This document shows, piece by piece, positions 1 to 64,000 of a stretch of DNA of 64,000 bases. Positions within the stretch are counted from its first letter, which is position 1. The number at the start of each line of letters is the position of its first letter. This DNA comes from Bradyrhizobium sp. AZCC 1719 (GTDB lineage Bacteria; Pseudomonadota; Alphaproteobacteria; Rhizobiales; Xanthobacteraceae), in the NCBI RefSeq assembly GCF_036924525.1, contig NZ_JAZHRU010000001.1, positions 7,097,001 to 7,161,000 of the forward strand, read 5' to 3'. The notes under the pieces are model-generated. The model was given only the letters and a program-made list of their open reading frames with translations, ran no database searches and was not told where the DNA came from. Position numbers and translations under genes: made by a program.

Positions 1-1107
1 GCGGGCAACGTAAAGCGGACGCATCACCTGCCCGTCGGCGCGAATGCTCACATTCTTCATCGCGAAATCGTCGATGGGCGTGCTCTTCATCCGGCGCATC
101 ACGGCGTCGCCCTCGTCGGTATCTGCCGCGGCCACCGCCTTCAGGTAGTGCGTGACGGCGCTATAGGTGGCCGCCTTTGCCTCGTTCAGGATCTGCCCGT
201 TGGCCGCTTCGGAAAATCGCTTGGCAAAGGCGCGGGTGTCGGCCGTCATGTCCCAGTAGAAGGGCGTGGTCAGACGCACGTTTTGAAGGTCTTGCAGGCC
301 GATGCCATGGGTCTGGCTGATCATCAGCCCCAAGGGGACCAGCAGTTGCTTCTGCGTCAGCCCGAACTCCCGGGCTTGCTTGATGGAATTGGCAAAGTCC
401 GCGCCGGAGTTGGCGAGCGCGATCGCCTTCGCGCCGCTCGCCTGCGCCGTCAGCAGGAATGACGAGAGATCCGAGGAATTGAGCGGATGCAGCACCGAGC
501 CCATAACCGTGCCGCCACCGGCCTTGATGAAGTTCGTCGTGTCGGCCTGCCATACCTTGCCGAAGGCGTAGTCGACGGTGAGAAAGAACCAGCTATCTAC
601 GCCCTGCGCCAGCAGCGCCTTCACCGTGGCTTTCGGCTGCGCATAGGTGTCCACCATCCATTGCGTGGTCATCGGCGAACATTTGTCGTTGGTGAAGAAA
701 GACCCCGCGGTCCCTGCCAGAAGGTAGGGCTTCTTCCGGTTTCTCATAATGTCTTGCACGGCGAGCGCGATCGAGGAGGCCGAGCAGCCCACGATGGCAT
801 CGACCCCTTCGTTGTCGAGCCATCGCAGCGCGATGGCGACCCCAATGTCCGGCTTGTTCTGGTCGTCAGCCGTCACGAGCTCGATCTTCTTGCCGTTGAG
901 GGCGCCGCCGAAATCGCCGACGGCGAGCCGGGCCGCGGCAACCGCACCTGGCCCGCAATTGTCGGAATAGGGGCCAGTCTGGTCGTTCATGATGCCGATC
1001 TTGACCACATCGCCGGAAATGCCCTGCGCCGATAGCGGCGACGCGATCAGCAACGCGGCCCCCAAAATCACGATCATCCCACGAGAACGGATAGCCAGCT
1101 TGTTCAT
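1..1107 (-). CDS. Branched-chain amino-acid-type ABC transporter substrate-binding protein (C-terminus cut by window edge)
   Basis: Periplasmic receptor of the Liv/HAAT type (periplasmic binding protein fold I). The reading frame is open from an ATG at 1105-1107, preceded by an AGGAGGA ribosome site, down to base 1, giving 369 codons with no stop, so the C-terminus lies outside the window. Residues 1-27 form a signal peptide ending near SPLSAQG. The mature protein opens with KIGIMNDQTGPYSD, the usual start of this family, and continues with the ligand-domain motif AVGDFGG. No permease or ATPase genes are adjacent on this side; the next gene (acyl-CoA synthetase) runs in the same direction. 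The family is certain from the pattern. The ligand is unknown: aromatic or organic acids are as likely as amino acids in this genus. Confidence 0.88.
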   Translation of the reverse strand, partial: MNKLAIRSRGMIVILGAALLIASPLSAQGISGDVVKIGIMNDQTGPYSDNCGPGAVAAARLAVGDFGGALNGKKIELVTADDQNKPDIGVAIALRWLDNEGVDAIVGCSASSIALAVQDIMRNRKKPYLLAGTAGSFFTNDKCSPMTTQWMVDTYAQPKATVKALLAQGVDSWFFLTVDYAFGKVWQADTTNFIKAGGGTVMGSVLHPLNSSDLSSFLLTAQASGAKAIALANSGADFANSIKQAREFGLTQKQLLVPLGLMISQTHGIGLQDLQNVRLTTPFYWDMTADTRAFAKRFSEAANGQILNEAKAATYSAVTHYLKAVAAADTDEGDAVMRRMKSTPIDDFAMKNVSIRADGQVMRPLYVAR

Positions 1108-1164
1108 GCGCATCCTCCTCCTTTGCCTTTTCATGCCGGCTTCGCGGTTCTTCTTCGATTGACG

Positions 1165-3300
1165 TCAGCCACGTTCCTGCATCTCGCCGTCCGCGCGCGG
1201 GATCAGGAGGGCGTCGAGCGCCACGGCGCCCTCGCCTTGCGCTTTCAGAAGCAACGGATTGATGTCGATTTCGGAAATCGCTTCGGCATGGGCCGCGGCA
1301 AACCGCGACAGCGCGGCGACGGCCCGCGCCGCCGCCTCGAGATCGGCGCGCGGCCGGCCCCGTGCACCGTTCAGCACCGCGAACGCCTTGAGCGATTTCA
1401 GCATCGCCATGGCCTGCGCTTCGCTCACGGGCGCCATCTGCACCGCGGTGTCCTGCAGAATTTCCGCGAAGATGCCGCCGAGGCCGACCATCACCACCGG
1501 CCCGAAAATCGAATCGATCCGGCTCCCGAGAATGAGCTCGGCCACGCCCTTGGCCATCGGCGCTACGATCACGCCATCGATCGCCGCCTGCGGCGCCTTG
1601 CGCGCGACGCGCTCGAGCATCTGCGGAAACGCGAGCCGCACCTCGGCTTCCGAGGCAAGGCCAAGTGCAACACCGCCGACCTCGGTCTTGTGCGGCAGAT
1701 CGCGCGAGGCGATCTTCAGCACCACCGGAAATCCGATCTCGGCCGCCGCACGCGCCGCCGCATCGGCATCCATTGCCAACCGTTCGGTGAGCACCGGCAC
1801 GCCGGCGTCTGCCAGCGCGCCCTTGGCCCCGAGTTCATGCCGGAATGCGTCGGGCGAAAGCGGAGGCGCGCGTTCGATGGCAGGCTGGCTTTGCTCCTTG
1901 GAGCGCTTCGCCGCTGCCTGCAATCTCGCCAGCGCGGCGACCGTTGCGCAGCAGCCGTCGAAACTTGCGACCGTCGGATAGCCCATCGCGTGCAATTCCG
2001 CGAGAGCGTCCTCTGGACCGTCGACGCACAGAATCACCGGACGATCCGGATATTCCCTGCGGATAAAACGCAACGCTTCCATGTAGACCGAGCGCAGTCG
2101 CGGCATGTAGAGCGAGAACGGGAGCGGCAGCACCACCGTGTCACATCGGTCGTCGGCCACGACGGCCGACAGAATCTTCTGCAGGAGATCCGGGCGGCTC
2201 GACATTTGCGCCGTGGCGTCAACCGGATTGCGCGCGGAGGCAAACGGCACCAGGTCCAAAATCGTTCGCTGCGTCGCCTCGCTTAGTTCGGGCAGCGAAA
2301 GGCCCACCGCCTGCGCCGCATCGGCCAGCAGAACGCCAAATCCTCCCGAAGCCGCCAATAGCGCGACCCGCGATCCCCTCGGCAAACGATCCGGCAACAG
2401 GATCGAAGCAGCCTGGCCGAGATCGATCAGTTGCTCGATGCTGTGCACCCGCACCGCGCCGCTGCGGGCGAACATCGCATCGAAAACGGCGTCCGATCCC
2501 GCAAGCGCTCCGGTGTGGGAGGCGGCGGCAGCCTGCCCTGCTTCGGAGGTGCCGATCTTCAAGGTAATAACAGGCTTTCCCGCATCGCGCGCTTCTTCCA
2601 GTGCGGAAATGAGACGACCGGCATCACGGCAGGTTTCGAGGGCGCACAGGATCACCCTGGTGGCGGGATCGCGCGCAAGCCAGGCGATGCCGTCGGCGAT
2701 ATCGATATCGCACTCGTTGCCGGTCGTTATGAAGCGACTGACGCCGATACCGCGCTGGCTGGCGAGCCGCATCGTGAAACTGCCGAGATTGCCGCTCTGC
2801 GACACGATGCCGAGCGAGCCGGCCGCCGGCAGGCTATGTTCAAGCACGATCGAAAAGGTGGCGATCGATTTATCGGCGATACTGACTGCGCCGAGGCAAT
2901 TCGGCCCCAGCACGCGCATTCCGCTGCGGCGCGCGGCCACACGCAGCCGCTCCTGCATGGCGCGCCCCTTCTCGCCGAGTTCGGCAAAGCCCGAGGAAAA
3001 CACGACCACGCTACGCACGCCGCGGGCTGCGCATTGCTCCACCGCCTCGGGCGCCTTTTCGGCATCGACGGCGACGATGGCGAGATCGGGTGCTTCCGGC
3101 AGTTCTTCCATCGACGGGTAGGCCTGGAGACCTTGCACCGTCGCAGCCTTCGGATTGACCGGATAGATCTGGCCCGTGTAGCCGTAACGGCGCAGCAGCT
3201 CCACCGGCCGACCGCCGATCTTGGTTGCGTCTTGCGACGCGCCGATGATCGCGATCGAGCGCGGCCGCATTAGCGCGTCGAGACCTTCTCCCGGGCGCAT
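1165..3300 (-). CDS. Acetate--CoA ligase family protein (ADP-forming acyl-CoA synthetase)
   Basis: The 711-residue protein has the domain order of ADP-forming acyl-CoA synthetases. A CoA-binding Rossmann domain (about residues 8-105, IGASQDATKIGGRP) is followed by a succinyl-CoA-ligase-like domain with SQSGNLG and ASHTGALAGSD, where the His is the likely phospho-carrier. A C-terminal ATP-grasp domain follows (about 480-700, FPVVLKIASRDLPHKTEVGG). It would interconvert an acyl-CoA with the free acid while making or using ATP. Its ATG lies 2 bases beyond the stop of the upstream enoyl-CoA hydratase gene, so the two are almost certainly co-translated and work on the same acyl chain. The substrate cannot be read from the sequence. 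Confidence 0.92.
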   Translation of the reverse strand: MRPGEGLDALMRPRSIAIIGASQDATKIGGRPVELLRRYGYTGQIYPVNPKAATVQGLQAYPSMEELPEAPDLAIVAVDAEKAPEAVEQCAARGVRSVVVFSSGFAELGEKGRAMQERLRVAARRSGMRVLGPNCLGAVSIADKSIATFSIVLEHSLPAAGSLGIVSQSGNLGSFTMRLASQRGIGVSRFITTGNECDIDIADGIAWLARDPATRVILCALETCRDAGRLISALEEARDAGKPVITLKIGTSEAGQAAAASHTGALAGSDAVFDAMFARSGAVRVHSIEQLIDLGQAASILLPDRLPRGSRVALLAASGGFGVLLADAAQAVGLSLPELSEATQRTILDLVPFASARNPVDATAQMSSRPDLLQKILSAVVADDRCDTVVLPLPFSLYMPRLRSVYMEALRFIRREYPDRPVILCVDGPEDALAELHAMGYPTVASFDGCCATVAALARLQAAAKRSKEQSQPAIERAPPLSPDAFRHELGAKGALADAGVPVLTERLAMDADAAARAAAEIGFPVVLKIASRDLPHKTEVGGVALGLASEAEVRLAFPQMLERVARKAPQAAIDGVIVAPMAKGVAELILGSRIDSIFGPVVMVGLGGIFAEILQDTAVQMAPVSEAQAMAMLKSLKAFAVLNGARGRPRADLEAAARAVAALSRFAAAHAEAISEIDINPLLLKAQGEGAVALDALLIPRADGEMQERG

Positions 3301-3302
3301 CG

Positions 3303-4073
3303 CTAGCGCCCCTTGAACACCGGCGCCCGCTTCTCCAGGAACGCCTGCCGCGCTTCCTTGGCGTCTTCGGTCTTCGACAGCGCCATGGTGATGTTCTGCT
3401 CGAAGCGGTAGGCATCGCGCGGCGGCATCAGCTCGACCATGTTGGCCGCCTGCTTGGCATACTCCATCGCAATCGGGCTCTTCGCTGCGATCTCCCTCGC
3501 GATCTTCATCGCTTCCGGAATGAGATTTTCGCTGCTGGTGCAGGCCTCGATGATGCCCAGGCGATAGAGTTCGGCGGCGGGGACCCGGTAACCGGTGAAG
3601 AACATGCGGCGCATCAGCGAACGCCCGAACAGCGTGTTCAGCATCGCCGCGCCGCCTGCCAGCCCGACATTGATCTCGGGCATGCCGAAAACCGCTTCTT
3701 CAGAGGCGTAGAAGATATCGCACGACGCCATCAAGCCGACACCGGCTCCCAGCGCGGCGCCATTGATCGCCGCAATGACCGGCTTGGCGCACTCGCGGAT
3801 GCAGTTGCCGGTCTCGCGGGTGATCCTGTTGTGGCTGTGAAAGGCGCCGAGCTGCGTCGCATCCGGACGATCCTTCAGATCGGCGCCGCTGCAGAACACC
3901 TTTCCGGCCCCGGTGAGGATCGCAACCCTGACATCGCTGCGCTCAGAAATCTCGTCGAACACGCTCACAATGCGCTCGCGCATCGCGCGATTGAGGGCAT
4001 TAACCGGAGGGCGGTTCAGTGTCACCAGCGCGACGTAATCCGATACTTCGAGGGTGACGATATCGGCGGACAT
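3303..4073 (-). CDS. Enoyl-CoA hydratase/isomerase family protein
   Basis: A 256-residue crotonase-fold enzyme. The two oxyanion-hole segments are clear: GKVFCSGADLKD near residue 65 and NGAALGAGVGLMASCDIFYA near residue 105. The family hydrates enoyl-CoA or carries out related CoA-ester chemistry in beta-oxidation-like pathways. The start was set at the ATG at 4071-4073, which has a GGGAGGAAG ribosome site. A longer frame exists upstream but runs through the operator palindromes and lacks signals. The gene is first in a two-gene unit with the acyl-CoA synthetase. Its promoter region holds two GACCGATCGGTC palindromes, so control by the nearby TetR protein is likely. Exact substrate unknown. 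Confidence 0.92.
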   Translation of the reverse strand: MSADIVTLEVSDYVALVTLNRPPVNALNRAMRERIVSVFDEISERSDVRVAILTGAGKVFCSGADLKDRPDATQLGAFHSHNRITRETGNCIRECAKPVIAAINGAALGAGVGLMASCDIFYASEEAVFGMPEINVGLAGGAAMLNTLFGRSLMRRMFFTGYRVPAAELYRLGIIEACTSSENLIPEAMKIAREIAAKSPIAMEYAKQAANMVELMPPRDAYRFEQNITMALSKTEDAKEARQAFLEKRAPVFKGR

Positions 4074-4102
4074 TGGCTTCCTCCCGGTTTCTTGATTGTT
4101 TC

Positions 4103-4118
4103 CTGACCGATCGGTCAG
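4103..4118. promoter_or_regulatory. Palindromic operator candidate (TetR-type)
   Basis: Perfect 16-bp palindrome CTGACCGATCGGTCAG, 30 bases upstream of the enoyl-CoA hydratase start. The same 12-bp core recurs at 4182-4193 and at 6025-6036 beside the TetR gene. Sequence symmetry and recurrence are seen; binding by that TetR protein is inferred. Confidence 0.7.
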
Positions 4119-4181
4119 CTTAGCCGCTAGTACCACCGGAAGCTCTAGCTTGCAAGTCTCGGTACGACAGACCTGTTGACT

Positions 4182-4193
4182 GACCGATCGGTC
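4182..4193. promoter_or_regulatory. Palindromic operator candidate (TetR-type)
   Basis: Perfect 12-bp palindrome GACCGATCGGTC in the divergent promoter region between the enoyl-CoA hydratase (minus) and the Bug receptor (plus), 51 bases before the latter's ATG. It has the same core as the sites at 4103-4118 and 6025-6036. Confidence 0.68.
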
Positions 4194-4243
4194 GGGAACT
4201 AGAGTTGGGGCAATCACAAGAACGATTTTGGGAGGGAACCTAC

Positions 4244-5224
4244 ATGGCAGACATCAACCGCCGTCAGGCCGCAACGCTCATGGCCGGTGCCATCGCCGCG
4301 CCATTTGCCGCGCCTTCGATCGTGAGAGCGCGTTCGTCACAGACCATCTTCATCATCGTGCCCTATGCCAGCGGCGGCTCGATCGACAGCATGATGCGCG
4401 CCATCGCGAAGGCGATGTCAGAGACACTTGATCAGCCGGTGCTGGTCGACAACAAGCCCGGCGCCAACGGCATCGTCGGATCACAATACGTGGCGCGCGC
4501 GCCAAAGGACGGGTCGGTCCTGCTGGCCGGGGGTACCGGGCCGATTTCATTGAACGTTCTGCTGCGCAAGAACCTGCCCTACAAGCTCGCAGATTTCGCG
4601 TCGGTCGCCATGCTCTGCAACGGGCCGCTGTCGCTGACGGTGAACTCGAAGATGCCGGCCACCGATGTGAAGAGCTTCATTGCCTATGCGAAAACCCGCG
4701 ACAAACCGCTGTTCTATGGGACCCTCGGCCCCGGCAGCGTGACGCATTTGTTCGGGATCATGATGGGCAAGTCGATGGGTTTTGCCGTTACAGACGTCGC
4801 CTATCGCAACAATCCGCTATCGATCATGGAGTTGATCTCCGGAGAGTGCGATCTCAATTTCGCAACGCCCGCCGCCGTCATCGAGCATGCCAGGGCCGGC
4901 AAGCTGCGCATCCTTGCGGTCTCTTCCGACAAGCGCATGCAAAATCTCCCCGATGTACCGACGCTTGCGGAGTCAGGCCATCCGGAGTTGACGGCCTCGT
5001 TCTGGACGGCCCTGCACGCCCCGGCCGGTACCCCGCCAGACATCATCGCCAGGCTGAACGCGGCTGCCAACGCCGCAATGCAGAAGCCGGAGATCGCGAA
5101 GCAACTGGAAATCGACGGGCTGCAGGTCGATACGGGTAAACCGGAGTTGCTCGATACCCAGTTGACCAAGGATGCGGCCCTGTGGGGCCCGGTGATCAAG
5201 GCGCAGAATATCGTGCTTGAGTGA
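4244..5224 (+). CDS. Tripartite tricarboxylate transporter (Bug/TctC) substrate-binding protein
   Basis: A 326-residue Bug-family receptor. The N-terminus has a twin-arginine-like signal (NRRQAATLMAGAIAAPFAAP). The family signatures follow: VPYASGGSIDSMMR (the usual VPFxxGGxxD motif), DNKPGANGIVGSQYVARA, and LPDVPTLAESGHPELTA near the C-terminus. These receptors capture carboxylates in the periplasm, normally for a TctAB permease. No tctA/tctB is nearby, as is usual for the many orphan Bug receptors of Bradyrhizobium and Bordetella. The start is the ATG at 4244 with GGGAGG upstream. It is divergent from the CoA-ester genes and probably shares their TetR control. Confidence 0.92.
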   Translation: MADINRRQAATLMAGAIAAPFAAPSIVRARSSQTIFIIVPYASGGSIDSMMRAIAKAMSETLDQPVLVDNKPGANGIVGSQYVARAPKDGSVLLAGGTGPISLNVLLRKNLPYKLADFASVAMLCNGPLSLTVNSKMPATDVKSFIAYAKTRDKPLFYGTLGPGSVTHLFGIMMGKSMGFAVTDVAYRNNPLSIMELISGECDLNFATPAAVIEHARAGKLRILAVSSDKRMQNLPDVPTLAESGHPELTASFWTALHAPAGTPPDIIARLNAAANAAMQKPEIAKQLEIDGLQVDTGKPELLDTQLTKDAALWGPVIKAQNIVLE

Positions 5225-5262
5225 CGATTGCGCCTCCCCTGCCCAGGCGCGCCAGGCACGAT

Positions 5263-5946
5263 CTACGTCGACGAGCGTGATTTTCGCCGCGCCGCCTTGG
5301 GGCGGTCGGCTGTCGGAAGATCTACCATTTCGCCGGTCCGCAGGCCATTGAACAGCATGTTGAAGTAGATATCGGCGATCTGTTCGGGGGTTGCCGATTT
5401 GTTGGGATTGTACCAGCGATGCATCCAGTTGAGCGAGGACAGGATCAGACGCCCCGCCATCGAAACATCGACGTTTCGAATTTCGCCGGCGTCGATGGCT
5501 TCCTGGATCAGGCTGCGCAGAAAGTTTTCGAACCGGTCGCGCCGCGTCAGTCTCTCCTTCTGCCGCAGGCGATCGGGGTCGTTCCAGAACGCGGTCGTCG
5601 AAGCAATCCAGGCCCAGCGATAGCGCCGGAAATATTCCGCCGTTGCGATCATGAACGCGCGGATCTTCTGCGACGGCGGCCCGTCAGGGATGCGGTCGCG
5701 CACGAACAGGTATAGTTCGAGCGTGGAGCCGACGGCGACACGCGCGTAGATTTCGTCCTTGTTGGAGAAGTGATGATACAGCAGCGATTTGGAAATGCCG
5801 CAGGCGACCGCGATGTCGCGCATCGACGTTCCCTCATATCCCTTGCTGGCGAAGAGCCGCCCGGCTTCAGAAAGGATCTGCAGGACTCGGTCGGACGCCT
5901 CGGCCTGGTTCGCGATGCCGTCCTTCGTGGTCGATAATTCAGCCAT
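5263..5946 (-). CDS. TetR/AcrR family transcriptional regulator
   Basis: A 227-residue repressor-type protein. The N-terminal helix-turn-helix is clear: ILSEAGRLFASKGYEGTSMR followed by DIAVACGISKSLLYHHFSNK. The remaining helical region is the ligand and dimer domain, and the tail is basic (RRKSRSST). The ATG at 5944-5946 was chosen; a TTG at 5973 would add nine residues and cannot be excluded, because the ribosome site is weak for both. Palindromes with a GACCGATCGGTC core lie upstream of this gene and in the enoyl-CoA hydratase/Bug promoter region. That suggests it regulates itself and the flanking catabolic genes in response to a CoA ester or acid. Confidence 0.92.
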   Translation of the reverse strand: MAELSTTKDGIANQAEASDRVLQILSEAGRLFASKGYEGTSMRDIAVACGISKSLLYHHFSNKDEIYARVAVGSTLELYLFVRDRIPDGPPSQKIRAFMIATAEYFRRYRWAWIASTTAFWNDPDRLRQKERLTRRDRFENFLRSLIQEAIDAGEIRNVDVSMAGRLILSSLNWMHRWYNPNKSATPEQIADIYFNMLFNGLRTGEMVDLPTADRPKAARRKSRSST

Positions 5947-6024
5947 CCCACCTGCAATCCAGCCCGGCCCCAATATTGAAGCGCATACCGGCCGTCACCC
6001 TCCGAACGAACGTAGTTATCTACC

Positions 6025-6036
6025 GACCGATCGGTC
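6025..6036. promoter_or_regulatory. Palindromic operator candidate (TetR-type)
   Basis: Third copy of the perfect palindrome GACCGATCGGTC. It sits between the TetR gene (minus) and the SMP-30 lactonase gene (plus), 38 bases before the lactonase ATG. Its placement next to the regulator gene suggests autoregulation plus control of the lactonase. Confidence 0.7.
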
Positions 6037-6073
6037 AAGCCCACCCGCCGTCTAACCAGAAACGAGCGCCTGC

Positions 6074-6961
6074 ATGTCTCCGACACCCTTCATCACCCGT
6101 ATCGGCGCCACAAAGGACCAACTCGGCGAGAGCCCGGTCTGGGATACCCGTACGCAATCCCTCTACTGGATCGACGCCATGGCGGGACTGCTTCGCGAAC
6201 TCAACCCCGCGACCGGCGCGATACAGGAATTTCAGGTTCCCCCTCCTATCGGTTCGATGGCCTTGCGGAGTGATGGCGGCGCCATCCTGGCGCTGCGCCA
6301 CGGGTTCGCCCGTTACGATTTCGCCAGCCGTACGTTGACCCCGAGCACATCGATCGGGCTTGACCATCCCATGCTCCGCTTGAATGACGGCAAGGCGGAT
6401 CCCCATGGAAGATTCATTGCCGGCACCATGCACGGCGGCCGGGCTCCGGATGAACGGCCGCTTGGTGGCCTCTATCGTCTGGAAGCCTCGGGAGCCCTGG
6501 AGCAGCTCGAAACCGATCTCGCCGTGAGCAACGGCCCGTGCTTCAGTCCCGACGGCCGGACATTCTACCTCGCAGACACTGCCAGACGATTGATCTGGAC
6601 CTATGATTATAGCCGCGACGGCCCGCTTACCAACAAGCGCGTCTTCGCCAACACGGATGATTTGAATTCGGGTCCCGACGGGGCGACCGTCGATTCCGAA
6701 GGCTATCTGTGGTCGGTACTGGTACGTGTCGGCGCCATCGTGCGCTTCGCGCCCGACGGGAGGATCTCGCGCACCATCGAAATGCCGGTCCGCCATCCGA
6801 CAAGCGTTAGCTTCGGCGGGCCCAATCTGGATGTCCTCTTCGTCACGTCGATTTCCCGCAGCACAAACTTGTCGGACGATCATCCGGACGCCGGCGGCTT
6901 GTTCGCCGTCGAAGGTCTCGGTGTTGAGGGCTTGCCGGCCCACACGTTCATCGCGAAGTGA
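6074..6961 (+). CDS. SMP-30/gluconolactonase/LRE family protein
   Basis: A 295-residue six-bladed beta-propeller hydrolase of the SMP-30 type. Supporting motifs are LGESPVWDTRTQSLYWIDAM at the N-terminus (Glu metal ligand), RLNDGKADPHGRFIAGTMH, and NGPCFSPDGRTFYLADT, with GPDGATVDSEGYLWSV later (metal and catalytic Asp region). Members open sugar or organic-acid lactones with a divalent metal. It is divergent from the TetR gene with an operator-like palindrome between them, so it probably belongs to the same regulon. It might open a lactone intermediate of the pathway served by the acyl-CoA genes, but the substrate is not deducible. Confidence 0.9.
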   Translation: MSPTPFITRIGATKDQLGESPVWDTRTQSLYWIDAMAGLLRELNPATGAIQEFQVPPPIGSMALRSDGGAILALRHGFARYDFASRTLTPSTSIGLDHPMLRLNDGKADPHGRFIAGTMHGGRAPDERPLGGLYRLEASGALEQLETDLAVSNGPCFSPDGRTFYLADTARRLIWTYDYSRDGPLTNKRVFANTDDLNSGPDGATVDSEGYLWSVLVRVGAIVRFAPDGRISRTIEMPVRHPTSVSFGGPNLDVLFVTSISRSTNLSDDHPDAGGLFAVEGLGVEGLPAHTFIAK

Positions 6962-6974
6962 ACACTAGCTTGTG

Positions 6975-7901
6975 TTACTTGCGGCTCGATCCGGATCGCT
7001 TGACGCGCAGCGGCACCTGCTCCGCCATGTAGTCGACAAAGACCCTGATCTTTTCCGGCAAATAGCTGCTCTGCAGGAAAGTCGCATAGATGCCTTCGTC
7101 AAAGCTGGAATTGGTCACCTGGAAGCCGGGCATGAGCCGAACCAGCTTTCCGCTCCTCAATTCGCCGGCCACCGTGTAGTCGTCGAGCAACGCAATGCCA
7201 TGCCCCTGCGCGGCCAGATCGCACAGGATGATGCCGTTGTTGCTGCTGAAGGCGGACGGCACGACAATCTCGCTGAGCTTGCCCTTGCGCATGAATTTCC
7301 AGACGACGTCGTCCGGGCCCATCCAGTAGGTCAGACAGCTATGCGCAGTCAGATCATCCGGCTGACGCAGCCTCGGCATTCGCGCAACGTAGTCCGGAGA
7401 GGCCACCAAAATCCGCTCGCTCCGCAGCAATCTCCGCTGCATGAGACCCGGGTCCTTTGGAGCGGCGATCTGGAAGTCGACGTCGAATTCTTCCTCCCGG
7501 AGTTGCGCGCGCCGCTCGCTCAGCCGCAGTTCGACCTTCAATTCCGGATGGAGTTTTTGGAACTCGGGCATTAACGGCGACAGCACCTTGATCCCGAACA
7601 TGGTCCGCGAATGGACCCGTAGCGTGCCCCGCGGCGCGCTCTGCAGCGCGAGCGCCGCGGCCTCCGCATCCTCGATGCCGTGCAACACCTGCTCGGTTCG
7701 CTGGAAAAAGATCTTGCCGGCTTCCGTCAAACCGAGATGACGGGTGCTCCGGTTGAACAGTTGCACCCCGAGCTGCGCCTCGAGCTCCCCGATGTAGCGC
7801 GACACCGACGCCGGTGAGAGCCCCGCCCGCCGGCCGGCCGCGGAAAAGCTGCCCTCGCGCACCGTGCTGACGAACAATTCCATGGCCTGGAGCCGGTTCA
7901 T
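6975..7901 (-). CDS. LysR family transcriptional regulator
   Basis: A 308-residue LysR-type regulator. The winged helix is at the N-terminus (MELFVSTVREGSFSAAGRRA, GLSPASVSRYIGELEAQLGV), followed by a substrate-binding-like effector domain. The start at 7901 gives the standard family N-terminus; an ATG at 7913 would add four residues (MKRS). It is divergent from the luciferase-like monooxygenase gene at 8028, with 126 bases between the starts, the usual place for a LysR operator. It therefore probably regulates that monooxygenase and the flavin reductase behind it. The inducer is unknown. Confidence 0.92.
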   Translation of the reverse strand: MNRLQAMELFVSTVREGSFSAAGRRAGLSPASVSRYIGELEAQLGVQLFNRSTRHLGLTEAGKIFFQRTEQVLHGIEDAEAAALALQSAPRGTLRVHSRTMFGIKVLSPLMPEFQKLHPELKVELRLSERRAQLREEEFDVDFQIAAPKDPGLMQRRLLRSERILVASPDYVARMPRLRQPDDLTAHSCLTYWMGPDDVVWKFMRKGKLSEIVVPSAFSSNNGIILCDLAAQGHGIALLDDYTVAGELRSGKLVRLMPGFQVTNSSFDEGIYATFLQSSYLPEKIRVFVDYMAEQVPLRVKRSGSSRK

Positions 7902-8027
7902 CGATCTTTTCATTTTCTGCAAAAGAGATGCTCGGACTATGCCAATTGTTCGAAAAACCTCAAGCCCGTAGCTTTGCCTGAAGCGGCCGTACAAGGCCGA
8001 AACGTTAAATGGCGAGGAGCGCATCCA

Positions 8028-9119
8028 ATGGAATTTGGCGTATTCATTCTGGCTCAGCAGCGCGGCTATCACCAATCCTCGCAGCAGGTCATCAACAATG
8101 CCGTCGAACAGACCGTCGCCGCCGAAGCGGCGGGCTTCGATACGGCATGGTACGCCGAGCACCATTTCAACAATTACAGCCTGTGTCCCTCGCCCCTGAT
8201 GATGGTTGCGCATTGCGCCGGCCTGACGAAGCGGATCCGGCTCGGCACCGCCGTCTGCGTGCTGCCGCTTTACAATCCGGCGCGGCTGTTGGGCGAGATC
8301 GGCTTTGCGGACACGGTCTCGAACGGCCGGCTCGATCTCGGCATCGGCTCGGGCTACCAGCAGTTCGAGTTTGACCGCTTCGGTGTCGACCTGAACGATT
8401 CGCATTCGCTGTTCGCCGAGTTCTATGACGTGCTTCAAGCCGGCATGCGGGAGCGGATATTCTCCTATTCCGGCAAGCATCTTCAGATGCCGCCGACTGC
8501 CATCGCCGTGCGCACGGTACAGACGCCGATGCCGCCGATCTGGGTGACGTCAGGGCATCCGGAAACGCTCGGCCGCGCCATTCGCGACGATCACAACCTG
8601 TTTGTCACCGCGCTCCTCAACGGTCTCGATGCCATCAAAGCGCTACGCGAACGGCTCGAAGGCATTGCCGCCAAGGAAGGGCGCTCGATCGACGACACGC
8701 ATTTCGGCTTCCTGCGTTGTGCTTACGCCAGCGACAATGAGAGCGAAATCCTCTCCTACCTCGACAATGCCCGCTTTCAGCGCCGGCTGTCGGAAAGCCT
8801 GAAATTCCGGCGTGCCCAAAGCGACGACGGTTACCTGATCAAGGAGGAAGCCGGGCCGAACGACATGAGCCTGGAGACGATGCGCAGCAATCTGCCGGTC
8901 GGCAGCGTCAACCAGGTGATCGACCGGATGCTGGAAGAGATCAGCATCCTGAAGCCTTCCCATATCGCGCTTCAGACCCAACTCGGCGATTTCGATCAGC
9001 GCACGATGCTGCGGCAGATCGAGTTATGGGGCAGCCGCATCATTCCGGCGATCAGGCGAGAACTGGGATCAAGCCGGGCCGGCGAACGCAAGGTCTCCGG
9101 CGAAGCCGTTTCGGCATAA
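8028..9119 (+). CDS. LLM-class flavin-dependent oxidoreductase (luciferase-like monooxygenase)
   Basis: A 363-residue TIM-barrel flavin monooxygenase. The bacterial-luciferase fold motifs are visible: MEFGVFILAQQRG at the N-terminus, FDTAWYAEHHFNNYSLCPSP, and GRLDLGIGSGYQQFEFDRFG. These enzymes use reduced FMN supplied by a partner reductase, and a flavin-reductase gene lies 43 bases downstream. The start is the ATG at 8028 with a GAGGAG site; an in-frame upstream extension lacks a ribosome site. The substrate class (alkanesulfonate, long-chain compound, chelator or other) cannot be assigned. The LysR gene is divergently transcribed. Confidence 0.92.
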   Translation: MEFGVFILAQQRGYHQSSQQVINNAVEQTVAAEAAGFDTAWYAEHHFNNYSLCPSPLMMVAHCAGLTKRIRLGTAVCVLPLYNPARLLGEIGFADTVSNGRLDLGIGSGYQQFEFDRFGVDLNDSHSLFAEFYDVLQAGMRERIFSYSGKHLQMPPTAIAVRTVQTPMPPIWVTSGHPETLGRAIRDDHNLFVTALLNGLDAIKALRERLEGIAAKEGRSIDDTHFGFLRCAYASDNESEILSYLDNARFQRRLSESLKFRRAQSDDGYLIKEEAGPNDMSLETMRSNLPVGSVNQVIDRMLEEISILKPSHIALQTQLGDFDQRTMLRQIELWGSRIIPAIRRELGSSRAGERKVSGEAVSA

Positions 9120-9162
9120 GGCAGCCGCGCGGCGTGGAATGGTTATTCCGGAGGCACGGACC

Positions 9163-9687
9163 ATGGGCTGTGAATTGAACCCCCAAACGACCGATTTCCG
9201 CTCGGTCGAGGCGACGGAATTTCGCAACGCGATGCGAAGCCTGGCGAGCGGCGTCGCCATTGTGGCCACAGGCAAGGGAACAGAGCGACGCGGACTGACG
9301 GTCAGCTCGGTTACGTCGCTTTGCATCGATCCGCCCTGCCTGCTGGTCGGCATCAATACCAGCTCGGAGACTCATGACGCAATTCTCCACAGCGGCCACT
9401 TTGGCGTCAGCCTCCTCGGCATGGCCCAGCACGACCTTGCTTTGCGTTTCGCCGGTCGTGGCGGTGTGAAGGGTGTCGATCGGTTCGAGACCGCGGCTTG
9501 GAATCAGGGAATCCTGGACGTGCCGGTTTTACGAACATCGATCTGCGCACTGGAGTGTGTGCTGCACCAGCACCAGGTGGTCGGCACGCACGGTATCTTC
9601 ATCGGGAGGATCGTTGCGACGCGGGACGGTGATGGCGCCCCGCTCGTCAATTTTCACGGCGAGCTTCGGTCGCTATCTGCGTGCTGA
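9163..9687 (+). CDS. Flavin reductase family protein
   Basis: A 174-residue flavin-reductase-like domain protein. Typical segments are FRNAMRSLASGVAIVATGKG, GLTVSSVTSLCIDPPCLLVG and HFGVSLLGMAQHDLALRFAG. It should reduce FMN or FAD with NAD(P)H and feed the monooxygenase encoded just upstream, forming a two-component system. The ATG at 9163 was preferred because GGAGG sits 8 bases before it; an in-frame ATG at 9139 has no such site. The C-terminus ends soon after the GRI-x-ATRDGD segment, which is normal for short members of the family. Confidence 0.9.
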   Translation: MGCELNPQTTDFRSVEATEFRNAMRSLASGVAIVATGKGTERRGLTVSSVTSLCIDPPCLLVGINTSSETHDAILHSGHFGVSLLGMAQHDLALRFAGRGGVKGVDRFETAAWNQGILDVPVLRTSICALECVLHQHQVVGTHGIFIGRIVATRDGDGAPLVNFHGELRSLSAC

Positions 9688-9768
9688 CGGCATCGCGATA
9701 ATTGCGTCGGCGTTTGCGCGCCGATCGAGCGCTACCCGCAACTCCGGCCTCGGCAAGGAAATTGAGAG

Positions 9769-10065
9769 ATGATCGTGGAATGCACGCCCGAAGGCGGCGT
9801 ACGCCTCGCAGAGCCGTTCGATTTTCGCAATTTCAAGCTGGTGCTGAAAGGCACGACCGGTGTCCGACCTGCTTCGATCGAGAGCATCACTTTCGTCGAT
9901 GACCGCAATGCGCTCGTCCCCATCGACCTTGTCCCTGCACTGCCCGGTCGACCGGATGACGCGGCCTGGGAGGCGGCCTATGCCGACATGATCGAGCAAG
10001 CCCGCAGGCACGGCTGGATCGATGCAAACGCAAACGCGATCCGTGCCCACGTCGAAAGAAAATAG
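9769..10065 (+). CDS. Small hypothetical protein after the flavin reductase
   Basis: A 98-residue acidic protein with no recognised domain. It lies 81 bases behind the flavin reductase on the same strand and may be co-transcribed with the monooxygenase pair. The ATG has AAATTGAGAG upstream, a weak site. The sequence has a regular mix of beta-strand-like (FKLVLKGTTGVRPASIESIT) and helix-like (DAAWEAAYADMIEQARRHGW) parts, as expected of a folded protein, and third-position GC bias fits real coding. Function unknown. Confidence 0.6.
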   Translation: MIVECTPEGGVRLAEPFDFRNFKLVLKGTTGVRPASIESITFVDDRNALVPIDLVPALPGRPDDAAWEAAYADMIEQARRHGWIDANANAIRAHVERK

Positions 10066-10435
10066 CGCGAACCGTTCCCAGCCGCGGAGCCCGCGCCGCA
10101 TGGCTCTCTTCGGGGCGAAGCGGCCGAACCCCGCCCCGTCGAATCGGGCAGCTTTGTGCCAATATCGGCCGTTCGACGAATGGCCATGCGCTCGTCGTCG
10201 ATACAGGTCGCAGACCGAACGATGTCGATCTCGCCGCGCTCACGCGCGCGCCGTAAGGCCTTCGTCCACAACCTCGGCAGCCGCCTCCGGTGCGTGAAGT
10301 GTGCTAAGTCGGCGTCCATCTGGGCTGATGGCGTTCGACCAGCCGTGGAGAACACCGAGTGGTCGGCCATGGGCGCTCGACGGGCTGCGATCGGGTTGTT
10401 AAGCCCGCCCGCCTAGGAAGATTTTGAGTCGAGAC
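10066..10435. other. 370-base region without a confident gene
   Basis: Frames are open on both strands but none is convincing. The plus-strand frame 10156-10416 contains a CVKC pair in NLGSRLRCVKCAKSASIW, which resembles the zinc-ribbon end of small rhizobial proteins, but it has no clear ribosome site and its ends look unrelated. It could be a decayed gene. The AGGAAG at 10414-10419 probably serves the next gene. Confidence 0.4.
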
Positions 10436-11944
10436 ATGACCGTTGCGATCGAGATGGGACATACGACGGCAGGCGCCCCGGCTAACCTGGACCTTGAGGA
10501 ACTGCTGGCGACCCGCCTGCTGGTGCAGGGCAATTCGGGTTCCGGCAAATCCCATCTGTTGCGCCGGCTGCTGGAACAGAGTGCCCCCTGGGTGCAGCAG
10601 ACCATCATCGACCCCGAAGGCGACTTCGTGGCGCTTTCCGACCGATTCGGCCACCTCCTGATCGATGCCGAGGACCATACCGAGCGGGGCCTGCAGGTCG
10701 CCGGCGAGCGAGCGCGCATCCATCGCGTCTCCACGGTGCTCAATCTTGAGGGGCTCGACGCCGAGAACCAGATGCGGCGCGCCGCCGCCTTCCTCGGCGG
10801 GCTTTTCGAGGTCGCCCGCGACCATTGGTACCCGATGTTGGTGGTGGTGGATGAGGCGCAGCTCTTCGCGCCGGCAGTCGCCGGCGAGGTTTCGGACGAG
10901 GCGCGCAAGCTCTCGCTCGGCGCCATGACGAACCTGATGTGCCGTGGCCGCAAACGCGGGCTTGCAGGGGTCATCGCCACCCAGCGACTGGCAAAGCTCG
11001 CCAAGAACGTCGCGGCCGAGGCTTCCAACTTCCTCATGGGCCGAACCTTTCTGGATATCGACATGGCGCGCGCAGCCGACCTTCTGGGCATGGAACGGCG
11101 ACAGGCAGAGGCCTTCCGGGATCTGGAGCGCGGGCAATTCATGGCGCTGGGACCGGCCCTCTCCCGTCGTCCGCTGGGGCTGCGCATTGGTCCAACGGAC
11201 ACCACGCCGCGCAACGCGACCCCGCGCCTGATGCCTCTGCCGGAAGCGACACTGGACGCACGCGCCATCATCCTGGCAGCGCCGCCGCCCGAGAATAATC
11301 GGCCCCAGCGCCGGTCGCCGCCAGACCTCCTCGGCCAGCTCATGGCGGCGAAAGCCGCAGCGCTGGAGATCCGTCCCGAAGCGACGGAGCAGCCGCTCGG
11401 CGCTGAGGAACTCGCGGAGCGGCGCGAGCGAGTGGACCGTATTCTGCGCGCCGTCATGGCGGAACCCGAGGCCGGATTCCGCGCCATCGGCGTCCTCTAT
11501 CAGGAGTTCGTGGTCCGCTGCCGAATAGAGGGCCTCGGTTCGGCCGTGCCGGAGCTAGGTGACTTCCGTCGCATGCTGACGCGCGCCCGCGCCGGGCTCG
11601 GCTCCGATGTGGCAGAGGATGATGGGTGGCAGGATGTCTCGGTCCGCGCCTCACTTCTGCCGGAGGATATGCAGGGCGTCTTCATGATGATCGCCCGCGC
11701 CGCGAAGGAAGGTTGGCCCTGCCCAGGCGATGCAGCGATTGCACGCGCCTATGGCTCACATTCGTTGCGCCGTGCACGGCGTCTGCTGACCTACATCGAG
11801 GAGCAGGGTCTCATCGTTTGCCAACTCGACGGTGCCGGTCGGCGGATCGTAACGCTCGTCGAACTGGCTTGGGCGACGGCACCGGGCGACCCCAATGCCG
11901 AGGAACTGCCGGCGGAGCAAGGCTGCGGCGGCTCGACTCCATGA
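10436..11944 (+). CDS. HerA/DUF87-type ATP-binding protein
   Basis: A 502-residue P-loop ATPase of the HerA/FtsK-like superfamily. The Walker A motif GNSGSGKSH follows LATRLLVQ near residue 32. IDPEGDFVALSDRFGHLLID is the typical next segment, and the Walker B strand is MLVVVDEAQ. GVIATQRLAKLAKNVAAEA is the sensor/arginine-finger region. The C-terminal half is rich in Arg, Glu and Ala and may be a winged-helix-like adaptor. The start is uncertain: TTG at 10424 or ATG at 10436. Relatives often occur in prophages or islands as stand-alone genes and may act on DNA ends. No nuclease partner (NurA or Sir2 type) is adjacent, so its role here is open. Confidence 0.82.
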   Translation: MTVAIEMGHTTAGAPANLDLEELLATRLLVQGNSGSGKSHLLRRLLEQSAPWVQQTIIDPEGDFVALSDRFGHLLIDAEDHTERGLQVAGERARIHRVSTVLNLEGLDAENQMRRAAAFLGGLFEVARDHWYPMLVVVDEAQLFAPAVAGEVSDEARKLSLGAMTNLMCRGRKRGLAGVIATQRLAKLAKNVAAEASNFLMGRTFLDIDMARAADLLGMERRQAEAFRDLERGQFMALGPALSRRPLGLRIGPTDTTPRNATPRLMPLPEATLDARAIILAAPPPENNRPQRRSPPDLLGQLMAAKAAALEIRPEATEQPLGAEELAERRERVDRILRAVMAEPEAGFRAIGVLYQEFVVRCRIEGLGSAVPELGDFRRMLTRARAGLGSDVAEDDGWQDVSVRASLLPEDMQGVFMMIARAAKEGWPCPGDAAIARAYGSHSLRRARRLLTYIEEQGLIVCQLDGAGRRIVTLVELAWATAPGDPNAEELPAEQGCGGSTP

Positions 11945-12171
11945 TGCGACGGTCGAGCGCGCACTCAGATAATATCACGCATCAAGCCGTAGCTGTCTGC
12001 AGCAGAAGACTGCCACGGGGCTTGTGATACACAACTTGATAATGGCGCCCGTCTCGCTCCGCGGTATATGATTCGCAAAAGCCGTTGAGCGCTGCGCTAT
12101 AGTTCCTTTGACGAGTCTGCGCTGTGGTCGCCGATCGCTTTTGCATGTCCCCCTCAAAAGGAGTTCTGAGC

Positions 12172-12654
12172 TTGAGCGTTGCCTTCACCAAGGAAGACAG
12201 TGCCGAAACTGCGTCGGAGACTTTGCTTCCCGACCGCCCGGTTTCGCCTCATCCGAACCTTGTCACGGAAGCGGGTTTAAAGGCTCTGGAATTTCAGCTC
12301 CAACAGGCTCGCGAGGCGTACGAGACCGCGCAGAAGATCGAAGACGTGAATGAACGCCGGCGGCAAGCAGCAACCCCTTTGCGTGATGCGCGCTACTTTG
12401 CGGCGAGAGTTCGAGCGGCTCAGGTCATCCCCAATCCGACGTCGACTGACACTGTCGCCTTTGGGAGCACGGTGACGTTCAGGCGAGACGATGGGCGCGT
12501 ACAGAAATATCGTATTGTGGGAGAGGACGAAGCGGATCCCAAGGCCGGTTCTATTTCCTTCGTATCACCAGTGGCAAGGCTTCTGATGGGCAAAACTGTT
12601 GGGGATGTCGTCGGCACATCCGGTCAGGAACTTGAGATCATTGCGATCTCGTAG
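12172..12654 (+). CDS. GreA/GreB-family transcription elongation factor-like protein
   Basis: A 160-residue protein with the two-part Gre layout. An N-terminal coiled-coil region (GLKALEFQLQQAREAYETAQ, with basic NERRRQAATPLRDARYFAAR) precedes a C-terminal FKBP-like domain. The latter carries FGSTVTFRRDDGRVQKYRIV, EDEADPKAGSISFVSPVARL and LMGKTVGDVV. It should bind RNA polymerase near the secondary channel. The start is the TTG at 12172, which has AAAAGGAG 8 bases upstream; earlier in-frame ATG/GTG codons lack such a site. It is isolated from the main greA context, so probably a paralogue with a specialised role. The 227 bases upstream contain no supported gene. Confidence 0.87.
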   Translation: MSVAFTKEDSAETASETLLPDRPVSPHPNLVTEAGLKALEFQLQQAREAYETAQKIEDVNERRRQAATPLRDARYFAARVRAAQVIPNPTSTDTVAFGSTVTFRRDDGRVQKYRIVGEDEADPKAGSISFVSPVARLLMGKTVGDVVGTSGQELEIIAIS

Positions 12655-12764
12655 CATGCCCGCACCCCGCGCCGCACCATTGACAGCCCGCGCTCGGCTG
12701 CCTCGGTGGAACACTCCGCGCCCTTGCCCGTTCTCTTCGATTACAAAGAGGAAGGAACTGTCCC

Positions 12765-13040
12765 ATGATGAAAATCGCTATTGCCGTGGCGGCTGCCGCA
12801 ACGGTGCTGACGACTGCTCCGCTTGTCACTCCAGTTAAGGCCCAAGGCGTCGATGTCCAGGTCGGGCGGGACCGCGACTACGATAGGGACGATCGCCGAC
12901 GGTACAACTCCGACACCACAGTAGGCGTCGGACCGGGCGGTGTCACCATCGGTCGAGGACAACGTTGTCGTACCGTGACCACCACAGTTGAAAGGGACGA
13001 TGGCCGCATGATCAAGCGCAAGGAGCGCCGCTGCGACTAA
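12765..13040 (+). CDS. Small secreted basic protein
   Basis: A 91-residue protein with a clear signal peptide (MMKIAIAVAAAATVLTTAPL, ending at VKAQG), so it is exported to the periplasm. The mature part is short, charged and Gly-rich (GRDRDYDRDDRRR, then VGVGPGGVTIG) and ends with two cysteines that could pair. The ATG is preceded by GAGGAAGGA. I recognise this layout as common in Bradyrhizobium genomes; no function is known to me. It stands alone between the GreA-like gene and a hairpin. Confidence 0.75.
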   Translation: MMKIAIAVAAAATVLTTAPLVTPVKAQGVDVQVGRDRDYDRDDRRRYNSDTTVGVGPGGVTIGRGQRCRTVTTTVERDDGRMIKRKERRCD

Positions 13041-13200
13041 AGCGGCGGAACTGACGTCCGGCCTCTGACCATAGCTCAACTCGGAGCGGGCACCGAACGA
13101 TGACGCTTGCGTCGCCATCATCTTGTGCGCTGGCGTTCTCCGATCGGCGAAATCCGTTTGACAACCAAAGCATTGACATTGTTGCCCCACCCAGACTCGT

Positions 13201-13223
13201 AGGGCGCTGGAGAACAGCGCCCT
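13201..13223. terminator. Bidirectional hairpin between convergent genes
   Basis: Inverted repeat AGGGCGCT - 7-base loop - AGCGCCCT lying between the end of the secreted-protein gene (13040, plus) and the end of the small gene at 13249 (minus). The position and symmetry suggest a shared terminator, although no strong T-run follows on either strand. Confidence 0.5.
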
Positions 13224-13248
13224 CACTGCGGGGCGATGTCTTCTCCGA

Positions 13249-13446
13249 TCAGGTCTTGGCCTTCTGATCCGAGACCGCCTCGCGAGCCAGTCGCTCTGCT
13301 TTCAAACGCTCCCGATTTGCATGGAGCGCCTGTTGGGCGCGTTGATACTCGGAAAGTGCCGCTTTGGCGTCCGTGTCTCTGAAGACCTTTCGAGCTTCCC
13401 GTTCGGCCGCGGTCGGCGTCCTCCGCTCGGATATGTGATTGCTCAT
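13249..13446 (-). CDS. Small charged conserved hypothetical protein
   Basis: A 65-residue, highly charged protein, predicted mostly helical (AAEREARKVFRDTDAKAAL, then EYQRAQQALHANRERLKAER). The ATG at 13444-13446 has GGAGGAGC immediately upstream, a strong ribosome site. Proteins of this kind are widespread as single genes in Bradyrhizobium; their function is unknown to me. It could be a coiled-coil or nucleic-acid-binding protein given its Arg/Lys content. No operon partner. Confidence 0.72.
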   Translation of the reverse strand: MSNHISERRTPTAAEREARKVFRDTDAKAALSEYQRAQQALHANRERLKAERLAREAVSDQKAKT

Positions 13447-13611
13447 TTGCTCCTCCGTCGGTCGCAACGGTCCTCGCGCAAGGTGGTACGCGCATCAGGA
13501 CTGCCAACCTAGGTGGTAGGTTTTCCTCCGGCTTGAATTTTGGGGTGTGAGTGCCAGAGGCAGGGATTCGACGCCTGACGAACCCGTTGGTTCCATTCCG
13601 TCTTGGCGGCT

Positions 13612-14445
13612 TCAAGTCGCATGGCCGGTGCCCCGAACTACGGGCGCGGCGGCCGATGGCGGCGCATCAAGCCGCACGGCGACGCCCTCGAGCTGCGGGC
13701 TCGGGGACGGATAAAGCTTCATCACCAGCGGGTCGTGTCCTGGAACGATATGACTTTCGTCCGGCGCAAGTGCCAGCAGGCGGTCGAAGCCTTCCAGCAT
13801 TTCGCCGATGTGGAGCGCGGTCGTAAACGGACGTTCAGCAGCCATGTTCTCGTAAAAATGGCTGACATCGGAGGCGAGTACGACAAATCCTCGGCGGGTC
13901 CTGACCCGAACGAATTGAAGCCCGGCGGAATGGCCGCCGGCCGCATGTACCGTGAGCCCAGGCGCGAGCTCGGCATCGCCATCATAGAACAAGACTCGTC
14001 GCGCATAGTTCAGCCGTACAATCCCGCAGATATCGTCGACCTCGAATGAATGCGATAACCTCGGATATCGCATGAAGCGCCCCGTGGCATACGTCAGTTC
14101 ACGCTCCTGCAGATGGAACCGCGCGTTGGGGAAGCGGTCGAAATTGCCGACATGGTCGTAGTGCAAATGTGTCAGGATGACATCCTCGACCTCGGTCGCA
14201 TTGATGCCGAACGCGCCGAGCGTCTCCACCGGGCAGCGCAGGAACGTCCTCTTTCGTTTGCTCGATACTTCCGCGTTGAACCCGGTATCGATGACGAAGG
14301 TACGACCTCCGCCCCTCGCCACCCACACGAAATAGTCCATTGGCATCGGCCCATCATGCGGATCGCCACCGATGAAATGCTCGCTCCGCCGCGCATCGCG
14401 AGTAGCATAACGGATGGCAAACAGTTCGTATTCCTGCTCGGCCAT
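13612..14445 (-). CDS. Metallo-beta-lactamase-fold hydrolase, AHL-lactonase-like
   Basis: A 277-residue MBL-fold enzyme. The zinc-binding signature HLHYDHVGN is intact near residue 107, followed by the downstream ligands in HAAGGHSAGLQF, SDVSHFYEN and the C-terminal IVPGHDP. The protein resembles N-acyl-homoserine-lactonase (AttM/AiiB-type) proteins, including the early GGDPHDGPMPMDYFVWV segment. It could quench quorum signals or open another lactone of the neighbouring pathway. It overlaps no gene and ends its unit 2 bases after the carboxymuconolactone-decarboxylase-like stop, so the genes at 14448 and 14873 are probably co-transcribed with it. Confidence 0.88.
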   Translation of the reverse strand: MAEQEYELFAIRYATRDARRSEHFIGGDPHDGPMPMDYFVWVARGGGRTFVIDTGFNAEVSSKRKRTFLRCPVETLGAFGINATEVEDVILTHLHYDHVGNFDRFPNARFHLQERELTYATGRFMRYPRLSHSFEVDDICGIVRLNYARRVLFYDGDAELAPGLTVHAAGGHSAGLQFVRVRTRRGFVVLASDVSHFYENMAAERPFTTALHIGEMLEGFDRLLALAPDESHIVPGHDPLVMKLYPSPSPQLEGVAVRLDAPPSAAAPVVRGTGHAT

Positions 14446-14447
14446 GG

Positions 14448-14828
14448 TCAGGATTTCGTTTCAACTTCGTTGAACGCTTCCCGCGCGTTTCGGAACGCAT
14501 CGATGCCCGAAGGGATGCCGCAATACACGGCGACCTGAAGCAGAATCTCCTTGATCTCGTCCTTGGTGAGGCCGTTCTTCAGCGCTCCCTTGACATGCAG
14601 CTTCAGTTCGTGAGGCCGGTTCAGCGCTCCCAGCATCGCCAGATTGACGATGCTGCGGGTGCGGCGGTCGAGTCCCGGCCGCGTCCACAACGCCCCCCAG
14701 CAAAACTCGGTCGACCACTCCGCCATTGTCCGGGTGAATTCGTCGGCGCCTGCGATGGATTTGTTGACGTACTCTTCGCCAAGCACTTCCTTGCGGACCT
14801 TCAATCCCTTGTCGAACAACTCAGTCAT
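14448..14828 (-). CDS. Carboxymuconolactone decarboxylase family protein (copy 1)
   Basis: A 126-residue helical protein of the CMD family. The core segments TRSIVNLAMLGALNRPHELK and LHVKGALKNGLTKDEIKEIL are typical of PcaC-like members, and the AhpD redox CxxC is absent. It may decarboxylate a lactone or act as a cofactorless enzyme on a ring-cleavage product. A close paralogue is encoded at 24820-25203, sharing NLAML-ALNRPHELK and AVYCGIPSGIDAFRNAREAF-like sequence. The downstream lactonase-like gene and upstream MmgE/PrpD gene suggest one catabolic unit. The start could also be the ATG three bases earlier (14831). Confidence 0.88.
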   Translation of the reverse strand: MTELFDKGLKVRKEVLGEEYVNKSIAGADEFTRTMAEWSTEFCWGALWTRPGLDRRTRSIVNLAMLGALNRPHELKLHVKGALKNGLTKDEIKEILLQVAVYCGIPSGIDAFRNAREAFNEVETKS

Positions 14829-14872
14829 CATCGGCTCCTTCCATTGTTTGAGTACGGTGTTTCAACCCGTGC

Positions 14873-16216
14873 TCAGCCATGCGCCCTCATCAGGCTCGAG
14901 ACTTCGGCAAGCGTGTCGAGACGCCAAACGTCGTCGATGATGCGATCGACATCCCATCCGCTTCCACCCAGCCGCCCGCAATTGCGTAATTTCGCTTCGA
15001 TATCGCCATCCGACAACGGGTCGGCAAGACTTCCCTTTGCAGCCATCACGACCTCGCTGAACGTCTCTCCGGACGTCAGTTGGATCGTGACTCGCGCGGC
15101 GCCATCCGGAAGCGAAGCGTCAAGCACCGCGCCCACCTTCTGACGCAAGGCCGCGATGTCGGGCCGAAACACGATCGCGTCCGAGAATTCGACGACACCG
15201 GCAGCACCCAGCAAGAGCGCGCAGGCGACGCAATGATGAATGCTGACGCGTGCGTCGCGTTCGTTGCGAACCGGACGGTCGCCGCGCGCCAGCAAGAGCG
15301 CAGAACCCTGCACCGTGACGGAGGCTATATCATCGACACGCCGGTTCAATTCTGCCCGCAACTTGAAGCAGGCATCGATCACGGCATGGAACACGATGCC
15401 CGCCGGATAGGGCTTGTAGGTATTCCTCGCGATCTCCCAAGTCTTGCCGAGACCGCCCGTCAGGCGCCCAAGATCTGGTTCGTCCCCCATGGCGCGAGCC
15501 CAGCCGAGCCGTCCTTCAATCGCCCGCGGCGAAGCCGAATAGCCCTCGGCCGCGAGCAACGCCGCGAACAGGCCATTGCGCGCCGCATTGCCGACACTGA
15601 CATTCTTGGCCGCGGTTGGAAGATTTTCGACAATCCCCGCGGACTGACTGGCCGCAATTCCGATCGCATCTGCGATCTGGCCTGCCGAGAGCCCGAGCAG
15701 CCAGGCACAGGCTGCGGCGGCGCCAAACACCCCGCAGGTCGATGTGATATGCCAGCCACGCGCATAATGTCCCGGGGATACTGCGTTGCCGACGCGGCAT
15801 TCGACTTCCACGCCAAGAATGAATGCGGTGAGAACGGCTTGCCCCGAAAACCCTCGCGGTTGCGCCAACGCCAGCACGGGCGCTGCGACCGGCGCCGCTG
15901 GATGAATGATCGTATCGAGATGGGTATCGTCGAAATCGAGCAGATTGGCCGAAATGGCGTTGACGAACGCCGCGCCCATCGCATCGAGCCGTTCCGGACG
16001 ACCGATCACCGCGGATGTCGCGACACCGCTGAACGGCAATAGAGCCCGCACCGCGCTGGTAACGGCGGGATCATTCGCCGATCCCAGCGCTGTCGCGAAG
16101 AAATTCAGGATCGAGCGTTTCGCCTCGTGACTTTGCGTCGCGACATCCATCCACGCGATGCCGGCAATGAAATCGGCGAGCATTGTGCTGGCGCCTTGCG
16201 CTTCATCTTGCCGCAC
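14873..16216 (-). CDS. MmgE/PrpD family protein (copy 1)
   Basis: A 447-residue protein of the 2-methylcitrate dehydratase (MmgE/PrpD) superfamily. Indicators are NAISANLLDFDDTHLDTIIH, the long Ala/Gly-rich all-helical N-domain (GIAASQSAGIVENLPTAAKN), and YKPYPAGIVFHAVIDACFKL. In the family these enzymes eliminate water from, or isomerise, tricarboxylate-like substrates; cis-aconitate decarboxylases also belong here. The start is a GTG at 16216 with GAGGAA upstream. The gene is divergent from the dehydrogenase at 16399 and the second MmgE/PrpD gene. Two copies flanking a dehydrogenase imply a pathway with two such steps or isomers. Confidence 0.88.
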   Translation of the reverse strand: MRQDEAQGASTMLADFIAGIAWMDVATQSHEAKRSILNFFATALGSANDPAVTSAVRALLPFSGVATSAVIGRPERLDAMGAAFVNAISANLLDFDDTHLDTIIHPAAPVAAPVLALAQPRGFSGQAVLTAFILGVEVECRVGNAVSPGHYARGWHITSTCGVFGAAAACAWLLGLSAGQIADAIGIAASQSAGIVENLPTAAKNVSVGNAARNGLFAALLAAEGYSASPRAIEGRLGWARAMGDEPDLGRLTGGLGKTWEIARNTYKPYPAGIVFHAVIDACFKLRAELNRRVDDIASVTVQGSALLLARGDRPVRNERDARVSIHHCVACALLLGAAGVVEFSDAIVFRPDIAALRQKVGAVLDASLPDGAARVTIQLTSGETFSEVVMAAKGSLADPLSDGDIEAKLRNCGRLGGSGWDVDRIIDDVWRLDTLAEVSSLMRAHG

Positions 16217-16398
16217 GGAGCAAATTCCTCGGACCTCGTTTTTCCGACCCTATTCCGGCGCACCGTGGCGTGTCGACAAGAATCTTATGCTTGACAGATT
16301 GACTGACAATCCGGACATTCGACCAAACGCGGCCGGGAGCCCTGCCGCAAAAAGAACAATGAACGCCCGCCTCGGGCGGTACGACAGGGAGCGAGACG

Positions 16399-17292
16399 AT
16401 GGCGGGAGAGACGATCGGCTTCGTGGGAACGGGCCGCATGGGCGGGCCGATGGCCGGGCGACTGATGGATGCCGGCTACGCCCTGTGCGTCTACGATACG
16501 CAGAGCGAGGCCACCAAGCCGCTCGTCGCGCGCGGGGCGCGCCTTGCAAAATCGCCTGCCGAGGTTGCCTCGTCGGCAGATATCGTGCTGGCGAGCCTGC
16601 CGACCCCTGACATCGTCAAGGCCGTCGCACTAGGGCCTGACGGAATCATTGCGGGAAACCGCGCCCGCATCGTGATCGACCTGTCCACCAGCGGCCCCGG
16701 TGCGGCCAAACTGATCGCAGAAGGATTCAAACCCAGAAACCTGACGCTGGTGGATGCTCCGGTCAGCGGCGGCATCAAGGGCGCGGTGAACGGCACGCTC
16801 GCGGTCATGGTGTCGTGCCCCAAGGACACCTATGAGACGGTGCAGCCGATCCTAAAGCACTTCGGAAAGCTGTTTTATACCGGCGACAAACCGGGCACGG
16901 CGCAGACCGCAAAGCTCGCCAACAATCTGATGGCGGCGGCCGCCCTGGTGATCACGTCGGAAGCGGTCGCGATGGGCGTCAAGGGCGGTGTCGACGCCAA
17001 GGTGCTGATCGACATCATCAATGCCAGCAGCGGCCGCAACAGCGCGTCCGAAGACAAATTCCCGCGCGCCGTGCTTCCCGGCACGTTCGATTTCGGTTTT
17101 ACCACCGGCCTTTCTTACAAAGACGTGCGGCTCTGCATCGATGAGGCCGAGGCCATGGGTGTGCCGATGGTGTGCGGATCCGTGGTTCGGCAGATGCTTG
17201 CCATCACCAACGCCAAATATGGCGCGTCGTCCGATTTCACATCGATCGCAAAGGTCCTTGAAGAGTGGGCCGGCGTGGAAATGCGCGGCTAG
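16399..17292 (+). CDS. NAD(P)-dependent beta-hydroxyacid dehydrogenase (HIBADH family)
   Basis: A 297-residue beta-hydroxyacid dehydrogenase. The N-terminal nucleotide-binding loop is GFVGTGRMGGPMAG, the substrate loop is DAPVSGGIKGAVNGTLAV, and the catalytic Lys sits in GTAQTAKLANNLM (about residue 172). The family includes 3-hydroxyisobutyrate, tartronate-semialdehyde and 2-(hydroxymethyl)glutarate dehydrogenases. It precedes the second MmgE/PrpD gene by 32 bases and is divergent from the first. That context suggests oxidation or reduction of a hydroxy-dicarboxylate in an organic-acid pathway. Confidence 0.92.
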   Translation: MAGETIGFVGTGRMGGPMAGRLMDAGYALCVYDTQSEATKPLVARGARLAKSPAEVASSADIVLASLPTPDIVKAVALGPDGIIAGNRARIVIDLSTSGPGAAKLIAEGFKPRNLTLVDAPVSGGIKGAVNGTLAVMVSCPKDTYETVQPILKHFGKLFYTGDKPGTAQTAKLANNLMAAAALVITSEAVAMGVKGGVDAKVLIDIINASSGRNSASEDKFPRAVLPGTFDFGFTTGLSYKDVRLCIDEAEAMGVPMVCGSVVRQMLAITNAKYGASSDFTSIAKVLEEWAGVEMRG

Positions 17293-17324
17293 GATCCGGC
17301 AAAGCCGAGCGAGGAACGATTGCA

Positions 17325-18722
17325 ATGACGATCGGGTCGAGCGGATCGAACGAGACGCCTCTGGCGCGGCAACTGGCCCGCGCTTCGCTCGCCGTCGATC
17401 TCAACCGATTCGATGAACGCGTCATCGCCAAGGCCAAGATTTGCCTTCTGGACTTTCTCTCCTGCGCATTCGAGGCGCGTCATCATCCGTGGAGCCGTCA
17501 GGCGATCGGCATCGCACGCCACAACGAGAACGGCGCAACCATCATCGGGACAAGCAAGCTTGCGACGCCAGGCGACGCGGCCTTCGCCAACGCGACGCTC
17601 GGCCATGGCTTGGTGCGCGAAGACATGCACGCCGCCAGCATCTGCCATCATGGCGTCGTGATCTGGCCGACGCTGCTCGCTCTGTCCGAGCGAACGCCGC
17701 TGTCTGGCGCCACCCTGCTCGCCGCTGCGATCGTCGGCTATGAGGCCGGCGCGCAGATCGGGCGAGCCCTCTTCAACGCCGATCTGGCGCGCCTTTATCG
17801 ACCGACAGGTCTTGTCGCACCGCTGGGAGCAGCCCTCGCGGCAAGCCGTGCGCTTGGCCTTACCGAAGATGCTGCGACGAGCGCGGTTTCGATTGCCGCC
17901 AATACATCGTCCGGCCTGAACGAGTGGCCGCATGCCGGCGGCTCGGAGATGTATTTCCATCCGGGCTTTGCCGCCCGCAACGCCATCGCAGCGATTGAAC
18001 TGGCGGAAGCCGGCGCCTACGCCTCGGAAACCATCCTCGAAGGCGAAGCTGGAATGTTTGCGGCCTACCGACGCCAGGGCGCGCCTGCCGGCATCCGGTT
18101 GTTTGCAGGCTCAGAGCCGGAAATCATGGCCGTCTACAACAAACCGGCGCCGGCCTGCAATTTTGCGCAAACCGCCGCGCAGGCCGCGTTGCGGGCGGCT
18201 CGTGAGCTTGAGAATCTGGAAGAGATCGAGGCGGTTTCGATCCTCGTCCCCGAAGCGGCGGCGCGCTATCCCGGCTGTGATTCCCAAGGGCCTTACCGGA
18301 ATCCGCTGCAAGCCAAGATGAGCATTCCCTTCAGCGTCGCAGCCGTGCTTGCCCGCGGCGCCATTGAAGAGGACAGTTACGCAGAGATCAATGACCCCAA
18401 AATCCTGCGTCTGGTCGAGCGAACCGATCTGCAATGCGATTCCAGTTTCACGGCCGCCTTCCCGGCGCAGCAGGGCGCCGAAGTCTCGATCGGCCTGCGT
18501 AACGGAAAGGCGATCCGGCAACGCCTCGACAATGTCATAGCGGCCACGCCGCAGGAAATCCGCACCCGCTTTCGACAGGCCGCCACGGACGCCATCGGCG
18601 GTAATCGCGCGCGCGGTCTGGAGGAGCTTGTCGACGGCTGCGAACGGCTCCCGGACAGCGGCGTCATCGCCAAGCAGTGCCGGCTTGAACCGGCAGAGCG
18701 GCTGCTCCGGCCAGCTTCGTGA
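17325..18722 (+). CDS. MmgE/PrpD family protein (copy 2)
   Basis: A 465-residue second member of the MmgE/PrpD superfamily. Typical parts are KAKICLLDFLSCAFEARHHP near the N-terminus, GHGLVREDMHAASICHHG (the His/Asp-rich active-site region), and NKPAPACNFAQTAAQAAL. Similarity to the copy at 14873-16216 is only family-level, so the two probably have different substrates. The ATG at 17325 has GAGGAA upstream. The gene follows the beta-hydroxyacid dehydrogenase and precedes the Liv transporter genes, suggesting uptake and breakdown of the same compound. Confidence 0.88.
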   Translation: MTIGSSGSNETPLARQLARASLAVDLNRFDERVIAKAKICLLDFLSCAFEARHHPWSRQAIGIARHNENGATIIGTSKLATPGDAAFANATLGHGLVREDMHAASICHHGVVIWPTLLALSERTPLSGATLLAAAIVGYEAGAQIGRALFNADLARLYRPTGLVAPLGAALAASRALGLTEDAATSAVSIAANTSSGLNEWPHAGGSEMYFHPGFAARNAIAAIELAEAGAYASETILEGEAGMFAAYRRQGAPAGIRLFAGSEPEIMAVYNKPAPACNFAQTAAQAALRAARELENLEEIEAVSILVPEAAARYPGCDSQGPYRNPLQAKMSIPFSVAAVLARGAIEEDSYAEINDPKILRLVERTDLQCDSSFTAAFPAQQGAEVSIGLRNGKAIRQRLDNVIAATPQEIRTRFRQAATDAIGGNRARGLEELVDGCERLPDSGVIAKQCRLEPAERLLRPAS

Positions 18723-18748
18723 TGACTGGACAAGAAAAAGGAAACGCA

Positions 18749-18826
18749 ATGACCAAACCGGGACCGATGATGCCGGCAGCAAGCCCAGGACCCACATCCT
18801 CCCGTGTGATGCGAGGTGAGCGGTGA
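18749..18826 (+). CDS. 25-codon leader ORF overlapping the livH start
   Basis: A short frame starting ATG-ACC-AAA with AAAAGGAAACGC upstream and ending in the TGA of GTGA, so its stop overlaps the GTG start of livH by the standard 4 bases. The 25-residue product is Pro/Met-rich and has no recognisable fold. The arrangement suggests translational coupling: ribosomes finishing the leader could restart on livH. Whether the peptide itself matters is unknown. Confidence 0.4.
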   Translation: MTKPGPMMPAASPGPTSSRVMRGER

Positions 18827-19773
18827 CCGCAGCGCTGGAAGGCTTTCTGCAGGCCTTGACCGCCGGACTTCTGATCGGTGCGGTCTATGGCCTGATGTGT
18901 GTCGGGCTCGGCCTGATTTTCGGCGTCATGCGGGTCATCAACTTCGCCCAGGGCGATTTCATGATGCTCGGCATGTATGCGGCGTTCTATTTCTTCACCG
19001 CGCTCGGCGTGCAAGCCACTTTCGGCAACGCCTTTGGGCCGTTCGTGGCTATTCTCCTTGCCGGTCCAGTGCTCGCGGTGTTCGGTTACGCGATCCATCT
19101 CGTCCTGATCTCGCGCGTATCGGGCACGCGCACCACCTCCCTCGAGGGTGAAGGTCACTACGCCCAGCTCATTCTGACGCTTGGGATCGCGCTGATCCTG
19201 CAGAACGGCGGCCTGATCGTGTTCGGTTCGGTGCTGGCGTCGATCCGCACGCCGCTGTCGAGCTCGGCCTGGGAGCTCGGGCCCCTGTTCAATGACATCA
19301 GTGTGTTCGTCAACAAGGCGCGCGGCATCGACGCTGTGGTCTCGCTGGTAACGATGATACTGCTGACCCTGTTGATCACGCGATCGCGGCTCGGAAAGTC
19401 GCTGCGGGCCGCAGCCGACAATCCGACGGCGGCAACCTATATGGGGATCGACGTCGATCGCGCGCATCGCGTTGCCTTCGCGCTCGGCACCGGCATAACA
19501 GCGATTGCCGGCGGCCTGCTCGCCACCAATTATCCATTTCATCCCTTTGTCGGCGTCGAATACGTCATCGTCATGTATGCCGGCGTCGTGCTCGGCGGCA
19601 TGGGCAGCATCATCGGCGCCTTCTGGGGCGGCATGACCATCGGCCTGGTGCAGCAGATGTCGACGCTGGTGCTGCCGACGCAACTGCAGAACGCCGCGAT
19701 CTTCGTCGTCTTCCTCCTGATCATCTTCTTCCGTCCGCAAGGCTTCTTCGGACGCATGGTCGAGAGGACGTGA
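18823..19773 (+). CDS. livH: Branched-chain amino-acid-type ABC transporter permease (LivH)
   Basis: A 316-residue inner-membrane permease with eight or so hydrophobic segments and the family signatures GLMCVGLGLIFGVMRVINFA followed by QGDFMMLGMY. The C-terminal EAA-like loop region contains ADNPTAATYMGIDVDR and VVLGGMGSIIGAFWGG. It would form the membrane channel with the LivM part of the next protein. The start is the GTG at 18823, overlapping the stop of a 25-codon leader. It leads the operon livH - livM/G - livF - receptor 1 - receptor 2 - CMD - SDR. Substrate likely a carboxylate linked to the catabolic genes around it. Confidence 0.93.
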   Translation: MTAALEGFLQALTAGLLIGAVYGLMCVGLGLIFGVMRVINFAQGDFMMLGMYAAFYFFTALGVQATFGNAFGPFVAILLAGPVLAVFGYAIHLVLISRVSGTRTTSLEGEGHYAQLILTLGIALILQNGGLIVFGSVLASIRTPLSSSAWELGPLFNDISVFVNKARGIDAVVSLVTMILLTLLITRSRLGKSLRAAADNPTAATYMGIDVDRAHRVAFALGTGITAIAGGLLATNYPFHPFVGVEYVIVMYAGVVLGGMGSIIGAFWGGMTIGLVQQMSTLVLPTQLQNAAIFVVFLLIIFFRPQGFFGRMVERT

Positions 19774-19775
19774 CG

Positions 19776-21548
19776 ATGCAAAACCTGCGATCGCTCCTCC
19801 CCATTCTGATCTTCACAGCGCTCTATGCCGTGCTGTCGCTGAGCGTCACCAATTCGTACTACCAACTGGTGATGACGCTGGTGCCGGTGTGGGCGGTGTT
19901 CGGCCTGTCGTGGAACCTGCTCAGCGGCTACACCGGCCTGATCTCGTTCGGCCATGCCGCGTTCTTTGGAATTGGCGCCTACACCACAGCGCTCGGTCAG
20001 ATCTATTTCGACCTTTCGCCGTGGATGCTGATCCCGATTGCAGCCATGCTCGGCGGCATCGCCGGGTTCCTGATCGGATTTCCGACATTCCGGCTGTCGG
20101 GACACTACTTCGCGCTGGCGATGCTCGCCTATCCGCTCGCCATTCTCTACGTGTTCGAATGGCTCGGCTTCCAGGAAGTCACGTTGCCGATCAAGCGCGA
20201 CAATCCGATCGCCTACATGCAATTTGCGGATCCCCGTCTCTACACGTTGCTGGCGCTCGCCATGATGCTAGGGACGATCCTGCTCACCCGGGTGATCGAA
20301 AAATCGCGGTTCGGCATGGCGCTGCTGGCGATCAAGCAGAACGAAGCCGCGGCCGAAGCAGCCGGCATCAACACGCTGGCCTGGAAGCTGCGCGCGATCA
20401 CCCTGAGCGGAGCGATTGCCGGGGCAATCGGCGCCTTCTACGCCGTCGTGCTGCTGGTGGTGACCCCGCAATCAGTGTTCGGCATGCTGGTTTCCGCGCA
20501 GGCGCTGACGGTCGCCATGTTCGGTGGGGTAGGAACAGTCTGGGGACCGGTGATCGGCTCCGTGATCCTGATCCCGCTTGCCGAAACGCTCAACGCAGAA
20601 GCAGGTTCGCGCTTTCCCGGCATTCAAGGCGTGATCTTCGGACTTGCGATCATATCCGTCATCCTGGTTGCGCCTGAGGGACTGTTCTGGAAACTGCGCG
20701 ATTTCTTGCGGAAGCGAGTGACCTCACCCGCTGTAGCGAGCCCGAGCGCGCCGGTTCAACCTGCTGCCGCCATCGCCAATCCGTCCCGTCCGGAACGATC
20801 CAGGGGCGCGGGCGAAGTGGTGCTCGAAGTCCGCAACCTGTCGCGCTCCTTTGGCGGGCTGAAAGCCGTCCAGAACGTCAGCTTCAAACTGCGGCGCAAC
20901 GAGATCCTTGGAATCATCGGTCCGAACGGCGCCGGAAAGACCACGCTGTTCAACCTGCTGAACGGATTCCTGCGACCCGGCACCGGCGAGGTTCTCCTCG
21001 ACGGGCGCGACATGTCAGGCCGCAAGCCGCACGAGCTCTGCGAGGCCGGTATCGGCCGGACCTTCCAGATCATGCGCCCGTTCTTGCGTATGTCGATCTC
21101 GGACAATGTCGTTGTGGGCGCCTATGTCCGCGCGAAAACAGACGCCGAAGCCAGGCAGTTGGCGACCGAGGCGATCGCGCGTGTCGGCCTGTCCGATATT
21201 GCCGACCGCATCGCCGGCGAACTCACGACCAAGGAGCTGCGGCTGATGGAATTGGCCCGCGCGCTCGCCGGGCAACCGCGAATCCTGTTGCTCGACGAAA
21301 CACTGGCGGGCCTCGGGCATGACGAAGCCAACGAGGTCGTGGCGGTGATCCAGCGTCTCGCCCGCGACGGCATGACGATCGCGATCATCGAGCACACCAT
21401 GCAGGCCATGGTCCGCCTGGTCGATAGTTTCCTCGTTCTCGACCATGGCGCCGTCATTGTGGAGGGCGAACCGGAAGCCGTCACGCGCGACAGCCGCGTC
21501 ATCGAGGCCTATCTCGGCAAGAAATGGGTGGCCCATGCTCCACATTGA
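19776..21548 (+). CDS. Fused LivM permease and LivG ATP-binding protein
   Basis: A 590-residue fusion. Residues 1 to about 320 are a LivM-type permease (GLSWNLLSGYTGLISFGHAA, FFGIGAYTTA, GVGTVWGPVIGSVIL). After a Pro/Ala-rich linker (about 325-345, SPSAPVQPAAAIANPSRPER), the rest is a LivG-type ATPase with Walker A GPNGAGKTT and the Liv-specific GIGRTFQIMRPFLRMS. Walker B is RILLLDETLAGLG. The ABC signature is atypical: the usual LSGGQ is replaced by LTTKELRLMELARAL, as in several LivG proteins. The start was set at the ATG at 19776, since AGAGG is 8 bases upstream; a GTG at 19770 is also in frame. Such fusions are known in Rhizobiales. Confidence 0.92.
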   Translation: MQNLRSLLPILIFTALYAVLSLSVTNSYYQLVMTLVPVWAVFGLSWNLLSGYTGLISFGHAAFFGIGAYTTALGQIYFDLSPWMLIPIAAMLGGIAGFLIGFPTFRLSGHYFALAMLAYPLAILYVFEWLGFQEVTLPIKRDNPIAYMQFADPRLYTLLALAMMLGTILLTRVIEKSRFGMALLAIKQNEAAAEAAGINTLAWKLRAITLSGAIAGAIGAFYAVVLLVVTPQSVFGMLVSAQALTVAMFGGVGTVWGPVIGSVILIPLAETLNAEAGSRFPGIQGVIFGLAIISVILVAPEGLFWKLRDFLRKRVTSPAVASPSAPVQPAAAIANPSRPERSRGAGEVVLEVRNLSRSFGGLKAVQNVSFKLRRNEILGIIGPNGAGKTTLFNLLNGFLRPGTGEVLLDGRDMSGRKPHELCEAGIGRTFQIMRPFLRMSISDNVVVGAYVRAKTDAEARQLATEAIARVGLSDIADRIAGELTTKELRLMELARALAGQPRILLLDETLAGLGHDEANEVVAVIQRLARDGMTIAIIEHTMQAMVRLVDSFLVLDHGAVIVEGEPEAVTRDSRVIEAYLGKKWVAHAPH

Positions 21549-22242
21549 AGGGCTGACCGCCGGCTATTCGGCAATTCCGGTTCTGAACGGCGTCTCGATC
21601 AAGGTCGAACAGGGCCAGTTCGTCGCTATCGTCGGCCCGAACGGCGCCGGCAAGACCACGCTGTTCAAGGCGATCTCCGGAATCGTGCGGCCAAGCGCCG
21701 GTACGATCACCTTCGAGGGGACCGACCTGTTGTCGGTTCATCCCGCGCGTCGTCCCCATCTCGGCATCGCCCATGTTCCCGAAGGCCGCCAGGTTTTTCC
21801 CTCGCTCACCGTGATGGAAAATCTCGAGATGGGCGCGATGACCGAAGCAGGCCACCGCGACTGGAAGCGCAACATCGAGCGCATCTTCGACTGGCTGCCC
21901 GTGCTCGCCGAGCGCCGCGACCAGTTCGCGGGAACGTTGTCAGGCGGACAGCAGCAGATGCTGGCGATCGGCCGGGGATTGGCGTCTTCGCCAAAGCTTC
22001 TGATGCTGGATGAACCTTCGATGGGGCTCGCACCCACTGTAGCCGATTTCATCTTCGAACGGCTGATCGAGATTCGCCGGCAGTCGAAGCTGACAATCCT
22101 GCTGGTCGAACAGCGCGTGGCGGAAGCACTGGAATCCGCCGATCACGGCTACGTCCTCGAAGCCGGCCGCGTCGCGCTCCAGGGCAACAACGAAACCTTG
22201 CGCGCGGACGACCGCGTGCGCAAGGCCTATCTCGGCATGTGA
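21535..22242 (+). CDS. livF: Branched-chain amino-acid-type ABC transporter ATP-binding protein (LivF)
   Basis: A 235-residue ABC ATPase with Walker A GPNGAGKTT, signature LSGGQQQMLAIGRGLASSPK, Walker B LLMLDEPSMGLAP and the LivF-type HVPEGRQVFPSLTV. It would energise the transporter as a heterodimer with the LivG half of the preceding fusion protein. The ATG at 21535 lies inside the end of that gene (14-base overlap), so translation is coupled. The receptor genes follow 33 bases downstream. Confidence 0.94.
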   Translation: MLHIEGLTAGYSAIPVLNGVSIKVEQGQFVAIVGPNGAGKTTLFKAISGIVRPSAGTITFEGTDLLSVHPARRPHLGIAHVPEGRQVFPSLTVMENLEMGAMTEAGHRDWKRNIERIFDWLPVLAERRDQFAGTLSGGQQQMLAIGRGLASSPKLLMLDEPSMGLAPTVADFIFERLIEIRRQSKLTILLVEQRVAEALESADHGYVLEAGRVALQGNNETLRADDRVRKAYLGM

Positions 22243-22275
22243 CAACGAACGATCAACAAGCCATTGGGAGGAAAA

Positions 22276-23535
22276 ATGAGCCAGCAAAGAGAAGCCAACA
22301 AGGCATCCAAAAAGTCGCTCACGCGCCGGACAGTGCTTTCCGGCGCGGCCGCCATGGGACTTTCGACGATCGCGCGGGCGCAGGCGCCGGCCGAGGTCAA
22401 GGTCGGCCTGATCGTGCCGCTTTCCGGCATCTATACCCGCCCTGGCCAGGTGATGCGCATGGGCGCGGAGATGGGCATTGAGCACATCAATGCGCAGGGC
22501 GGCATCAAGTCGCTTGGCGGCGCCAAACTCAAGCTGGTCGTGATCGATTGCGGCGATACCACCGAGAAGGCCAAGAACGCCGCGCAGCGCATGGTGGCGC
22601 AGGAGACCGATCTGGTCGCCGCGACCGGATCATATCTCAGCTCCTTCACGCTGGCGGTCACCGAGGTCACCGAGCGCGCCGAACTGCCGATGCTCACCCT
22701 CTCTTATTCGGACCTGCTCACTGAGCGTGGCTTCAAATACATCTTCCAGACCGCGGCACCCGCAAGCCGGCAGTCGGAACTCGGCCTGCCCGAGCTGATG
22801 AAGCTCGCCGAGAACGCATCGGGCAAGCGTCCGAAGAAGGTCGCGATGCTGATGGACAATACGGCGACGTCGGTTGCGACCGCGAAGGCGCTGAAGGAGA
22901 AGATCTTCGCGCAGGAAGACCTTCAGTTGATCCTGGAGGAAGTCTGGACACCGCCGCTTTCCGACGCCACGCCGCTGATCCAGAAGGTCAGGTCGGCCCG
23001 TCCCGACCTGCTGCTCTTCATGCCCAATGCAGTATCCGACGCCAAACTCGGCCTTGAGAAAATCAACGAGTTCGGACTGGGCCAGGGCAAGATTCCCACG
23101 GTCTCGTTCTCGATCACGATTGCCGAACCAGACATGCTGCAAAGCGTCAGTCCCGAAGTCGTCCAGGGCATCATGACGGTCGTCGCGAACTGGGGTTCGA
23201 AGGGCCATGAGGAGCTGATCGCCGAGCTCAAGGCCAAGTACAAGGAGCCCTGGATGACGCAGAACGTCATCTCGACCTATGGCGACATGTGGCTGATGAA
23301 GCTGGCGCTCGAGAAGGCCGCCAAGGCCGATCGGCGCGCGGTTGCGGAAGCGTTCCGGACAATGGATGGCGGCCCTTCGAAACACTACCCCGGCGGTCAG
23401 TTGAGGTTCGATGAAAAGGGCCGTCGGGTCGGCGCCGGCGTGGTGGTCGTGCAGTGGCAGTCGGGTGTGCCCGTCACCGTCTATCCGCCCGATCTCGCGC
23501 AGGCGGCGCCTTTCTGGCCGAAGAAGTCTTCCTGA
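22276..23535 (+). CDS. ABC transporter substrate-binding protein, receptor 1
   Basis: A 419-residue periplasmic receptor of the Liv/HAAT type. A twin-arginine-like signal is present (LTRRTVLSGAAAMGLSTIAR, ending ARAQA). The mature protein begins VKVGLIVPLSGIYTRPGQVM, with DCGDTTEKAKNAAQRMVAQE as the next conserved block. It is closely similar along its whole length to the product of the next gene, so the pair arose by tandem duplication. The start is the ATG at 22276 with GGGAGGAAAA upstream. It belongs to the livH-M/G-F operon and supplies ligand to that transporter. Confidence 0.93.
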   Translation: MSQQREANKASKKSLTRRTVLSGAAAMGLSTIARAQAPAEVKVGLIVPLSGIYTRPGQVMRMGAEMGIEHINAQGGIKSLGGAKLKLVVIDCGDTTEKAKNAAQRMVAQETDLVAATGSYLSSFTLAVTEVTERAELPMLTLSYSDLLTERGFKYIFQTAAPASRQSELGLPELMKLAENASGKRPKKVAMLMDNTATSVATAKALKEKIFAQEDLQLILEEVWTPPLSDATPLIQKVRSARPDLLLFMPNAVSDAKLGLEKINEFGLGQGKIPTVSFSITIAEPDMLQSVSPEVVQGIMTVVANWGSKGHEELIAELKAKYKEPWMTQNVISTYGDMWLMKLALEKAAKADRRAVAEAFRTMDGGPSKHYPGGQLRFDEKGRRVGAGVVVVQWQSGVPVTVYPPDLAQAAPFWPKKSS

Positions 23536-23575
23536 TCTGAACAAGCCTCTCGGAGATTTTCAAGGAGTCATTGTC

Positions 23576-24796
23576 ATGAGCAAGATTACGCGACGAACGC
23601 TGCTTGCCGGCGCCTCGATCGGACTAATGGCACCCCGTGCGTGGGCGCAAGCACCATCTGAAGTGAAAGTTGGATTGCTGGTGCCGGTCTCCGGTCTCTA
23701 TGCACGGCCGGGGCTGGTGATGCGCCATGGGGCCGAGATGGCCGTGGACCACATCAACGCGCTGGGCGGCGTGAAGTCGCTGGGCGGCGCCAAGCTCAAG
23801 CTGGTCGTCCTCGATTCCGGCGACACGACGGAAAAGGCGAAGAACGCGGCGCAGCGCATGGTGGCGCAGGAGCCAGATCTGGTGGCGGCCAGCGGCGCCT
23901 ATCTGAGCTCGTTTACGCTCGCGGTCACCGAAGTGACGGAGCGCGCCAATCTACCGGTCCTCACCCTCTCCTACTCCGATCTGATCACCGATCGCGGCTT
24001 CAAATACGTCTTCCAAACGTCTGCGACCGCCGGCTCCCAGGCCAAGCAGGCCCTGCCGCAAATCGTGAAGCTTGCCGAAACCGCTTCCGGCAAGAAGCCC
24101 AAGACGGTTGCGATCGTCACCGACAATACCGGTGCATCGGTCGCCTCGGCGAAGTCGATGCGGGAAGGCCTGCTTGCCGAAAACGGGCTGCAACTGATCG
24201 TCGACGAAACCTTCACCCCGCCGCTCGCCGACGCCACCTCGCTGGTGCAAAAGGTCCGAGCGGCAAGGCCCGACCTGCTCTTCTTCCTGCCGACCGTGAT
24301 TTCCGACGCTAAACTGCTGCTCGAGAAGATGAACGAGTTTGGCCTGGGACAAGGCAAGATCCCGACCATTTCGTTCGGCATCGCCATCGCCGAGCCCGAC
24401 ATGCTGCAGACCGTCAGCCCGGAATTGCTGCAGGGCGTGCTCACCTGCGTCGCTAGCTGGGGCGCCAAGGGGCACGAGGCGTTGATCGCCGAGCTCAAAT
24501 CCCGCTACAAGGAACCGTGGATGACGCAGAACGCGATCTCCACCTATGGCGACATGTGGATCATCAAGGACGCGCTGGAGAAGGCCGGCAAGGCCGACCG
24601 GGTCGCGGTCGCCGACGCGTTACGCTCCATGGACGGCGGCCCCTCGAAATATTATCCGCTCGGCGAGATCAAGTTCGACGAAAAAGGCCGTCGCGTCGGC
24701 GCCGGCATGACCATCGTGCAGTGGCAGTCCGGCGTACCCGTCACCGTCTTCCCGCCGCAACTGGCCTTGGCCCAGCCGTTCTGGCCCAAGAACTAA
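23576..24796 (+). CDS. ABC transporter substrate-binding protein, receptor 2 (tandem paralogue)
   Basis: A 406-residue paralogue of the preceding receptor, with shared blocks such as DTTEKAKNAAQRMVAQEPDL, YLSSFTLAVTEVTERANLPV and WQSGVPVTVFPPQLA. The signal peptide is again twin-arginine-like (ITRRTLLAGASIGLMAPRAW, ending AWAQA). The ATG at 23576 has AAGGAG 8 bases upstream; the frame is open further upstream inside the previous gene but without signals. Two receptors for one transporter suggest a wider or two-step ligand range. Confidence 0.93.
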   Translation: MSKITRRTLLAGASIGLMAPRAWAQAPSEVKVGLLVPVSGLYARPGLVMRHGAEMAVDHINALGGVKSLGGAKLKLVVLDSGDTTEKAKNAAQRMVAQEPDLVAASGAYLSSFTLAVTEVTERANLPVLTLSYSDLITDRGFKYVFQTSATAGSQAKQALPQIVKLAETASGKKPKTVAIVTDNTGASVASAKSMREGLLAENGLQLIVDETFTPPLADATSLVQKVRAARPDLLFFLPTVISDAKLLLEKMNEFGLGQGKIPTISFGIAIAEPDMLQTVSPELLQGVLTCVASWGAKGHEALIAELKSRYKEPWMTQNAISTYGDMWIIKDALEKAGKADRVAVADALRSMDGGPSKYYPLGEIKFDEKGRRVGAGMTIVQWQSGVPVTVFPPQLALAQPFWPKN

Positions 24797-24819
24797 CCCT
24801 CAAGGATCTGGAAACCGTC

Positions 24820-25203
24820 ATGGACAAGGCAACCTACGACCGCGGACTCAAAATTCGCAAAAGCGTTCTCGGTGATGAATTCGTCGACAAAGCCATTGCG
24901 ACGGCCGATGACTTCAATCGTCCGATGCAGGACCTCACGACGGAATACTGCTGGGGCTATGTGTGGGGCCGTGACGGCCTTTCGCACAAAACTCGCAGTT
25001 TCCTCAACCTCGCGATGCTGTGCGCGCTCAATCGCCCGCACGAGCTCAAGACTCACGTTCGGGGCGCGCTGACCAACGGCGCCACCCGCGAGGAAATACG
25101 CGAAGTGTTCATGCAGGTCGCAATCTATTGCGGCGTGCCGGCCGGCGTCGACGCCTTTCGCAATGCGCGGGAAGTCTTCGCCGAGCTGGATCAGAAGAAG
25201 TAA
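24820..25203 (+). CDS. Carboxymuconolactone decarboxylase family protein (copy 2)
   Basis: A 127-residue CMD-family protein, closely related to the one at 14448-14828 (both contain a TEYCWG/TEFCWG-like block, ALNRPHELK, and YCG-PxG-DAFRNARE). The ATG at 24820 is 23 bases after the second receptor gene. Earlier in-frame codons would place the start inside that gene and are unlikely. It lacks the AhpD CxxC motif. It probably catalyses a cofactor-free step on the transported substrate. Duplication of this gene on both sides of the transporter ties the two blocks into one pathway. Confidence 0.88.
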   Translation: MDKATYDRGLKIRKSVLGDEFVDKAIATADDFNRPMQDLTTEYCWGYVWGRDGLSHKTRSFLNLAMLCALNRPHELKTHVRGALTNGATREEIREVFMQVAIYCGVPAGVDAFRNAREVFAELDQKK

Positions 25204-25220
25204 CCGGAGCCGCAACCGCG

Positions 25221-25991
25221 ATGCTGAAGGGAAAGCGGGCACTCGTGACCGGCGCGACGGCAGGACTGGGACTTGCCGTAGCGGAAAGCCTTGCCGGTGC
25301 GGGCGCCAACATCGTCCTTCATGATCTCGTCGACCCCAAAGCGACGGCAGACCAGCTTCGCTCCCGCTTTGATGTCGAGGTGACGAGCGTTGCCGCGGAC
25401 CTGTCGCAGCGCGCATCCATCGAAGCCATGATGGCCGATCTGCTCGGGCTGGGCGCAATCGACATCCTGGTGAACAACGCCGTGGTCCGGCATTTCGCGC
25501 CGGTCGAGAATTTCGCACCGGAGCGATGGGACGAAGCGCTGGCCGTCAATCTGTCGGCGCCGTTTCACCTGATCCGCCTGGCATTACCTGCGATGAAGGC
25601 ACGCAATTGGGGCCGCATCATCAACATGGCCTCGATCTACTCCACCCGCGCCGTGGCCGACCGCATCGACTACGTGACAACCAAGACCGCCATCCTCGGC
25701 ATGACCCGGGCCGTCGCGATCGAAACGGCAACGAGCGGAATCACCTGCAACGCGATCAGCCCGGGCACCCTACCGACGCCGGCGATCCAGCGAAAGATTG
25801 CATCGATTGCAGCCGATGAAAGCCGGGCCGTTGACGAGACGACGCGCGACTATCTGGCGGCTCGGCAGCCGAGCGGACGGTTCATTGGGATGGAAAGCGT
25901 CGGAGCGATGGTTGTTTTCCTTTCCAGCCCGGCTGGACAGGACATCACCGGCGCGACCCTGCCGATCGATGGAGGCTGGGCCGCCGCATGA
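25221..25991 (+). CDS. SDR family oxidoreductase
   Basis: A 256-residue short-chain dehydrogenase. The nucleotide-binding motif GATAGLGLAVAESLAG, the NNAVVRHFAPVENF block (NNAG is here NNAV), the catalytic Ser in INMASIYS, and the YVTTK catalytic Tyr/Lys pair are all visible. The C-terminal GAxxxIDGGW motif is complete. It would oxidise or reduce an alcohol or ketone with NAD(P)(H). The ATG at 25221 is 17 bases after the CMD gene, so it is the last clear member of the transporter operon. Substrate unknown. Confidence 0.92.
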   Translation: MLKGKRALVTGATAGLGLAVAESLAGAGANIVLHDLVDPKATADQLRSRFDVEVTSVAADLSQRASIEAMMADLLGLGAIDILVNNAVVRHFAPVENFAPERWDEALAVNLSAPFHLIRLALPAMKARNWGRIINMASIYSTRAVADRIDYVTTKTAILGMTRAVAIETATSGITCNAISPGTLPTPAIQRKIASIAADESRAVDETTRDYLAARQPSGRFIGMESVGAMVVFLSSPAGQDITGATLPIDGGWAAA

Positions 25992-26071
25992 GCACGAATG
26001 TCCGATTGCGGAGATGATGATTCTGCCCGTAAATCGCTATTGAACCAATGCCGGTACCAGGGCGGTAGACG

Positions 26072-26788
26072 ATGAACAAACGCGGTGAATTGCAATTCAC
26101 GCTTCGAATCGAGGACGTTCCGACCGTTCGCTCGATGGTCGCGCAAAAGCTGCGCGGAGCGATCATGTCGGGAAGGCTGAAGCCGGGCCAGCGCCTGGTC
26201 GAACGGGAGCTTTGCGAGATGATGGGCGTGAGCCGGCCGTCCATCCGCGAGGCGCTCCGGGTGTTGGAGGCGGATGGTCTCGTCAAGACGGTCCCTCACC
26301 GCGGTCCGGTGGTCAGCACCATCAGTCTCGAGGAAGCAAAGCAGTTGTACGCGGCGCGCGCCGTGCTCGAAGGATTTGCCGGCCGTGAATGCGCCCGTCT
26401 CCGCGATCCGGACGTGGTACGCAGAATTGGGGAAGCGCTGGCGCGGCTGAAGGCGGCATTCGCCGAGGGCGACTTGACCGCCGCCCTGGAAGCCAAGACG
26501 GATTTCTATGCGGCAATGATTGGCGGCTGCCAGAACGCCTTCATCGAGCGAATGCTCAGACCGCTGCACGACCGCATTACGCTGCTGCGGATTACCTCGA
26601 TGTCGCATCCGAAACGTATCAACAAGAGCTTGCGCGAAGTCACCGCGATCTGGCGCGCGATCCAGAGTGGCGATCCCGATCTCGCCGAGCAGTGTTGCGT
26701 CGACCACGTCAAGGCGGCCGCGGTGGCCGCGCTCAGCATGATCGAGCAATCATCCGCTCCAAAGGAAAAAGCAGTGGCGGAGGAATAG
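26072..26788 (+). CDS. GntR family transcriptional regulator (FCD/FadR subfamily)
   Basis: A 238-residue regulator with an N-terminal GntR winged helix (KLRGAIMSGRLKPGQRLVER, MMGVSRPSIREALRVLEADG) and an all-helical FCD ligand domain (about residues 90-220; the pattern of Asp/His ligands includes EAKTDFYAAMI and CVDHVKAA). FCD members often sense organic acids. It follows the SDR gene by 80 bases on the same strand and precedes a Bug receptor. It is a good candidate for the regulator of the transporter and PrpD-type genes, though no operator was identified. Confidence 0.92.
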   Translation: MNKRGELQFTLRIEDVPTVRSMVAQKLRGAIMSGRLKPGQRLVERELCEMMGVSRPSIREALRVLEADGLVKTVPHRGPVVSTISLEEAKQLYAARAVLEGFAGRECARLRDPDVVRRIGEALARLKAAFAEGDLTAALEAKTDFYAAMIGGCQNAFIERMLRPLHDRITLLRITSMSHPKRINKSLREVTAIWRAIQSGDPDLAEQCCVDHVKAAAVAALSMIEQSSAPKEKAVAEE

Positions 26789-26839
26789 CCGGAACCGGCC
26801 AAGGCTTCTTGACAGACCGACGGCAGATAGGAAATTGCA

Positions 26840-27817
26840 ATGAAGTTCTTCAAGACGATTTTTCTGTTGCTGTTGCTGTTGTCGTTGCGGGCGCCACCGG
26901 CTTTCGCACAGGAATACCCGAACCGGCCGATCACCCTCGTCGTTCCGTTCTCGGCCGGCGGACCTGGCGACGTGATCGCGCGGCTGCTTGGAACATCGAT
27001 GAGCGCAACGCTGAAGCAGTCGATCGTCATCGAGAACGTCGTGGGCGCCGGCGGCACGATCGGAACCAATCGCGTCGCCAAGGCAGCGCCGGACGGATAC
27101 ACGCTGCTGCTGATGCATGTCGGCCAGGCGACCGCACCGGCGCTCTATGCCAAGCTGCCGTTCGACCCGATTGGCGATTTCGCGCCGATCGGTCTCGTCA
27201 CTGATGTTCCGATGCTTCTGGTGGCGCGAGCGAATTTTCCAGCAAAGGACCTGAAGGAACTTGTCGCCTATGTGCGTGCCCAAGGCGACAAGGTCACCTA
27301 CGGCAATGTGGGCCTCGGCTCCGCCTCGCATCTTTGCGGGCTGATGTTCATGAACGCGATCGACGCAAAGCTCACTCCGATCTACTACAAAGGCGGTGGA
27401 CCGGCGCTCAACGACATCATCGCCGGTCACATCGACGTCTATTGCGATCCTGCAACCGGGCCGACGCCCCATATCCAGGCCGGCACCATTCCTGGCTACG
27501 CGATTACCAGCAAGAAACGGGCGGCGACCCTGCCGAACGTGCCGACCTCGGCAGAGGCTGGCGTACCGGCGTTCGACGTTACCACCTGGTACGGAATGTA
27601 TGCGCCGCGCAACACGCCCAAGCCGATTGTGGACGCGCTGGTCGCCGCCTTGCAAAAGGCGCTCAAGGATCCGCCGCTGGTCAACCGCTTCGCCGAGTTG
27701 AGCATGACGCCGGTCGAACAGGAGCAGGCTACGCCCGCGGCGCTCGATGCGTTCCTTCGAGCCGAAACCGCCAAGTGGTCGCGCATCATCAAGCAAGCGG
27801 GTATCGAGCCTCAATGA
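26840..27817 (+). CDS. Tripartite tricarboxylate transporter (Bug/TctC) substrate-binding protein
   Basis: A 325-residue Bug receptor. The signal peptide (KFFKTIFLLLLLLSLRAPPA, ending AFAQE) is followed by YPNRPITLVVPFSAGGPGDV, ENVVGAGGTIGTNRVAKAAP and NVPTSAEAGVPAFDVTTW, all standard for the family. The periplasmic protein should bind a carboxylate. The GntR gene lies 51 bases upstream on the same strand. No TctA/TctB permease is present, so it either uses a distant permease or acts as a sensor receptor. The 93 bases after it to 27911 show no feature. Confidence 0.93.
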   Translation: MKFFKTIFLLLLLLSLRAPPAFAQEYPNRPITLVVPFSAGGPGDVIARLLGTSMSATLKQSIVIENVVGAGGTIGTNRVAKAAPDGYTLLLMHVGQATAPALYAKLPFDPIGDFAPIGLVTDVPMLLVARANFPAKDLKELVAYVRAQGDKVTYGNVGLGSASHLCGLMFMNAIDAKLTPIYYKGGGPALNDIIAGHIDVYCDPATGPTPHIQAGTIPGYAITSKKRAATLPNVPTSAEAGVPAFDVTTWYGMYAPRNTPKPIVDALVAALQKALKDPPLVNRFAELSMTPVEQEQATPAALDAFLRAETAKWSRIIKQAGIEPQ

Positions 27818-27910
27818 CTCAACTCCCTTCACCCTTCAATCGGGGAGCAGGCTGGCTCATCGTGCAGAACGGCCGGGCTGCATCGCAAAGGTATTGCGCC
27901 TTATCACGCG

Positions 27911-28429
27911 TCATCGAGAACTACTGGGCGGGGGGTTGAGGATGCGGAGCAAACTGGGATCGTTCTGCAGGGTGTGAACACTAATCCCTAGGCCCCCGAG
28001 CGCATAGACGCCGATCGCAATCCCGCCGACGGCCCAATATCCCGTGGCGATTCCGCCGGCCCCGAGGCCTAGCGCCAGCGCCATTCCACCAATGCACAGG
28101 ATGCCGAGGCTGACGCCGCCGAACGCCACCACGCCCATCGCAACCCCACCAAAGGCGGCGAAGCCGACGGCGATATTACCCACAGCAATGATGCCGCGGG
28201 CGGGCCTTAAGCCGACAAGCCACGTCGGGCCAAGCATGACGTGGATGAGCGGCAGACCGAACAGAATTGTCTGTGACTTGTATTCATAGAAGTACGGCGG
28301 CCGTCCTGCCCACGCGCCGCTCGCCGCTGTTGCGGAACTTCGTTCCCGCAAAGGCCTGCCGCATTCGGGACAGGCCGTCGCCTGTTCGCTGATCTCCCGG
28401 CCACAATCCGCGCACCGCACCAAAGTCAT
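27911..28429 (-). CDS. Zinc-ribbon membrane protein
   Basis: A 172-residue protein. The N-terminus has two CxxC pairs (CADCGREISEQATACPECGR), a zinc ribbon of the kind found before membrane segments. From about residue 50 on it is strongly hydrophobic and Gly/Ala-rich (VAMGVVAFGGVSLGILCIGG, MALALGLGAGGIATGYWAVG), probably several short membrane helices. The ATG at 28427-28429 was chosen because it places the zinc ribbon at the start; a longer GTG frame (28498) is less plausible. It lies behind the SnoaL-like gene on the same strand, and may or may not belong to the modification operon. Function unknown. Confidence 0.65.
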   Translation of the reverse strand: MTLVRCADCGREISEQATACPECGRPLRERSSATAASGAWAGRPPYFYEYKSQTILFGLPLIHVMLGPTWLVGLRPARGIIAVGNIAVGFAAFGGVAMGVVAFGGVSLGILCIGGMALALGLGAGGIATGYWAVGGIAIGVYALGGLGISVHTLQNDPSLLRILNPPPSSSR

Positions 28430-28488
28430 CCTGGCATCTCCCGCTGTCCTGATGTGCAGGTTGCCCCATTTCTTAAATCGGAGCTGAA

Positions 28489-28842
28489 TCAGTTCCACAT
28501 ATGAACGGCGATGAGCCAGCCCGTTCGTTCGCGCGCGAATATGTTCAGCCAGTTGCCCTTGTAAGGACCGCCACCGCCGAGTCCCCGAAGTGTCCAGCGG
28601 CCCGACGCGACCAGAGAGGCATCCTTCGCGAACACGTCACCAAGATCGACAACATAGTCGCGAAAGCCTTGCGCGCGGATATCGGCAAAGAACGCGCAGA
28701 TCGCCTCCGCGCCGACGACGGTCGATCGTCCGGGCGGCACGATCCGCGCGTCCGGAGTGTAGAAGCGGGCCAGATCGGCGACCTTGCCTGAGTTGAATGT
28801 GTGAGCCCACTCATCGACGAGGGTTTGCGTCTGTTGCTGCAT
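28489..28842 (-). CDS. SnoaL/NTF2-like domain protein
   Basis: A 117-residue alpha+beta-barrel protein with the usual pattern of the NTF2-like superfamily. It has an N-terminal helix (VDEWAHTFNSGKVADLARFY), TPDARIVPPGRSTVVGAEAI, and late strands (GRWTLRGLGG, GWLIAVHMWN). It is like the DUF4440/SgcJ group of small stress or polyketide-type proteins. It starts 17 bases after the 303-residue unknown protein encoded in the radical SAM unit, with GGGAGAAAT upstream, so it is probably the last gene of that operon. A link to peptide modification is inference only. Confidence 0.7.
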   Translation of the reverse strand: MQQQTQTLVDEWAHTFNSGKVADLARFYTPDARIVPPGRSTVVGAEAICAFFADIRAQGFRDYVVDLGDVFAKDASLVASGRWTLRGLGGGGPYKGNWLNIFARERTGWLIAVHMWN

Positions 28843-28859
28843 GATTGACGATTTCTCCC

Positions 28860-29771
28860 TCATCTGTGTGCGAAATCATCGGGCGCGACGGCCTGCTGTT
28901 GTGCTACGCCAAGCAGAGGCCAGAAGACCCAGTCCTCAAGCGGACAGAGCGGCGTGATGGTCCCGTCCACACCGGCTGGTCGGATGCGCACGCTATCCGT
29001 CGACGGGTAGTCGAGCACAATGCGCGTCGCTCCGAGCCGACGGGCAAAGCTCTGCGAGCCGGAGATCGTTTCGACCTGAAGCGCCGCTCGCGGCCCATGG
29101 ATGAGCAGGAGGCGCGATCGGCCGCGCTCTTTCCTTGCCGCTTGGGCGAACGCCTCCGGCGGCATATCGGTCAGATAGTAGATGACTGTGTCTGGCGTCG
29201 TGAGGCGCGCGAGGCGTGGAAACCAGTGCCCTTGGAGCGGGAGCAACACCAGAGCGATGCCGTGCGCCCGGCGCAACAGGTCGGCGATGATGCGCAGCCG
29301 CGGCTCGGGCCGCTGACCCTGATGCAACAGGACCACCTGACTGAACCTCCGGTTCTTGCCAAGAAACGCCGCAAGCCGAAACAGCACGGAGAAGACGCAG
29401 ACATGGTGGATCGTATCGACCCAGAGTGGACCGAAACCGTCGAGCCCGCGCGCCTCGCGAACGTGGAGCGTATGCTCCACTGCGCCGAGATATCTCATCA
29501 CCTGATCCGTCGACATGTTCTGCATGACCAGCGGCTCAAAGGCGAAATCGATGATGTTCAGCGCGGCCTTCCGGTTGACTGCGTCAGGCAAGCTCATGAC
29601 GCCGCTGCGTGCGCGCAAGAGCATGTGGTCGAGGCGACTCCCGTCGACCTGCGCGATCAGGCGGTCGCGCACATGGCGGCTTGCGCTACTGGCGGCGAAG
29701 GCGTTGGCGACAAAGGTGTCGAACCTGTCGGCGGTCAGATCGAAGGCGCCAGCCGGCGTAATCGCGTTCAC
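28860..29771 (-). CDS. Unknown protein coupled to the radical SAM enzyme (303 aa)
   Basis: I do not recognise this family. The 303-residue protein has no cysteine-rich or catalytic motif that I can name. A middle hydrophobic stretch (DTIHHVCVFSVLFRLAAFLG) and Arg/His-rich parts are visible, and a Rossmann-like alternation (RFSQVVLLHQG, RLLLIHGPRAALQ) suggests an alpha/beta fold. Its GTG start overlaps the radical SAM stop codon by 4 bases (GTGA), which means translational coupling. It is therefore probably a dedicated partner of the modifying enzyme: a leader-binding, second modifying, or release protein. Its function cannot be read from the sequence. Confidence 0.7.
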   Translation of the reverse strand: MNAITPAGAFDLTADRFDTFVANAFAASSASRHVRDRLIAQVDGSRLDHMLLRARSGVMSLPDAVNRKAALNIIDFAFEPLVMQNMSTDQVMRYLGAVEHTLHVREARGLDGFGPLWVDTIHHVCVFSVLFRLAAFLGKNRRFSQVVLLHQGQRPEPRLRIIADLLRRAHGIALVLLPLQGHWFPRLARLTTPDTVIYYLTDMPPEAFAQAARKERGRSRLLLIHGPRAALQVETISGSQSFARRLGATRIVLDYPSTDSVRIRPAGVDGTITPLCPLEDWVFWPLLGVAQQQAVAPDDFAHR

Positions 29772-31489
29772 GGCTCTGAGCTCTCCAGCACCCCATCCGC
29801 TCCGGTCGGCCGGTGCGAACGCGCAGCCTCCAGCGCCGGTTCACCGGCAAAGAGCATCGCGCTGTCGATCTGCCGTCCGTGCAACACACTCACCTTTTCC
29901 AGCACGCGCGCCTGGGCAGCCTGCAGCGTGTCCAGCGAATGACGCTCGCCGGATTGCCTGGCCTCGACGGTCGCTTCCTCAGGGACCCATTGCTCGGCCG
30001 AGACCACACCGAGATCCTTGGCACGGCTAAAGATGTATTCGGCCGTATTCCATTTCCAGCTCGGACAGGGCAGCGCGGCCTCTGCCGGATTGCTGTAGAT
30101 GAAGCGATGTGCACAGAAGCCACCGCACATCGGCAATATCTTGCACGAGGCGCAAACCGGGTTGTCGAACGGCGTCCAATGGGACCACAGGCTGGCATTG
30201 ACGCTATCGTGGAGCTTGTCCGGCTCGAAGATGCTGCCCGTCCGCTTGCTGGGATCGTGCGCCGTCTCCCAGCACTTGTGCACGTCTCCCTCGCCCGACA
30301 CGACATAGCCGCCGTGCGAGGCCGCCACGCACATTCCGGCGAATCCGCTCGACGGCGTCTGGATGGATGCGAAGCCAAGACGGCGCGCGCGTTCCTCCAG
30401 AGCGAGCACCTTGCGATTGAATTCCGCGCGCGAGAGCCGCTCTTCGAAGGCGCTGCCGCTCTCCGGCGTTGAAGCCTCGATCGGCGCGAAGTAGACGCTG
30501 AAGTTGCCGCGCTTGGCGAAATTGCGCTCGACGAAACAATCGAGCATGGCATTGACGTTGTCGACGTTGGTTTGGCCGACATTGACGCGCGCATTGATCG
30601 AGATTGCAGTCTGGTCCAGCGCTTCGGCGATATTGTCGAGGATGCGGTCGAAGGTGCCGTGCCCTGACGTCAGGGGCCGCATCTTGTCGTGGGTTCCACG
30701 ATCGCCATCGATGGTCACCTGCACCCAGCGAACGCGACGCGTGTAGAGCTGGGCGGCCATTTCGCCGTTCAGGAACCAGGCGTTGGAGACGATTCCGGCG
30801 CTGTAGGCGATTTTGTGCTTGTCGCAATAGGAGATCAGCAGGTCCGACAGGCGAAAGATCGAATCCTTGCCCATCAGGGGCTCGCCGCCGTACCAGACGA
30901 CACTCAGCGATCTGAGATCCTTCTTTGCCTTGACGAAATCGACGATGGCATTCTGCACGTCGGGCTTCATCTTCGTCGTCGGCTTGTTCAGGCCCTGGAA
31001 ACAGTATCCGCAGGCGAAGTTGCAGGCCATGGTCGGCGCGATTGTAAGCGTGAGGCTGCCTTTGGCGCTCCGTGTCGCTTCGTAACTGTCGCGCACGACG
31101 GCAAACTCGTCGACCATCGCACCCACCACGTGACCACCGCCGACGAGCGCTTCGAGCAACAGGTGGTCGCTCACCTCTCTGCCTGAGAACGCCGGTCGTT
31201 CGGCCAACCCGCGATAGATCCCGGCCTCGCCATCGGACAGCAGGATGAGCGACCGTGTCCGCGAATTGAAAAGCAGCGCGGCGCCATCGGCAAGCCTGAC
31301 CGGAATGTCGTAGCGCGAGACTTTGTAGCGGCTCGCGCCCGGCTCCCGCTGGCGGCCATGAACGGTCGCCAGCGTCTGCCGGGCCGCCGCCTCCAGCGCA
31401 TCGGCTCGCGCAGAATTCTGCGCCGGCAATGCGATCTCGGCGGCCTGCGGCTCGCCGTCCTGGGAAACCTGGCATTCGAAATCTGGCAT
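29768..31489 (-). CDS. Radical SAM/SPASM domain protein (peptide-modifying maturase)
   Basis: A 573-residue maturase-type enzyme. The radical SAM cluster motif is C156-NFA-C160-GY-C163, after LTLTIAPTMA. The SPASM-like cysteine set is visible downstream: GDVHKCW, VCASCKILPMCGGFC and a later PCP. These are the ligands for auxiliary Fe-S clusters used by enzymes that form thioether, C-C or other crosslinks in ribosomal peptides. An N-terminal 140-residue region (SRYDIPVRLADGAALLFNSR) is typical of this group. The gene sits 18 bases behind the 166-residue gene and in front of the 303-residue gene in one unit. The natural substrate is probably the Cys-repeat protein encoded at 32002-33606. Confidence 0.92.
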   Translation of the reverse strand: MPDFECQVSQDGEPQAAEIALPAQNSARADALEAAARQTLATVHGRQREPGASRYKVSRYDIPVRLADGAALLFNSRTRSLILLSDGEAGIYRGLAERPAFSGREVSDHLLLEALVGGGHVVGAMVDEFAVVRDSYEATRSAKGSLTLTIAPTMACNFACGYCFQGLNKPTTKMKPDVQNAIVDFVKAKKDLRSLSVVWYGGEPLMGKDSIFRLSDLLISYCDKHKIAYSAGIVSNAWFLNGEMAAQLYTRRVRWVQVTIDGDRGTHDKMRPLTSGHGTFDRILDNIAEALDQTAISINARVNVGQTNVDNVNAMLDCFVERNFAKRGNFSVYFAPIEASTPESGSAFEERLSRAEFNRKVLALEERARRLGFASIQTPSSGFAGMCVAASHGGYVVSGEGDVHKCWETAHDPSKRTGSIFEPDKLHDSVNASLWSHWTPFDNPVCASCKILPMCGGFCAHRFIYSNPAEAALPCPSWKWNTAEYIFSRAKDLGVVSAEQWVPEEATVEARQSGERHSLDTLQAAQARVLEKVSVLHGRQIDSAMLFAGEPALEAARSHRPTGADGVLESSEP

Positions 31490-31507
31490 GGCTCGGTCCC
31501 GTGCTGG

Positions 31508-32008
31508 TTAGCGCATCTGCGACGGGGCGGATCGTGCCGCCGCGATCTGCGCCAGTGTTGTTTCCGCCAGGTTGGCAAGCATGTCGTTCCACAAGGCGAG
31601 GAAAGCATCCGCCCGGATCGAGGCATCGGCGATGGCGGTGCCGGAGGCCTCGTCGAGCGGCAGCCCGGTCAGCGTGACCACCCGCCGGTTGACCGCCATG
31701 ATAGTGAAATCTCCATGGCGGCCGATTCCGGTGATACGCAGAGCGAACCGGCCGCCCAGCGCTTCCAGATGGCGAACATCGTAGAGCTGTGGCAGCAATC
31801 CGAGCATCAGATGGCGGAAGAACGCGAAGTTTCCCGCCGCTCCGGCCGGGCTACGCCACGCGCCCTCCAGCAGCACCTCCGGCGTGAGCCGCACGCCTGA
31901 CATGAAGCTCGCAAGCGCGATCGGATTCGACACGTAGCGGCGGCCCGCCGCCGCGATCTCGCGCATGGTGATGCGCGCGGTGTGGTTGCGCATGTCGACC
32001 ATCAGCAT
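31508..32008 (-). CDS. Unknown protein coupled to the Cys-repeat protein (166 aa)
   Basis: A 166-residue protein that I do not recognise. It has helical blocks (FMSGVRLTPEVLLEGAW, NFAFFRHLMLGLLPQLYDV) and a compact beta part (RITGIGRHGDFTIMAVNRRV). No Cys is present and no signal peptide is seen, so it is probably cytoplasmic. Its ATG (32006-32008) overlaps the stop codon of the Cys-repeat gene (ATGCTGA), so the two are translated together. A leader-recognition, chaperone or immunity role for the repeat protein is a reasonable guess. A longer in-frame extension upstream runs through the repeat DNA in another frame and is rejected. Confidence 0.65.
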   Translation of the reverse strand: MLMVDMRNHTARITMREIAAAGRRYVSNPIALASFMSGVRLTPEVLLEGAWRSPAGAAGNFAFFRHLMLGLLPQLYDVRHLEALGGRFALRITGIGRHGDFTIMAVNRRVVTLTGLPLDEASGTAIADASIRADAFLALWNDMLANLAETTLAQIAAARSAPSQMR

Positions 32009-33606
32009 GATGGCAGCACCGGGATGACGTTCACCGCGCAGAACGAAATTGGATCCAGCACCGGCGCATCGACGCCGCAGACGCCGCCGAGATTGGCGGC
32101 ACACACGCCGGTATCGACGCCGCAGGCGTCGGCGCCCGCTTTGGCGGCGCAGGCATCCGCATCGGCCGCGCAGGCATCGAGCGAAGCGTTGGCCGCGCAA
32201 GCGTCGGCATCGGCGGCGCAGGCATCCGCCGACGCGTTGGCGGCGCACGCATCGGCATCGGCCGCGCAGGCCTCCGCGACCGCATCGGCCGCGCAGGCAG
32301 CGGCGTCAGCGGCGCAAGCTTCGACGGCCGCGTCGGCGCCGCAAGCGTTGCTGTCCGCCGCACAGGCTTCAGCGCCTGCATCGGCGCCGCACACATTGCC
32401 GTCAGCCCCGCAAGCTTCGACGGTGGCATCCGCGCCGCACACGTTGCCGTCCGCCACGCAGGCCTCCGCGCCTCCATCGACACCGCAGGCGTTGCCATCA
32501 GCCGCACAGGCTTCGACAGTGCCGTCCGCAGCGCAAGCGTTGCCGTCGACGCCGCAAGCGTCCGCCCCGACGTTGGTTCTACAGACATCTCCGTCTGCGG
32601 CGCAGGCCTGGATAGTGCCATCGGTCCCGCAGACGTTCCCATCCGTCCCGCACGCGCCGGCGCTACCCTTGGCGCCGCAGGCGAGGTTGCCGTCGACCCC
32701 GCAGAGCTTCGGCCCGCTATATTTCGAGCCACAATAGCTTCCGTCGACGCCGCAGGCCTTTCCTTCCGTAAACTTGGCGCCGCAGGTCGCATAGTTGACG
32801 GCGCAGACCGCACCGGCCCTGGCGTTCGCCGCACAGGCGCTTGCCTTGGCGACACACCCGGCACCGCCGCCCGCGGCGGCGCCACACGCACCGATGTCAG
32901 CGGCGCAAACCGTGCCTATCCCTGCAACGGCGGCACAGCCGGTTCCCTTTGCTCCGCACACCGTGCCTTCGCTGAGCTTGCCCACGCAGGGCGATGCGTT
33001 CGCTCCGCAGGCGGTGCCGATACCCACGTCGAAGCCGCAGGGCGTGATTGCGTTTGCTGCACAGGCTGCGCCGGCGCTCGCGTCGATGCCGCACGGCACG
33101 GTCGGACCGGACGCGGGCTGTGCGGCCGGCGCTCCTGTTGGAGGCGGAGCACTCGGTGCGGCGGTCGGGGGCGGTGCACTTGGCGTTCCGGTGGGAGGCG
33201 GCACGCTCGGCGTGCCTGTGGGAGGCGGAGCGCTCGGCCGCGGCGGCGAGCCCAGCGGCACATGCACGGTGTCGCCTGGATGAATCCGGTCCGGATCGCG
33301 AAACTGTGGATTGGCCTTGACCACGTCCGGGTAGGGACGATCGTACTGGCGCGAAATGCTCCAGAGCGACTCGCCTTCCTTGACGCGATGGTCGATGACG
33401 TTGTCGTTGGCGGCGGCATTGGCCCCTGCCCGTCCATCTTGGACTGCCGACGCACGGTCGGCGCGGGAGGCATCCCGAGGGGCGGCGTCAGGCCGGCTCG
33501 CGCGTTGCAAGCTCTCTGACCACGCCTGAGCGTCGCTGCTGCTTTCCTCTTTCTTCGCCGGCCGCTGTGAGCGGGCGGCGAGTGGCCTGTCGATGACCTT
33601 CGCCAT
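32002..33606 (-). CDS. LysM protein with a 44-cysteine C-x-x-D/N/K repeat (putative radical SAM substrate)
   Basis: A 534-residue three-part protein. Residues 1-70 are polar and disordered. Residues 73-118 form one LysM domain (VKEGESLWSISRQYDRPYPD, then RIHPGDTVHVPLG). Residues 119-170 are a Pro-rich linker with repeated SAPPPTGTP units. From residue 172 to the last residue it carries 44 Cys; none occur before. Of these, 43 begin C-x-x-X with X = Asp (25), Asn (9), Lys (7), Val or Ala (1 each). The Cys spacing alternates 10/7 and then 9/7. No signal peptide is seen, so any export would be by the T3SS or by another route. It is first in the radical SAM unit. The Asp three residues after Cys recalls the Cys-to-Asp thioether motif of ranthipeptides (C-x3-D in freyrasin), although the spacing differs. 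A structural Cys ladder without modification is the alternative. Confidence 0.85.
   Translation of the reverse strand: MAKVIDRPLAARSQRPAKKEESSSDAQAWSESLQRASRPDAAPRDASRADRASAVQDGRAGANAAANDNVIDHRVKEGESLWSISRQYDRPYPDVVKANPQFRDPDRIHPGDTVHVPLGSPPRPSAPPPTGTPSVPPPTGTPSAPPPTAAPSAPPPTGAPAAQPASGPTVPCGIDASAGAACAANAITPCGFDVGIGTACGANASPCVGKLSEGTVCGAKGTGCAAVAGIGTVCAADIGACGAAAGGGAGCVAKASACAANARAGAVCAVNYATCGAKFTEGKACGVDGSYCGSKYSGPKLCGVDGNLACGAKGSAGACGTDGNVCGTDGTIQACAADGDVCRTNVGADACGVDGNACAADGTVEACAADGNACGVDGGAEACVADGNVCGADATVEACGADGNVCGADAGAEACAADSNACGADAAVEACAADAAACAADAVAEACAADADACAANASADACAADADACAANASLDACAADADACAAKAGADACGVDTGVCAANLGGVCGVDAPVLDPISFCAVNVIPVLPSC
32101..32679 (-). repeat. Array of twelve 48-bp coding units (Cys 9/7 spacing)
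   Basis: In the 3' part of the Cys-repeat gene, successive Cys codons lie 9, 7, 9, 7 ... residues apart from residue 310 to 502, that is twelve units of 16 codons. Units read like CAADADACAANASADA. The units are similar but not identical at DNA level, so expansion is old or under selection. It is coding, not CRISPR. Confidence 0.85.
32730..33039 (-). repeat. Array of six 51-bp coding units (Cys 10/7 spacing)
   Basis: In the 5' part of the Cys region the Cys spacing is 10, 7, 10, 7 ... (residues 190 to 292, six units of 17 codons). After position 302 (spacing 8 and then 9) it changes to a 16-codon register. The Asp/Lys content of the fourth position also differs from the later array. Confidence 0.75.
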
Positions 33607-33687
33607 TGTCCAATCCGCCAGTTGCTAACAATGTTCGCCGCTGAAGCACTCTGGTGGCTGCGGCCACCGCTTCCTACACACATTGGA

Positions 33688-33717
33688 TAGCGCGCTGACC
33701 TGACATCGACCTGACGA
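33688..33717 (-). promoter_or_regulatory. Degenerate tts-box-like element upstream of the Cys-repeat gene
   Basis: Read on the minus strand the element starts TCGTCAGGTCG and contains AGGTCAGC and a final CTA. It matches 18 of 30 positions of the tts box consensus as I remember it (TtsI target, TCGTCAGCTT...AAAGCT...ATA). It lies 82 bases before the ATG. It is weaker than the boxes at 46599 and 39645. The remainder of 33607-33806 shows no gene. Confidence 0.45.
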
Positions 33718-33806
33718 GGCCATGACTACGGTTGAGGGTGCGGTGGTGTCGCGCAGCCTCGCAAGCAGCGAGGCGTGGGTGGCCCACATGAACGATCGAA
33801 ACGTGC

Positions 33807-36800
33807 TCAGCCGAGAATAGCCTCGCCGAACAGCACCCGTGCATAGTCGCGGAGAGCCGTCATGCTTCGTGGATTGGGATCTTCGATTCGTGCCGGGTAC
33901 CAGCTTCCCGGCACGGCACGATACTCGCCCCGGAAACGATGATCCTGCGGATCATACAGGTAGCTTCCGCCGAACTCCGGATGTTTGCCGGGAGGTGCCC
34001 ACACGTTGCGATCGTTGGATGCCGTAAGCGGGAAGCGCCCCGAATCGTCCTGATCGACCGTGTGTGCCTGATCGACGAGATCGCGTACCTTGTCGGGATC
34101 CATGCGATTGAGCCGCTCCATCAACTGCTCGGGCGTCACGCCGAACTGGCTGGCGGTCGTCGCAAGTGCAGGCCCGGCACTGCCGCCATCATTGTTGCTG
34201 TAGTCGGACAGCGCCGCAGCGATCTCCGGCCGATAGCCGGCCGCCTCGAGGAATTCGCGGCTCGGCCCCTCGAATCGAGCCTTGTCCTTTGCGTCGCTAT
34301 AGAAATAGAGACCGATTGCGGAGGCGAGCACCAGGCCCGCGCCCACCGGCCCGCCCCACGTCGCCAGCCAGCCGCCGCTCGAGGCGACAGAGCCGGCCGC
34401 CATCAGGAAGCCACCGCCGGCGCTCGTCGTATAGAGGCCGGAGGCAATCCAGTCGCCACGGGCGGCCGCATCGATTGCGAAGGCGCTGTCGATTAATCCG
34501 CCTCCGATCTTGAAGTAGGTCGAGAACTTGACCCAGCCCGGCTCGAGCGCAAGCCCGGTGCGGTTTGCCTTTGCGAGAATGGATGTCGAAAGACGCTCGG
34601 CGCCCGGCATGGCACCCAGACCGAGCCAGCCGCGCTGCGCGCCGACGGCAAGCAGTTCGGCCGTTTCCTTGCCCGTGCCGATTGAGTAGTAGACCGCCTT
34701 GGTCATGTTGAGCAGATGGCCGGGGTCCTTTGCGAACTTGTCCCATGCCAGCGCCGCCTGATAGCCGTTGAAGGCAGCACCAAGACCGTTCATGCCGCCA
34801 AGGAAGGCGGACGCCTTCTTCGGATCGAGCTTGACCTCCTGGCCGGTTCCGAAAATATCGCGGACGGTGTTCGACGCGGTCGCTCCCGCGGAGGGAATGG
34901 CGGCGGTTGTGCCGGCGCCGAGATCGACGACCGCGCTTGATGAGGACGGCTGCGACGTCATCAACGCGTTGCCAAGCTCTTTGACAAAGCCTCTGGTGCT
35001 GCTGACCGATGAGTTCGGCGTGGCTGACGGCGACAACGTCCCCGCCTCCTGTCCAAGCACAATGCGCAACACCTCCTTGCTGCCCTTGTCGCTCAGTCCC
35101 ATCGCGAACTGCACTTCCTTGCTGCCGACGAACTCATTGCGCGTCCCAGTCAGCCGCTCCGTCGTCGGCAGCCCCTGCAGCCGCGGCAACGCATTGTTCA
35201 GCGCCATGCTGGTGCGCACCGCGCTATAACCCAACCCATCGACCGCGTTGTATGCGCGATCGAAGTTCGGCAGCAGATCCGGCCGGTTGGCGACGTATTC
35301 GATGGTGGCGCGATCGAGCTGCTCTGGCGACATCGTGCCCGACCAGTCGGCGCGCAGGCGGCTCACCTCGGCAGTCGCATCGCCGAAGGCCTTCACATCG
35401 TCCTTGATCCTGCCGTGCAGGATCTCGACCCCGACCTGGGTTGCGCTAAGCAGGCTGTCGGCCTCGCCGGTCCGGCCAGTGTCCTTGAGTTGCGTCGCCA
35501 TCTCCAGCGCCAGCGTCGCGCCGGTGCCGTCGCTGACGGATTGCATCACGGCTTCCTGGTAGGCAGGCAGCGGATAGGCCGGGCTGTTCTGTACGTGCGG
35601 CTGGAATTTTTCGCTCGGCAGGTGCCGCACCATGATGTCGGCGACCTGCCGCGTCACCTCCGCACCATCATTGCCGCGCGCGGCGTAGTCCGTTGCGGTG
35701 GCAATATTCTTGTAGACGCCGGCGACGTCCTGATATTCGATCGGTCCGCCTTCGGTGAGGCTGCGCTTCATGTCGGCGGCAATGCCGTCGATCGTCGCCA
35801 GACTTGCCGCGACGATACGCTCCGCCGTCTCCGGTGAGACGTTTTCCGTCTGCTGACGCAGCGCCTCGGCCGCGGCCTTGGCGTCGCCCGTTCGGTAGGC
35901 GTTGCGCACGGCGTCGACACCGGGCTGCACGGTCTTGTTGTACGTCGCCTGGTCGACGATCTCGTTGAACGCGGCGTCGTCGGGACCGTGCTGCTGGATC
36001 AAGGCCGCGCGCGCACCGATTGCCATCTCACGCTGCTCAGGCGGCACCTGCTCGGCCACGCTGTCGAGCTGCCGCTCGATTTCCTCGCGCAAAGCCGTCC
36101 GTTGCGTTTCGAGATTCTGCTCAAGACCGGCCAGTCGTGCCTGCTCAGGGCCGGCGTTGCGCGCCGCATCGACGTCGCGTTGCGCCTGCGCCACCGCGCC
36201 ATACTTGTCGACGACAGTGCCGAGCGTGTCGCGGGTCCAGCCTTGGCGACGCCATTCGTCGGTCACGGTGCGATAGGCGGTTTCAATCGTATCCCCAACC
36301 TTGGGGTCATTGGGGCGGCTTCGCCTGAGCTCGTCGATCTGCGGGAGGACAGCTTCCTCAGGATAAGGCTTACCGGTCCCGATGCGGCGTAGCTGCCCCT
36401 CGACCTCCGTTCGCACGTTGCCCCATGCCGTGCCTGCGGCGTTTCGCGCCTCCTGCAGCTCCGCGTTGGCAAGCCGTCGCTCGCTCGGCGTCGCATTCGG
36501 ATCATGCGCCATAGCCTCGAGCGACGCGAGCGAGCGGTCGGCCGCCTGCGCATCGCTTACCAATCCGTTCAGCTCGGTCTGGGTCGTCCCGGCCTGACGC
36601 CATTCCCTGTCGACCGCCGCCCGCGCATTCTCAACCGTCTCCTGATACTTCGGATCGTCGGGAACCCGACCACGGATTTCATCCAGCGCGGGACCCGTCG
36701 CCACGTCCGGCAGCGCCGTGTTGCGCCCTGCTTCGCGCAGCTCGTTCTCCACGGAACGCTGAATGTCGCCCCAGCGCTTCGATACCTCGCCGCGCGCATC

Positions 36801-37322
36801 CTCCAATTCGATGCTCGCAAGTTTGCGCGCTGACGGCGTGGAGTTGGGATCGCGCGCCAATCGTTCCAGCGACGCCACGTTTTCTTCCGCGCGGTGGGCG
36901 CCGCCGACTTGCTCGCGCGCGCGCACCACGCGCGGATCGGCATTTGGCACGAACGCGACGTCGCCGGGCTTGATGACGTTGGGATCGCGAAGCTGCTTGT
37001 TGGCCTTCAGAACATCGGAAAACGGCGCGCGATACTCCTTTGAAATCCCGTAAAGGGTGTCGCCGGGCTTTACTTCATGCGGGATCTCGTTTCCGCGCAC
37101 AGCTTGCGGATTTCCATCGATGCGGCTGCGCTCGCGCTGTGTCTTCTGCAGGGCGGCATCGAACTCCGGATCGGTTTGCCCGGCAGCGGCGCCGCGGTCG
37201 TTCCGGGCGACGCCCGGCTGTACCTGGTTAGCATTTGCCCGGGACATCCTTCGATCGTCCGCTTGCTCGGGAGTCGTTCGCTGCTTCTCCGAGACGCTCC
37301 GCGCAGGGCTTGCACCAGACAT
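33807..37322 (-). CDS. Large LysM-domain protein, candidate T3SS-associated secreted protein
   Basis: A 1171-residue protein. About 75 polar residues precede one LysM domain (VKPGDTLYGISKEYRAPFSD, VIKPGDVAFVPNA), very similar to the LysM of the Cys-repeat protein. A long Ala/Arg/Glu-rich helical region follows, with a repeated LAxxELxDAR/RxxWGxxR-like block near residues 150-330. Late in the protein there is a glycine-rich hydrophobic stretch (GGWLATWGGPVGAGLVLASA). There is no signal peptide. The ATG at 37320-37322 is preceded by GGAG 10 bases upstream; an upstream TTG start (37346) is less likely. A tts-like box lies about 160 bases upstream. It could be an effector, translocon-like or surface-bound protein; no enzymatic motif was found. 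Confidence 0.75.
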   Translation of the reverse strand: MSGASPARSVSEKQRTTPEQADDRRMSRANANQVQPGVARNDRGAAAGQTDPEFDAALQKTQRERSRIDGNPQAVRGNEIPHEVKPGDTLYGISKEYRAPFSDVLKANKQLRDPNVIKPGDVAFVPNADPRVVRAREQVGGAHRAEENVASLERLARDPNSTPSARKLASIELEDARGEVSKRWGDIQRSVENELREAGRNTALPDVATGPALDEIRGRVPDDPKYQETVENARAAVDREWRQAGTTQTELNGLVSDAQAADRSLASLEAMAHDPNATPSERRLANAELQEARNAAGTAWGNVRTEVEGQLRRIGTGKPYPEEAVLPQIDELRRSRPNDPKVGDTIETAYRTVTDEWRRQGWTRDTLGTVVDKYGAVAQAQRDVDAARNAGPEQARLAGLEQNLETQRTALREEIERQLDSVAEQVPPEQREMAIGARAALIQQHGPDDAAFNEIVDQATYNKTVQPGVDAVRNAYRTGDAKAAAEALRQQTENVSPETAERIVAASLATIDGIAADMKRSLTEGGPIEYQDVAGVYKNIATATDYAARGNDGAEVTRQVADIMVRHLPSEKFQPHVQNSPAYPLPAYQEAVMQSVSDGTGATLALEMATQLKDTGRTGEADSLLSATQVGVEILHGRIKDDVKAFGDATAEVSRLRADWSGTMSPEQLDRATIEYVANRPDLLPNFDRAYNAVDGLGYSAVRTSMALNNALPRLQGLPTTERLTGTRNEFVGSKEVQFAMGLSDKGSKEVLRIVLGQEAGTLSPSATPNSSVSSTRGFVKELGNALMTSQPSSSSAVVDLGAGTTAAIPSAGATASNTVRDIFGTGQEVKLDPKKASAFLGGMNGLGAAFNGYQAALAWDKFAKDPGHLLNMTKAVYYSIGTGKETAELLAVGAQRGWLGLGAMPGAERLSTSILAKANRTGLALEPGWVKFSTYFKIGGGLIDSAFAIDAAARGDWIASGLYTTSAGGGFLMAAGSVASSGGWLATWGGPVGAGLVLASAIGLYFYSDAKDKARFEGPSREFLEAAGYRPEIAAALSDYSNNDGGSAGPALATTASQFGVTPEQLMERLNRMDPDKVRDLVDQAHTVDQDDSGRFPLTASNDRNVWAPPGKHPEFGGSYLYDPQDHRFRGEYRAVPGSWYPARIEDPNPRSMTALRDYARVLFGEAILG

Positions 37323-37479
37323 CGATTTAACTCCGGTCCTCAACAAGATTAGGCATCAGAAATGGCAGCATCTGCCGCACGCGCGTCCTCGATCCGGGCG
37401 ACGCCTTACGTCTTCAATTCGGTGGTTCGCGCCGCACGAGATGGACATACGGCCGACGCCGATCGGTCAGCAGATTTTC

Positions 37480-37509
37480 TGGCCGACGAAGCTGATGACA
37501 AGCTGACGT
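37480..37509 (-). promoter_or_regulatory. tts-box-like element upstream of the large LysM gene
   Basis: Minus-strand reading ACGTCAGCTTGTCATCAGCT starts the element; it matches 18 of 30 positions of the tts box consensus from memory, including the complete GTCAGCTTGTC half and the AGCT. It lies about 160 bases upstream of the ATG of the 1171-residue LysM protein. Confidence 0.55.
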
Positions 37510-37530
37510 GGGAAGATGCTGCCGGCAGCG

Positions 37531-38094
37531 TCAGCGCGGCGCCGAGACCGAGCGCGCCACCAGTTCAAATTCCGCCCGGCGCGCGCTGAAATTCTGCTTC
37601 TCGCCGACGCAGACCGTGGTGGTTCGCCCCTTCGGCGTCTCGATCAGCATGAAGAGGGTTCGAACGTCCTGCGCCCGCGCGGGCAGGCCCGGCCGCGACT
37701 TGAAATCGCCGATCATTGCAACGCCGCCAATTCCGTTGACGTTGAAATGCTCGGTCGCGGACACATCGTAGTTGATGGCAACGGTTGCCCGCGCCAGATC
37801 GAGCCAGCGTTGCCCTTCGACGATGTCGTTGATGTCGCTTTGCTTCAGCTCGGCGTTCTGCGGCAGCGGCGTAAACGCAACCTGACAACCCGTATCGCCG
37901 TCGGATGGCTTCTTGACCTCGAACCGCACCACAAAGGTCGGCGTCGGACCCATCGAGCGGGCGATGTAACCCTCGGGAGGATCGATCGCCAGTCCGGTGC
38001 TTGCATCGCGCAACGGCTCCGGCGTCGCGGGCGTAATCAGCGCCAGCGCAAGGCACACATCAAGACACATACGCACCGAGCGTTTCAGCACCAT
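37531..38094 (-). CDS. Secreted protein of unknown function
   Basis: A 187-residue protein with an N-terminal hydrophobic signal (CLDVCLALALITPATPEP) and a mixed alpha/beta mature part. Three or so Cys are present (TGCQVAF, TTTVCVGEK). I do not recognise the family. The ATG at 38092-38094 has GGGAG upstream. It lies between the NopE-like gene and the large LysM gene on the same strand, so it may be transcribed with either. A strong hairpin (38132-38163) just upstream probably ends the NopE-like transcript, which argues for its own promoter. Confidence 0.6.
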   Translation of the reverse strand: MVLKRSVRMCLDVCLALALITPATPEPLRDASTGLAIDPPEGYIARSMGPTPTFVVRFEVKKPSDGDTGCQVAFTPLPQNAELKQSDINDIVEGQRWLDLARATVAINYDVSATEHFNVNGIGGVAMIGDFKSRPGLPARAQDVRTLFMLIETPKGRTTTVCVGEKQNFSARRAEFELVARSVSAPR

Positions 38095-38131
38095 CACGCT
38101 CCCTTGCAGGCCGGCATTCAGAGAAACGGCG

Positions 38132-38163
38132 TTGGCCCTGACGGAACCGACCGTCAGGGCCAA
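38132..38163. terminator. Strong hairpin downstream of the NopE-like gene
   Basis: Perfect 13-bp inverted repeat TTGGCCCTGACGG - 6-base loop - CCGTCAGGGCCAA, 25 bases beyond the stop of the NopE-like gene. It is GC-rich and long enough for a rho-independent-type terminator, but a clear T-run is missing, so mRNA stabilisation or protein binding are alternatives. Confidence 0.6.
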
Positions 38164-38188
38164 ACACCTCACGTTAGTCAGGCGAAAA

Positions 38189-39472
38189 TCAGGCCGCCTG
38201 TGAAAGGTCCTGTTGTCCACCGTCCGCTCCGCCGAGCAGGCGTCCGAGCAGTGACACGACCGTCGTCAGGGCATCCTTTTCGTTCTGCGGGAGGTTGAGA
38301 CGATCGACCAGCGACGAGAGCGTGCTCAGGATCTGATCGAACGGACCGCCGCGGGCTCCGTCCTGCTGGTGGGCCGGAGCAACGTCACCGCCCTCACCGG
38401 CCCGCGGAGCCGCAACGGGCTGAGGCTGCTGGCCACCGCCAACGCTGCCGGCGCCGTTCATCACGCGACCGAGCAGCGACACCACCGTCTTGAGCGCGTC
38501 CTTCTCCTGCGGCGACAGGTTCAGCCCGTCGATCACACCGTTGAGATTCTGCAGGATCTGATCGTCGGTACCGCCAGTACCCTGGGTCGGCCCAGTTCCT
38601 GCATAACCGTCAATATCCTTGATATTGTTTCCGGTGATTTCCTGGCCGTTCGGCAGCACGAGATCATCGATCTCGCCGTTCTTCGCCTTCATGACAGTGC
38701 CGTCTTCATACTGCTGATCGAGCGCCTGCCCTTGTCCGGACTTCAGCTCGGTCTTCAGATTGCCTTGGAAGCCGGTCATTTCGGCAGCCTGATCGCCGCG
38801 CGTAATGGCGACCTTTTCGATGTAGGTCTTGCCTTCGCCATTGGTCGGATCGATCGTGATCTTGGTGCCGTCGGGCAGTTCGAAGGTCGCGGCCTTGCGA
38901 TGGAAGTCGGTCTTGTCACCGTCGCCGGTCTCGATATGAGGGTCTCCCCAGACCTTGAACTTCTTGCCGGTCTGCTTGTCGGTGACTTCCAACTGGCCCT
39001 TGTGTTCAGTGCTGGCGGTGATGCAGTAGCGGCCGGTGTCGACCGTGTTGCCGTTGACCTTGAACGGTTCGCCCGACCCGCCACAGGACGAGCCGCCGGA
39101 GCTCGGAGGCGTGGTCGGCTCAGTCGGTTCGGCCCCGCCGCTGCCATTGCAGCCGCAATCGCCACCCGGCCGACGCCCGCCGCCGCCCAGGACATCGTCA
39201 CTGGCAAGCTGGCGCACGAGGCCGGAGAAGGACTGAAGCGCCGAACCCTGCGCATTCGGATCCTGGCCGGCCGAAACGAAGTTCAGTGCTCCCGTGATCA
39301 ACCTGACGCGTTCGCCGTCGCTCCATTGATCGCCGGACTGGCCAGCGCTTTTCAGAATATTTGCGAAGATCGACGCCACGTCCTGCTGCTCGTTCTGCTG
39401 TACGCCCCCGCCCGCAAGTTGCCCGAGGCGATCGGCATTGCCCGTCATACGCTGTGCGACATCTGAAATCAT
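38189..39472 (-). CDS. DUF1521 (MIIA) domain protein, NopE-like candidate T3SS effector
   Basis: A 427-residue protein. Its centre carries KFKVWGDPHIETGDGDKTDF, with GDPH at residues 176-179. This is the signature of the DUF1521 / metal-ion-inducible autocleavage domain of NopE1 from Bradyrhizobium japonicum, which cuts itself between Asp and Pro of this motif in response to calcium. The N-terminus is polar with no signal peptide, as expected for a T3 substrate. The C-terminus contains two similar helical blocks (DQILQNLNGVIDGLNLSPQE at 304-323 and DQILSTLSSLVDRLNLPQNE at 379-398, each followed by KDAL-TVVSLLGR). NopE1 has two such domains and this protein one. A tts-like box with a near-perfect core lies upstream. 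Confidence 0.88.
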   Translation of the reverse strand: MISDVAQRMTGNADRLGQLAGGGVQQNEQQDVASIFANILKSAGQSGDQWSDGERVRLITGALNFVSAGQDPNAQGSALQSFSGLVRQLASDDVLGGGGRRPGGDCGCNGSGGAEPTEPTTPPSSGGSSCGGSGEPFKVNGNTVDTGRYCITASTEHKGQLEVTDKQTGKKFKVWGDPHIETGDGDKTDFHRKAATFELPDGTKITIDPTNGEGKTYIEKVAITRGDQAAEMTGFQGNLKTELKSGQGQALDQQYEDGTVMKAKNGEIDDLVLPNGQEITGNNIKDIDGYAGTGPTQGTGGTDDQILQNLNGVIDGLNLSPQEKDALKTVVSLLGRVMNGAGSVGGGQQPQPVAAPRAGEGGDVAPAHQQDGARGGPFDQILSTLSSLVDRLNLPQNEKDALTTVVSLLGRLLGGADGGQQDLSQAA

Positions 39473-39836
39473 GCTGCTTGCTCCTTCGCATCTCGTGATT
39501 GGTCAGTCGCAGAAACGACCGAACTTAGGTTCCTGCCCGGCCTGCCACGGCGCTCGTTCCGGGCCGGCTTGGGGTCAATTGATGGATGAACCTTGAAAGC
39601 ATGGGCACCGCTAGCGTACCGCACGCCGGCTCATGGTCGCACCATAGGCATGCAAGCTTTCGAGAACCTGACGGGGATGCGGATTTTGCGGCGCGGCCAG
39701 CCGTCAAAAGAATCGTCGTGAAATCTCGCGCCGACGAGACTTGCGTCACAACCGATGGATCACCTTGAAAGGATGATTGCGATCCGCGAACGCCAATGTC
39801 CTTCAGTGGCGCCGCCGCTGCAACGGACTTATGCGA
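39473..39836. other. 364-base promoter region of the NopE-like gene
   Basis: No gene is supported here. The region holds the tts-box-like element at 39645-39674, which points toward the NopE-like gene about 170 bases away. The remaining part up to the candidate immunity gene (ending at 39837) contains only short unsupported frames. Confidence 0.6.
39645..39674 (-). promoter_or_regulatory. tts-box-like element upstream of the NopE-like gene
   Basis: Minus-strand reading begins CCGTCAGGTTCTCGAAAGCT and matches 21 of 30 positions of the tts box consensus from memory, with the second half TCGAAAGCT complete. It lies 172 bases upstream of the ATG, in the expected direction. TtsI dependence is inferred. 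Confidence 0.72.
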
Positions 39837-40208
39837 TCATTGCTGGCGTGCGCGTGTGGCCGCCGCGTCCAGGCGCGCCGACAGGTCGGCGTCGTAGACG
39901 AAGTTCGCGAAGAATTCACCGTCCGGCGTCACCCGAAACGTCGCCTTGTTCCATGGCTCGTGCGCGCTCGAGGTCATGATCGTCTGCAGCTTCTTGATGG
40001 CTTTGGCGACCGCATAGTCGAGACGATCGACATCCAGATCGGCAACGCCTCGCTCCGCGGGGTCGCGCGTATAGTCTCCGGTAAATCCGGTCGACGTCTT
40101 CCAGATCTCGGTCTCAAGCCGGATTTCCTGCCACGGTTCGTCGACCGCGGCCACGAGCGCGTTCGCCACAAAATCGTAGATTTCCTCGACGGTATTCAAT
40201 TCAGCCAT
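39837..40208 (-). CDS. Candidate immunity protein (YezG/DUF600-like)
   Basis: A 123-residue acidic protein with an N-terminal helix (VEEIYDFVANALVAAVDEPW) and beta-rich middle (EIRLETEIWKTSTGFTGDY), ending with a second long helix region (TFRVTPDGEFFANFVYDADL). The arrangement, and the closing FRVTPDGEFFANFVYD, recall the DUF600/YezG-type immunity proteins of polymorphic toxin systems. Its ATG overlaps the stop of the upstream candidate toxin by 8 bases, as for toxin-immunity pairs. Family assignment is from memory and tentative. Confidence 0.55.
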   Translation of the reverse strand: MAELNTVEEIYDFVANALVAAVDEPWQEIRLETEIWKTSTGFTGDYTRDPAERGVADLDVDRLDYAVAKAIKKLQTIMTSSAHEPWNKATFRVTPDGEFFANFVYDADLSARLDAAATRARQQ

Positions 40209-40890
40209 GGCATCTGCTCCCGTCGGCGTCGTGCTCGAGCGCGACGGTTCCGTCAGGGCGAGCGATCAGATGTCCGCCGGATGGATAGGCCATCGATCCC
40301 GGCGGAAGCTGATTGTTTTCCCGCCAGTCATCGAAGTTGTCGTACGCGCGCCCGATATTATCGACGAAGCGCTCGCGCCCATCGGCGCCGGTGACGCGAA
40401 AGAGCGGTAGCCGGACCGGGCCGGTGTCCGCGCTCGAATAGGTGACCGGCAGAACCGTCACCCGCGCGGCGTCGCCGCCCGCCACTGCGCGAATCTGGTC
40501 GGTGACGACGCGAACCGCCGCAGCGTGTTCGCCGCTGCCATAGAGCGAGAGTTCGCCGCGCGAGACGGCCGCCTGAACTTGCGCAAAGCTTGTGCCGGGC
40601 GGCAGCGCCGGCGGCATGCCCATCGCAAAGCCGACGGTATTGTCCAGATCGGTTCCGCGCAGATGCTGCGGCGTGTCGCCACGCGCGAAAAGAAAGCGTT
40701 GGGCGGGCGCCTGTGCCTGCGGCTCGACAATCGCACGATTGGTCCAGGGATCGTCCGCTTGCCGTAGCGCATCGGCGGTGATCGCCGGATTCATGCGAAT
40801 GGTCGCGAGCGCATCTATGCGCGCCGCAAGCGGCGCCTTGTCGGCGCCCTCGCGTCGCTCGGCTGCGACGGCGCTGGCTCGTGGCGACAT
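40201..40890 (-). CDS. Candidate toxin/effector with polymorphic-toxin-like C-terminus
   Basis: A 229-residue protein. The N-terminal 60 residues are polar. The rest contains blocks that I associate with toxin domains of large secreted proteins: RFLFARGDTPQHLRGTDLDN, RLPLFRVTGADGRERFVDNI and RAYDNFDDWRENNQLPPGSM. No catalytic motif is assigned. The ATG at 40888-40890 has GGAGG 6 bases upstream; an earlier ATG at 40926 lacks a site. It has a tts-like box about 100 bases upstream and is coupled to the small acidic gene behind it. The most economical reading is a T3-secreted or self-toxic effector with its immunity or chaperone protein. Confidence 0.5.
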   Translation of the reverse strand: MSPRASAVAAERREGADKAPLAARIDALATIRMNPAITADALRQADDPWTNRAIVEPQAQAPAQRFLFARGDTPQHLRGTDLDNTVGFAMGMPPALPPGTSFAQVQAAVSRGELSLYGSGEHAAAVRVVTDQIRAVAGGDAARVTVLPVTYSSADTGPVRLPLFRVTGADGRERFVDNIGRAYDNFDDWRENNQLPPGSMAYPSGGHLIARPDGTVALEHDADGSRCHG

Positions 40891-40989
40891 ATTGCCTCCG
40901 TTGACATGCGGAGCGTCGATCAACATTCGCCACGGCCGGCGTCGACGGCATCATGCATGCACCGACGAGCGTGGCAGTCGCAGGCAAGC

Positions 40990-41019
40990 TAGCGTTCAAA
41001 GCTGATGCGAAGCTGACGC
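40990..41019 (-). promoter_or_regulatory. tts-box-like element upstream of the candidate toxin gene
   Basis: Minus-strand reading starts GCGTCAGCTTCGCATCAGCT and ends in CTA; 17 of 30 positions match the tts box consensus from memory, including the complete GTCAGCTT and AGCT cores. It lies 100 bases upstream of the chosen ATG. Confidence 0.5.
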
Positions 41020-41035
41020 TACAGGGCCGGACGTG

Positions 41036-41683
41036 CTATCGAACGTTCGCGGTTCCCAGCGTCTTCGAGAGCGCGAGGTTGTTGCGCGCCGCGCGATCGT
41101 CAGGCGAAACTGCAAGAGCGCGGTCATAGTGTCGCTGCGCCTCCTGATGCCGACCGACCGCGTCCAACGCTATTCCGGCGCCATTGAGCGCTTTGACGTT
41201 TTGCGGATGCCGTTCGAGGATGGCGCCGAACGCTGCGAGGGCTTCTGCATGCTGCTGTCGCCCGAGCATGATCTGCGCAAGACCGACCTCACCATCGACA
41301 TTGCCGGGCGCTACCGCAAGCGCCTCGCGAAACGCGGCCTCTGCCCCGTCGAAGTCGCCATTGCGCATGAGCGCGCGGCCGAGATCGATCTTGGGCTGTG
41401 GTGTGGACGGCTGACGTTCCGCGATCCGCCGATAGATATTTGCTGCGTTTAGCGCGTTTCCGCTGCTCTCGGCGGCCTGGGCCAGCCGCGTCAGCGCCGC
41501 GGTGTCGAGATTGGCGCTGCTCGCGGGAGGCTCGGATGATCCCGCGACGGTGCCGAGTTGTGCTCCGGCTCCGGCGCAGGCGCTGAGGCCAAAGGCAAGC
41601 AACGGGAGCGCGAGCGAGCGCAACCACTTCGATCCCGCGCACGATCCCGACGGCTGCGCACCCTGACTCAACACGCACCTCAC
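41036..41683 (-). CDS. TPR lipoprotein downstream of sctV
   Basis: A 215-residue lipoprotein. The signal peptide ends with a lipobox (LPLLAFGLSAC), and the mature part holds about four tetratricopeptide repeats (AAESSGNALNAANIYRRIAE, DLGRALMRNGDFDGAEAAFR, AEALAAFGAILERHPQNVKA). It would sit at the outer or inner membrane facing the periplasm. It starts 18 bases after sctV with a GTG start, so it belongs to the sctD-V operon. A pilotin-like or secretin-assembly role is plausible given the unusual secretin in this cluster; this is inference. Confidence 0.8.
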   Translation of the reverse strand: MRCVLSQGAQPSGSCAGSKWLRSLALPLLAFGLSACAGAGAQLGTVAGSSEPPASSANLDTAALTRLAQAAESSGNALNAANIYRRIAERQPSTPQPKIDLGRALMRNGDFDGAEAAFREALAVAPGNVDGEVGLAQIMLGRQQHAEALAAFGAILERHPQNVKALNGAGIALDAVGRHQEAQRHYDRALAVSPDDRAARNNLALSKTLGTANVR

Positions 41684-41701
41684 GACTATCCAGCCATGCG
41701 G

Positions 41702-43864
41702 TCATCCGACGGCCGGTACGACACCCTGTGGAAACGATCCAGATCGCGGAGCCGTATCGGAGCCAAAGCTCCCGGCGAGTCCAATCGTACCGACCGGCTG
41801 AATGGTAAAGTCGCTCGCCAACTCTTGATATGAAAGCACAGGAATGTCCAGACCGTTGCGCACGAGGAAGCCGCGCACGAAGCGGCGGATATCCATTGAC
41901 GTCAAAATCACCGGCCGATTGCGATCCGAATGCGCATTTGCTCCGATGCGGCGAACCCTTTGCAAGAGCCCTTCCGAAACCTTGTCCTCCAGAACGAGAT
42001 AGGGACCGACCGCGGTATCACGGACTGCGCTGCGGATCGTGTCTTCTGCAGCACGCTCGATCATGTAGGCAGGTACAATCCTGTGGGCGTTCGCATATTT
42101 ATGACAGATTTGCCGCTTCAGTGCGGCGCGGACGTACTCGGTCAGAAGCACGACATTCGGCTCCTTTTCGCCCCATTCGGCGAGCGCTTCGAGGACCAGC
42201 CGCGGATTGCGGACCGAGACGCCTTCGTCGACCAAGCGCCGCAGCACATCGGCGATCCTCTGCACCGGGGTGGCACGCGTCACTTCCTTCACAAGTTCGC
42301 CATACCGGCCTTCCAGCCGCGTGAGCAGCGCCCTGGTTTCCTGAATGCCGATAAATCGTGCAGCATTGCGCGCGAGCACCTCTTGCGCACGGGCCGCGAT
42401 GACATCCGTGCAGTCGCAGTAGCCGATGCCGGCCGCCGACAGCGAACTCTCGTGTGCTGCATCGATCCAGACCTGATCGGACGATCTGGCATCGCCATCG
42501 GTCTGCGCCGAGATGCCGGCGAGTTCCAAATTCACGGGATCGTCACACAGCAGCAGCCGCTGCGGATCCACGTAACCCTCCTCAACCGGTACGCCTTCCA
42601 CCTCGATCCGAAATCGTGACGTGCCAAGCGTCGAATCGAAAACGACGCCAACCTCCGGTATCAGAATGCCCAGCGTATCGGCCAAACTGGCACGCGAAGC
42701 ATCAAGCTTCGATCGCAGATTCTGCATCTCTGCCGTGGAGCGCAGATCGTCCGCCAGCAGAACGATGACCGGCGGCGCTTCTGCAGGCGCCGCCTGGCGC
42801 ATCTCTCGCGTGCGCGACGGGGCGTTCGCGCGCGCGTCGCCTGCTCTCGCCATGTCTTCTTTGGCGATCCCCGCATCCTCGTCGCCCGCATTCGATCTCG
42901 TTCCTGCGACCAGGCTTCCGGCGCCGAACGCAAGCGCAAGCACCAGGAATACCGCCGTCGGAAAGCCGGGGATCAAGCCCATGGCAAGCAGGACGATGGC
43001 AGCCAGCCACAGCGCGCGCCGATCTGCGGATAGCTGGCCGGCGATATCGCGTCCGAGGTCCAGCCGGCTGTCGCCCGTTACTCGCGTGACGACCGTCGCC
43101 GCGGTAATCGAAAGCATCAATGCGGGAATTTGCGAAATCAGCGCATCGCCGATCGTCAGCAAGGTGTACTCGCGCACAGCTTGAACCAACGGCATGCCGC
43201 GGCTCAACGTGCCGACCGCGATGCCGCCGATCAGGTTCACGACAATGACGACCAGCCCGGCGATGGCGTCGCCCTTGACGAACTTCATGGCGCCGTCCAT
43301 CGCCCCGTAGAGCTGGCTTTCCTGCTCGAGGCGACCGCGCCGGCGCCTTGCCTCGACCTGATCGATGTCGCCATTTCGCACTTCGGCGTCGATCGCCATC
43401 TGCTTTCCCGGCAGCGCATCGAGAATGAAGCGCGCACCTACTTCGGCGACGCGCTCCGCGCCCTTCGCGATGACGATGAACTGCACCACCGTGATGATCA
43501 GGAAGACCACCAGGCCGACCAGAACGCTGCCGGCGATGACAAATTCGCCGAATGTCCGGACGATGTCGCCTGCATTGGCCTGGGTGAGAATGAGGCGGGT
43601 CGTGCTGATGGTGAGCGCCAACCGGAAGACCGTCGACAGCAATATGATGCCCGGCAATGTAGAGAATTCGAGCGGGCTCAGCACATAGAGCGACACCATC
43701 AGCAACAGAACTGCAAATCCGAGATTGAAGCCGATCAGCAGGTCGACCAGCAGCAATGGCATGGGGAGGATCATCATCGCGACGGTGAGTATGAGCACCA
43801 GCGCGATCATCAAATCCGGACTGCCGGGCGCCCGGGCGACCAGCGTCTTCAGTCGTTCCATCAT
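41702..43864 (-). CDS. sctV: T3SS export gate protein SctV (FlhA/RhcV family)
   Basis: A 720-residue inner-membrane export-gate protein. The N-terminal half has about eight membrane segments (LMIALVLILTVAMMILPMPL, LLVDLLIGFNLGFAVLLLMV) and the conserved cytoplasmic loop with RFILDALPGKQMAIDAEVRN and GAMDGAMKFVKGDAIAGLVV. The C-terminal half is the soluble domain that forms the nonameric ring and receives export substrates. Length is normal for the family. Its ATG overlaps the stop of the TPR gene upstream (ATGA). An ATG three bases later is equally possible. Confidence 0.96.
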   Translation of the reverse strand: MMERLKTLVARAPGSPDLMIALVLILTVAMMILPMPLLLVDLLIGFNLGFAVLLLMVSLYVLSPLEFSTLPGIILLSTVFRLALTISTTRLILTQANAGDIVRTFGEFVIAGSVLVGLVVFLIITVVQFIVIAKGAERVAEVGARFILDALPGKQMAIDAEVRNGDIDQVEARRRRGRLEQESQLYGAMDGAMKFVKGDAIAGLVVIVVNLIGGIAVGTLSRGMPLVQAVREYTLLTIGDALISQIPALMLSITAATVVTRVTGDSRLDLGRDIAGQLSADRRALWLAAIVLLAMGLIPGFPTAVFLVLALAFGAGSLVAGTRSNAGDEDAGIAKEDMARAGDARANAPSRTREMRQAAPAEAPPVIVLLADDLRSTAEMQNLRSKLDASRASLADTLGILIPEVGVVFDSTLGTSRFRIEVEGVPVEEGYVDPQRLLLCDDPVNLELAGISAQTDGDARSSDQVWIDAAHESSLSAAGIGYCDCTDVIAARAQEVLARNAARFIGIQETRALLTRLEGRYGELVKEVTRATPVQRIADVLRRLVDEGVSVRNPRLVLEALAEWGEKEPNVVLLTEYVRAALKRQICHKYANAHRIVPAYMIERAAEDTIRSAVRDTAVGPYLVLEDKVSEGLLQRVRRIGANAHSDRNRPVILTSMDIRRFVRGFLVRNGLDIPVLSYQELASDFTIQPVGTIGLAGSFGSDTAPRSGSFPQGVVPAVG

Positions 43865-44268
43865 TCGCGCCCTCCATGCGATCGGGCAACTACAAACTGA
43901 TCAAATCGCCGGCGTGCGTCGGCCATCTGCCCCTCGAGACGCAGCGCATGGCTTCGCAGCAACAGAAGCGGCGCCTCCGATGCCGGATTGGTATCCAGAT
44001 CGTCCAGGCGATCGATGGCGGCGAGCGCGGCCGCCCCGTCCTTGTTCGCGAGGTGCGCGTACGCCATTATCCTGATTGCTTCGACATCGTCCGGCCGCGC
44101 CCGCACGACGAGGCGTAGCAGTGCAAGCGCGCGGCGGCATTGTCCGCAGGCCACATAGACGTAGGCGAGCGCGGAGAGCAGATCGCGCTGGTCGGAGCCG
44201 ACAATCGCGCCTGAACGATGCGGCGGCTGATCGTCGGACGGGTCGGGCTTCCGCATCACGCCACGCAT
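43861..44268 (-). CDS. Small TPR protein of the T3SS operon (candidate needle-subunit chaperone)
   Basis: A 135-residue protein with two or three TPR-like helices (DLLSALAYVYVACGQCRRAL, ALLRLVVRARPDDVEAIRIM, AYAHLANKDGAAALAAI). It sits between a small unknown gene and sctV and overlaps sctV by 4 bases. In animal-pathogen systems a similar TPR protein (YscG/SctG) guards the needle subunit. That comparison fits size and place but not detailed sequence. No signal peptide, so cytoplasmic. Confidence is good for a TPR protein, low for the role. Confidence 0.75.
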   Translation of the reverse strand: MRGVMRKPDPSDDQPPHRSGAIVGSDQRDLLSALAYVYVACGQCRRALALLRLVVRARPDDVEAIRIMAYAHLANKDGAAALAAIDRLDDLDTNPASEAPLLLLRSHALRLEGQMADARRRFDQFVVARSHGGRE

Positions 44269-44274
44269 GGCGGG

Positions 44275-44661
44275 CTAACCTTCGACCAGGCTGTTGCTGT
44301 TCTGGCGCAATTGCGACAGCCGCTTGAGTTCGCGCCGGATGGTTAGCACCCCCTCGCGAACGAGTCGCTCGTCTGCGCTGCCTGCAAGGTCCGACTGCAG
44401 TTGCTCGAGCAACGCGCGATGGCGCTCGGCCTGCAGGACGTGCGGATTGCGCAGCCGCGGCATCACGAATGTCATCAGCGCGTCGACCAGATTTCGACCT
44501 GCAAAGCCCGAAGCGGCGTCGGGCCGATCGGCCCGCGAAATGATGGTTTGCGCCTCGTCCAGATGCCTGCGGGTGACGCTGTCAAGGCCCGGCGCGGCGA
44601 GCGTTCGTTCGATCGCGGCGTCGAGGCGCACGGCGGGCGGCAGGCTGGTCAGCTTGGGCAT
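44275..44661 (-). CDS. Small helical T3SS-operon protein, unrecognised
   Basis: A 128-residue helical, Arg/Leu-rich protein with blocks DSVTRRHLDEAQTIISRAD and VLTIRRELKRLSQLRQNSNS. No family was recognised. It lies between sctD and the small TPR protein, 6 bases before the latter's start, so it is part of the operon. Accessory proteins of this size are common at this point in T3SS operons (needle co-chaperone or regulator). The start is either the ATG at 44661 or a GTG at 44670. Confidence 0.6.
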   Translation of the reverse strand: MPKLTSLPPAVRLDAAIERTLAAPGLDSVTRRHLDEAQTIISRADRPDAASGFAGRNLVDALMTFVMPRLRNPHVLQAERHRALLEQLQSDLAGSADERLVREGVLTIRRELKRLSQLRQNSNSLVEG

Positions 44662-44694
44662 CGTCCGCACCCCGCTCCGGTCAAGGTGAACGCA

Positions 44695-45681
44695 TCAGTA
44701 ACGAACTGCGACAAGCTTCCCCTCGCGCCGCAGCAGGACTTTCTCGGCCTCGATGCGCTCGATCGCCCATCCGCCATCGAGCATGGCGCCCTCGAGGTAC
44801 TTCTGACCTCTGATGAGAAGGTGAGGATGGGCTCCGCGCCACACGCCTTCGATGGACAGCGACAGCGGGACCTTTTCTGCCCTGACGCTGACGCCGTTCA
44901 CAAGCGTGATGTCGCCTTCAAAGCGTTCGTCGAACCATCTTTGAACGGTCTGCCATTGCGCCGCAGCCTTCGGATCGATGGTCCCGGTCGCGGCGACGAT
45001 TCCGACCCCAGGCTCGACCAGAACATTCAGGATGCCCATGCGCTCGACTTCCGCCCGCATGGCATCGGCCGCAGCCTTGACCGCGTCGGATCCGGGATCG
45101 GGAATGCTAAGGCCACCTTCGCGCTCACGCTGCACCGCCTGTCTGACGATCCCAGTCACCGGGATATCGGTCGGGTTCGCGGCTGAAGCGAGCCAAGTCT
45201 GCCGCAGATCCGCGTGAATCGCACCGGCCGTTTGCGAAATCGGCGCGTCCGCCAGCGAGTGCATCATCAATGCGATCGAGAGGATGCTGACCAGTCCCAC
45301 CCCCATCAGCAAACGCGACCGCGACATTGAAACGCCGAACAGGCCGCCGCGCGATTGCGGGGCCGGATCGTCGGCGCGGCTGAAATGCAACTGCGCGGCG
45401 CCAATGTTCATTCGCAAAGGCGTTGCAACCGCCTGTCGTGCTCCGGCTGCAAGATACTTCTGCGGGCCGACCGAAATCCTGCCCGCCAACGCCTCGACCT
45501 GAAGCTCGGCTCCGGAGGTATCGATCAAGGCATGAAGGCGTTCGACGTCGGCTTCCATGAGCACGATGTCGGCATCCATCGAGCTGCCGATCGTGTAACG
45601 CCCGGGCGCGAAGGCATGCGACGAACCGGCATACAGCCCGGACTCAATTGACATTGTCAGACAATTGGGCGGTAACGACAT
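44695..45681 (-). CDS. sctD: T3SS inner-membrane ring protein SctD
   Basis: A 328-residue SctD (RhcD/YscD) type protein. The N-terminal ~110 residues are the FHA-like cytoplasmic domain (GRYTIGSSMDADIVLMEADV). One membrane segment follows (LLMGVGLVSILSIALMM), and then the periplasmic part with BON-like repeats (DAMRAEVERMGILNVLVEPG, WFDERFEGDITLVNGVSVRA). The order is that of the outer ring of the inner-membrane platform. It is preceded by two small Gly-rich genes and followed by sctV and its partners on the same strand. Confidence 0.9.
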   Translation of the reverse strand: MSLPPNCLTMSIESGLYAGSSHAFAPGRYTIGSSMDADIVLMEADVERLHALIDTSGAELQVEALAGRISVGPQKYLAAGARQAVATPLRMNIGAAQLHFSRADDPAPQSRGGLFGVSMSRSRLLMGVGLVSILSIALMMHSLADAPISQTAGAIHADLRQTWLASAANPTDIPVTGIVRQAVQREREGGLSIPDPGSDAVKAAADAMRAEVERMGILNVLVEPGVGIVAATGTIDPKAAAQWQTVQRWFDERFEGDITLVNGVSVRAEKVPLSLSIEGVWRGAHPHLLIRGQKYLEGAMLDGGWAIERIEAEKVLLRREGKLVAVRY

Positions 45682-45807
45682 GGCTCGCTCCGATTCTTCG
45701 TGGCTGGAAGCCCCGCGTTCTGCAAGGCGGTTCCGAGGCGGGCTCGGAATGAAGACGAGTGCGCGATGCGCGCCATGGAGCGCGCACCGCGATGTCTGAG
45801 CAGACGA

Positions 45808-46029
45808 TTACTGAACGCGCTCGTCGGCCACTTTCTTCTGCGTGTTCTGGTCGACCTGCAGGCGACGCAGCTCCATGCTCTTCTGCATGGATTCCTGATA
45901 CGTCTGCTTGAGCTGGTCCATCATGGCCTGGAAATCGCCGCCGGCCGCGCCGCCGCCGTTACCGCCGCCAGCGACGGCACCCGCCGCCGCGTTCACGACG
46001 TTGCCGACACCACCTAGTACTCCGCCCAT
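45808..46029 (-). CDS. Small Gly-rich T3SS-operon protein, possible needle/translocator subunit (copy 2)
   Basis: A 73-residue protein. The N-terminal third is glycine- and alanine-rich (MGGVLGGVGNVVNAAAGAVA). The rest is a charged amphipathic helix (FQAMMDQLKQTYQESMQKSM, ELRRLQVDQNTQKKVADER). The ATG has AGGAGA 6 bases upstream. Size, composition and position before sctD are suitable for a T3SS needle (SctF) or other small secreted subunit, but no family motif allows a firm call. It resembles the protein encoded just upstream in its MG-VLG start. Confidence 0.55.
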   Translation of the reverse strand: MGGVLGGVGNVVNAAAGAVAGGGNGGGAAGGDFQAMMDQLKQTYQESMQKSMELRRLQVDQNTQKKVADERVQ

Positions 46030-46211
46030 TGTTCATCTCCTGTCGTTGATGTCCTGGATGTCTTTGCCGTCTTCGTCACGCCTTGGCCTCCGACTGCTGT
46101 CGAGCCACGACGCGACGTCCATCAGGCTGCCGCGCAGAGGCGGCAACCTGAAGCCTTGTGTTCGAATCGCACCTCATCGAGCGCATGTTCTTCACGAACG
46201 ACGCTCTAACC

Positions 46212-46442
46212 TTAAGAATCCTCTTCTTCCTCAAGCGCTTCCCGGCCCATATCCATGATGTCCATGAGCGGCTGCACCGACATCATGCCGATGGCCTTCT
46301 GCAGTTCCGCCTCGAAGGCTTGCGACTCTCCACCGCCGCCATTGCCTTCGATCGCGCCGCCAACGGCTCCGCCGACCATGCTGCCGACAGGACCGCCGAA
46401 AATGCCTCCCGCGATCTGTCCAATCGCTCCGAGTACACCCAT
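46212..46442 (-). CDS. Small Gly-rich T3SS-operon protein, possible needle/translocator subunit (copy 1)
   Basis: A 76-residue protein with an N-terminal Gly-rich hydrophobic segment (MGVLGAIGQIAGGIFGGPVG) and an acidic helical C-terminus (ELQKAIGMMSVQPLMDIMDM). The start was set at the ATG at 46440-46442, because AAGGAGA lies 7 bases upstream; an earlier ATG adds 7 residues. It is the first gene behind the strongest tts-like box of the window. Together with the next gene it is a candidate for needle or translocation-pore subunits, which are otherwise missing from the cluster. Confidence 0.55.
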   Translation of the reverse strand: MGVLGAIGQIAGGIFGGPVGSMVGGAVGGAIEGNGGGGESQAFEAELQKAIGMMSVQPLMDIMDMGREALEEEEDS

Positions 46443-46598
46443 GACGAATTCTCCTTCGTTCATCTCGTGGCGCGACGGACGATCTGGCCGGCGCGATACG
46501 CGGAGTTGAATGCGATCAGGCTATCGGTAGATCACCGCAGCCGACCGATGAGGCGTCTTGCGATTTTCTTTTCGCAACAGACCTCATGGCGCACACGC

Positions 46599-46628
46599 TA
46601 TGAGCGTCAGCTTTCGGGAAGCTGACGA
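46599..46628 (-). promoter_or_regulatory. tts-box-like element, strongest match, for the sctD-sctV operon
   Basis: Minus-strand reading starts TCGTCAGCTTCCCGAAAGCT and ends TCATA, matching 25 of 30 positions of the tts box consensus from memory. It lies 157 bases upstream of the first small gene (46442) and points to it, so it probably drives the two small genes, sctD, and the following genes to sctV. The arms GTCAGCTT/AAGCTGAC also make it a perfect inverted repeat. Confidence 0.8.
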
Positions 46629-46687
46629 GAGGTCGGCTTTTTGAGGAAGGAGAAATAGAGGATGTGGACAACCGCTCAGCGCGGACT

Positions 46688-47482
46688 TTAGCGTCGGTTG
46701 GGGCTACCGGGATCGCCGTCACGTCCACCAGGCTGCTCGCGTCCGGCTGATGTGCCTGAGGATTCGTTCGGGCCGAAGGTCGCCTCCAATCGTCCGTTAC
46801 GAAGGATAGTGGTCTGCGAACCGCGAAAAACGGTCAAGAACGTATCCTGCGGAGGCGTCGATTCCACTCGCACGCCGGCGGGCTTTGGGCGCGCTTGCTC
46901 CTCGGCGATCAACCCATTGAGGGTCTGCTCGACCAACGCCACGAATCGCGGCGGTCCCGTCACCAGAACAAGCTGCGTATTAGGAGCCGGCCTCACCGCA
47001 TATCGCTCGTCGGCGACGTCGAACGCCGCAAGCGTCGACGCAAGCTGTTCAAAGGATACCGGACCGGGAACAAGCAACCTGCTTTGCGATTCGCGGGCCG
47101 AGGTGACATGCAGCACCTGTCCGTCAAAGTACCACTCAAGATTAAAGAGTGAGGCCAGCCTGTTCAGGAAGGCCAGCGGCGCAAGGTCAGGGAGCCGGCC
47201 CTGAATGCGGCCGCGGATCTCCTGGCTCACATTGACCTTGATACTGAGATTGCTGCCGAACTCCAGAAGCGCCGCCGACAGATCCTGGTTAATAACCGTG
47301 TAAGTGTAAGTGGTGTCGGGCAGTTTGAGGTGCGCGGCGAGCGCTCTCGAGGACAACAGCAGCGACGCCGAGACGCTCAAGCCCGCAACAACAAAGCTCG
47401 CTGCAACGAGGCGTGCAACAAAACCACGCCCCTTGTCGCGCGCGGCGCTGGAACTCTGCTCGGGCACCGTTCTTGGCGTCAT
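46688..47482 (-). CDS. T3SS secretin N-terminal component (RhcC1/NolW-like)
   Basis: A 264-residue protein with a hydrophobic signal (AASFVVAGLSVSASLLLSSR) and secretin N-domain-like sequence: TYTYTVINQDLSAALLEFGS, VSQEIRGRIQGRLPDLAPLA, FLNRLASLFNLEWYFDGQVL. No beta-barrel secretin domain follows. Rhizobial T3SS split the secretin into RhcC1 (N-domain, NolW) and RhcC2 (barrel); this looks like the first part. It is divergent from the sctI operon. The start at 47482 gives a typical signal peptide; a GTG at 47527 would add 15 residues. A separate secretin barrel is supplied, I infer, by the gene at 58755. Confidence 0.82.
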   Translation of the reverse strand: MTPRTVPEQSSSAARDKGRGFVARLVAASFVVAGLSVSASLLLSSRALAAHLKLPDTTYTYTVINQDLSAALLEFGSNLSIKVNVSQEIRGRIQGRLPDLAPLAFLNRLASLFNLEWYFDGQVLHVTSARESQSRLLVPGPVSFEQLASTLAAFDVADERYAVRPAPNTQLVLVTGPPRFVALVEQTLNGLIAEEQARPKPAGVRVESTPPQDTFLTVFRGSQTTILRNGRLEATFGPNESSGTSAGREQPGGRDGDPGSPNRR

Positions 47483-47572
47483 ACATCCGTCGTTCTGCAA
47501 GCCGTCTCCCCGATCGTTATCCGACACACATATCGAATCGATGACACCAGGTTCGGAACGGCGGCGATGATC

Positions 47573-47602
47573 TCGTCACTTTCCGGTCAGCTAGCCTCAA
47601 TA
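47573..47602 (+). promoter_or_regulatory. tts-box-like element for the sctI-sctU operon
   Basis: Plus-strand reading starts TCGTCACTTTCCGGTCAGCT and ends CAATA; it matches 20 of 30 positions of the tts box consensus from memory. It lies 62 bases upstream of the sctI ATG and in the direction of the operon, in the divergent region between the secretin N-part and sctI. Confidence 0.6.
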
Positions 47603-47664
47603 GCCTTCCCTGCACCGCATGCAATGCAAGAGCAGCTTCTCGAACATCAAGCCGAGGCGAAAAC

Positions 47665-48210
47665 ATGTCCTTCGATCCGCTGGCGGCTATCAATGGTGCA
47701 GTTTCCACCACGGCGCCCCTGTCTGGAAGCGCCGCGCCGGCTGGCGATGCCGCGGGTGCATTTTCCCGCGTGGTCGCAAACGCATCGTCGGAGGCGAGCA
47801 ACACCGCCACATCCCACGCGTCGGCACGCGCACAGGAAAGCAGGCACGAGGCCACACGTGTGGCGGCCGTGCGAGAGTATCCGCTGACGTCATTGCCGAG
47901 AAATCCACATGACGGACTGGGACATCACGTGCTGGATCGGCTGGAAACACTCTATCGCGGCGATCAGAGGCTGCGCACGGCGAATTCCCATTCCGCAACC
48001 GATGCCTCGCCGGTCGCGCTCGCGGGCGCTGGACTTCCGCGCGGACCCGCCGCTGCGCCGCTAAACGGTGCGACGAGGCCGGATGACGCCTTCAACGTCA
48101 TGATTCGCAACTTCGAACAAGTCTATCAGCAATCCATTCAGGTTGGCTTGATGACCAAGAGTACCGGCGCCTTCACCACTTCGATGAACAAACTGATGTC
48201 CTCGGCGTGA
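47665..48210 (+). CDS. sctI: T3SS inner-rod protein SctI-like
   Basis: A 181-residue protein. The long N-terminal part is polar and probably unstructured. The C-terminal 45 residues form the conserved helix of SctI-type inner rods: RPDDAFNVMIRNFEQVYQQS, then IQVGLMTKSTGAFTTSMNKL. Its position just before sctJ is that of nolB/sctI in rhizobial clusters. It would be secreted early by the system and form the inner rod in the periplasm. A tts-like box lies upstream. Sequence conservation is limited to the end, so confidence is moderate to high. Confidence 0.8.
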   Translation: MSFDPLAAINGAVSTTAPLSGSAAPAGDAAGAFSRVVANASSEASNTATSHASARAQESRHEATRVAAVREYPLTSLPRNPHDGLGHHVLDRLETLYRGDQRLRTANSHSATDASPVALAGAGLPRGPAAAPLNGATRPDDAFNVMIRNFEQVYQQSIQVGLMTKSTGAFTTSMNKLMSSA

Positions 48211-48250
48211 GCAGCGGCTTGGATATTCCCGACCTCAAGCGGAGACCCAT

Positions 48251-49123
48251 ATGATCGCCGTCCGTGCCGTGGTGAAACTGGTCGTGCTCGCGGTCGTGTT
48301 TTGTACTCTGGCAGGATGCCAGACGGAGCTTTATTCCAAGCTGGACGAGCGCGAAGCCAACAACATGATTGCGCTCCTGCACAAATACGGCATTTCAGCC
48401 GAGCGCTCGTTCGCCAAGGACGGCACCAGTCAGATCAGCGTCGCAGAAAACCAGCTCCCGCAAGCGATCGAGCTTCTCAAGGCAAACGGCTTGCCGCGCA
48501 GGACGTTCACCAACATGGGAGAGGTCTTCAAGAGCAGCGGCCTGATCTCGTCACCGACGGAGGAGCGCGCGCGCTTTATCTACGCGCTGAGCGAAGAGCT
48601 GTCGCGCACGATCTCCGACATTGATGGCGTTCTTTCCGCCAGAATTCACGTTGTTCTTCCAAAGAACGACTTGTTGCGTCAGGATGCGACGCCGTCATCT
48701 GCGTCGGTGTTCATTCGTCACGATGCGCGCGCACCGCTGAAATCGTTGCTGCCGCATGTCAAGATGCTGGTGGCGAACAGCATCGAAGGACTGTCCTACG
48801 AAAAGGTGTCGGTTGTGCTCGTTCCGGTGGAACGTCCTTCCATTGACGTTGCTGCGCCAACGACGGTCGGCGCAGCAACTCAAGCCGGACTGATGGCAGC
48901 CCGGCCGGCTGGTTCGTCTCAAGCGCTCTATCTTTCCCTCGCGGGCGCCGCGCTGCTCCTGACCGGGGCGCTGGCCTTCTGGCTCGGCCGCCGCCAGGAA
49001 CGACACGCGCGCGGCGGTTCGTCGCAAGCGTCCGGCGCCGCCCGCAATGATCCACCAAGAATAAAAAGTCTCTCCTCGAATGATCGTAGCGCCGATCAGG
49101 CGGTCGCGCAGCGTGCTGCCTGA
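48251..49123 (+). CDS. sctJ: T3SS inner-membrane ring lipoprotein SctJ
   Basis: A 290-residue lipoprotein. The lipobox is LAGC (Cys about residue 23). The two periplasmic ring-building domains follow (REANNMIALLHKYGISAERS, then EERARFIYALSEELSRTISD and VDHVVLP-like GVLSARIHVVLPKNDLLRQD). A C-terminal membrane segment (LYLSLAGAALLLTGALAFWL) and a basic tail complete it. Length and order are those of RhcJ/HrcJ. With SctD it forms the inner-membrane rings of the injectisome. Confidence 0.95.
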   Translation: MIAVRAVVKLVVLAVVFCTLAGCQTELYSKLDEREANNMIALLHKYGISAERSFAKDGTSQISVAENQLPQAIELLKANGLPRRTFTNMGEVFKSSGLISSPTEERARFIYALSEELSRTISDIDGVLSARIHVVLPKNDLLRQDATPSSASVFIRHDARAPLKSLLPHVKMLVANSIEGLSYEKVSVVLVPVERPSIDVAAPTTVGAATQAGLMAARPAGSSQALYLSLAGAALLLTGALAFWLGRRQERHARGGSSQASGAARNDPPRIKSLSSNDRSADQAVAQRAA

Positions 49124-49149
49124 GGTTGGCGTTTCCGGCAAAGGACTTC

Positions 49150-49815
49150 ATGTCAACCGAATCTACCCTACGCTCCGAATGGAAGGAAATGGCTCCGCCT
49201 GATGCCGCGCGGCTCGTTCTCGCCGCTCATCCGCGAAGACTGGCGGATACGCTCGACAGCCGGCTCTCCGTCGCCGTCATCGGCCGCCTGCAGGGCTGCC
49301 CTCGTCTGCATGCCCGAATTGCGCCGTTGCTGATCCGGCCGGAGGTCGACGGCCCGGGCGATATGCCCGCAGACGATGCGACTGCGTTGGCGAACCGGCG
49401 AGCGACATTCGAACGTCTGTTCCAGGTCGATCTGAAGCAGGCATCGTCGCTGGCCGGCGCTGCCTGGCACGCCCGGTCGCTTCGGCAAATGATCCGCGGC
49501 CGCGACGTCGCCGATCTTGTCGCCCAAATCGGGCAGCGCGCCCATGCATTCGGTTTGCGCCGTGAGGGCTTCGCGCCCGCACTGCATTCCGTCGCGTCCG
49601 GCGCTTTGGCCGAACGAATCACGCGCGACGGATATGCGTGCCTTGGCGTCTGGTTTTCGTCCTTTCCGCAGCCAATGCGGCAGCAATTATGTGTCCGGCT
49701 GCCGCCTGAAAGCGCTGAGTCTTCCGAATGGAGCGACGCGCAGCGGAGACTGGCGCTCGGCCTGATTGATCCTGTGCTGTCAGAACTTGACGAGTCGATG
49801 AATGCCTCCGCTTGA
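49150..49815 (+). CDS. sctK: T3SS sorting-platform protein SctK-like
   Basis: A 221-residue protein at the place where SctK (NolU-type) proteins occur, between SctJ and SctL. The sequence is Ala/Arg/Leu-rich (PDAARLVLAAHPRRLADTLD, WHARSLRQMIRGRDVADLV) and cytoplasmic, with no signal peptide. SctK proteins are poorly conserved, so the call rests mostly on the neighbourhood and size. The ATG at 49150 with AAAGGA upstream was used; the frame is open to a TTG at 49126. It overlaps sctL by 14 bases. Confidence 0.75.
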   Translation: MSTESTLRSEWKEMAPPDAARLVLAAHPRRLADTLDSRLSVAVIGRLQGCPRLHARIAPLLIRPEVDGPGDMPADDATALANRRATFERLFQVDLKQASSLAGAAWHARSLRQMIRGRDVADLVAQIGQRAHAFGLRREGFAPALHSVASGALAERITRDGYACLGVWFSSFPQPMRQQLCVRLPPESAESSEWSDAQRRLALGLIDPVLSELDESMNASA

Positions 49816-50440
49816 GCCGCCGGCGCGTCCCAAATTGAAGCCACGCGGCCCCGTCGTGCGAGCTGAGGAGTTCAACCATTGGCGCGAGGCGGCGCGCGCG
49901 GTCGATGCAGCCCACCACTATCTGAAATCGATGCAGGAGCTGGCCCAGGCTGCCTACGAGCAGGAAAGGCAGCGGGGGTTTCTTGAGGGTCGCGAGGCGG
50001 GTAGCCGCGAGGCCGCGCAGCTCGCGACGAACCTGGCCGGAGAGGCCACGCGCTATCTCGGTGAGATCGAGCGTGCCGTTCCATCCATGATCATGGTCAT
50101 CGTCGAGCACATTCTCGGCACGTTCGACGAGGTCGAGTTCGTGACGCGGGCCGTTCACCAGGCGGTGACGACGCTGGCCGGGTCGGAGATATGTCTGCGC
50201 GTCGCGCCCGAGATGGTCGAGCCGCTGCGCCGATCGCTTGACGAGGACGGCTCTTGCGACGTGCACTTGCTGCGCGTCGAGGCCGATGCCGGCATCGCCC
50301 CCGGCGATTGTCAGATCGTGACGCAGGCCGGCAACATCGAGATCGGTCTGGCGGCGCAGAGCCGGGCGCTGCGGAACGACCTGCAGCAGCGGCTGAGCGC
50401 GATCGAGATCGCCGGCAGCAATGGACAGCACGCCTCATGA
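49802..50440 (+). CDS. sctL: T3SS ATPase stator SctL
   Basis: A 212-residue SctL/FliH-type protein. A charged helical N-terminal half (EEFNHWREAARAVDAAHHYL, QEERQRGFLEGREAG-like) precedes the C-terminal domain that binds the ATPase (MVIVEHILGTFDEVEFVTRA, VHQAVTTLAGSEICLRVAPE, and the closing GDCQIVTQAGNIEIGLAAQS). It regulates the ATPase and connects it to the sorting platform. Overlaps of 14 bases with sctK and of 4 bases with sctN indicate coupled translation. Confidence 0.9.
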   Translation: MPPLEPPARPKLKPRGPVVRAEEFNHWREAARAVDAAHHYLKSMQELAQAAYEQERQRGFLEGREAGSREAAQLATNLAGEATRYLGEIERAVPSMIMVIVEHILGTFDEVEFVTRAVHQAVTTLAGSEICLRVAPEMVEPLRRSLDEDGSCDVHLLRVEADAGIAPGDCQIVTQAGNIEIGLAAQSRALRNDLQQRLSAIEIAGSNGQHAS

Positions 50441-51777
50441 CCGAGGAACGGTTATCCATTCGCTTCGCGTCGCACCTGCCGCGGCTGCATGACGCCGTCA
50501 AACAGATTGACACCCGGCCGGTGCGGGGTCGCGTCACCAAGGCGGTTGGCACGCTCGTTCACGCCGTCGTGCCCAATGTCCGCATCGGCGAATTGTGCAC
50601 CATAGCGGACGCCCAGGCCGGGCACTCGATCAACGCCGAGGTCGTGGGTTTCACCAGCAAGGGCGTGCTGCTCACGCCAATCGGCGGACTGCATGGGCTG
50701 TCGATGCGGAGCGAGGTGATACCGACCGGCCAGACCATGACGACACCGGTTGGCGACGCCCTTCTAGGGCGCGTCATCGACAGCCTCGGGCGCGCGCTCG
50801 ACGGCGGCGCGCCGATCAACCGTCGCGAGAATGTCCGTTCCCTGCATGGTCCGGCCCCCAATCCGCTCACGCGGCAGATGATCGATCGTTCATTCAGCGT
50901 CGGATTGCGTGCGATTGACGGGCTGCTTAGCTGCGGCGAAGGCCAGCGCGTCGGCATCTACGGAGAGCCGGGAAGCGGCAAGTCCTGGCTGCTCGCCCAA
51001 ATCGTCAAGAATGCGGACGCCGATGTCGCAGTGATCGGCCTGATCGGCGAACGCGGACGCGAAGTGCGGGAGTTCATCACGCGGCAGCTCGGCGAGGCGG
51101 GGTTGAAGCGGGCCGTCCTCGTCGTCGCCACATCGGACAGGTCGCCGATCGAACGGCTCAAGGCGGCCTATGCCGCAACTGCGATTGCCGAACATTTCCG
51201 CGACAGCGGGCGCCGCGTCCTGCTCTTGATCGACAGCATCACCCGCTTTGCCCGCGCGGCGCGCGAAATTGGCCTGGCCGCAGGTGAACCACCAACCCGC
51301 CGCGGCTTCCCGCCATCTATCTTCGCGACCCTGCCGCAATTGATCGAGCGCGCAGGCATGGGTGAGCGCGGCTCGGTGACGGCCTTCTACACCGTTCTCG
51401 TCGAAGGCGATGGCACCGGTGATCCGATCGCCGAAGAGACGCGGGGCATTCTCGACGGCCACATCGTTCTATCGCGCACGCTCGCGAGTTCAGGCCACTT
51501 TCCGGCCGTCGACATCCTCGCAAGCCGCAGCCGGCTGATGGAAGCGGTGGTCTCCCGCGAACATGGCATCGACGCCGGCAAGCTGCGCGCCCTGCTCGCC
51601 CGCTACGCGGAAATCGAGTTCCTGATCCAGGTTGGCGAGTACAAACAAGGAGCAGACAAAGTGGCCGACGAGGCCGTCGCGAAGATCGACAACATTCGAT
51701 CGTTCCTGAGGCAGCCGGCCGATGAGCGGACAACCTTCGAGGAAACCAGACGATGGATGGCACGCCTCACCTCATGA
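50437..51777 (+). CDS. sctN: T3SS ATPase SctN
   Basis: A 446-residue ATPase related to F1-beta and FliI. Walker A is GEPGSGKSW (residues 176-184), Walker B is VLLLIDSITRFARAAREIGL, and the preceding GLIGERGREVREFI and later LPQLIERAGMGERGSVTAFY are family signatures. It removes chaperones and unfolds substrates at the export gate. The start is the ATG at 50437 (overlapping the sctL stop, ATGA); upstream frame extension lies in sctL. Length is normal. Confidence 0.97.
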   Translation: MTEERLSIRFASHLPRLHDAVKQIDTRPVRGRVTKAVGTLVHAVVPNVRIGELCTIADAQAGHSINAEVVGFTSKGVLLTPIGGLHGLSMRSEVIPTGQTMTTPVGDALLGRVIDSLGRALDGGAPINRRENVRSLHGPAPNPLTRQMIDRSFSVGLRAIDGLLSCGEGQRVGIYGEPGSGKSWLLAQIVKNADADVAVIGLIGERGREVREFITRQLGEAGLKRAVLVVATSDRSPIERLKAAYAATAIAEHFRDSGRRVLLLIDSITRFARAAREIGLAAGEPPTRRGFPPSIFATLPQLIERAGMGERGSVTAFYTVLVEGDGTGDPIAEETRGILDGHIVLSRTLASSGHFPAVDILASRSRLMEAVVSREHGIDAGKLRALLARYAEIEFLIQVGEYKQGADKVADEAVAKIDNIRSFLRQPADERTTFEETRRWMARLTS

Positions 51778-52274
51778 CCAATATGCGCGCGCTGTCGCGC
51801 TACCGCGCGTTGCGCGAGCAGCAGGCTTGCCGCCTCATGCAGGCGGATGCCACGGCGCGCGACGGGGCACGCTCGGCAAACGAGGCGGCGGCGGCCGCGC
51901 TTGCTTCCGCGGAGGACGATCGAAGGCTTGGCGAGCAGCGTTACTACCGCGATCTCGCATGCACCGCGCGCGTTACGATCGACATGCTGTATCGGCGGCA
52001 CGACGAGCTGGTCCGACTGGGCGCAGCGGTGGAAGGCGCAAGCCGCCTCGCGGAGACGGCGAGCGCGGCGCTCGCGCGCAGCGAGAGCGAGTTGCTCCGG
52101 TCCACGGCCGAGTATCGCGTGCGGTTTCGTGAAGTCAGAAAAGCACGCCTGCTGCAGGGCAAGCTTGAGGATGCCTTCCGTTCTCACATGGCGCTGATCG
52201 ACGAACTGGACGCGGAAGAACAGCGCAGCATTAGGTATGTGAGTAGGCCCGGCGGCCGGAGTGAATGGCCGTGA
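51774..52274 (+). CDS. sctO: T3SS stalk protein SctO-like
   Basis: A 166-residue, almost entirely coiled-coil protein (ARSANEAAAAALASAEDDRR, RSESELLRSTAEYRVRFREV). SctO/FliJ-type stalk proteins have this composition and lie between sctN and the C-ring gene. The ATG at 51774 overlaps the sctN stop (ATGA). There is no sequence motif beyond coiled-coil, so the assignment leans on position. The frame start at 51753 lies inside sctN and is not preferred. Confidence 0.8.
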   Translation: MTNMRALSRYRALREQQACRLMQADATARDGARSANEAAAAALASAEDDRRLGEQRYYRDLACTARVTIDMLYRRHDELVRLGAAVEGASRLAETASAALARSESELLRSTAEYRVRFREVRKARLLQGKLEDAFRSHMALIDELDAEEQRSIRYVSRPGGRSEWP

Positions 52275-53380
52275 TGAGTGCCGACGGAGCGCTTGCGACC
52301 CACCGAGAGCAGCCGCAGAAGACCGGCGTCGCGCCATGGCAACCGCGAATGCTGTGCGAACTGCCGGATTTAGCCGTCCTGAACGCTTGTTCCGTCCGGC
52401 GCGCGCCGTTCAGGGGCTCCATCGAAGGCCTGCCGATCGAATTTGACCTGTCGCCCACCTACACGTCTGCGCCGGCCGCCACGGCAGACGATCGTTTCGA
52501 AGCGATCCTGAGCTGGGGAGACGCTCAAGCAATCGCTACGCTTGCCTTCGCACCCGTGCGCCGCCTGTTGGAGCGAATTCAGCCGGAGCTTTCCGACGAT
52601 CCGCCGAGCGATCCGGCTCTGTCTCTACTTATGGAACTTGCGCTGGCTCCCCTGCTCGCGAAAATCGAGATGTACACCGGCACGCCGCTCGCGCTTCGGT
52701 CATCTTCCCGCCGGGCGGCCGGCGATCTCCCGAGACCCGGTCCGCAGTCGCGCTGGCTAGTCTTTCGCGGCACGCTGGGTGGCGATCTCCTTGAGCTTGC
52801 GCTTGAATTCGACGGTCACGTCGTCGAGGACTTCGTCAAGCTCTTCCAGCATGTCGCGCCGGCAAGATTGTCGTTGCCGCAGACATTCGTTCCCATCGTC
52901 ACGATCCTCGGCGCAGGCGCCGTACGGCTGCCGGTGCGCACGCTGCAAGACCTGCACCATGGCGACGTGCTGATACCGGACGAATTTCCATTCGAGCGCG
53001 GCGAAGTTGCTCTCACGTTCGGGCATCGATATCGGGCTATCGCGCGCCTGGAACAAAACGGAGCGCGTGTTCAATCCGCGCTTCAGCACAGCAAGTCAAT
53101 TCGGGAGATCAATGCGATGGATGGCAAGGGCACATCCGGCGTCGTCGAGATGGATGATCTCGGCGATCTCGAAGTTCAGTTGACGTTCGAACTGGGTCGA
53201 CAGACCGTCGAACTGGAGCAACTCCGCACGATAGCGCCCGGCTATGTCTTTCCGCTCGCACGTTCGCCGGATGACCCCGTCGACATCGTCGCCAACGGCC
53301 GCCGCATCGGCCGCGGCGAGATTGTGCGTGTCGGTGATGGTCTCGGCGTTCGCCTTGTTCGCCTGTTCGACCATGGCTGA
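52265..53380 (+). CDS. sctQ: T3SS C-ring protein SctQ
   Basis: A 371-residue C-ring/sorting-platform protein. The C-terminal SpoA (FliN-like) domain is clear: GVVEMDDLGDLEVQLTFELG, RQTVELEQLRTIAPGYVFPL, then NGRRIGRGEIVRVGDGLGVR. The N-terminal 250 residues include a second, more divergent SpoA-like part (IVTILGAGAVRLPVRTLQDL). Rhizobial RhcQ proteins have this length. The ATG overlaps the end of sctO by 10 bases, and the gene overlaps sctR by 8. Confidence 0.93.
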   Translation: MAVMSADGALATHREQPQKTGVAPWQPRMLCELPDLAVLNACSVRRAPFRGSIEGLPIEFDLSPTYTSAPAATADDRFEAILSWGDAQAIATLAFAPVRRLLERIQPELSDDPPSDPALSLLMELALAPLLAKIEMYTGTPLALRSSSRRAAGDLPRPGPQSRWLVFRGTLGGDLLELALEFDGHVVEDFVKLFQHVAPARLSLPQTFVPIVTILGAGAVRLPVRTLQDLHHGDVLIPDEFPFERGEVALTFGHRYRAIARLEQNGARVQSALQHSKSIREINAMDGKGTSGVVEMDDLGDLEVQLTFELGRQTVELEQLRTIAPGYVFPLARSPDDPVDIVANGRRIGRGEIVRVGDGLGVRLVRLFDHG

Positions 53381-54029
53381 CATACAGCCCGGCATACTTG
53401 CGCTTATCGCGATCACCTTCGGCTTGGGATTGCTGGTCTTCGTCGTCGTGACGACGACCTCATTCCTGAAGATCTCGGTCGTGCTGTTCCTCGTTCGCAA
53501 CGCGCTCGGCGCGCAGCAAGTGCCTCCGAACATCGTCCTGTATGGCGCCGCGCTGATCCTCACCGTCTATATCAGCTCCCCCATCATCGAGCAGGTCTAC
53601 GGGCAACTGAACGATCCGACCCTGCAGTACAAGACGTTCGATGATTGGGGCGTCGCGGTGAAGCGCGCCCAGGAACCCGTGCGTGACTATCTGAAACGCT
53701 TTACCAGGCCGGAAGAGCGGCAATTCTTCCTTACCGCCACCGAACGCGTATGGCCGGCCGACATGCGTAATCGCGCGAGCGAGGATGACATTTCCATCCT
53801 TGCCCCTTCCTTTCTGCTCGCCGAACTCAAGCGTGCCTTCGAGATCGGCTTTCTGCTCTATCTTCCGTTCATCACCATCGATCTCGTGGTGACGACCATC
53901 CTGATGGCAATGGGCATGTCGCTGGTATCGCCGACGGTGATTTCAGTTCCGTTCAAGCTGTTCCTATTCATTGCAATCGATGGCTGGTCGCGGCTGATGC
54001 ACGGGCTCGTCCTGAGTTATGCGCAATAG
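53373..54029 (+). CDS. sctR: T3SS export apparatus protein SctR
   Basis: A 218-residue inner-membrane export-apparatus protein. Motifs are TTTSFLKISVVLFLVRNALG (core of the family), QQVPPNIVLYGAALILTVYI, and the C-terminal SPTVISVPFKLFLFIAIDGW. It forms the export-gate core with SctS and SctT. The start was set at the ATG at 53373, giving normal family length and an 8-base overlap with sctQ; upstream frame extension lies in sctQ. Confidence 0.96.
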   Translation: MADIQPGILALIAITFGLGLLVFVVVTTTSFLKISVVLFLVRNALGAQQVPPNIVLYGAALILTVYISSPIIEQVYGQLNDPTLQYKTFDDWGVAVKRAQEPVRDYLKRFTRPEERQFFLTATERVWPADMRNRASEDDISILAPSFLLAELKRAFEIGFLLYLPFITIDLVVTTILMAMGMSLVSPTVISVPFKLFLFIAIDGWSRLMHGLVLSYAQ

Positions 54030-54043
54030 CGGAGGACGCTCTC

Positions 54044-54319
54044 ATGGAAGAAGCCAGCATTCTGACGCACATGAGCACATCGCTCAGCCTGTTTCTCGTG
54101 CTGACGTTGCCGCCATTGCTGGCGGCGTTGGTGGCCGGACTGATCGTCGGGATCCTGCAGGCCGCCACACAGGTCCAGGACCAGACGCTACCGCAGACCG
54201 TCAAGCTGCTCGTTGTCGTCGCCGTACTCGGCTTGCTTTCTCCGCTGCTTGCCGGCCCGCTGATCGATCATGCCCGGCGTCTGTTCACGGAATTTCCTGC
54301 GCTCACCACGCGTTTGTGA
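54044..54319 (+). CDS. sctS: T3SS export apparatus protein SctS
   Basis: A 91-residue protein with two membrane segments (LSLFLVLTLPPLLAALVAGL, TVKLLVVVAVLGLLSPLLAG) around the conserved AATQVQDQTLPQ loop. This is the typical SctS/FliQ size and sequence. It is part of the SctRST export core. It lies 14 bases after sctR with GGAGGA upstream. Confidence 0.95.
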   Translation: MEEASILTHMSTSLSLFLVLTLPPLLAALVAGLIVGILQAATQVQDQTLPQTVKLLVVVAVLGLLSPLLAGPLIDHARRLFTEFPALTTRL

Positions 54320-54335
54320 GGGATAGTCGACCGCG

Positions 54336-55154
54336 ATGACGTCACTGCTCTCATCGGCGGATTTTCAGCAGTTCATTGACGGCGCGTTGACGGCTTTGCT
54401 GGGCCTCGGCATCGCCGCCATGCGGACCCTGGGCATCGCTCTGGTGTTCCCGGTGTTCACCAAGGCGGAGCTCGGCGGCGTCATCCGGTCGGGCTTTGCG
54501 CTCGCCATGGGTCTTCCCGTAATGTGGCACGTGACCGACAGCATCGGGGCGCTGGGGCCGCACCAGAACGCCCAACTTGTCTTGATCGCGATGAAGGAGC
54601 TGATGGTGGGCGGGCTCATCGGCTTCATGTTCGGCGTGCCGTTCTGGGCCGTCCAGGCGGTGGGCGAGCTGGTCGACGAGCAGCGTGGCGTGACCAACGA
54701 GGAGGCCTTCGATCCTGCAACGCGGTCGCAAGCGTCGTCGCTCAGCCTGTTTCTCGGCATCAGCGCGATCGCCGTCTTCGTCGCCGCGGATGGCCTGCGC
54801 ATTGTGGCCGGAACTCTCTACGACAGCTACGCAATCTGGCCCGTGACGAGCTTTACGCCCAGGCTCACGCTCGACAACGCCCTTTCGATTGCCAAGGCCC
54901 TCGATCACATCCTCGGCTACGCGCTGCTGGTCGGTGGCCCGGTCATCGCACTGTTCCTGCTGCTCGATCTGTCGGTGATGCTGATCGGCCGGTCCGCTCC
55001 GCAACTGAACGCGTATGATCTGCCGCCGACCCTGAAGAACGTGGTGTTCGTGGTCTTCATCGGCATCTACGCGACATATCTCATGAACTATATGCGGGAC
55101 GAGCTGGCGGGTACGCACGGCGTCAGGGGTCAGCTCGAGCGGTTCCTGCAATGA
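54336..55154 (+). CDS. sctT: T3SS export apparatus protein SctT
   Basis: A 272-residue inner-membrane protein of the SctT/FliR family. Segments are IAAMRTLGIALVFPVFTKAE, LMVGGLIGFMFGVPFWAVQA and VGELVDEQRGVTNEEAFDPA (the conserved DxQRG-like loop), with KALDHILGYALLVGGPVIAL later. Length and topology are normal. Its end overlaps sctU by 4 bases (ATGA). Confidence 0.95.
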   Translation: MTSLLSSADFQQFIDGALTALLGLGIAAMRTLGIALVFPVFTKAELGGVIRSGFALAMGLPVMWHVTDSIGALGPHQNAQLVLIAMKELMVGGLIGFMFGVPFWAVQAVGELVDEQRGVTNEEAFDPATRSQASSLSLFLGISAIAVFVAADGLRIVAGTLYDSYAIWPVTSFTPRLTLDNALSIAKALDHILGYALLVGGPVIALFLLLDLSVMLIGRSAPQLNAYDLPPTLKNVVFVVFIGIYATYLMNYMRDELAGTHGVRGQLERFLQ

Positions 55155-56191
55155 GCGATGCCAGCGAGCAAAAATCGCTCCCGCCTTCGACGAAGAAGCT
55201 TCAGGACGCGCGCAAGAAGGGAAAGATATCCCACAGCCACGATTTCGTCAGCGCGGTCGGTGCGGTGGCGGCGATCGCGTATCTGTGGGCATTCTCGGCG
55301 AGTATCGTTGGCCTTTGGCGGGACGTGCTGCTGCTCGCCGTTGGTATGCAAAACGAACCGTTTCAGGTAGCGCTGCCGCAACTGGGCGCAGCGCTGATCG
55401 CTTTGTGCTGGCGAACGGTTGTGCCGCTGCTGACGGTCGCTGTCGCGGCTGCAATACTTGCCAACCTCATCATCAATCGCGGCCTCTTGTTCTCGCTCGT
55501 GCCGATGACCCCGGATCTGGAACACATCAACCCGTTCACCGGGTTCAAACGGATCTTCGCGCTCAGGAACTGGATTGAGCTTGCCAAGACCGTCGTTAAG
55601 GGCGTTCTGCTCGGATCCACCTTCGTCATCGTGTTGGCAGGCACGCTGAACACGCTGGTCCGGCTGCCGATCTGCGGCGAAGGCTGCATCGGCTTCGTGT
55701 TCGGCAGCATGGCGCAGTTGCTGCTCGGCATCGGCATTGCCTTCCTCCTGACGACCGGCTTGATTGACATTCTGCTTCAGCGCTGGCTGTTCCTGCGCGA
55801 GATGCGTATGACGATCACGGAAAGCAAGCGCGAGCTGCAGGATCAGGAAGGCAATCCGCTGGTACGCAGCGCGCGCCGGCGCCAACGTGAGCAGCAGGCC
55901 CAGGAACCCGCGATCGGTCCGCGCCATGCCACGCTGTTCGTGCGCGGCGACGGCGTAGTGATCGGCCTTCGCTATATCAGGGGCGAAACATCCGTGCCCA
56001 TCGTCGTCTGCCGTGCTAGCGGCGCAGCCGCCCAATCGCTTCTGGACATTGCAGCATCCGCCCGCATTCCGGTTGTCCCGGATGCGGCGCTTGCCCGCGG
56101 CCTGCGGCGCAAGCCGCGGCTCGGCAGCGCCATCGCAAGCCAGCAGTTCGAACGGGTCGCCCGGGCAATGCTGGCCGCCGGCCTCGTCTAG
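55151..56191 (+). CDS. sctU: T3SS switch protein SctU lacking the NPTH motif
   Basis: A 346-residue SctU/FlhB-family protein. The membrane half is typical (KLQDARKKGKISHSHDFVSA; LEHINPFTGFKRIFALRNWI) and the linker TITESKRELQDQEGNPLVRS is as expected. The cytoplasmic domain aligns to the end (IPVVPDAALARGLRR). However, where the autocleavage motif NPTH belongs, followed by the IAVALRY-like strand, the protein has RGDG (residues 265-268) followed by VVIGLRY. Thus the Asn-Pro peptide bond that is cut in other family members is missing. The switch of substrate class should then work differently or be lost. The remaining family features and intact frame argue against a pseudogene. Confidence 0.93.
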   Translation: MSDASEQKSLPPSTKKLQDARKKGKISHSHDFVSAVGAVAAIAYLWAFSASIVGLWRDVLLLAVGMQNEPFQVALPQLGAALIALCWRTVVPLLTVAVAAAILANLIINRGLLFSLVPMTPDLEHINPFTGFKRIFALRNWIELAKTVVKGVLLGSTFVIVLAGTLNTLVRLPICGEGCIGFVFGSMAQLLLGIGIAFLLTTGLIDILLQRWLFLREMRMTITESKRELQDQEGNPLVRSARRRQREQQAQEPAIGPRHATLFVRGDGVVIGLRYIRGETSVPIVVCRASGAAAQSLLDIAASARIPVVPDAALARGLRRKPRLGSAIASQQFERVARAMLAAGLV

Positions 56192-56403
56192 GAGCGTGAA
56201 CGAACTCATAAATCTATAGACGTTGGCGGACGTCCGTTTTGGTGCGTATTACCGACTCAAGTCGGCTTATCAATGTCTCCTATTCCATCGAGAGCGGACT
56301 GGTCAGCATGAACGACACGTCTCATTTCCCGATAACCTCGATGCCACGATTTTCAATATTTTTGCTTTTCTCGCTTGGCCCGTCGTGTCCTCTGTTGCCA
56401 AAC

Positions 56404-57897
56404 TCAGGGGCTCGGGCCCTTTTGTGCTTTTGGCGCCGCCTCGATCAGCAGCTCGAGCGCTTTGCTGAAGCCGGAAGCGGCGTAAGATTGGCCCCGATAG
56501 TGCCCGAGACGCACGACGACGAGATCGTGCGAGGGAATGATCAGTGTGGTTTGCCCGCCAGCGCCCGCCATGTAGTAGGCATCGCGCGGGACTGGATATT
56601 GCCCGTCGCCGTTGAGCCAGAAAAAGGCTCCATAGATCGGCCGATTGTCCGCGGCCCAGGCAGGCGCAAGTGTGCTGACGAATGTGGTGTAGCCCTCTGG
56701 GAGAATGCGCTCACCGTTCCAAACGCCCCCCTGAAGATAGAGATTGCCAAGCCGCGCCCAATCGCGCCCGGAGCCAACCCCATAACCTTGCCCTAGAAAA
56801 TTTCCGAACGGATCAGTTTCGATCACCATGGTGCGGATGCCGAGCTTGTCGAACAGCGCCCGCTGAGGAAATGAGAGATATTCGTCGCCGCGTTTTTCGA
56901 CAGCGAGCCGGATCAGATAGTTGATCAGGACCGGATCGGTGTTGCGATAGCGTCCTACCGTGTTGGGAGGCCATTGCAATGGCCGTGTCGCCGCGTAGTG
57001 AAAGGAATCGATGCCGCCGGTATAGAGATAGACGTGATCCGGGTAAGGCCCCGTCGGGTCATAATCCGGGTCTAGGGGCGCCCTGATCCGAAGCCCGCTC
57101 GACATGCGAAGGAGATCCGCAATGCGTATTTTGGCGCGCGGGTCGCCTGGCGTTTGCCATTCAGGGATCGGTGCCGGCTGGTCCAAATCATAGACGCCGT
57201 CTTTGACCAGAATGCCAAAGAGCGCTGCCGTGACGCTCTTGCCCATGGACCAGCTTTCGAGCGGCGTCTGCGCCGTAACACCTTGCGCGTAGCGCTCGGC
57301 AATGAGGCGGCCTTTCCACGTCACAACGAACGCCGCGGTCAATCCTTCGGCCGGCTGGAACGCGGCATTCACAGCAGCTTTGAGTTTCTCGGCGTCGATC
57401 TCTGTCGGCAGCGGCTCCTGCGGCAGCATGTTGCCCATGGGCCACATTTGGCTCGCAGGATCGGGCAATCGGCTCTTGACGGCGACCGGCTTGAAATTGA
57501 TGGCGGTCTCGCCGATCGGGAACGTGACGCAACCCTGGCTCCCGAGATGTTTGGCCGTCCGCGTCACGCCGCTAGGGAGCGTGACGTGGACCGCCTTGTT
57601 GGCGCGATCGATGACCGGCTTGCCGAGCTTCGCGCGCTGTCCGTAGGGCGCCGTGAAAAACCCAACATTGCCGGCTGCGAAATCGGGCGCCAGGCCGGTC
57701 ATGAATACAGCGGAGCACATGACCTTCGCATATCCGGCCGCGTGATGCGTCAAGGGATCGCCTGGCGGCGGCACATAGGGCGTATCGAGTTCGAATGATT
57801 TCGCGCGGGCGATGAGCGCGTCTTTGGTGGGAGCCTGCGCAGCCGCCGCCGTACCGGTGAGAGTCACAAGAATCGTCACCAGAAGACCCTTATTCAT
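56404..57897 (-). CDS. Serine hydrolase, class C beta-lactamase-related
   Basis: A 497-residue secreted serine hydrolase. A signal peptide (MNKGLLVTILVTLTGTAAAA) leads into the beta-lactamase/esterase fold. The catalytic SxxK is in ESWSMGKSVTAALFG (Ser and Lys present), the second motif is YRNTDPVLINYL, and the third is near GGQTTLI. Members include esterases, D-aminopeptidases and penicillin-binding-like proteins; substrate unknown. The ATG at 57895-57897 has AGGAG 6 bases upstream. It is convergent with sctU and separates the sctI-U operon from the CpaC/CpaD genes. No link with secretion is evident. Confidence 0.9.
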   Translation of the reverse strand: MNKGLLVTILVTLTGTAAAAQAPTKDALIARAKSFELDTPYVPPPGDPLTHHAAGYAKVMCSAVFMTGLAPDFAAGNVGFFTAPYGQRAKLGKPVIDRANKAVHVTLPSGVTRTAKHLGSQGCVTFPIGETAINFKPVAVKSRLPDPASQMWPMGNMLPQEPLPTEIDAEKLKAAVNAAFQPAEGLTAAFVVTWKGRLIAERYAQGVTAQTPLESWSMGKSVTAALFGILVKDGVYDLDQPAPIPEWQTPGDPRAKIRIADLLRMSSGLRIRAPLDPDYDPTGPYPDHVYLYTGGIDSFHYAATRPLQWPPNTVGRYRNTDPVLINYLIRLAVEKRGDEYLSFPQRALFDKLGIRTMVIETDPFGNFLGQGYGVGSGRDWARLGNLYLQGGVWNGERILPEGYTTFVSTLAPAWAADNRPIYGAFFWLNGDGQYPVPRDAYYMAGAGGQTTLIIPSHDLVVVRLGHYRGQSYAASGFSKALELLIEAAPKAQKGPSP

Positions 57898-58053
57898 GAT
57901 CGCTCCTGCGAAAACGAACAATAATCGTTTGGTTCAATTGCTGCGCATGCAACACATCAAGATACCCTAACGCGCATCTGAGTCAGAGTATCGACCAGCC
58001 CTGGCGGCGCAGGATATCAGATCCGCGGCACAACCGCTCGGCCCTGGACTACG

Positions 58054-58740
58054 CTACTGGGCGGGCGCGCCGCCTGCGCCACCGGCCGGCGTCGCCGGGT
58101 TGGAGGGCGGAACGTTGACGAGAACCGCTCCACGTCCGGCTGTCTGTGGCGTGAGAACGGAATTGCCGCTGAACGTGCGATGGCGCGTCACCGGAATAGC
58201 GGCGCGCTCGCCATCGGACGGCGGCACCGCGGAACTTTCCAGCAGATCCTTCGGGTCGTTGACCATGGTGGCGAGGTTCGAAAGATTCGAGCAACCGAGC
58301 GTCGGTTCGAAATGATTTTCGTTCGGCGACGCCGTGATCTCCAGCGACGGACATCCCGGCGCAAGTGCTGTGTAGCGCACGGCAACGACGCGGATCGCGA
58401 AGCGATGGCGCTCGTCGGCCGGCTCGTTGACTTCCTTCACCTTGAAGGGCGTGACGCCCATGCGGATGGTGCTTCGCCTCACTGCGTAACGTGCGCGCGG
58501 ATCGATCCCGATGACGTGCACATGGATGGCATCGAGCCGGCCAGAGCTCGCAGTATAGATGAAGTCTTCCAGGCGGCGCTGGTCTGCCGATGTCAGCGCA
58601 CCACGTGAGCCGCTGGAGAGCAGAAGGATATGCGGCGCGGGTTCGACCAGGGCGGCTGGCGGCGTCTCGACATAGGCATGACAGGCCGAGAGCAGCGGCG
58701 CGAACAGGCCGACGGCCAGGAACATCATGGTCGTGCGCAT
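58054..58740 (-). CDS. CpaD-like pilus lipoprotein
   Basis: A 228-residue lipoprotein with lipobox LLSAC (VGLFAPLLSAC) and the CpaD-family end segment GCSNLSNLATMVNDPKDLLE. In Tad pilus loci CpaD supports the CpaC secretin. The start was set at the ATG at 58738-58740 because GAGGGG is 7 bases before it; an ATG at 58758 overlaps the secretin stop and would add six residues. It directly follows the secretin gene. No other Tad genes (cpaA, B, E, F, tadB/C or flp) are present in the window, so it is likely to serve the T3SS secretin as a pilotin-type partner. Confidence 0.85.
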   Translation of the reverse strand: MRTTMMFLAVGLFAPLLSACHAYVETPPAALVEPAPHILLLSSGSRGALTSADQRRLEDFIYTASSGRLDAIHVHVIGIDPRARYAVRRSTIRMGVTPFKVKEVNEPADERHRFAIRVVAVRYTALAPGCPSLEITASPNENHFEPTLGCSNLSNLATMVNDPKDLLESSAVPPSDGERAAIPVTRHRTFSGNSVLTPQTAGRGAVLVNVPPSNPATPAGGAGGAPAQ

Positions 58741-58754
58741 CCGGATTCCCCTCG

Positions 58755-60203
58755 TCATTCGAGAATAAAGCCATCTTGGAGCGGTCGCGTAACTTTCGCC
58801 TTCGGCGCCTGACGTCCCGGCGGCGGTGACCCAACCCTGTTCAGCAAAACGCGATCGACGTCGGAGGGTGGCGCGACACGGTCGGTCGGCGCCTGGACGC
58901 GTGTCGCACTGATAGCGGGCCGCACGATGTAAGGCGTAACGATGATGACGAGTTCGGTTTCGTCCTTCTGGAAGTTGCTCGAGCGGAATAGCGCGCCGAG
59001 CACAGGGATATCGCCTAGCCAGGGGAATGCCGAGATATTGGTGCTGAAGCCTTTGCGGATCAGGCCGCCGATCGCAAAGCTTTGCCCGCTTGCGAGTTCA
59101 ACGACCGTATCGGCACGCCGTGTCGCAAGGGCTGGAATGGTAAAGCCATTGATCTGGACCTGGCCGTGACTCGAAATGTCACTGACTTCCGGCTTGACCC
59201 GAACGCTGATCATTTCGCCGGCAAGGACGGTCGGGATGAATTCAAGGCTGACGCCGAAGCGCTTGAATTCGACGCTGAAGCGGTCCAGCCCCTGGGCGAC
59301 CGGTATCGGAAACTCGCCGCCTGCGAGAAAGCTTGCAGGCTCGCCGGAGACCGCAGTGAGGTTCGGTTCCGCCAGAATGGAGACCAGACCCTCGGCTGCG
59401 AGCGCGTCAAGCACGGCGGAGATGTTCGTACCTCCAGCGCTAAATCCGACAAAGGCAGAACCGGCTCCCGTTGGCGATCGGATAAGTTGTCCCGCCGGAC
59501 CAACGGCAGTTCGGCCATTCACGAGACCGAAACGGAAACCTCCCGTCTCGGCGGTCGCGTTGAGATTGAAACCGAACTCCTTGGCGGCGTTTCTGGCCAC
59601 TTCCGCGACCCGTACCTGGAGATTAACCTGCAATGCGCCGGCTACGCGCAGTCTGTTGGTGATGATGGCACCCTGCCCCAGGAATTGCGCCGTAATCGAT
59701 TTTGCGCTTTCCGCAACGTCGGCACTGGGTACGGTGCCGCTCAACACCGCACCGTTCGGCGTGTAGGACACCTGGATCGCATAGTCGCCGACCTCGTTGC
59801 GGAGCATTTCGCGCAGGTCCTTGATCGGCTGGGTAACAACGACTTCGTATTCGGCGATTGCCTGCTGGTTGTCGTCGAGCGCGAAGAAGCTCGTTCGACC
59901 GGGCTTCTTCCCGAAGATAAAGGCCGCGTCGTTGGAGGGTGTCTGGATATCGGCAATGGCAGGATCGGCGACAAAGATCGTCTTCGCCGGCTGCGACAGC
60001 CGTATCGTCTGGCCGCGCGCCACATCCAGACGAATTTGGCCACGATCGGCCACGCCGGTCGTCGCATCCCGCATCGCTGCCTTGCGCAAGGGAACCATGC
60101 GCACGGACGGCTGTTCAGCCGCCAATACGTTGCTGCCGGAAGCGCCAACGAGAACGCACAGCAACAATATCCAGGATCTTGTTGGTCGAAGCTTCAACGG
60201 CAC
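58755..60203 (-). CDS. CpaC/RcpA-type secretin, probable outer-membrane pore of the T3SS
   Basis: A 482-residue secretin. It has a signal peptide (SWILLLCVLVGASGSNVLAA), a pilus/T2SS-T3SS N-domain (LDVARGQTIRLSQPAKTIFV), a BON-like domain (PNGAVLSGTVPSADVAESAK) and the secretin barrel (EGLVSILAEPNLTAVSGEPA, SFLAGGEFPIPVAQG, and GLIRKGFSTNISAFPWLGDI with PVLGALFRSS). The end TELVIIVTPYIVRPA is the standard secretin finish. It is a closer match to CpaC of Tad systems than to a typical T3SS secretin. Its place in the T3SS cluster with a separate RhcC1-like N-part suggests it acts as RhcC2. The start codon is GTG. Confidence 0.9.
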   Translation of the reverse strand: MPLKLRPTRSWILLLCVLVGASGSNVLAAEQPSVRMVPLRKAAMRDATTGVADRGQIRLDVARGQTIRLSQPAKTIFVADPAIADIQTPSNDAAFIFGKKPGRTSFFALDDNQQAIAEYEVVVTQPIKDLREMLRNEVGDYAIQVSYTPNGAVLSGTVPSADVAESAKSITAQFLGQGAIITNRLRVAGALQVNLQVRVAEVARNAAKEFGFNLNATAETGGFRFGLVNGRTAVGPAGQLIRSPTGAGSAFVGFSAGGTNISAVLDALAAEGLVSILAEPNLTAVSGEPASFLAGGEFPIPVAQGLDRFSVEFKRFGVSLEFIPTVLAGEMISVRVKPEVSDISSHGQVQINGFTIPALATRRADTVVELASGQSFAIGGLIRKGFSTNISAFPWLGDIPVLGALFRSSNFQKDETELVIIVTPYIVRPAISATRVQAPTDRVAPPSDVDRVLLNRVGSPPPGRQAPKAKVTRPLQDGFILE

Positions 60204-60430
60204 TTGTCGCCGGCCTTTTCGGAATTACGCAGTGCGGGGCATCGTGAGGTCGACTTTGACTCCTGGCGCTCGGTTGAGCTTCAGGCACGCTCTCCAAGAT
60301 CCCGACTGAGTGAAGTGCGTGGAGCTTCGGATTGCATGATTTATTCTAATCATCGATCGCAGCGCGGTCAGCACACGCCGCGCATCAGACGTTGCAAATG
60401 AAACAACATGTGGTCGGCACAACACACTTA

Positions 60431-60452
60431 CATCAAAGCCGCCTCTTTGATG
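60431..60452. terminator. Hairpin after the response-regulator gene
   Basis: Perfect inverted repeat CATCAAAG - 6 bases - CTTTGATG, 38 bases beyond the stop of the response-regulator gene (minus strand). On that strand it is followed by a T/G-rich stretch. It may be a terminator or a protein-binding site between the regulator and the secretin gene. Nothing else is supported in 60204-60490. Confidence 0.45.
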
Positions 60453-60490
60453 CCACGCTCGTGTCATCGAAGTGAATCGTTACCATCACA

Positions 60491-61225
60491 TCAGGCTCGA
60501 GACACTTCCGAGCTCTTGCCGCCTGCATGCGTCGTGTCGGAAACGGCTGGCCGTGCGAGTTCGAGAATGTAGCCGATGCCGCGGTCCGTTCTGATCGAAA
60601 CCGTTGCTCCCGATTTCGAAAGGTGAGTCCTCAGCCGGTAAATGCCGACTTCCAGCGCATTGGAAGAAACCTCATTGTCATAGCTGAACAGGCTCTCTTC
60701 CAGCGCGGCCTTTGGAACCACGCGCCCGAACCGGCGCATCAACACCTCAAGCAGGCAGATCTCGCGCCGCGGCACCTTGACCGAGGCGCCGTTGATCCAC
60801 ACCTGCCGCCCGGCGGGGTCGAACTCGACATTGCCCGCGCGCATCACAGGTCCAAACGCAGTGGTCGGTCGCCGCAACACGGCGCGCAGTCGCGCGATCA
60901 GCTCATCCATGTTGACCGGCTTGAGGATGTAGTCGTCGGCGCCCCCGTTCAGGCCTTCGACACGATCGTCGACGCTGTCCATTTCCGCTGTCAAGATCAG
61001 CGCAGGCACCGGCCATCCCGACCGCCGCCGGTGGCGAAGCCAATGGAGTCCGTCGCCGTCCGGCAGTTTGCGATCCAAGAGGATCGCGTCATAGGTCACC
61101 ACTGCGACGGATTCCGACGCGTCCTCCAAGGTGCCGACAGAATCCGCAGTGAAGCCGTGAAATTTCAGGATATCGGAGATGACAGCGGCGACCTTCGGCT
61201 CGTCTTCGACCAGGAGCACCCGCAT
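60491..61225 (-). CDS. OmpR/PhoB-type response regulator (candidate T3SS regulator)
   Basis: A 244-residue response regulator. The receiver domain has the acidic pair MRVLLVEDEP, the phosphoacceptor Asp51 in AILLDRKLPDGDGL, and the Lys of ILKPVNMDELIARL. The C-terminal winged helix is of PhoB type (REICLLEVLMRRFGRVVPKA, VGIYRLRTHLSKSGATVSI). The ATG at 61225 has GGAGGAC 6 bases upstream. It lies beside the T3SS secretin and a histidine kinase. TtsI, the activator at tts boxes, is a response-regulator-type protein in this position in rhizobia, so this gene is the natural candidate for reading the tts-like boxes found here. The phosphoacceptor Asp is present. Confidence 0.9.
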   Translation of the reverse strand: MRVLLVEDEPKVAAVISDILKFHGFTADSVGTLEDASESVAVVTYDAILLDRKLPDGDGLHWLRHRRRSGWPVPALILTAEMDSVDDRVEGLNGGADDYILKPVNMDELIARLRAVLRRPTTAFGPVMRAGNVEFDPAGRQVWINGASVKVPRREICLLEVLMRRFGRVVPKAALEESLFSYDNEVSSNALEVGIYRLRTHLSKSGATVSIRTDRGIGYILELARPAVSDTTHAGGKSSEVSRA

Positions 61226-61451
61226 CCATTGTCCTCCCAAGGCGACCGCCGCGCCGCCTCAACCGTTTCGACAAGCGAGCACGCAGTCCTAACTGAGCGC
61301 GCATCGTTTGGAGGGCGATGCGGCTGCTGCTTGTGAGGCCGCTTCGCGAACGCGCGCATTCAGCATTTCAAGTGCGTTGAACCTCTTTTGAATGACGTTC
61401 TAATGAAGACACCGCGGCGAAATCCGTTCGCATGCTTGCAGCGGGTACCTG

Positions 61452-63131
61452 TCATGCGGACAGATCAAACAACGTCGGTTCGATTTGAGGTGGAGCCTCC
61501 AATCGCGCCCGTGGAAGATCGAGACAGATTTGAGTTCCACAACCGGGATCGCTTCGAACCGTGACGTTGCCGTTCGACTGCCTGGCGAAATTCCTGACCA
61601 TGCTGAGCCCGAGGCCACTGCCGTTTCCGCCGTTCTTTGTGGTGAAGAATGGCTCGAAGATTTGCTCCGCAACCTCGGCCAACATGCCGACACCGGTATC
61701 GCTCACGACAATGCGGACATATTCCCGCGTCGCCGGATCCTCGCAACCTCGGTCATCCGCCGCACGATAAATATTCTTCACGCAGAGGCTGAGTTGGCCG
61801 CCATCGGGCATCGCATCCCGCGCATTGATCGCCAGATTGACGATGGCGGCTTCGAGCTGCGGCCGATCGACGTAAACGGGCCAGCAGTCCTTGTCGTAGC
61901 TCGTGCGGATCTGAATGTTGGCGCCAAGTGCGCACACCAGCAGGTCCCTGATCGATTCGACGGCTTCGATCACATCGACGACATCGGTCTCGATCGAGCG
62001 GCGACGCACGAAGGCGAGCAGGCGGCCCGTCAACTCGGCGCATGTCTGCGCTCCTTCGAGCGCCGAGCGGAGGCGACGACAGGCGCTGCCGTTGTCGCGA
62101 ATGAGCAGATGAAGCAGATCGAGGTTGCTGATCACCACGCTCAGCATGTTTCTGAAGTCGTGAACGATCCCTCCGGTAAGCCGGCCGACCGCTTCCAGCT
62201 TGCTTGCGTGCAGAAGATCCGTCTCGAGGGATCTTCTGTCGCTGACGTCGAGCCAGAATCCAAAGAGCTCGCGGCTGCCGTCCTTGCGAACCTCACTCAG
62301 GACGGCATGATCAAAAAAGCACTTTTCGGTCCCGTCCGCGCAGCGCCAGCGGTACTCGACGCTCGCGGAGCCCGCCTTTTCGATGTTCGCGAACGCCTGA
62401 ATCACCCGACCGTGTTCTTCGGGGTTGAGTCTGGCCTCCCACAGATTCGGTTGTCTCACGAAATCCGAACTCGAAAAGCCCGACAATCGTCGGATGCTGT
62501 CGTTGGTGAACCGCAAACGTCGCAAACCGGGGCCGCTGGTTGCCGTGTATAACGCAATCGGCAGCGACTTCAGTACGAGTGATTGGTGTTCCTCGCGATC
62601 ACGCAATCGCTGTTCGGCAAGGATCTTTTCCTTCAGAATGCGCCGGTTCTCCAGCAGTAACCGCTTTTCCTGCTCGGCAAGCCAGCGTACCTGCTCGGTC
62701 TTTCGATGTAGATCGATGAGGATGTCGACCTTCGAGCGGAGAACCGTCGGATTGATCGGCCTGAAGACGTAGTCGACCCCGCCGGCAGCATAGTCGTTTG
62801 CGATCCTCAGTTCGTCGTCGCCGCAAGCCGCGACAAAAATGATGAAAGCCTGCGACGGGCGACGATCCGCCTTTATGCGCGCGGCCACTTGAAACCCGTC
62901 AAGGTCAGGCATGTGAACATCAAGAACGACAACCGCAACGTCGTCCTGGCGGACGCGGCTCAGCACTTCCGACCCGAATTGCGCCTGGATGACCTCACGA
63001 TCAGGAGCCGCCAGGATCGCCTCCAACGCTATCAAATTCCGCGGATCTTCGTCGGCGATCAGAATCTTTGGTCTCGCGACCGGATCGTTTGCTTGATGCG
63101 GTGTCCGTGGCGCCAGGGCTTCGGTCAGCAT
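61452..63131 (-). CDS. REC-PAS-histidine kinase hybrid sensor
   Basis: A 559-residue cytoplasmic hybrid. An N-terminal receiver domain (PKILIADEDPRNLIALEAIL; phosphoacceptor Asp71 in VVVLDVHMPD) is followed by a PAS domain (SLPIALYTATSGPGLRRLRF). Next comes HisKA with the phospho-His in GRLTGGIVHDFRNMLSVVIS, and then a HATPase with NLAINARDAMPDGG, DTGVGM and GSGLGLSMVRNFAR. A C-terminal tail of about 15 residues follows. There is no membrane segment, so the signal is internal. It could phosphorylate the adjacent PhoB-type regulator. The ATG at 63131 was chosen; an ATG at 63257 would add 42 residues of unusual composition. Confidence 0.9.
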   Translation of the reverse strand: MLTEALAPRTPHQANDPVARPKILIADEDPRNLIALEAILAAPDREVIQAQFGSEVLSRVRQDDVAVVVLDVHMPDLDGFQVAARIKADRRPSQAFIIFVAACGDDELRIANDYAAGGVDYVFRPINPTVLRSKVDILIDLHRKTEQVRWLAEQEKRLLLENRRILKEKILAEQRLRDREEHQSLVLKSLPIALYTATSGPGLRRLRFTNDSIRRLSGFSSSDFVRQPNLWEARLNPEEHGRVIQAFANIEKAGSASVEYRWRCADGTEKCFFDHAVLSEVRKDGSRELFGFWLDVSDRRSLETDLLHASKLEAVGRLTGGIVHDFRNMLSVVISNLDLLHLLIRDNGSACRRLRSALEGAQTCAELTGRLLAFVRRRSIETDVVDVIEAVESIRDLLVCALGANIQIRTSYDKDCWPVYVDRPQLEAAIVNLAINARDAMPDGGQLSLCVKNIYRAADDRGCEDPATREYVRIVVSDTGVGMLAEVAEQIFEPFFTTKNGGNGSGLGLSMVRNFARQSNGNVTVRSDPGCGTQICLDLPRARLEAPPQIEPTLFDLSA

Positions 63132-63568
63132 TCTTCGCAGCCCCAACCGGAAACAATGCAGGATAACTCGACCGAACGCCGAACCGCGAAGACCGGATCG
63201 ATTAGCAGTGCGGGGTTGCGAACGATCACGATGACGGCCGATTTCAGAAAGCGACATCTTCGCTCGATAACTCTGTCCATCAATCGTGGAGAGAATAAGA
63301 TCATTCGTTAGCAGAGCGCATTTTCGAGCCGCTCAAACCCCGGGTTGCTGGCGCTTGGAGTAATCGCGACGCGCACCTTTGGTTCCGGCGCTTAACGAGC
63401 AGAGCGCGAAAAACGCATTTTGAAATTTGTGACAGATTTTTTCGCGAGCACGCATCTCGTTGACGAGGTTGGTCAGCTTCGCGTCAGGAAAGTCGGCAAT
63501 GTATTTGGCAAGGCTCTCGCATCATGCCGCGGCTTCGATCGCCCCGCGGCGCAGACGTTGACGCGTCT
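63132..63568. other. 437-base region upstream of the kinase gene
   Basis: No gene is supported, apart from a possible 42-codon extension of the kinase (63132-63257). It contains a GTCAGCTT-like half site at about 63472 on the plus strand with no gene downstream, and a hairpin at 63526-63550. Confidence 0.5.
63526..63550. terminator. Hairpin after the HlyD-type adaptor gene
   Basis: Inverted repeat GCCGCGG - 11-base loop - CCGCGGC, 18 bases beyond the adaptor stop codon on the minus strand. It is GC-rich but without a T-run, so it is a tentative terminator. Confidence 0.4.
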
Positions 63569-64000
63569 CTAACGTTCGCGAAATGCACGCGCAACCTGGT
63601 CGTAGAGCGGTTTTGTAAGATAGGACGCCACGGTTCGATCGTTCGTTTTGATGAACGCCTCAACCGGCATTCCCGGCACCATCTTGACATCGCCCAGCCG
63701 GCTAATTTCCGCCGGCTCGATTGCAATCCTCGCCGTATAGTACGTGGCACCCGTGCGGGGTTCGGTCGTGACATCGGCAGATACGCGACTGACGGTGCCA
63801 TTTATTTCCGGCGTAGTGCGCTGGCTGAATGCAGAAAACCGAAGAAATGCAAGCTGGCCGACGCGTACCTGGTCGATATCTTGTGGTGCGATCCTCGCCT
63901 CTACCGTCAAACGATCGGTCGCCGGCACAATCAGCATCAGTTGTTCACCTGCGGTAATGACGCCGCCGACGGTGTGAACGTTCAATTCGTGAACCGTGCC
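63569..64000 (-). CDS. HlyD-family type I secretion membrane-fusion protein (C-terminal part, cut by window edge)
   Basis: The frame is open from base 64000 to the TAG at 63569-63571: 143 codons and no start within the window, so only the C-terminus is seen. The visible part contains TVGGVITAGEQLMLIVPATD, LTVEARIAPQDIDQVRVGQL and VKMVPGMPVEAFIKTNDRTV, the end of a PrsE/HlyD-type adaptor. It ends YLTKPLYDQVARAFRER, typical of this family. It links an ABC exporter to an outer-membrane channel. The exporter would be encoded to the right of the window. Confidence 0.92.
   Translation of the reverse strand, partial: GTVHELNVHTVGGVITAGEQLMLIVPATDRLTVEARIAPQDIDQVRVGQLAFLRFSAFSQRTTPEINGTVSRVSADVTTEPRTGATYYTARIAIEPAEISRLGDVKMVPGMPVEAFIKTNDRTVASYLTKPLYDQVARAFRER

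Follow-up and report, generated by a model that had tools for sequence, protein, structure and literature searches.

What does a radical SAM/SPASM enzyme do beside a giant, LysM-bearing protein with 44 cysteines, and is there a functional tie to the type III secretion system (T3SS) next door? The locus lies in a window of 64,000 nucleotides from Bradyrhizobium sp. AZCC 1719 (contig NZ_JAZHRU010000001.1), in which an earlier note had described four coupled genes on the minus strand. All four were located as claimed: a 534-aa Cys-repeat protein (32002..33606, starting MAKVIDRP), a 166-aa protein (31508..32008) whose ATG overlaps the stop of the Cys-repeat gene, a 573-aa radical SAM/SPASM enzyme (29768..31489) after an 18-base gap, and a 303-aa protein (28860..29771) joined to it by a GTGA overlap. 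The operon is nevertheless longer than described and covers 27911-33606, with two further overlapping minus-strand genes that had been missed: a SnoaL/NTF2-like gene (28489..28863, ATGA overlap with the 303-aa gene) and a gene for a 195-aa protein with an N-terminal CxxC...CxxC (27911..28498), each found at 11 of 15 loci. On the strength of leader homology, cysteine conservation, co-occurrence with the maturase and T3SS type, and operon structure, we consider this likely (probability about 0.6) to be a split-precursor RiPP system, in which a leader acts in trans and the maturase installs thioethers on the LysM protein, at many of its 44 cysteines.

The putative substrate, which would be the core half of the split precursor, carries one LysM domain by Pfam (residues 73-117, 33256..33390, minus strand; PF01476, E 5.8e-9) and 44 Cys, the first at residue 172, in a 364-aa core (32005..33096) with Cys spacings of mainly 7, 9 and 10 and C-x-x-[DNK] motifs. 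Every one of the 44 is invariant against five Bradyrhizobium homologues (L003, L004, L005, L007 and L008; L006, with a run of N, was excluded), as are 43 once three Methylobacteriaceae (L010, L011, L014) join the comparison; the Cys codons show 5-12 synonymous differences per pair against the same five. The residue at +3 from Cys is Asp at 25 sites, Asn at nine and Lys at seven, so that 41 of 44 sites have D, N or K there; 5000 permutations gave 7.9 such sites on average and never more than 18. Since the cysteines are invariant despite synonymous codon change, and given the permutation result, the pattern is more than chance. The description of a LysM-fused 44-Cys repeat protein therefore stands, but "LysM-anchored" is not a general rule, LysM not being seen in the substrates of Rhodomicrobium, Shimia and Parvularcula. 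The core ends in a conserved C-terminal tail, DPISFCAVNVIPVLPSC (32005..32055, minus strand), identified by comparison of substrates and precursors; it is kept or recognisable in split substrates that reach their end and in the single-chain precursors P0068 and P0070, partly so in Magnetococcales precursors and CefA, and is absent from the Parvularcula substrate (L017).

The partner enzyme bears the marks of its class. Its radical SAM motif CNFACGYC (residues 156-163, 31001..31024, minus strand) supplies C156, C160 and C163, and its SPASM domain (residues 387-475, 30065..30331, minus strand) contains C387, C406, C446, C449, C455, C459 and C475; the CxxxCxxC and all seven SPASM cysteines are invariant in nine aligned maturases with identity down to 37% (an alignment that leaves aside L015), which bears out the earlier reading of these motifs. 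Against the TIGR04463 model it scores 439.4 bits, below the curated cut-off of 525, placing it as related to but outside that equivalog; the PapB-family model gives 99 bits (cut-off 340) and the QhpD model 75 bits. Pfam gave no PqqD match, such as a PqqD-like RRE might produce, in the maturase, although divergent RREs often escape detection.

Enzyme and substrate travel together. Among 146 Bradyrhizobium genomes, the substrate tail, the maturase (89-100% identity) and the T3SS export gate SctV (at least 89%) occur in the same six, and a Cys-rich ORF precedes the maturase at 14 of 15 genomic loci, the other (L009) being a contig that starts inside the maturase. The pattern is thus a single maturase paired with a giant substrate of many Cys, as had been proposed, with three substrates for one maturase in Rhodomicrobium (L013); within the close group, neither the substrate without the maturase nor the maturase with another substrate emerged as a pattern. 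A TIGR04463 survey of the phylum at 1e-60 returned 4 of 398 genomes (our own, G171, G035 at 230 bits and the Magnetococcales genome G447), with 3 of 14 control genomes also matching below the cut-off; the class survey at 1e-80 returned our own genome among 385, and the Parvularcula maturase, searched in its order, found itself among 130. On plasmids, the maturase retrieved 15 records at no more than 38% identity and P0068 none. Inspection of 15 loci whose maturases share about 27-33% identity (L080-L094, some of them truncated at a contig end) revealed no giant Cys repeat, and at least three of these loci have a small Cys-rich peptide (filter of at least six Cys and 5%).

These distributions bear on whether the repeats are the substrate at all. 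Disulfide and metal proteins are common among proteins with Cys-rich repeats, and Shimia tolerates Thr in seven of its Cys slots, as might be expected if the repeats formed disulfides or bound metal and the target of the maturase were the tail alone or some other peptide. We regard this as improbable in view of the strict co-occurrence of the two proteins, the related cores that follow GG leaders next to a related maturase, and the spacing between substrate, 166-aa gene and maturase (an overlap and 18 bases), which leaves no room for another gene.

Which bond the maturase would make is less clear-cut. The earlier note took about 40 C-x-x-D motifs to be the modified sites, but only 25 of the 44 have Asp (34 with Asp or Asn), and 62 single-chain cores have Ala at 49% and Asp at 31% of their +3 positions. 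This variation rules out Asp as a universal acceptor, and Cys-Asp links as a general rule are not supported at the sequence level. Since the seven Thr slots of Shimia (L016) are still followed at +3 by Asn (four) or Gly (three), +3 may instead be a position required by the fold. A serious contender, if somewhat short of even odds, is a sactionine-type link (sulfur to alpha carbon) or another modification in place of a Cys-Asp/Asn side-chain thioether: a backbone-carbon acceptor indifferent to the side chain would suit a +3 residue that is D/N/K here and mostly Ala in single-chain relatives. Against it stand the match to the PapB-family model, albeit under its cut-off, and the nearest solved structure by sequence, 5wgg (E 9.5e-12), which we take to be CteB, a ranthipeptide maturase.

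A clue to the system came from the 166-aa protein, previously listed as an unknown. In a Parvularcula MAG (L017) its domain (109 bits; E-values of that search refer to a set of four sequences) begins a 940-aa Cys-rich protein, without the tail of the Bradyrhizobium substrate, immediately upstream of the maturase. P0068 and P0070 (361 aa) likewise consist of leader, GMP[AS]GGK, Cys repeats and a tail, DPVSACAVNVIPGLPSC, nearly identical to that of the 534-aa protein; a profile of 89 stand-alone 166-aa homologues matches them at 118 bits (8e-37) and 112 bits (8e-35), respectively, in a set of 64 sequences. The stand-alone profile also matches a profile of 62 GG-type leaders over 156 columns (E 1.7e-7, score 53.6, compared with 9.8 for the reversed control and at most 18.2 in 20 column shuffles), and these relatives include Magnetococcales-type precursors with leaders ending in SDDQLEAVAGG. 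By homology, then, the 166-aa protein is a RiPP leader domain detached from its precursor chain: leader and core are two genes here and one chain in L017, P0068, P0070 and the GG-type relatives. AlphaFold2 predicts its fold with a pLDDT of 89.6, with weak structural matches only, several of them SCP-2 domains, and no solved relative was found by sequence at E up to 10.

Detachment may have changed its role. The D-x-x-L...GG leader-end pattern is matched by 65 of 71 single-chain hits, and GG lies within the last 25 residues in just 5 of 91 stand-alone proteins, with none at the end of the protein in the window. One could therefore picture a leader descendant turned chaperone or secretion escort, leaving the maturase to read the substrate's highly conserved tail or its N-terminus, which in Bradyrhizobium and Methylobacteriaceae follows M..[VI][VI]D[KR]P and resembles the single-chain leader start MQFVDKP. 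We think this rather unlikely: the N-terminal resemblance spans about five residues, and the entire leader domain, not merely its end, is conserved and linked to the maturase at 14 of 15 loci.

The 303-aa protein, the other supposed unknown, is predicted from its modelled structure to have an LpxL/PatA-type (PatA/LpxM) acyltransferase fold; no solved relative was found by sequence at E up to 10. The catalytic motif of such acyltransferases is HX4(D/E), which the protein lacks: H122 and H123 are invariant, but the residue at +5 is F127 or the invariant S128. Leader homology in the one case and the predicted fold in the other rule out the view of these two proteins as unrelated unknowns.

How would such a product leave the cell? 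The 534-aa protein has no N-terminal hydrophobic stretch and no GG cleavage site, and the neighbourhood is that of a T3SS. On the minus strand follow a 1179-aa LysM protein (33807..37346, start codon uncertain) whose LysM shares about 50% identity with the substrate's LysM, a DUF1521 (MIIA, NopE-type) protein (38189..39472, Pfam E 1e-17) and SctV (41702..43864, Pfam FHIPEP 6.7e-209). The remaining T3SS locus (43861..56191) encodes a TPR protein, SctX, SctD and SctC on the minus strand and SctJ, SctK-like, SctL, SctN, SctO, SctQ, SctR, SctT and SctU on the plus strand; SctL, SctN, SctO, SctR, SctT and SctU are presumptive names, assigned largely by gene order rather than by family search. A secretin (58755..60203, minus strand; PF00263, 5.6e-43) completes the region and lies near SctV in Rhodomicrobium and Shimia too.

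Co-travel on one genomic island, with no functional tie, would account for this proximity and is a quite credible alternative, at a little below even odds. It draws support from Rhodomicrobium and Shimia, where the cluster lies apart from T3SS genes, and from Parvularcula, whose cluster contains HlyD-type, ABC and C39-ABC proteins instead. Nevertheless, the cluster adjoins a T3SS locus in both Bradyrhizobium and Methylobacteriaceae, a linkage retained across two families with proteins of 55-77% identity. In Methylobacterium jeotgali (L100) it sits between SctV and the secretin in one 20-kb stretch (SctD-SctX-TPR-SctV-DUF4781-DUF1521-substrate-166-maturase-303-SnoaL-195-secretin), in L101 and L102 T3SS, secretin and cluster are successive on one contig, and SctV of at least 45% identity is present in every split genome searched. 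The combination of GG leader and C39 exporter in the cluster, present in Parvularcula, is missing here; among split genomes a C39 match at 1e-10 is absent in 4 of 12, the nearest on a known maturase contig is 41 kb away, and in G000 the nearest is about 960 kb away. The giant LysM core is thus possibly exported by the T3SS.

Under the split-precursor reading, translation coupling through the overlapping start and stop would yield leader and core jointly, the leader domain would dock on the maturase, and the enzyme would act repeatedly along the 16-17-residue repeats, tying each Cys to a nearby residue. With such local links the chain would stay thread-like and could thus still be exported. Acylation by the 303-aa protein may follow, and the product would exit via the neighbouring T3SS and not, as at the fused Parvularcula locus, via a C39-peptidase ABC exporter. 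The result would be a cross-linked protein that binds peptidoglycan or chitin and serves at the surface or as an effector. More speculatively, and with the odds against it, the T3SS may have acquired its own RiPP factory, in which a trans leader guides stapling at up to 44 Cys, perhaps with PatA-like acylation, and a LysM rod is exported as a cell-wall- or host-directed fibre. To our knowledge no radical SAM RiPP maturase has previously been tied to a type III secretion locus, and no paper in the literature searched brings together RiPPs, radical SAM, Bradyrhizobium and type III secretion. If the split-precursor reading is true, nature has turned a RiPP leader into an independent protein while living relatives retain both the single-chain and the split arrangement, and RiPP logic reaches beyond small peptides to large repeat proteins that carry wall-binding domains. 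It would also provide a trans-leader maturase ready for protein stapling, and carriage of covalently cross-linked substrates by type III systems becomes a testable question.

Among known systems, NopE-type DUF1521 proteins, described as T3SS-secreted and as having their genes within T3SS clusters (PMC6506597), are represented by a gene neighbouring the cluster and not by a part of the Cys-repeat system. PapB, the SPASM enzyme of freyrasin, is described as forming several Cys-Asp/Glu thioethers along one precursor and as tolerating Cys-Xn-Asp with n = 0-6 (PMC9413430). Multiple links on one precursor by one SPASM enzyme are the putative likeness to our system; PapB differs in its six sites, short peptide and attached leader, and in the weak match of its model. 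QhpD, also a SPASM enzyme, introduces crosslinks into a structural protein, the gamma subunit of quinohemoprotein amine dehydrogenase, and not into a small peptide; it resembles the proposed maturase in this respect, and differs in installing few links, without repeats and without a trans leader. A further comparison is with the single-chain precursors of Magnetococcales, Hwanghaeella and Curvivirga (among P0001-P0071), for which no characterisation was seen. Their leader is homologous to the 166-aa protein, and in those inspected a C-x-[VI]NVIP-type tail follows a Cys-rich core, but leader and core are joined in a single chain that has a GG cleavage site and Cys spacings of mainly 5 residues, and one such locus (L079) additionally encodes a B12 radical SAM C-methyltransferase.

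Nearest of all are the TIGR04463/CefA systems curated by NCBI, uncharacterised as far as our searches show. The claim that no described peptide family has this layout therefore needs qualifying, given TIGR04463 and the "Cys-every-fifth" CefA/CefB families, and holds insofar as these appear uncharacterised: TIGR04463 was not mentioned in the literature searched, and no system of this layout was found among titles listed for CefA, Cys-rich, ranthipeptide and trans-leader topics. In the CefA systems (NF038108; e.g., Methylomagnum ishizawai plasmid pRS11DPr1) the maturase is related at 38-39% identity, and CefA, like the 534-aa protein, has a long Cys-rich Ala/Gly core and a C-terminal tail of similar shape (CALDIIPIIPGI in CefA, CAVNVIPVLPSC here). 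The NF038108 model gives no match to the 534-aa protein at E up to 1, the maturase here falls below the TIGR04463 cut-off, and Cys spacing is mainly 7/9/10 here and 5 in CefA. Binding modules precede the core in both, lectin and crystallin in CefA systems and LysM here, where in addition the leader domain has a gene of its own and the 303-aa protein and a T3SS accompany the system.

In the window (G000:C1:7097001-7161000, in a genome of 7.2 Mb), six minus-strand genes follow one another in the order 534-aa LysM/Cys-repeat protein (the substrate), 166-aa protein, radical SAM/SPASM maturase, 303-aa protein, SnoaL-like protein and 195-aa protein, all linked through overlaps or an 18-base gap. On re-reading the genes, the coordinates and couplings that an earlier note reported for the first four proved correct; the operon itself extends further, to the SnoaL-like and 195-aa genes absent from that note. 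The closest maturase loci found, 98% identical, are also from Bradyrhizobium. In the genus survey, the substrate tail was found in 6/146 genomes, and these same six carry the maturase at 89-100% identity, all remaining maturase matches being 34% or lower. The order survey (249 genomes) placed the 303-aa protein in five, once as a fragment of 23 residues; the remaining four coincide with the four genomes whose maturase is at least 66% identical. Among 15 loci from contig searches, the 303-aa protein is present in all, and the 166-aa domain and a Cys-rich ORF in 14 each, the one locus without both (L009) being cut by a contig end; two of these 14 ORFs (L012, L015) show the ORF end only and that of L006 contains a run of N. 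The maturase frame at L015 (G190:C41:897-2534, Rhodomicrobium udaipurense) has one in-frame stop, reflecting a sequencing error or a broken gene.

Comparison with single-chain relatives suggests that the 166-aa protein is a leader domain. In the Parvularcula MAG locus L017, directly upstream of the maturase, a 940-aa protein begins with this domain (109 bits), followed by PPC domains and a Cys-rich end. Two 361-aa precursors, P0068 and P0070, join a 166-aa-type domain through the junction ISD[AT]ELQLYGMP[AS]GGK to a Cys-repeat core (C-x-x-[DN], spacing mostly 7/10) and the tail DPVSACAVNVIPGLPSC. Leaders of Magnetococcales L079 and its relatives end in ...ELSDDQLEAVAGG or similar; L079 by itself is a weak match to the 166-aa family (7 bits), and a profile-profile comparison of 62 Magnetococcales-type leaders with 89 stand-alone proteins gave E 1.7e-7 over 156 columns, with a score of 53.6 against 9.8 for the reversed control and at most 18.2 for 20 shuffles. 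Because the domain is fused in L017, P0068 and P0070 and is related to the Magnetococcales-type leaders, we read the precursor as divided into two proteins, a leader that would act in trans and a separate core. The similar M..[VI]D motif with which both halves start would fit a duplication after which each copy lost a different half. The predicted fold of the 166-aa protein gives weak SCP-2-like matches only.

Selection on the Cys-repeat protein is strong. None of its 44 Cys varies across five aligned Bradyrhizobium homologues, and 43/44 stay invariant once three Methylobacteriaceae join them (L006 was excluded for its run of N). Synonymous Cys-codon differences number 5-12 per comparison of the substrate with its homologues, while Cys replacements number none within Bradyrhizobium and one against each Methylobacteriaceae sequence. 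The C-terminal tail, DP[IV]SFCA[VI]NVIP[VL]LPSC, is conserved in Bradyrhizobium and Methylobacteriaceae substrates reaching their end, is still recognisable in those of Rhodomicrobium and Shimia, and is absent from the Parvularcula protein (L017). LysM is present in Bradyrhizobium and Methylobacteriaceae substrates whose N-terminus is available and was not seen in those of Rhodomicrobium L013, Shimia and Parvularcula. Two Rhodomicrobium loci (L013:3690-7416 and L095:8101-11827) have three tandem Cys-repeat substrates, then one 166-aa gene and one maturase. A 1179-aa protein without a hydrophobic N-terminus (window 33807-37346) shares about 50% identity with the substrate in its LysM; it occurs in Bradyrhizobium loci and was not found in the Methylobacteriaceae stretches examined.

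The Cys-Asp thioether that the earlier note had inferred at the C-x-x-D motifs is not established, as the third residue after Cys (+3) varies, here between Asp, Asn and Lys. One of these three follows 41/44 substrate Cys, which are mostly spaced by 7, 9 or 10, and Ala is commonest at +3 in five-spaced relatives. The Shimia substrate (L016:1840-3507) has Thr in seven Cys slots, with Asn at +3 four times and Gly three times; these slots read TGAN (four) and TGAG (three), and most recur at intervals of 17 residues in alternation with Cys. PapB tolerates Cys-Xn-Asp with n = 0-6 (PMC9413430). As such enzymes can thus be lax in spacing, spacing alone decides nothing on the linkage.

The genes next upstream of the substrate in the window include those for this second, 1179-aa LysM protein, for a protein with DUF1521 and for a type III secretion system (T3SS). 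The export gate SctV, at 89-100% identity, occurs in exactly the same 6/146 genomes as substrate and maturase (genus survey); the next-best match is 62% identical, and any SctV at 1e-250 is found in 67/146. The cluster lies between SctV and secretin in Methylobacterium jeotgali (L100) and follows T3SS genes and secretin in a Methylobacteriaceae MAG (L101/L102). SctV of at least 45% was found in 18/20 genome handles, six of which seem to be the same assemblies twice; the 18 are all the split genomes searched, in which leader and core are separate genes. In the two remaining handles, the Parvularcula and Magnetococcales genomes, matches are 36% or lower, except for a 51% fragment of 154 residues in Magnetococcales. 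T3SS and cluster are on different contigs in both Rhodomicrobium genomes, Shimia, G1105 (LHD-71), G275 and G1107 (M. aquaticum). The window's T3SS locus includes, at 58054-60203, a secretin (PF00263 plus pilus N-terminal domain) and a CpaD-type pilus protein, both resembling parts of a Tad pilus. Rhodomicrobium and Shimia (L107, L108) also have a homologue of the secretin close to SctV; given these parts, the outer-membrane channel of this T3SS may be Tad-like.

The fused Parvularcula cluster encodes an HlyD-type protein, a C39-peptidase ABC protein and a further ABC protein, recognised by visual inspection of its motifs. Among split genomes, 4/12 gave no C39 match at 1e-10; the nearest match is about 960 kb away in the window genome, and G286 has one at 41 kb, distances that cover genomes with a known maturase contig and leave G1107 and G1110 outside. 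A switch of export route between fused and split systems would be the simplest story, drawn from one fused locus. Modification chemistry, leader action in trans, acylation and export are all putative.

The system is real and well conserved, and it is related to the NCBI families TIGR04463 and CefA ('Cys-every-fifth') yet outside both. The maturase scores 439 bits against TIGR04463 (cut-off 525), followed by the Clo7bot, FlmE/OhkG, CefB, geopeptide and PapB models; its closest solved relative by sequence is 5wgg (CteB). More distant Bradyrhizobium maturases (L086, L087 and L088; 32-33% identity) adjoin a 156-aa peptide frame with 10-11 Cys (SACPTEACSTKVCANHTCQSVSC), which is a different Cys-rich system. 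In Methylomagnum, a true TIGR04463 member (589.6 bits) adjoins a CefA peptide that also carries ricin-type lectin and beta/gamma-crystallin domains (L097:5900-7939), a precedent for joining such cores to binding modules; fusions of this kind may be a broader pattern among RiPP cores. Compared with the known families, two traits are unusual here: a leader detached from its core and a T3SS next to the cluster.
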